Assembly: GCA_903872005.1 (NCBI GenBank)
Contig: CAIQJD010000965.1
Span: forward strand, 1-17,646
Source of the DNA: an uncultured bacterium
GTDB lineage: Bacteria; Chloroflexota; Anaerolineae; JACIWP01
Direction of reading: 5' to 3'
Length of the DNA: 17,646 nucleotides
Positions 1 through 17,646 of the stretch are shown one piece after another; the stretch's first letter is position 1, and each line of letters opens with the position of its first letter. Made by a program: the position numbers and the translations under genes. Under the pieces are notes generated by a model. That model was not told the DNA's origin. It ran no database searches and saw only the letters and a list, made by a program, of their open reading frames with translations.

Positions 1-954
1 CCGCAGCCGATCCAGTTCGCGCTTGGCCTCGCGGGCTGCCTCGGCCGGCAGGTTCGCCTCGGCGATCTTGCGCTCCAGGTCGGCGACCTCGGCCGCCTGG
101 GGGTCTTGCTCGCCCAGCTCTTTCTGGATCTGCTTGAGCTGCTCGCGCAGGAAGTAGTCGCGCTGTACCTTTTCCATCTCGCCCTGCGTCTGCGACTGGA
201 TCTTCTTGCCCAGCTCCAGCACTTCCAGCTCGCGATTAACGATGGGCGTCAGCTTGAGCAGCTTCTCTTTGACCGAGTCCATCTCCAGGATGGCCTGGGC
301 GTCGGCGATGTCCATGCGGATGCTGAAGGCGACCAGATAGGCCAGACTGCGCGGGTCATCCATGTTCATGGCCGTGGTGACCAGCTCGTCCGGCATCTGC
401 GGAGCCAGGGCGATCAGCCGGCGGAACAGCTCCACCAGGTTGCGCGAGAGCGCCTCGACTTCCAGATCGCGCTCGACCCGCTCCGGCAGCGCCTCCACGC
501 GCGCCACGAGATACGGCTCATCCTGGATAACTTCCTTGATGCGGATGCGCTCGATGCATTGCACCACCAGGCGCACCGACCCATCCGGTGACTTCATCAT
601 CCGGTGTACGATGGCGGCCGAGCCGACCGTATAGATTTTGTCGGGCGGAGGCTCTTCAAGCTCCGAATCCATCGAGGCCATCAGCCCGATCATCTTCTTC
701 TTGACGACGACGTCATCCACCAGCCGAATGGAGCGGGCCTGCCCCACCGTCAGGGGAATCCACATCATCGGATAGGCCACCATGCGGCGCACCGGCAGGA
801 TAGCCAGCTCCTCGGGGATTTCCGGCCGATCTTCGGACGGCTCGCCGGCGTCAGCGTTGTTGTTGATTTCAATGTCCATGACGAGCGGCGTCGGCTCGTC
901 CGACATCGGCTCATCCTCTTCAAAGGTTGCCCATTCATCAAAAGGGGGAAGCAT
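1..954 (-). CDS. lon: ATP-dependent protease Lon, N-terminal part (runs off left edge)
   Basis: Lon is a cytoplasmic AAA+ serine protease that degrades misfolded and regulatory proteins. The reverse complement of this stretch is open to the window edge and gives about 318 residues out of a usual 780-820. The Lon substrate-binding domain begins near residue 50 with LAILPVRRMVAYPMM and runs to about residue 240. A helical segment typical of Lon follows, with EMEKVQRDYFLREQLKQIQ and a charged coiled-coil. The AAA+ and Ser-Lys protease domains must lie to the left, outside the window. I chose the ATG at 954 because AGGAGG (965-970) sits 10 bases upstream. In-frame ATGs also exist at 975 and 906. 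The gene is 92 bases downstream of the hsp20 gene on the same strand, which fits a proteostasis pair. I found no convincing promoter in that gap. Confidence 0.95.
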   Translation of the reverse strand, partial: MLPPFDEWATFEEDEPMSDEPTPLVMDIEINNNADAGEPSEDRPEIPEELAILPVRRMVAYPMMWIPLTVGQARSIRLVDDVVVKKKMIGLMASMDSELEEPPPDKIYTVGSAAIVHRMMKSPDGSVRLVVQCIERIRIKEVIQDEPYLVARVEALPERVERDLEVEALSRNLVELFRRLIALAPQMPDELVTTAMNMDDPRSLAYLVAFSIRMDIADAQAILEMDSVKEKLLKLTPIVNRELEVLELGKKIQSQTQGEMEKVQRDYFLREQLKQIQKELGEQDPQAAEVADLERKIAEANLPAEAAREAKRELDRLR

Positions 955-1046
955 GGCTCCGCCGCCTCCTGTCATTGCCATATAATCGTCACCATAACCG
1001 ATACTTCGACCGAGACCCATGGCGCCAACGCGCCGCACCAGACGCT

Positions 1047-1463
1047 TCAGCCGGCTTTCTTGGCCGACGAGACATCGGATATTGGCACGCGCTGCGCGTT
1101 GGCTTTGGGCAGCGTCACCAGTAAGAAGCCGTCGCGATAGGTCGCCTCGACGCCGGCCGCATCCACGGCCCAGGGCAGATAGACTTCGGCGCGGAACTCC
1201 CCATAGGAGATTTCCATACGCTGATAGGCGATCTTCGATCCGCTGCGGTCAAGCCGCCGGCCGCTGATGATCAACGCCCGGCGCGCCAGATCTATGTTGA
1301 AGTCGCCTTCCGTCATGCCGGCGACCTCCACGCGCACGACGACGGCGTCGGCCGTCTCATACACGTCGGTGGGTGGTCGCCAGATACTTCCGTGCAGCCC
1401 CATGTTCCGACCAGCCTCCTTCATATTCAATCGTATTCGCTCCTCTGTAACCCCATCGGCCAT
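1047..1463 (-). CDS. Small heat-shock protein, Hsp20/alpha-crystallin family
   Basis: This is an ATP-independent holdase chaperone of the cytoplasm that keeps unfolding proteins soluble. From the ATG at 1463 it has 138 residues, a normal size. The alpha-crystallin domain starts near residue 29 (WRPPTDVYETADAVVVRVE). It contains the family signature AxxxxGxLxVxLPK as ATYRDGFLLVTLPK (residues 107-120) and ends in a short tail with VPI (126-128), resembling the IxI dimer-docking motif. The start is not certain. The open frame extends to 1523, the ATG at 1463 has only a weak AGAG-like site, and TTG 1430 or ATG 1424 lie behind GAGGAG. The domain is complete with any of these starts. lon follows 92 bases downstream. 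No CIRCE element or clear promoter was seen upstream. Confidence 0.93.
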   Translation of the reverse strand: MADGVTEERIRLNMKEAGRNMGLHGSIWRPPTDVYETADAVVVRVEVAGMTEGDFNIDLARRALIISGRRLDRSGSKIAYQRMEISYGEFRAEVYLPWAVDAAGVEATYRDGFLLVTLPKANAQRVPISDVSSAKKAG

Positions 1464-1572
1464 GTGAGTCTTCTCTGCCTGGCCGCGCGGCGCAGGCTCA
1501 CACATCAGGCAGTACCATACCATTGCCGGCCGCGCAATACTGTAATAAGCATTCCCAAGCGCCGCGCCCGCG

Positions 1573-2619
1573 TTATACCGGCCCGTTCAGCCGATCCAGC
1601 CGCTGCATGGTCTTCAAGCCGGCCAACACCAGCACGATGTCGCCGACGCGCAGAAGCGTCTCCCGATGCGGATGCATATTGACCGTTTTGCCCTGCTGGT
1701 GGCAGATGACCGACAGGTCCAGCTCATCTTCCAGCCGGCGCAGCGTCCAACCGATCATCGGCGCGGTGGGCGCGATGGTGTACTCGCCCACGGCCAGCAA
1801 ATGGCTCCCCAGATAGAATGAATGCTTGACGTTGGCGTGCATGGCGGCGGTGGCAAACATCGGCGCGGCCAAGGCCGAGGCGCTCAGCGCCGTCTGCAAG
1901 CCGAAGCCCTGCTCGACGCGGCGCGCCAGGTCCGGGTCGAACATGCGGATGACCACGCGGATGTCCGGGTTCAGCTCACGGGCGTCCAGCGCGATGTCCA
2001 GGTTCGCCAGCTCGTCGTTGGTGCAAGGGATGATGGATTCGGCATGCTCGACGCCGGCCTTGACCAGCACTTCCTGCCGGCGCGCGTCGCCCACAATGAA
2101 TGGCACGCCGGCGGACTGCACTTGCTCCGCGAAGCGGCTGTTCGCATCCTGATCCAGGGCCACGACATCGCGCCCATACTTGACCAGTTCCTGGATGACC
2201 CGATAGCCGACCTTGCCGATGCCACACACGATCACATGATGATTGTACGTAGAAGCCATTGCCGCCTGCCATTTCTGTCCGCGCTCGCGCTTGTTCATCA
2301 GCGCCGAACCGAAGCTCAATATGCCATTCGCCACGGCTGCCAGCCCGATGAAGGGGATGATGAAATAGAGTACCTGGAGATACCACACGTCCGGGAACGG
2401 CAGTGTCGGCTGGAAGAAGATCAAGGCAAAAGCCCAATAGAAGGACTGCGCCAGCCCCGGCGCCGCGCCGGTCTCGGCCATGATGTATGAGAAGTGAAAA
2501 AGGAGGCCGCCGAACAAGACGGTCGCCGAGAAGACCAGCAGCGCGACCCGCGATTCGGCGAAGAGGACGCGGATATCGCGCCACTGTGCGCGCAACATGC
2601 GTTTGAGGCGTGGAATCAT
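1573..2619 (-). CDS. Two-TM channel-like protein with RCK (TrkA-N/TrkA-C) domain
   Basis: The protein has 348 residues from ATG 2619, with GGAGG five bases upstream. Membrane segments are at about 25-45 and 80-104, with a hydrophobic re-entrant-like stretch at 57-77, so the plan is that of a two-TM potassium channel. The cytoplasmic part has a Rossmann RCK-N domain at about 127-245 with VCGIGKVGYR (GxGxxG, glycines 133, 135, 138) and the acidic strand end VVALDQD. An RCK-C-like domain occupies about 265-345. The family normally controls K+ flux in response to nucleotide or cation binding. The usual TVGYG filter is absent: the pore position reads FFQPTLPFPD. Ion selectivity is therefore unknown, and the protein could be a non-canonical channel or a regulatory membrane protein. 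It has its own promoter (2650-2678). Confidence 0.88.
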   Translation of the reverse strand: MIPRLKRMLRAQWRDIRVLFAESRVALLVFSATVLFGGLLFHFSYIMAETGAAPGLAQSFYWAFALIFFQPTLPFPDVWYLQVLYFIIPFIGLAAVANGILSFGSALMNKRERGQKWQAAMASTYNHHVIVCGIGKVGYRVIQELVKYGRDVVALDQDANSRFAEQVQSAGVPFIVGDARRQEVLVKAGVEHAESIIPCTNDELANLDIALDARELNPDIRVVIRMFDPDLARRVEQGFGLQTALSASALAAPMFATAAMHANVKHSFYLGSHLLAVGEYTIAPTAPMIGWTLRRLEDELDLSVICHQQGKTVNMHPHRETLLRVGDIVLVLAGLKTMQRLDRLNGPV

Positions 2620-2649
2620 GCCGGCCCTCCGTTCCCTCTGACCGAGGGC

Positions 2650-2678
2650 ATTGTAGCACCCTCGGCCGTCGGCGTCAA
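2650..2678 (-). promoter_or_regulatory. Sigma70-type promoter of the RCK channel gene
   Basis: Read on the minus strand, TTGACG (2678-2673) is followed by a 17-base spacer and TACAAT (2655-2650). Five of six bases match the consensus in each box. The expected transcript start leaves a leader of about 20-25 bases that contains the GGAGG site before ATG 2619. This also argues against the longer open frame up to 2733, which would begin upstream of the promoter. Confidence 0.8.
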
Positions 2679-2685
2679 TCGCGCG

Positions 2686-2722
2686 CGAACCGGCCGGCGT
2701 TGTTGAGGCGCCGGCCGGTTCG
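2686..2722 (-). terminator. GC-rich hairpin after the gdhA remnant (possible terminator)
   Basis: Perfect 14-base arms CGAACCGGCCGGCG (2686-2699) and CGCCGGCCGGTTCG (2709-2722) flank a 9-base loop. On the minus strand the hairpin lies 41 bases past the glutamate dehydrogenase stop and directly before the -35 box of the next promoter. There is no T-tract, so intrinsic termination is only possible, not shown. It may also insulate the channel promoter or stabilise an RNA 3' end. Confidence 0.5.
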
Positions 2723-2762
2723 TACTGCCTCATCCCTGTCTAGAAGGAGAGTGGATATGGTC

Positions 2763-3198
2763 TCATGGGAAGACGCCGCGGGCGCGAACGGAGCCGGCGA
2801 CCTTCTCGACGGCGCGCATGTACGCGCCCAGGCGCAGTTGGCATGATCATCGCCGTAAAGCGGCGGGTCAGCCGGCGCAGCTCATCTTCGGGCATTTGGC
2901 GCGGGTCGCAGCGCACGCCGCCCTTCGCGCCGCCATAGGGGATATCCACGACAGCGCACTTCCAGGTCATCAGCGCCGAGAGGGCTTTGACTTCGTTCAG
3001 GTTCACGTCGGGGTGGTAACGGATACCGCCTTTGCACGGCCCGCGCACGCTGGAATGTTGCACGCGGTAGCCGGTGAAGACCTCCATGCGTCCATCATCC
3101 ATCATGATCGGCACAGATACGGTCAGCTCCCGCTCCGGCTGGCGCAGGATGGCGACGATGCCCGGCTCCAGGCGCAGCCGGCCGGCAACGTCGTCCAG
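2763..3198 (-). pseudogene. gdhA: Glutamate dehydrogenase remnant (central part and N-terminus deleted)
   Basis: Intact GDH (about 415-420 residues) interconverts glutamate and 2-oxoglutarate. From 3198 the minus strand reads [19 protein letters not shown] and then the ELFV dimerisation domain with [14 protein letters not shown] and the catalytic-lysine motif PYGGAKGGV. It runs to RRFTAMIM near 2838. After a +1 frame change it reads [19 protein letters not shown] and GVFP-stop at 2763, which is the normal GDH C-terminus. The Rossmann NAD(P)-binding domain, roughly 250 or more residues, is missing. The first dozen or so residues are also missing: upstream the frame runs into a different gene with no start or ribosome site for gdhA. 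The original frame stays open to 2740. Identity of the pieces is clear. Whether the loss is biological or an assembly deletion cannot be told from here. Confidence 0.85.
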
Positions 3199-3548
3199 AT
3201 GAGGTGAATCAACGAGGCCGCCGGCGTTTCGCCGAAGGCCAGATCTTCCGGCGTGGCGTCGTAATCGGCCACATAGATGCTCTGGGCGTCTTGATCCAGT
3301 TCACCCAGATAGGCGGCGGCCTGGAGCGCCAGACCATAGCGCCAATAGCTGGCGACGACGGCGTCGCCCATGCGGAGCCGGCTCAGCGTAGCCTCCGGCC
3401 CGGTCAGGCCGGCCTTGTCGGCGCTGAAGTGGAGCGCCTGATCCATGGCGCTTTCCGCCGCCTGCGCGGCGTCCGAAAGCCGGGCCGCCGGCATGGCGAA
3501 CTGCACGTTCACGCGCGACGTGGACTTCACGGGAGCTTGCGTAGACAT
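3123..3548 (-). CDS. Hypothetical protein, 3' end apparently lost at a junction with gdhA
   Basis: The ATG at 3548 has an excellent ribosome site (AAGGAG, 8-base spacing), so the 5' end is a genuine gene start. The first roughly 115 residues look like normal coding sequence ([19 protein letters not shown], later [18 protein letters not shown] and [16 protein letters not shown]). I cannot assign them to a family. From about residue 117 the DNA switches to glutamate dehydrogenase sequence in another frame, so the last roughly 25 residues, ending at 3123, are translated gdhA in the wrong frame. The gene was therefore probably longer and separate from gdhA. A -10-like box lies at 3643-3648. No signal peptide or membrane segment is visible. 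Confidence 0.6.
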
Positions 3549-3642
3549 CGTATGTTTCTCCTTCGTTGCCCTTTGGGGGCTGCATCGTGTTTCGGTAATT
3601 TGCGCCAGCTTTGCGCCGGCGCAGCCTGTTGTTGACAGTTTG

Positions 3643-3648
3643 AGTATA
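3643..3648 (-). promoter_or_regulatory. -10-like box upstream of the truncated unknown gene
   Basis: The minus strand reads TATACT, five of six consensus bases, about 95 bases before ATG 3548. No acceptable -35 hexamer is found 16-18 bases upstream (TGCGAC at 17). It is the only promoter-like signal between the terminator at 3706-3739 and the start codon. Confidence 0.3.
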
Positions 3649-3705
3649 GCCGATGGGGCATGAAGGTCGCATAGAAATGGCCGGCCGGCCCATGAAAAAT
3701 GCATG

Positions 3706-3739
3706 AAAAAAACTTCCCTCTGGCATCCAGAGGGAAGTT
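3706..3739 (-). terminator. Strong intrinsic terminator
   Basis: Arms AACTTCCCTCTGG (3711-3723) and CCAGAGGGAAGTT (3727-3739) form a perfect 13-base-pair stem with a 3-base loop. On the minus strand the stem is followed by seven T residues (3712-3706, partly shared with the stem base). It lies 34 bases beyond the stop of the chimeric regulator ORF. It therefore closes the transcript that starts at the DapA-family operon promoter near 7300. Confidence 0.9.
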
Positions 3740-3772
3740 CTGAGCCGATCTATGCCCGGGCCGTGGGGCGCG

Positions 3773-4378
3773 TCAGCTTTCGGCCGGCGGTTCTTGGGGT
3801 GGGCAGGCCAGCATGTAGCCGCTCCCCGGCACGGTCAGGATGTAGCGCGGGTTGGCCGGATCATCTTCCAGCTTACGCCGCAGATAGCGCACATAGGCCC
3901 GCAGGTAGTCTACGTCGTCGCGATATTCCGGCCCCCAAACATTGGTCAGCAATTCCTGATGCAAAATGACCCGGTTGGGATGCAGCGCCAATTGGCGCAG
4001 CAGGCCGTATTCGGTGCGGGTGAGGGGCGCCGGCTCGCCGCGTCGCGTCACCGTGTGGCGCGCGAAGTGGATTTCCAGGTCGCCGGCGCGAAGCTGGCCG
4101 GCTGGCGCAGGTTTTCGAGCGTCAGCACGCCGACCTTCGTTTCGCCGGCGGTCAATGGGATGGCGATGGCGCTCAACGGCACGGCCGCGCCCGGCATCGT
4201 ACAGCAGCAACAGGCCGGCGTCGGCCGCTTCCAGCGTGTCCACCAGCGACGCCAGCAGGCGCGGCGCCATATTCTCCAGGCTCTCCTGAGTCGCCAGGAT
4301 GCGCGCCACATCGAACATGGTGCGTAATCGCCGATCCTGGCTCGTCTGTCCCACGGTGGACTCTGTCGGCGTCTCCAT
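3773..4378 (-). pseudogene. Chimeric remnant: GAF sensor fragments joined to KdpE/OmpR-type winged helix
   Basis: The frame is open from ATG 4402 or ATG 4378. The latter has AGAGG 9 bases upstream and is preferred. The N-terminus (RTMFDVARILATQESLENM to GLLLLYDAGRG) is the first half of a GAF domain as in sensor kinases. From about 4170 the GAF continuation (LSAIAIPLTAGETKVGVL, then TLENLRQPASFAP) is present but in another frame. At about 4087 the frame returns to a complete OmpR/KdpE DNA-binding domain, from GDLEIHFARHTVTRRGE through LTRTEYGLLRQLALHP and NVWGPEYRD to PGSGYML, ending at 3773. The rest of GAF, the kinase core and the receiver domain are missing. The simplest reading is a two-component operon collapsed by two deletions. 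The ORF could still yield a DNA-binding protein. It begins just after the third DapA-family gene. Confidence 0.75.
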
Positions 4379-4409
4379 GTCTGCTGTCCTCTTGCCCGAC
4401 ATGCCGGCG

Positions 4410-5351
4410 TCACGCTCGCAGACCGAACCGCTCCATCAGCTCGCGCAGCCCCTGCCGGATCGCCGGCGTCAGCGCCGCATCGCGCGAGGGCAGGCGCGAC
4501 ACGCCGACCGGCCGGCCGCATGCTTCCAGGGCGGCCTTGATCAACAACCCCTGACCGCCGCTGCCGGCGTCAATCTGCGCGAAGAGGGCGTTCAATGGCG
4601 TCATGAACGCATCCAGGGTGTGTTGGGCTTCGGCGTACTGGCCGGCTTCCAGCAGCTCCCATACCCGCCAGGCCCGTTCGGGATAGAACGGCGGCAGCCA
4701 GGAGAAGAAGGCCCGGCACCCCAGGATGTGCGGCACGACCGGCCACAGCCCATTGTCAATCACGACGGCGCGGGGCTGCAGCCGGCGGATGCCGGCGTAA
4801 AACGTACTGATGTCCGGCGACGACCACTTGACGCCGATGCTGTTGGGGATCTCCAACAGGCGCTCGATCAGCGTCAGCGGCATATTGTAGCCGGTGTACC
4901 AATGATTGTAGATGAGGAAACCCACCTGCGTGCTGCGCGCCACTTCCTCGAACCAGGCGACGACGTCTTCCGGCCGGCCGTCATAGTAGTACGGGCCGGC
5001 GATCTGCACGCCGGCCACGCCCTGCGCCTCGCAGAACTGGCACAGCTCGATGGTCTCGCGCACATCATTGCTCTGCACGCTGGCGATGATCGGCACGCGG
5101 CCGGCCGTGGCCTGGCAGATCGCGCCGATCACGGCCTTCCGTTCGGCGACGTTCATCATCGGGAATTCGCCGGCGGCCCCACAGGCAATGAAGATCGTAT
5201 TGCCCTGGCGCGCCCCGCGATCCAGCAGCCATTGGACGTGCGAAACGGTCGTTTCCAAGTCTACGGCGCGGTCGCCGGCGCCGAAGATCGTCGGCAGCGC
5301 CGTCACGACGCCGCGCAGCGTGCGGCGGGCTTCCTCAACGGTCAGCATCAT
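4410..5351 (-). CDS. DapA/NanA-superfamily Schiff-base aldolase or dehydratase, paralogue A
   Basis: A 313-residue (beta/alpha)8 enzyme of the dihydrodipicolinate synthase / N-acetylneuraminate lyase superfamily, whose members make or cleave 2-keto acids through a lysine Schiff base. Visible catalytic residues are Tyr148 (GFLIYNHWY) and Lys175 (SIGVKWSSPD). The pyruvate-carboxylate motif, usually GTTGE, reads GAAGE (58-62), so both threonines are alanine. This argues against a lysine-biosynthesis DapA role. ATG 5351 and ATG 5348 are adjacent, with GAGGTG closer to ideal spacing for the second. The start follows the stop of paralogue B by one base, so translation is likely coupled. It is the most divergent of the three and last in the set. 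The substrate is unknown. Confidence 0.88.
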   Translation of the reverse strand: MMLTVEEARRTLRGVVTALPTIFGAGDRAVDLETTVSHVQWLLDRGARQGNTIFIACGAAGEFPMMNVAERKAVIGAICQATAGRVPIIASVQSNDVRETIELCQFCEAQGVAGVQIAGPYYYDGRPEDVVAWFEEVARSTQVGFLIYNHWYTGYNMPLTLIERLLEIPNSIGVKWSSPDISTFYAGIRRLQPRAVVIDNGLWPVVPHILGCRAFFSWLPPFYPERAWRVWELLEAGQYAEAQHTLDAFMTPLNALFAQIDAGSGGQGLLIKAALEACGRPVGVSRLPSRDAALTPAIRQGLRELMERFGLRA

Positions 5352-5352
5352 T

Positions 5353-6288
5353 TCACCTCTGCGGCACGGGCCAGCCGGCTTGCGCCAGGATCTCGCCTAG
5401 CTCGGCCAACTGCGCCGCGCTCATCGGCAGGGTCGGCGGCCGCGATACGCCCACCGGATGCCCCATGAGCTGCATCATCCCCTTAATCATGCGCGCTTCG
5501 CCGCCCGACTCGGCTTCCATCTTCTCGTAGAACTTCCAGGTCGGCACATCCACCCGCTCGAACAGTTCGCGCGCTTCATCATATCGCTTGCTCTCCAGCA
5601 GCTCCCAGATACGCAGGTCGTGCTGCGGATAGGCGTGGGCCGTGCGGTTGATATAGCCGCGCCCGCCCAACTGGTGGCACAGCACCGGGTTGGCCTGGTT
5701 GTCCAGCACGTTGAAGTAGGGCGCGAAGAGCGCCATATCTTCGTACTTCTGTGTCGGCGGGAAGCTCCATTTGATCGCCACGACATGCTCGAAGTCGCGC
5801 ATCTTCATGAAGGTTGCCGGCAGGATGTTGCCATTGGGCCACCACCAGTTGTTGTAGATCACGATGCCGATCTCGATGGCCGCCGAGATCGCCTCGTAGT
5901 GGCGCAGGATGTCATCTTGTGAGGGCCAGGAGAAGACCGGCGGCGAGATTTGCAGGCCAATCGCGCCCAGGTCCTGGGCCAGCTTGGCGTCTTTGATGGT
6001 GCGCCGCGTGTCCTTGTGATGGATGCCGGCCACGACGGCGGCTTTGCCTTTGGCGGCCTGCACCACGGTCTGCAACAGCATGGCCCATTCGCTCTCTTCC
6101 AGCATGCCGCCTTCGCCCATGGCCGCGGCGACTTTGATCACCGCTGTGCCGGCGACGAGGCCGCTTTCCACCCAGAACTGGGTCAGCTCGGCCATGCGCC
6201 CGTAATCCACTTCCAGATCAGCGTCGAACGGCGTGGGCACGGTGGTGATGGGGCCGACGATCAGTCGGCAGAGTTCTTCGCGTTTCAT
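5353..6288 (-). CDS. DapA/NanA-superfamily Schiff-base aldolase or dehydratase, paralogue B
   Basis: 311 residues from ATG 6288, which has AAGGAG 9 bases upstream. The open frame continues to 6576 but that extension overlaps paralogue C and looks non-coding. Schiff-base machinery is visible as Tyr145 (GIVIYNNWWWP) and Lys173 (HVVAIKWSFPP). The GTTGE position reads AAMGEG (55-60), lacking both threonines. It has the same length as paralogue C and aligns to it without gaps, sharing blocks such as KVAAAMGEG, AQDLGA and FEHVVAIKW, so the two are recent duplicates by family standards. The gene starts 32 bases after the stop of C and its stop nearly touches the start of A. Family knowledge allows roles such as 2-keto-3-deoxy sugar acid aldolase or dehydratase. 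The sequence does not decide. Confidence 0.88.
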   Translation of the reverse strand: MKREELCRLIVGPITTVPTPFDADLEVDYGRMAELTQFWVESGLVAGTAVIKVAAAMGEGGMLEESEWAMLLQTVVQAAKGKAAVVAGIHHKDTRRTIKDAKLAQDLGAIGLQISPPVFSWPSQDDILRHYEAISAAIEIGIVIYNNWWWPNGNILPATFMKMRDFEHVVAIKWSFPPTQKYEDMALFAPYFNVLDNQANPVLCHQLGGRGYINRTAHAYPQHDLRIWELLESKRYDEARELFERVDVPTWKFYEKMEAESGGEARMIKGMMQLMGHPVGVSRPPTLPMSAAQLAELGEILAQAGWPVPQR

Positions 6289-6320
6289 GGATGATTGCTC
6301 CTTGGCGGCTCGCGCGCCGT

Positions 6321-7256
6321 CTAGCGATCCTGTACCGGCCAGCCCAGCCCCAGCACAATCTGGCGCAGCTCGGCCATCTCTTCCTGGCTCAAGGGGAGCG
6401 ATGGCGGGCGGGAAGCGCCCATCGGCAGGCCGCGCAAGGCCATCAGGCCCTTCGTCAGCCGGCCCTGTCCGCCGGACTTCGCGCCGATCTTGGCATAGAA
6501 GTCGCGCAGCGCCGCCTTGACCGGCTCGTGCAGCGCCGTCGCCTCGGCGTAGCGATGCGCTTCCAGCAAAGCCCACAGCTTGAGGTCATATTCCGGGTAG
6601 GCCATGCCGGTGTCCGAGATGAAGCCGTGCCCGCCCAACTGCCGGCAGCGCACCGCGCCGCCGCCGTTGTCGAACATGTTGAAATCGGCGACCAGCCGGC
6701 GCATCTCTTCATACGGCTTCTGCTCGCACAGCGGCCACTTGATGGCGACGACATGCTCGAAGTCGCGCATCTTGAAATAGGTTTCCATCTCGATGTTGCC
6801 GTGGGGATACCAGGGATGATCGTAGACGACGATGCCGATTTCGATGGCCTTGGAGATGGCCTCGAAATAGCGCAGCGTGTCATCCTGGGTGGGGCCGCAC
6901 ATGATGGGCGGTGCGATCTGCACGCCGGTCGCGCCCAGGTCCTGGGCGCGCTTGGAGTCTTCGATGGCGCGCTTGGTGTCTTTGTACTGGATGCCGCAAA
7001 CGATGGCCGCCTTGCCGCCGGCGTTTTGCACCACTGTCCGCAGCAAAGGCGGCCATTCCCAGTCGCACAACATGGGGCCTTCGCCCATGGCGGCGGCCAC
7101 TTTGATGATAGCCTTGCCGGTGACTAAGCCGCTCTCTACCCAGAAGCGGGTCGCTGCGGCCATGCGTCCCAGGTCGAGTTCGAAGTCATCGTCGAAGGGC
7201 GTCGGGACGGTTACGACCGAGCCGACCAGCAACGAGCGCAATGTAGTCCGGTCCAT
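6321..7256 (-). CDS. DapA/NanA-superfamily Schiff-base aldolase or dehydratase, paralogue C (first in operon)
   Basis: 311 residues from ATG 7256, with GGAGG 8 bases upstream. It is preceded by a strong promoter (7289-7317), so this is the first gene of the triplet. Tyr145 (GIVVYDHPWYP) and the Schiff-base Lys173 (HVVAIKWPLCE) are present. The threonine pair of the pyruvate-binding loop is replaced (AAMGEG, 55-60). The start VTVPTPFDDDFELDLGRM matches the usual superfamily N-terminus. It is gap-free alignable with B over the whole length. Differences in the loop after the catalytic Tyr (DHPWYPHGN against NNWWWPNGN) suggest different substrates or subunit roles. No signal peptide, so it is cytoplasmic. 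Confidence 0.88.
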   Translation of the reverse strand: MDRTTLRSLLVGSVVTVPTPFDDDFELDLGRMAAATRFWVESGLVTGKAIIKVAAAMGEGPMLCDWEWPPLLRTVVQNAGGKAAIVCGIQYKDTKRAIEDSKRAQDLGATGVQIAPPIMCGPTQDDTLRYFEAISKAIEIGIVVYDHPWYPHGNIEMETYFKMRDFEHVVAIKWPLCEQKPYEEMRRLVADFNMFDNGGGAVRCRQLGGHGFISDTGMAYPEYDLKLWALLEAHRYAEATALHEPVKAALRDFYAKIGAKSGGQGRLTKGLMALRGLPMGASRPPSLPLSQEEMAELRQIVLGLGWPVQDR

Positions 7257-7288
7257 GTGCTTTTCCTCCGCGCACGATTTCAGGCGCG

Positions 7289-7317
7289 ACTATAGCACAG
7301 GACGCGGCCGGCGTCAA
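7289..7317 (-). promoter_or_regulatory. Sigma70-type promoter of the three-aldolase operon
   Basis: On the minus strand TTGACG (7317-7312), a 17-base spacer and TATAGT (7294-7289) give five of six consensus bases in each box with ideal spacing. A near-palindrome GACGCCGGCCGCGTC (7315-7301) overlaps the -35 box and fills most of the spacer, where a repressor could bind. The operator role is inference. The -35 box begins 6 bases past the stop of the upstream lipoprotein gene. Confidence 0.82.
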
Positions 7318-7323
7318 TCAGGG

Positions 7324-7845
7324 CTACTTCGCAAGTTCTTGCCAGACCTCCGCGATGTACCCTTGCGCATCGGCGGTGTAGATCTGCTTGCCGGCTTCCG
7401 GTTTGCCGGCCTTGCACTTCCACTCGTACACTGTGGCCCGGCCGGCCACGTTGGCCGGGATCACATCGGCGGTCTGGTTCTTCTGGCAATAGTCGTTCAT
7501 GGCCGCGCTCGGGTCTTTGGAGGTGTTGGCCTTCTCGCCGCAAGGAATGTTGGCGCCCACGTGGCACGCCACGACCTTGCCGGCGGCGCAGCGCCAGGAA
7601 GCGCCGCTCTTCTGCACGTCGGCCGGCATATCGGCCGTGATGATCTTCTTGGCGAGCATCGCCTTGATGATGGCATCGGGAACCTTGTCGCCGGTGTAGC
7701 GCGCATCTAGCTGGGCCAACGTGCCGACGGCAGCGCAGTAGGCGAAGGGGTCGGTATAGGTGGAGGCCGATTGGGCGCAGCCGGCCAATACCACCAGCGC
7801 CGCCAAGAGTCCCACCACAATGAGCAAAGCCTTTCGTGTCCGCAT
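7324..7845 (-). CDS. Putative lipoprotein of unknown function
   Basis: 173 residues from ATG 7845, with AAGGAG 9 bases upstream. The N-terminus is a lipoprotein signal: MRTRK, a hydrophobic core to residue 20, and lipobox LAGC with the modified Cys at 23. The mature part carries six further cysteines (contexts AYCAA, WRCAA, ACHVG, PCGEK, DYCQK, WKCKA), suggesting disulfides in an extracytoplasmic protein. There are no metal or catalytic motifs I recognise. I cannot name a family. It has its own promoter (7919-7946) and a leader of about 65-70 bases. It lies between the aldolase operon and the hydrolase operon, so a surface or binding role linked to either is possible but unproven. The frame upstream to 7905 falls in the leader and is not used. 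Confidence 0.8.
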   Translation of the reverse strand: MRTRKALLIVVGLLAALVVLAGCAQSASTYTDPFAYCAAVGTLAQLDARYTGDKVPDAIIKAMLAKKIITADMPADVQKSGASWRCAAGKVVACHVGANIPCGEKANTSKDPSAAMNDYCQKNQTADVIPANVAGRATVYEWKCKAGKPEAGKQIYTADAQGYIAEVWQELAK

Positions 7846-7918
7846 GTTCCTGTTCTCCTTTGATAGCACAACGTGCGTTGTAGATGCTCTGCTTACACAT
7901 CGCAAAGTATCATGGTTA

Positions 7919-7946
7919 ATTATACCACAGAATTACATGGAGTCAA
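7919..7946 (-). promoter_or_regulatory. Sigma70-type promoter of the lipoprotein gene
   Basis: Minus strand TTGACT (7946-7941), a 16-base spacer, then a perfect TATAAT (7924-7919). The surrounding DNA is markedly AT-richer than the rest of the window. The -10 box sits inside an imperfect palindrome GGTATAATTAACC (7925-7913), and a second small palindrome CAACGCACGTTG (7880-7869) lies in the leader. Either could be a regulator site, which is only a suggestion. Confidence 0.82.
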
Positions 7947-7993
7947 TAAATCGGCGCTCAAAGGAGGCGCGTTTCAGCGCGTGGACGAAATGG

Positions 7994-8051
7994 AGGCTGG
8001 CCCCTTGCGCGCGTCTGACCGGGCGCCAGAACGCCCACAAGGGGCCAGCCT
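7994..8051 (-). terminator. Nested hairpin downstream of the membrane-protein gene
   Basis: Perfect 14-base arms AGGCTGGCCCCTTG (7994-8007) and CAAGGGGCCAGCCT (8038-8051) enclose 30 bases that contain a second hairpin, GGGCG (8021-8025) with CGCCC (8032-8036). It begins 26 bases past the stop of the membrane protein gene in the direction of transcription. A T7 run (8063-8069) lies before the stem rather than after it, so this is not a textbook intrinsic terminator. It could block 3' exonucleases or be a repeated structural element. Confidence 0.45.
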
Positions 8052-8076
8052 ATATGGGGCCGAAAAAAATGGGGGG

Positions 8077-10071
8077 CTAGAACGGGCCGGGAGTCTGCAC
8101 GGTCTCGCCAATCGCCGGCGGCGTGAAGGGCTGGTAGCGCCGGCTCTTCCAATCCCATTGCAGCCAGCGCAACGTCGTGTCTTCCAGCGGGACATCGAAG
8201 CGCAGGCGCGCTTCCAGCGGCCGGCCGTCGGGCGAGACGCCCGTCACTTCGGCGCGCATCCCGCTCAAGGCTATTTCCTGGCCCACCGTGAAGACGACGT
8301 CGCTGCTGCGGTAGAATCCATCCCCGTATTGCGCCGCAAAGGCCGGATGGGCCAGCGGCCAGATGTCCCGGGTCTTGCCCACCGGCGTCGCCGGCGGCAA
8401 AAGGTAGCCCAGTTCCGGCCGCGCCAGCAGCGTGTTCGCGTCCACGCGCGTGAGGGAGACGCGCGAGTAAGCCGGCGCCAGCATCCGCAGGCGCGCCGGG
8501 GTCGGTTCGCCGCGCGCTTCCAAGAAGCTCAACATGTACATGGCCTGGCCCGGGCTGGGGGCATTGACAATCACCACGTCCTGTTCCTGGCATTGCGGCA
8601 GTGCGCCGAGATCCGACATGGCGACGTAGACGCCGTTCTGGAAGACTCCGGGCATACAGAGTACGACGCTGGGATAAATCAGTCCTTGCAAGCCGACCAA
8701 CAGGAGGCCGAGCGCGCCGGCAGCCCAGCGCCAGGCGCGTGACGCCGGCAGCCAGCGGGCCGGCGCCAGGACGCCGGCCACCAATTGCGCCAACAGCGCC
8801 AGGGCGCCCCACCCCATGAACATCGTATGCCGCCCCAGCGCCGGGCTGATCGCGCACACGGGCGTGATGGCGAGGGCCATGCCCAGCGCCCAGAAGCGCG
8901 CCTCGGGGTTATCGCGCAGCAGCGGCCACACACCCAGGCCCAGCAGGACGATGAAGCCGGCCGCAATCAGCCAGTAGCCCCAGCGCGCGCCCAGGGAGAG
9001 GAGCGCCGGGATTCCCGGATCCGGCATCACCCATTGCCCGAAGAGCAGGCCCCCCCAGCGTTCCAGCACAGCCAGCCCAAAGCGGAAGATGTCCTGCCCC
9101 GGATCAAGGTAGAAATTGGATCCGCTGGCCCCGTAGCCCATCCACTGATAGGCCAGACGCCAGACGACGATGATCACCGCATAAGGGGCCAGGCTGAGCA
9201 GGCGCTTGCGCCAGGCGCCCCGATCCAGGCATACGGCATAGGCGAACAGGTAGAAAGCCGAGGCGATGCCGGCTTCGGCCGATAGCAGCGACAGGGCCAG
9301 GCAGAGCGGCCCGAACCATGCGCCGGCGCGCCGGCCCTCGCGCCGCCAGCTATGGTGCAATCCCAACGCCAGCAGCCCGAAGGCGGACGCCATGATGGCG
9401 TTGCGGGCGTTCAGGGCGGCCACGCCGCTGAAATGCGGCACGTTGACCGCGAAGAGCAAGGCAGCCAGGCCGGCCGAGAGCCGGCGTCCCATGATGCGTT
9501 GATAGACCCACGCCGCCAGACCGCACATCAGCCCGTACCACAACAGGCTTTGGGCGTGCATCAGCGCCGGCGTGTTGGGCCATAGCCGGTAATCGAGCCA
9601 GTGGGTGAGCGCCGCCAGCGGCCGGAAGAAGGCCACGCGCACTTCCGACGATGCCCACCAGGGGAAGAGACCTTGATCCATGAGGCGCGCCGCTTCCCCT
9701 GGCTCGGCGAAGACGAAGAGGCCCTTCAGCGCGTCTGGCAGAGAAGAGGTGAGGAGAATGGCGCGGTGCAGCAAGTCATCGTCCACGCCGAAGCCGTTCC
9801 ACAGGGTCGGCAGGCAGAAAGAGAGGGCCAGGAAGATAGCCAGGATCGGCAGATAACGATGGCTCAAGCCGGCGCGTGCCAGGCTCCACATGCTGGCCCA
9901 TAGGCTGGGCTGGCGCAAGGCGTGGCGCGTGCGGTGGTAGGTGCGCGCCGGCAGCCGGCGCAGCGTCCCCCACGTCAACAGTCCCAACGGGTTGCGCGGC
10001 AAAACCATCGCCAGGGCCGCGACAGGCCCCCAGGAAAGGAACCGCTTCCGATAGTATGAGGGCCTTTTCAA
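8077..10071 (-). CDS. GT-C-like polytopic membrane glycosyltransferase (putative)
   Basis: 664 residues from a TTG at 10071, which is supported by AAGGAG six bases upstream and by no better ATG nearby. About ten or more hydrophobic segments run between residues 72 and 500, followed by a soluble C-terminal domain of about 150 residues. The first extracytoplasmic loop has GFGVDDDLLH with acidic residues at 97-99. It is followed by FFRPLAALTHWLDYRLWP, a pattern seen in GT-C (PMT/ArnT-like) enzymes that use polyprenyl-phosphate sugars and transfer them outside the cytoplasmic membrane. The acceptor and donor cannot be read from sequence. It starts 57 bases after the stop of the Gfo/Idh gene and is probably the last gene of that operon. 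It may also be a GT-C relative without transferase activity. Confidence 0.75.
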   Translation of the reverse strand: MKRPSYYRKRFLSWGPVAALAMVLPRNPLGLLTWGTLRRLPARTYHRTRHALRQPSLWASMWSLARAGLSHRYLPILAIFLALSFCLPTLWNGFGVDDDLLHRAILLTSSLPDALKGLFVFAEPGEAARLMDQGLFPWWASSEVRVAFFRPLAALTHWLDYRLWPNTPALMHAQSLLWYGLMCGLAAWVYQRIMGRRLSAGLAALLFAVNVPHFSGVAALNARNAIMASAFGLLALGLHHSWRREGRRAGAWFGPLCLALSLLSAEAGIASAFYLFAYAVCLDRGAWRKRLLSLAPYAVIIVVWRLAYQWMGYGASGSNFYLDPGQDIFRFGLAVLERWGGLLFGQWVMPDPGIPALLSLGARWGYWLIAAGFIVLLGLGVWPLLRDNPEARFWALGMALAITPVCAISPALGRHTMFMGWGALALLAQLVAGVLAPARWLPASRAWRWAAGALGLLLVGLQGLIYPSVVLCMPGVFQNGVYVAMSDLGALPQCQEQDVVIVNAPSPGQAMYMLSFLEARGEPTPARLRMLAPAYSRVSLTRVDANTLLARPELGYLLPPATPVGKTRDIWPLAHPAFAAQYGDGFYRSSDVVFTVGQEIALSGMRAEVTGVSPDGRPLEARLRFDVPLEDTTLRWLQWDWKSRRYQPFTPPAIGETVQTPGPF

Positions 10072-10128
10072 GGGCTTCTCCTTGGATGGATTTGCCGTCG
10101 CATGGCGACTACTTCAAGTCAAGCACGC

Positions 10129-11316
10129 TCAAACCCCCGGCGCGAGGGCCTGATACTCTTGATACGTATGGGTCTGGCACGCGTCGCGCGCCATCAAGCA
10201 CATCTGGCAACTCAGGATGCCGGCTTCCAGCGGCGCGCGCGACGCGCCACGCCCCTGCATGACGCGCAAGAAGTCGTGGGCCAGCTCTTTGTCGCCGGCG
10301 AAATGTCCCTCGCTCTGCCCCTCCAACCGATGGCGCTCCACCCGGTGGCTGTGATGGTGGTGGACGACGATCTCGTCCCGATACCAGTCGAATTGCAGCG
10401 TCCCCCGATAGCCGATCAGCGTCGCGCCGCGCGCCGCCGCGCCGCGCCGGGCGTAGAAGTTCTGCGTATAGACGGCGTGCATCCCGCTCTCATATTCGAT
10501 GATGGCGCTGGCCGAGTCGTGGTTGCCGGTATCTACGGCGAAGCTGCACAGCCAGTCATTCGGCTCCCACGCCGGCGACTCGCCGCGCCGATAGAAGAGG
10601 TTGTACGGGCTTTCCATGCACGCTTCCTGGCGCGCGCATTCGACGCACTTCAAGCCGGCCGGCATATCGCCGGTGAATACCGTCTTCGACTCCATCGCGC
10701 AGATGCGTTTGGGGCGCTGGCGTACCAGGGAATTGATATAGTCCAGGTCGTGGGTGGCCTTTTGCAGCCACAGGCCGCCGGTCTCTTGATCGTCGCGCAT
10801 CCAATAGTGGTAGTAATAGTAGCCGTAGGCCGGCACATTGTTGACCGCCTGCACCTGCTCCACGGTACCGATATCGCCGCTATCCACGATATCGCGCGCC
10901 ATTTCGCACAGCGGCGAGACGCGCAGCGGGAAGGAGACCACCACCGGGCTGCTGGAGCGCGACGCGGCAGCCTGCAAGGCCCTCAACTGCTCCCAGTGGA
11001 TCGCCGCCGGCTTTTCCAGGAAGAGCGGCAGGTTGCGCTGGAGCGCCAGCACGGCATAGGGCGCGTGCAGCGAGCAGCGCGTGCCGATCAATACGCCATC
11101 CAGCGCGGCCGCGTCGAACATCTGCTCGGCGTCCGCATAGACGACCGCGTCGCGCAATCCGTCAGGATAGCTCTGGCGCAGCTCGCCGGCGCGTGGATCC
11201 ACGATCCCCACCACCCGCTCCCCCGCCCTGAAACGGGCCAACTGCGTCAAGAAGTGGCGGATGCGATGCCCGTATCCGATGACGCCCAGGCGCAAGCCGG
11301 CCGATTTGTCGCTCAT
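10129..11316 (-). CDS. Gfo/Idh/MocA-family NAD(P)-dependent oxidoreductase
   Basis: 395 residues from ATG 11316. The N-terminal Rossmann fold has GVIGYG (11-16). The dinucleotide and catalytic signature EKP is at 101-103 (FLEKPAAIHW). The C-terminal alpha/beta domain carries the active-site motif GGLWLQKATHDLDYIN with His189 and Asp190. Family members oxidise or reduce hydroxyls of sugars, inositols and amino sugars, or act through transient NAD redox as in some glycosidases. A cysteine cluster C-x2-C-x5-C (224, 227, 233) could bind metal. The start overlaps the stop of the upstream hydrolase by four bases (ATGA, 11313-11316), so the two are co-translated and probably act on the same carbohydrate. 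The substrate is unknown. Confidence 0.92.
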   Translation of the reverse strand: MSDKSAGLRLGVIGYGHRIRHFLTQLARFRAGERVVGIVDPRAGELRQSYPDGLRDAVVYADAEQMFDAAALDGVLIGTRCSLHAPYAVLALQRNLPLFLEKPAAIHWEQLRALQAAASRSSSPVVVSFPLRVSPLCEMARDIVDSGDIGTVEQVQAVNNVPAYGYYYYHYWMRDDQETGGLWLQKATHDLDYINSLVRQRPKRICAMESKTVFTGDMPAGLKCVECARQEACMESPYNLFYRRGESPAWEPNDWLCSFAVDTGNHDSASAIIEYESGMHAVYTQNFYARRGAAARGATLIGYRGTLQFDWYRDEIVVHHHHSHRVERHRLEGQSEGHFAGDKELAHDFLRVMQGRGASRAPLEAGILSCQMCLMARDACQTHTYQEYQALAPGV

Positions 11317-13361
11317 CGCAGCTCGATGACCTCCATGGTGTCTAGCGCAGCCAACGCTACCTCGGCTGCTCCGTCCACGCGGCGCAACGCGGCGGGCTGT
11401 CCATCGGAGATGCGCCGGCCGGTGCGCGGGATGCGCCCGCCCGGCAGCCGCAGCGTGACCCGCAGGTCGCGCGCCGGGATATTGGGCAGGTCGCCCTGGT
11501 AATTCACGAAGCAGAGGAGATAGCAGTCCTCCGTGGCGCTTTGCAGCAGGGTGATTTCGACGGCGGCCGGCGCGTTGCTTTCCAGGAGCAGGCCGGAGGG
11601 CGCGTAGCGGCGCAAGAGAGTCGCGCCGAAGCTCTGTTGCGCGTCGTGGGGCTGGGCCAGGAGCGAGGCATAGAGGTAGATGGCGCGGCCGGCGCCATAG
11701 GCGTGTTCGGTCAGGCCGGCATAAGGGCCGGCCGGGCCGGGCGGATTGCTGTGAAACGCCGCGAAGTGATCCAGGTCATCGGGATCGAATTGCGGCTCGG
11801 CCACGCCGGCCAGGACGCGCGCCGTGGTGGCCCGGACGCGCGGCGCGGGGTGATCGCACAACAGTGGGCCGGCGTCGGTCAGCAGGTAATGCACGCGCGC
11901 GGTGTGCGCGCCGGCGTAGGAGACGCCCAGCACGTCCGCCAGAGCGAAGTCGCCGCTCGTCGCGCCGGCCAGGTCATAATAGCTGGTCATGCCGGTGGCG
12001 ATCAGCGTGCCGCCGGCCGCCACGAAGGCGCGCAGCCGCGCGACCTCCTCCGTGGAGAGGAACGCGGCATCGTTGACCACGATGGCGGCGAGGCCGGCGT
12101 AGTCCGTCGTCTGCTCGGTGAGGACGCGATAGGGGATGCCGGCGCGCCCCAGCGCCGTTGAAGCGCCGATGACTTCGTTCAGGGCGCGTATGTCGGTGAA
12201 CGAGAGCATGTGGCTGGCCGGGTCCATGATCTTACGCAGGCTCGACCCGTTATGTTCCGGCCGCACATGCGAAGCGGAAGAGAAGTACAGGCCACAATCG
12301 GCGACCAGGGTCGGGCGCGCCGCGGCGATGGCCTCTTTGAAGGGCCGCAGCCGGCGCGAGACGGCCGCCAGCCGCGCGTAGGCGCTGGCTTCCAATGTGC
12401 CATCGGGATTGATGGCGTCAATGAAGAAATATGCGCCGGCGTTGGCGAGGGTGGTCGCCGCCGAACAAGTCAGCTCCGCTTCGGATTTGGTGGAGGTGTG
12501 GTCGAAGAGGGTCACGGTGCGCGAGGTCATGAACTCATAGGGCATGCGTTGCGATAGGGCCGCCAGCGCTTTCGTCCCCAGGCGTTGCTGGTTGCGCCCG
12601 CCGTAGAAATCGCCCGAGCCGTAGTCGCTGGCGCGGCGCAGGGCTGGACTCTGGCCGTAGTACCAGCCGTACAGCGCCGGCGCGCATTGATGCACCACCT
12701 GTAGCCCCGGCCGTACCGCTTTGGCCGCCGCGGTCAGGCTCTCGGCGAACTCCACCAGCCAGCGCTCGCGCGCTCGCTGAAAGCCGACCCAGCGCGGGTC
12801 GCTCCAATCCAGCGTCTCCGGGATTTCCGCGCCGGCCTCGCGCCGGTAGCGGCTGCGGCAGGCGTGGCAGAAGCAGACGCCCGGCCAGACCGTCATGTCA
12901 ATGAACAGGCCGTCCACATCATAGGCGACGATCTCGGCGATCTGCCGGCGGGCATAGTCGGCGTACTCGGCGTTGTTGGGGCAATTATGCCACGAGCGGC
13001 GGTAGTGTTGCTGGCCGTCCACCTGCGTCACACGCCAGGCCGGGTGGCTCTGGGCCGTGCGCCGATCATAGACGACCGTGTAATAGGCGATGGGCGCAAT
13101 GCCGGCCTGCCGCAATAACTGTATCGTCTCGCCGAAGAGGTCGCGCCCCTCCAGGTTGCGGTGGACATGCCCGACGCGCGTCGGGTAATAGCAGTTGCCG
13201 TTGTGGCAGCAGGCGTAGACCATGGCGGCATCTGCGCCGGCGCTCTGCAGCGTCGCCACAAAGCGCGCCGGGTCGAAGGCGCGCATGAAAGAGGGATCAT
13301 CTTCGCTGATGTGATTATCCACCAGGATACGGGCATACGCCGATTCAAGCGGGTGCGACAA
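11313..13361 (-). CDS. GHL6-like putative glycoside hydrolase with beta-galactosidase trimerisation-like domain
   Basis: 682 residues from TTG 13361, with a G-rich AGGGGG site about seven bases upstream. No in-frame ATG lies near. The N-terminal half resembles hypothetical glycosyl hydrolase 6 TIM barrels: VDNHISEDD, then CCHNGNCYYPTRVGHVH, IAYYTVVYDRR, and DVDGLFIDMTVWPGVCFC with Asp150 and Asp155. This is followed by a C-x-C-x2-C cluster (163-168). Glu276 (MPYEFMTS) is a candidate catalytic acid. The second half has a flavodoxin-like segment (AGLAAIVVNDAAFLSTEEV, then FVAAGGTLIATG) as in GH42-type trimerisation domains, and ends in a beta-sandwich tail. No signal peptide, so it probably acts on imported oligosaccharides. 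It is the first gene of the operon with the Gfo/Idh enzyme. The family assignment is from memory of motifs. Confidence 0.82.
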   Translation of the reverse strand: MSHPLESAYARILVDNHISEDDPSFMRAFDPARFVATLQSAGADAAMVYACCHNGNCYYPTRVGHVHRNLEGRDLFGETIQLLRQAGIAPIAYYTVVYDRRTAQSHPAWRVTQVDGQQHYRRSWHNCPNNAEYADYARRQIAEIVAYDVDGLFIDMTVWPGVCFCHACRSRYRREAGAEIPETLDWSDPRWVGFQRARERWLVEFAESLTAAAKAVRPGLQVVHQCAPALYGWYYGQSPALRRASDYGSGDFYGGRNQQRLGTKALAALSQRMPYEFMTSRTVTLFDHTSTKSEAELTCSAATTLANAGAYFFIDAINPDGTLEASAYARLAAVSRRLRPFKEAIAAARPTLVADCGLYFSSASHVRPEHNGSSLRKIMDPASHMLSFTDIRALNEVIGASTALGRAGIPYRVLTEQTTDYAGLAAIVVNDAAFLSTEEVARLRAFVAAGGTLIATGMTSYYDLAGATSGDFALADVLGVSYAGAHTARVHYLLTDAGPLLCDHPAPRVRATTARVLAGVAEPQFDPDDLDHFAAFHSNPPGPAGPYAGLTEHAYGAGRAIYLYASLLAQPHDAQQSFGATLLRRYAPSGLLLESNAPAAVEITLLQSATEDCYLLCFVNYQGDLPNIPARDLRVTLRLPGGRIPRTGRRISDGQPAALRRVDGAAEVALAALDTMEVIELR

Positions 13362-13478
13362 TAGTTACCCCCTGTTCATTCTGCGTTCTCTGCCCTGAAA
13401 ATGCACTCTCATCGCCTATGGTATTCCAGAGCGGCATTCGTGTCTGCGGTCACATCCACGCCAGCGGAAGGATAGATA

Positions 13479-13580
13479 CACCGTAGAGGCGCAGAACACG
13501 CGGAGTTTCGAAAAGGGAGGGGGCTGGGGCAGAGAATTCTTTGACATCTTCCTCTCGGCGTCCTCTGCGCCTCTGCGGTG
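13479..13580. repeat. Interspersed inverted-repeat element, copy 2 (downstream of mttB)
   Basis: The left arm CACCGTAGAGGCGCAGA (13479-13495) pairs with TCTGCGCCTCTGCGGTG (13564-13580) with one mismatch. A middle of about 68 bases carries a pyrimidine-rich CTTCCTCTCGGCGTCC stretch before the right arm. The sequence matches the repeat at 15079-15146 in the same orientation. It belongs to the CGCAGAGGCGCAGAG-type repeats that are scattered in intergenic DNA of many environmental bacteria (from memory). It ends 12 bases from the mttB stop. Confidence 0.7.
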
Positions 13581-13591
13581 CGCTCCTCCCT

Positions 13592-15016
13592 TCACGGCTG
13601 CGCCTGCCGGCGTCGGCTCCAGCGCCCGATCTCCTCGACGATCTTCTCTGGCACGGCCGGCCGGTGGCTGGCGATCAACTCCTCGGCGCGGGCATGGGCG
13701 TGGGCCAGCATGGCGTCGGTCGGCTCATTGGCGCTGCGCTCGCCCAGCCGGTCGAAGCTGCCGCGGGTATAGAATTCGCCGGCGCGCAACATCTTGATCG
13801 TGAAGGGGTCTTCCAGGAAGTGCCCGCCCGGCCCCACCGCAGCGATGGAGCTGAAAGCCAGCTTTTCCTCGCTCACTTCGATGCCGGCGGCCAGGCGCTC
13901 GCCCAGCGCGAACAGGTCGGACTGGATGATGATGAACTCGGCCGACATGCCGCAGGCGTTGTAGCACGATCCCAGCCCATTGTACAGGCCGCGGCCGGCC
14001 GTCATGGTCGGCAGGCCCAGCAGCGCGTACTCGATGCCGGACTGCGTATCGTAGCGCCCCACCATGCTGCCGGTGGATTCCGCTTCGATGGGCAGCCCAT
14101 AGAAGTCGGCCATCTGCGCGATTGCCAGCTTCCAGAGCAGCTTGTCGGCATTGTAGAAAATGATATTGCCGGTCGCCAGATCGGTCAGGGCGTTGCCGCT
14201 GGAATAGAAGATCGGCGCGCCGGGGCGCAACAACTGCGTCATCACCATCAAAAAGAGATTCTCGGCATTGCCCATCAACAGGTCGCCGGCGAAGGAAAGC
14301 GGGGCCGTCGTGCCGGCCACCGGCTCGGTCTGCGCCGCCAGGGCCAGCCCGCGTCGCGCCGTTTGCTTGACGATGTAGGCGTTGACCGGGTCAAATTGCA
14401 GCGGCGTGCGTACCGGCGCGCCCAGGGTGAGGATGCGACATTCGGCGAGGCTGCGCCCGCCGGCCAGGATTTCGGCCACTTCCAGCCAATCGTCCGCCGA
14501 TTGGCGCGTCGCCGGCGCGGCCATCAGGTGCTTGGTCGTGTGCGTGGCGAAGACTTCCAGGGTCTTGATGTAGCCGCTGGACTCCGGGACATCGGCTGGC
14601 GGCATGTCCATGCGATACAGGAAGTCTACGTTGGGCAGCGCATCGCCCAGGCGGGTGTGCCGCTCTACGTCGGATAGGAGTGGCCGGCGCGGCTTTTGCG
14701 TTTCGTAATCAATGATCCAGGGGTCCAGCACCAGGGAGCCGAAGAAGCGCTGCCGGCCGTGGATCGGGAGCGCCCTGCCGTCGCAGCGATGCAGCTCGAA
14801 CTCGGCCGGCGTGGTCGCCAATGTCTGCTGCACCAGCTCGCGTGGCAAAGTGACCGTCTCGCCGACGCCGTCCAGGCGCGCGCCGGCCGCGATGAGGATC
14901 TGCCGGCATTCTGCGTCGCCCACGCGCACGCCGACTTGTTCCAACACATCCAGCGAGCGCTGATGCACCCGCTCCATTTCGGTTTCGCTCAATACCTGGA
15001 CGACTAGCTTGCCCAT
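13592..15016 (-). CDS. MttB-superfamily corrinoid-dependent methyltransferase (non-pyrrolysine)
   Basis: 474 residues from ATG 15016, with AGGAGG six bases upstream. The whole length resembles trimethylamine methyltransferase MttB (COG5598): SLDVLEQVGVRV near the start, then MAAPATRQSADDW, AGTTAPLSFAGDLLMGNAE, a middle ending in EAESTGSMVGRYD, and the C-terminal GPGGHFLEDPFT. The reading frame contains no TAG, so it lacks the pyrrolysine of true MttB. It falls in the broad non-Pyl group, in which characterised members demethylate glycine betaine, proline betaine or carnitine and pass the methyl group to a corrinoid protein. No corrinoid protein, reactivase or second methyltransferase is present here. 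Repeat copies flank the gene on both sides. The substrate is open. Confidence 0.88.
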   Translation of the reverse strand: MGKLVVQVLSETEMERVHQRSLDVLEQVGVRVGDAECRQILIAAGARLDGVGETVTLPRELVQQTLATTPAEFELHRCDGRALPIHGRQRFFGSLVLDPWIIDYETQKPRRPLLSDVERHTRLGDALPNVDFLYRMDMPPADVPESSGYIKTLEVFATHTTKHLMAAPATRQSADDWLEVAEILAGGRSLAECRILTLGAPVRTPLQFDPVNAYIVKQTARRGLALAAQTEPVAGTTAPLSFAGDLLMGNAENLFLMVMTQLLRPGAPIFYSSGNALTDLATGNIIFYNADKLLWKLAIAQMADFYGLPIEAESTGSMVGRYDTQSGIEYALLGLPTMTAGRGLYNGLGSCYNACGMSAEFIIIQSDLFALGERLAAGIEVSEEKLAFSSIAAVGPGGHFLEDPFTIKMLRAGEFYTRGSFDRLGERSANEPTDAMLAHAHARAEELIASHRPAVPEKIVEEIGRWSRRRQAQP

Positions 15017-15078
15017 ATTGCGCCTCCTGGGGCGGAACCTCTCGCCTGGCGGATTACTCGCTGCGCCGGGAATCACCC

Positions 15079-15146
15079 ACCGCAGAGGCGCAGAGAACGC
15101 AGAGTTTTCTTTGGGTTTCTCTCCGCGACCTCTGCGCCTCTGCGGT
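15079..15146. repeat. Interspersed inverted-repeat element, copy 1 (upstream of mttB)
   Basis: Perfect 17-base inverted arms, ACCGCAGAGGCGCAGAG (15079-15095) and CTCTGCGCCTCTGCGGT (15130-15146), enclose 34 bases that include AACGCAGAGTTTTC. Translated artefactually it gives the peptide RRGAENAEF, a known spurious product of this repeat type. A 13-base piece, CAGAGAACGCAGA (15091-15103), recurs inverted at 13380-13392, just before the hydrolase start. No coding role. Confidence 0.85.
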
Positions 15147-15155
15147 AATTCCTTT

Positions 15156-16361
15156 CTACGCCCCGAACTTGTTCAGCCGGCGGGCATTGGCGACGGCGAG
15201 CTGCATGATGTCCGTCGCCGGGAACTGACCTAGCGCGCCTTGCGAGCAGTCGCTCTCGCCGAAGGCCGTTGCCCGGTCGGGCCGGCAGAAGGCCGACCAG
15301 ATCAGCGCCGGCACGGGATGCCAGCTATGCCCCTTCAACACGGCCGGCGTCGAATGATCGCCGGTGATGACCACCACATCCGGCTTCAGGGCCATGATCT
15401 GCGGGAGCAGCTCGTCTAAGTGTTGGATGATCTCGACCTTGCGCCCGAAGTCGCCATCTTCGCCGGCGCTATCCGTCTTCTTCACGTGAAAATAGAAGAA
15501 GTCGAACTCGTTCCAGTGCTGCTGCAAGGCGACGATCTCATCCTCGATGGTATGGCCGGCGTCGAGGATCGTCATGCCGACCAGCTTGGCGACGCCGCGG
15601 TACATCGGGTAGGTGGCGATGGCCGCCGTGCGTAGGCCGTAAATCTGCGACATGGCCGGCAGGCCGGGGTTCTTGGCGATGCCGCGCAGGGTGAGCATAT
15701 TGGCCGGCCGCTCGTTGGCCAGAATCTTGCCGGCCGCGGCGATCCACTGATTGAACAGCGCCGCCGTCTTCTCCGCGTCGGGGGTCAGCGCCTTCACCGG
15801 CAGCGGCGCCTTGCCGGTCGCCTGGGGATCGGTCTCGGTCAGGCCGCCGGCCAGCCCTGGGCCGCGCAAGATCAGCGCGAAGCGGTAGTCTTCCACCGCT
15901 TCGACGAAAACTTCCACGCCCGGCAGGGTGATCGCCCGCAGCTTCTCCACCAGCTCGACGCACTTGGCGGTGGGGATGCGGCCGGCGCGCCGGTCGGTAA
16001 TCAGCCCTTGTTCGTTGACGGTGCAGAAATTGCCGCGCGCCGCCACATCGTCCGGCCCCAGGTCGAAGCCGATGCCCAGCGCCTCCAGGACGCCGCGCCC
16101 GATCTCGTAGCGCAACGGATCGTAGCCGAAGAGGGCCAGGTGCGCCGGCCCGCTCCCTGGCGTGATGCCGGGTTGAATCGGGACGCTGAGGCCGCAAACG
16201 CCCTCGCGCGCCAGCCGATCCATGTTCGGGGTGGCCGCTGTTTCCAGTTCAGTCTTGCCGCCGGCCTCGCGCGGCAAGCCGCCCAGGCCGTCCATCACCA
16301 ACAGGACGATCTTCGTCGTCGCGGAAGTCTGTAGCTCCCGCATCAGGTTGAAATCAGCCAT
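15156..16361 (-). CDS. apgM: 2,3-bisphosphoglycerate-independent phosphoglycerate mutase, archaeal type (ApgM)
   Basis: 401 residues, the usual ApgM size. The enzyme interconverts 3- and 2-phosphoglycerate in glycolysis and gluconeogenesis, using two metal ions and a phosphoserine. Alkaline-phosphatase-superfamily motifs are seen in order: metal Asp24 (VLLVMDGLGG), TPNMDRLA (44-51), nucleophile Ser70 in PGSGPAHLALFGYDP, then HVKKTDSAGEDGD and GDHSTP near the C-terminus for the second metal set. I chose ATG 16361 because GAGGTG lies six bases upstream. A GTG three codons earlier (16370) is possible. A long hairpin and the ABC ATPase gene lie upstream. The repeat element and mttB lie downstream, with 139 bases between. 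Neighbouring sugar genes fit a glycolytic supply role, but apgM is housekeeping in many genomes. Confidence 0.93.
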   Translation of the reverse strand: MADFNLMRELQTSATTKIVLLVMDGLGGLPREAGGKTELETAATPNMDRLAREGVCGLSVPIQPGITPGSGPAHLALFGYDPLRYEIGRGVLEALGIGFDLGPDDVAARGNFCTVNEQGLITDRRAGRIPTAKCVELVEKLRAITLPGVEVFVEAVEDYRFALILRGPGLAGGLTETDPQATGKAPLPVKALTPDAEKTAALFNQWIAAAGKILANERPANMLTLRGIAKNPGLPAMSQIYGLRTAAIATYPMYRGVAKLVGMTILDAGHTIEDEIVALQQHWNEFDFFYFHVKKTDSAGEDGDFGRKVEIIQHLDELLPQIMALKPDVVVITGDHSTPAVLKGHSWHPVPALIWSAFCRPDRATAFGESDCSQGALGQFPATDIMQLAVANARRLNKFGA

Positions 16362-16389
16362 ACTCGACACCTCGTTCTTGTAGTTGCCT

Positions 16390-16445
16390 CCGCCGAACCT
16401 CCCGCAGGTTTCCTAACCTGCGGGAGGTTCGGCGGGAGGTTTTTT
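16390..16445 (+). terminator. Long perfect hairpin with T-tract on the plus strand
   Basis: Two perfect 21-base arms (16390-16410 and 16415-16435; core AACCTCCCGCAGGTT) enclose a TCCT loop. Six T residues follow on the plus strand (16440-16445). The shape is a strong intrinsic terminator for plus-strand transcription, yet no plus-strand gene precedes it. On the minus strand the stem lies in the leader of apgM with no T-tract after it. It may be an interspersed palindromic repeat, or may guard against antisense reading. Confidence 0.6.
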
Positions 16446-16457
16446 CGGGGCGTAAAG

Positions 16458-16492
16458 GAGGGGCAGGCTCCTGCTGACGGGGCCTGCCCCTC
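16458..16492 (-). terminator. Hairpin after the ABC ATPase gene (possible terminator)
   Basis: Arms GAGGGGCAGGC (16458-16468) and GCCTGCCCCTC (16482-16492) give an 11-base-pair stem with a 13-base loop, starting 35 bases after the ATPase stop in the minus direction. Only CTTT follows, so the T-tract is poor. It is the best candidate to end the transporter transcript before apgM. Confidence 0.5.
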
Positions 16493-16527
16493 GGGAGAAT
16501 CGTTGCCGTCTCCGGGCCGCCGCGTGC

Positions 16528-17628
16528 CTAGCGAAGCGCGGCTTCGGACTTGGGATCGAAGAAGTGGACGTTGTCCATGTTGAAGGCGACTTCGATCTTG
16601 TCGCCGGCGCGGCCCTTGCTGCGCGGGTCGACGCGGGCGATGAACTGCTTCTTGCCGGTCAACAGGTACATCAGGATTTCGTTGCCCATCAGCTCGGTCA
16701 CGTCCACATCCACCGTCATGTCGGCGGTATCAACGCCGGCCGGCACGTAGGGCTTGGCATGCACGTTTTCCGGCCGCACGCCGAAGACCACCGGCTTGCC
16801 CTTGTACGCGCCCAGCGCCTGCGTCTTGATGGGCGGAATCTGCAGGCGGAACGTGCCGCCGTCGGCGAAGAGCTTGCCGTCCTCTTCGACCAGCGTCACG
16901 TCGAAGAAGTTCATGGACGGGCTGCCGATGAAGCCGGCCACGAAGACGTTGCCGGGCATGTCGTACAGGTTTTGCGGCGTGTCGAGCTGCTGCAGCAGGC
17001 CGTCCTTCATCACCGCGATGCGGGTGCCCATGGTCATGGCTTCGGTCTGGTCGTGGGTCACATAGATGAAGGTGGTCTGGAGGCGTTGGTGCAGCTTGGA
17101 AAGCTCGGCGCGGGTCTGCACGCGCAGCTTGGCGTCGAGGTTGGAGAGCGGCTCGTCCATGAGGAAGACGGCCGGCTCGCGCACGATGGCGCGGCCCAGG
17201 GCGACGCGCTGGCGCTGGCCGCCAGAGAGCTGCTTGGGCTTGCGGTCGAGGAGCGCTTCGATGCCCAGGATGCCGGCGGCTTCTTTCACGCGCCGCTCGA
17301 TCTCCGGCTTGGGCGTCTTGCGTAGCTTCAGGCCGAAGGCCATGTTGTCGTAGACGCTCATGTGCGGGTAGAGCGCGTAGCTCTGGAAGACCATGGCGAT
17401 GTCGCGGTCTTTGGGGGCGACATCGTTGACGATGCGGTCGCCGATGAGGATGTTGCCGGATGAAAGCTCCTCCAGGCCGGCCAACAGGCGCAGCGAGGTC
17501 GTCTTGCCGCAGCCCGACGGGCCGACGAAGACCAGGAACTCGCGGTCTTCGATCTGGATGTTCAGGTCGTTGACGGCGAGGACATCGCCAAACTTCTTCG
17601 TCACGTGCTCGTAGGTGACGCTTGCCAT
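16528..17628 (-). CDS. ABC transporter ATP-binding protein, CUT1 sugar importer (MsmK/UgpC/MalK type)
   Basis: 366 residues from ATG 17628, with AAGGAG eight bases upstream, so the gene is complete. It powers import of oligosaccharides, glycerol-3-phosphate or polyols together with two permeases and a binding protein not seen here. Motifs are Walker A GPSGCGKTT (36-44), Q-loop Gln82 (FQSYALYPHM), signature LSGGQ (134-138), Walker B VFLMDE (154-159) with D-loop SNLD, and switch His192 (YVTHDQTEAM). A C-terminal OB-fold regulatory domain (about 240-366) includes FGVRPENVH. ATPases of this type often serve several importers, so being encoded without permeases is not odd. Its partners may lie to the right of the window. 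The long gap with two hairpins separates it from apgM. Confidence 0.95.
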   Translation of the reverse strand: MASVTYEHVTKKFGDVLAVNDLNIQIEDREFLVFVGPSGCGKTTSLRLLAGLEELSSGNILIGDRIVNDVAPKDRDIAMVFQSYALYPHMSVYDNMAFGLKLRKTPKPEIERRVKEAAGILGIEALLDRKPKQLSGGQRQRVALGRAIVREPAVFLMDEPLSNLDAKLRVQTRAELSKLHQRLQTTFIYVTHDQTEAMTMGTRIAVMKDGLLQQLDTPQNLYDMPGNVFVAGFIGSPSMNFFDVTLVEEDGKLFADGGTFRLQIPPIKTQALGAYKGKPVVFGVRPENVHAKPYVPAGVDTADMTVDVDVTELMGNEILMYLLTGKKQFIARVDPRSKGRAGDKIEVAFNMDNVHFFDPKSEAALR

Positions 17629-17646
17629 GAGGGGTTCTCTCCTTCG

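Follow-up and report, generated by a model that had tools for sequence, protein, structure and literature searches.

The window, meaning the whole 17,646-nucleotide stretch of DNA analysed, carries on its minus strand, at 2740-4402, pieces of four genes that alignment with relatives shows to be interrupted by four deletion-like joints, here called A to D. Read along that strand, the series opens with the 5' part of a GAF-domain sensor histidine kinase gene, probable start included (4196..4378; alignment with 8 relatives and tblastn), whose first GAF half ends at 4196 and passes through joint A (4180..4195) into the end of the GAF domain in a different frame (4090..4179; tblastn and alignment). 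At joint B (4085..4089, approximate), the GAF end, stopping at 4090, meets the winged helix of an OmpR/KdpE-type response regulator, which starts at 4084 and is complete (Trans_reg_C, 3773..4084; Pfam PF00486, positions 1-77 of 77). Next comes an unnamed conserved gene, of which the first 117 codons remain (3198..3548; alignment and protein search); these run at 3198/3197 into gdhA in another frame (joint C, 3197..3198; alignment). Of gdhA, the dimerisation domain (ELFV_dehydrog_N, 2842..3198; Pfam) is retained and, across joint D (2838..2841), a site inside the gene, is joined in another frame to the last 24 codons and the stop (2763..2837; tblastn and alignment).

An earlier note on this DNA had proposed four deletion-like junctions in the zone; all are present, each no more than about 25 bases from where it placed them (about 4170 for A, about 4087 for B, 3190-3198 for C and about 2838 for D). 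It had also described the pieces as joined out of order or out of frame. The frame does change, at joints A, C and D; the order does not, the pieces keeping the ancestral order and the strand found in relatives. Three minus-strand open reading frames overlie the pieces: Pfam assigns a Glu/Leu/Phe/Val dehydrogenase dimerisation domain to the one at 2740-3114 and a complete OmpR-type winged helix to the one at 3773-4402, and finds no family in the unnamed one at 3123-3704. The note's warning that ORF-based annotation misleads here was well founded; ORFs cross joints A/B and C. Automatic annotation of the zone gives a false GAF regulator (P0001, a 201-aa minus-strand ORF at 3773..4378 that spans joints A and B; protein search) and a false hypothetical protein (P0121, across joint C), both already in protein databases. 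As for the Glu/Leu/Phe/Val dehydrogenase itself, the window keeps the dimerisation domain and 24 C-terminal codons, and the NAD-binding catalytic domain is gone; the dehydrogenase P0124 carries both domains.

In relatives (Anaerolineae/Chloroflexi), the cluster consists of a GAF sensor kinase, an OmpR/KdpE-type regulator, an unnamed protein of ~185 residues and gdhA. When genomes were scanned with the neighbouring protein TrkA, 6 loci were recovered, under titles naming Anaerolineae, Chloroflexi or Ardenticatenia; closer counterparts came from metagenomes through protein searches. Whole-genome searches with the unnamed protein P0122 found it in 3/6, 4/400, 2/2, 9/56, 42/396 and 3/7 genomes, in sets that overlap. 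Short loci around the unnamed gene numbered 36 in all, 35 of them above threshold, and in 14 of these 35 the unnamed gene is preceded by the regulator and followed by gdhA, all on one strand. The whole series of GAF kinase, regulator, unnamed gene and gdhA is present in 7 of 14 long loci (L025, L049-L053, L056). Two others (L024, L048) carry the last three genes and have no GAF match, their contigs stopping 0.7-0.8 kb past the regulator; a gdhA match was not found in L055, and order or content differs in L026, L027, L028 and L054. In the 10 relatives sized, the cluster genes have open frames. The longest contig is 5618 bp for both P0002 (regulator) and P0123 (unnamed protein), and 52963 bp for P0003, P0122 and P0242 alike; this coincidence suggests that each set lies on one contig.

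Sizing against intact relatives, which the earlier note had proposed as a check, gives the extent of each loss. At joint A, 203 bp are absent relative to 8 of 8 relatives' loci; at joint B, 1205-1250 bp (8/8), comprising the remaining kinase and the receiver domain; at joint C, 321-425 bp (9/9), comprising the end of the unnamed gene, the spacer and the start of gdhA; and at joint D, 785 bp (9/9). The four losses sum to ~2.5-2.7 kb and reduce the coding capacity of the cluster. Joints A and D change frame because the lengths missing there are not divisible by three. The undeleted stretch within the dehydrogenase piece measures 213 bp, a length matched by 8 of 9 relatives (the remaining one is mis-gapped). 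The spacing that separates the winged helix from the unnamed gene is 704 in the window, inside the range of 467-1121 among relatives.

The 201-codon frame across joints A and B, with its complete Trans_reg_C domain and its identical recurrence across 6 contigs (that of the window counted), is what a working rearranged regulator would look like, with a single open frame linking half a GAF domain to an entire winged helix. We regard such a protein as very improbable: some 30 codons between A and B are read out of frame, the protein lacks half of the GAF domain as well as the kinase core and receiver, restoration of frame is a one-in-three outcome by chance, and the neighbouring genes are destroyed by joints C and D.

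The two-component pair had previously been framed as part of a KdpDE operon, a framing that one relative, L050, does not bear out. The kinase of the L050 cluster, the sole kinase scanned, contains GAF, HisKA and HATPase domains only and no KdpD-type sensor domain (E up to 0.01), and the window retains GAF pieces only; on the domain content of the L050 kinase, a KdpDE system is unsupported. P0002 and other relatives of the regulator are named KdpE by their sources. The window's regulator resembles the KdpD/KdpE system in its OmpR-type winged helix but differs in its setting: the cluster neighbour is gdhA, and no Kdp transporter subunit is among the families found by Pfam in the window.

The unnamed family lies between the OmpR-type regulator and gdhA (for instance at 8033-8596 in L048 and 7658-8200 in L050), and its members in the closest relatives measure 183 aa (P0123) and 190 aa (P0122). 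Sequence searches of Pfam, NCBIfam and PDB gave no match, and the predicted fold is weakly nucleotidyltransferase-like. Judging by its position, it might act with glutamate dehydrogenase or regulate it. Beyond the zone, the claim that the other genes of the window are intact holds where testable: 8 of 10 further genes have full or nearly full Pfam domains, and the other 2 are without a family. TrkA aligns nearly full-length in 5 of 6 relatives' loci, and the Lon gene extends past the contig end. Three tandem DapA-family genes on the minus strand and, further up, an oxidoreductase, a glycoside-hydrolase-like protein and an MttB-type methyltransferase are encoded at 4410-7256 and 10129-15019.

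The palindrome GCCGGC occurs 142 times in the window (1-17646; 8.05 per kb), versus 26.9 expected from dinucleotide shuffles; the loci of 11 relatives contain 0.37-2.12 copies per kb. The count in the window is explained by the 5-mers of the palindrome, from which 135 copies are expected. The pattern is similar to that of highly iterated palindromes in cyanobacteria as an extract of PMC4390886 presents them, GCCGGC being over-represented in one Oscillatoria strain.

Several observations bear on whether the joints exist in a genome at all. The joint-spanning proteins recur: P0001 has one member sequence, in the 6 contigs mentioned above, and P0121 belongs to a cluster of 3 sequences, seen through its representative, from 5 contigs including that of the window. 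Among the matches listed, the closest intact regulator is P0002, with 93% identity where it aligns (49% of the query), and its winged helix is 96% identical to that of the window over 95 columns. The closest intact unnamed proteins among the matches listed are 70-71% identical, and the closest dehydrogenase, P0124, is 93% identical over the N piece among the best 120 matches listed from the 8000 scored candidates with most words in common. No identical intact counterpart of the regulator, the unnamed protein or the dehydrogenase is among the matches listed. In the relatives' DNA that matches the breakpoints, the longest common run is 3-8 bp (8 or 9 relatives per joint), a comparison that stands in for this species' own deleted DNA. 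If this species is alike, such runs are too short for assembly-graph collapse, and since the relatives' breakpoints lack repeats of k-mer size, reads should cross the joints.

A technical artefact, in which amplification or assembly shortened an intact cluster, is somewhat unlikely on these grounds: k-mer-size repeats are absent at the relatives' matching breakpoints, P0001 and the P0121 cluster recur in 6 and 5 contigs, respectively, and an identical intact counterpart is absent from the matches listed. Its attraction is that the retained pieces tested carry no point decay and that four adjacent losses of 0.2-1.25 kb each, free of any small disruption, possibly have the look of an artefact; the 5-6 contigs, that of the window included, may also be re-assemblies of one sample. 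Were the joints an artefact, the error would be common to several contigs and of concern for protein databases. The repeat-driven form of assembly collapse, which the earlier note had offered as one of two explanations, is disfavoured by the short runs, the recurring joint proteins and the lack of an identical intact match among those listed, and the sequence comparisons favour a genuine deletion allele common to the contigs.

The condition of the retained pieces indicates the probable age of the losses. In alignment, the unnamed, winged-helix and dehydrogenase pieces have 0 window-only columns and 0 internal gaps (the GAF pieces fall outside this test), and no stops or further indels were found in the retained pieces; the GAF pieces align to 8 relatives, gap-free and stop-free in their own frames. 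At columns invariant elsewhere, the window departs at 0 of 7 in the unnamed gene, 0 of 42 in the winged helix, and 2 of 62 and 0 of 11 in the two dehydrogenase ends; close relatives depart at 0 to 2 such columns. Mean identity to outgroups is 0.389 for the unnamed piece (relatives 0.349 and 0.409), 0.739 for the winged helix (relatives 0.732 and 0.744), 0.781 for the dehydrogenase N piece (relatives 0.787-0.796, the window ranking narrowly below them all), and 0.667 for the C piece (relatives 0.667 and 0.699). Conserved residues of the unnamed, winged-helix and dehydrogenase pieces show no clear excess of changes. This lack of stops, further indels and excess change points to recent deletions, as measured against the nearest known splits. 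Four losses of 0.2-1.25 kb each with no point decay would be easier to reconcile with a short episode or an artefact than with slow decay; for gradual decay it is odd to find all four in one cluster and no small disruption among them.

Stepwise pseudogene decay through repeated independent deletions, a true hotspot, accounts naturally for four separate joints, and it would be eased if gdhA were dispensable in the clade. This may be so, because P0242, the glutamate dehydrogenase of a close relative, has a frame-shifted C-terminal tail: 41 of its 43 residues fit a shifted reading of P0125 and 39 of 43 that of P0124, and 30 shuffled tails read in the same frame reach at most 17. The shift may be an independent loss or a sequence error, and in the latter case it would lend the stepwise account nothing. 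Stops, small indels and a clear substitution excess are also absent, and the 10 relatives sized have open cluster genes. We consider stepwise decay unlikely, its odds overlapping with those of the best explanation because the deletions are genuine in both and timing alone differs. The hotspot of repeated small deletions suggested previously finds little support in losses of 0.2-1.25 kb or in the open frames of relatives, and a short episode suits the lack of point decay at least as well.

We conclude that the zone is probably a recently inactivated copy of the cluster seen in Anaerolineae relatives, one that would have lost four segments from the genome by illegitimate recombination, close in time and perhaps in one event. 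The four internal deletions would have taken the middle of the GAF domain, the kinase core plus receiver domain, a stretch from the late part of the unnamed gene into the beginning of gdhA, and gdhA's catalytic domain. Illegitimate recombination, with little or no homology, is indicated by the relatives' breakpoints, which are without repeats. The deletions would have followed closely upon one another, possibly as a single event; with function gone after the first, further deletions would have been free of cost. A doubtful but conceivable extension of this reading is a single episode, in which a local burst of end joining or template switching would have removed ~60% of the cluster in a free-living bacterium and the product then spread through the population. 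If real, the zone represents a fresh multi-deletion gene loss, caught ahead of point decay.

Pseudogenes formed by deletion are a known kind in bacteria. The window resembles them in its gene fragments in ancestral order, its out-of-frame joints and its flanks, intact where testable, but differs in that adjacent genes have lost four sizeable segments and carry no point decay. A second parallel is starved E. coli, in which, according to an extract of PMC3161906, bursts of chromosomal structural change occur that are mostly inversions and duplications tied to gene amplification, deletions making up 4 of 6 secondary events. Unlike that system as the extract describes it, the window has deletions only, at one locus, and their timing is inferred; what the two have in common is that several structural changes are possible in one lineage.
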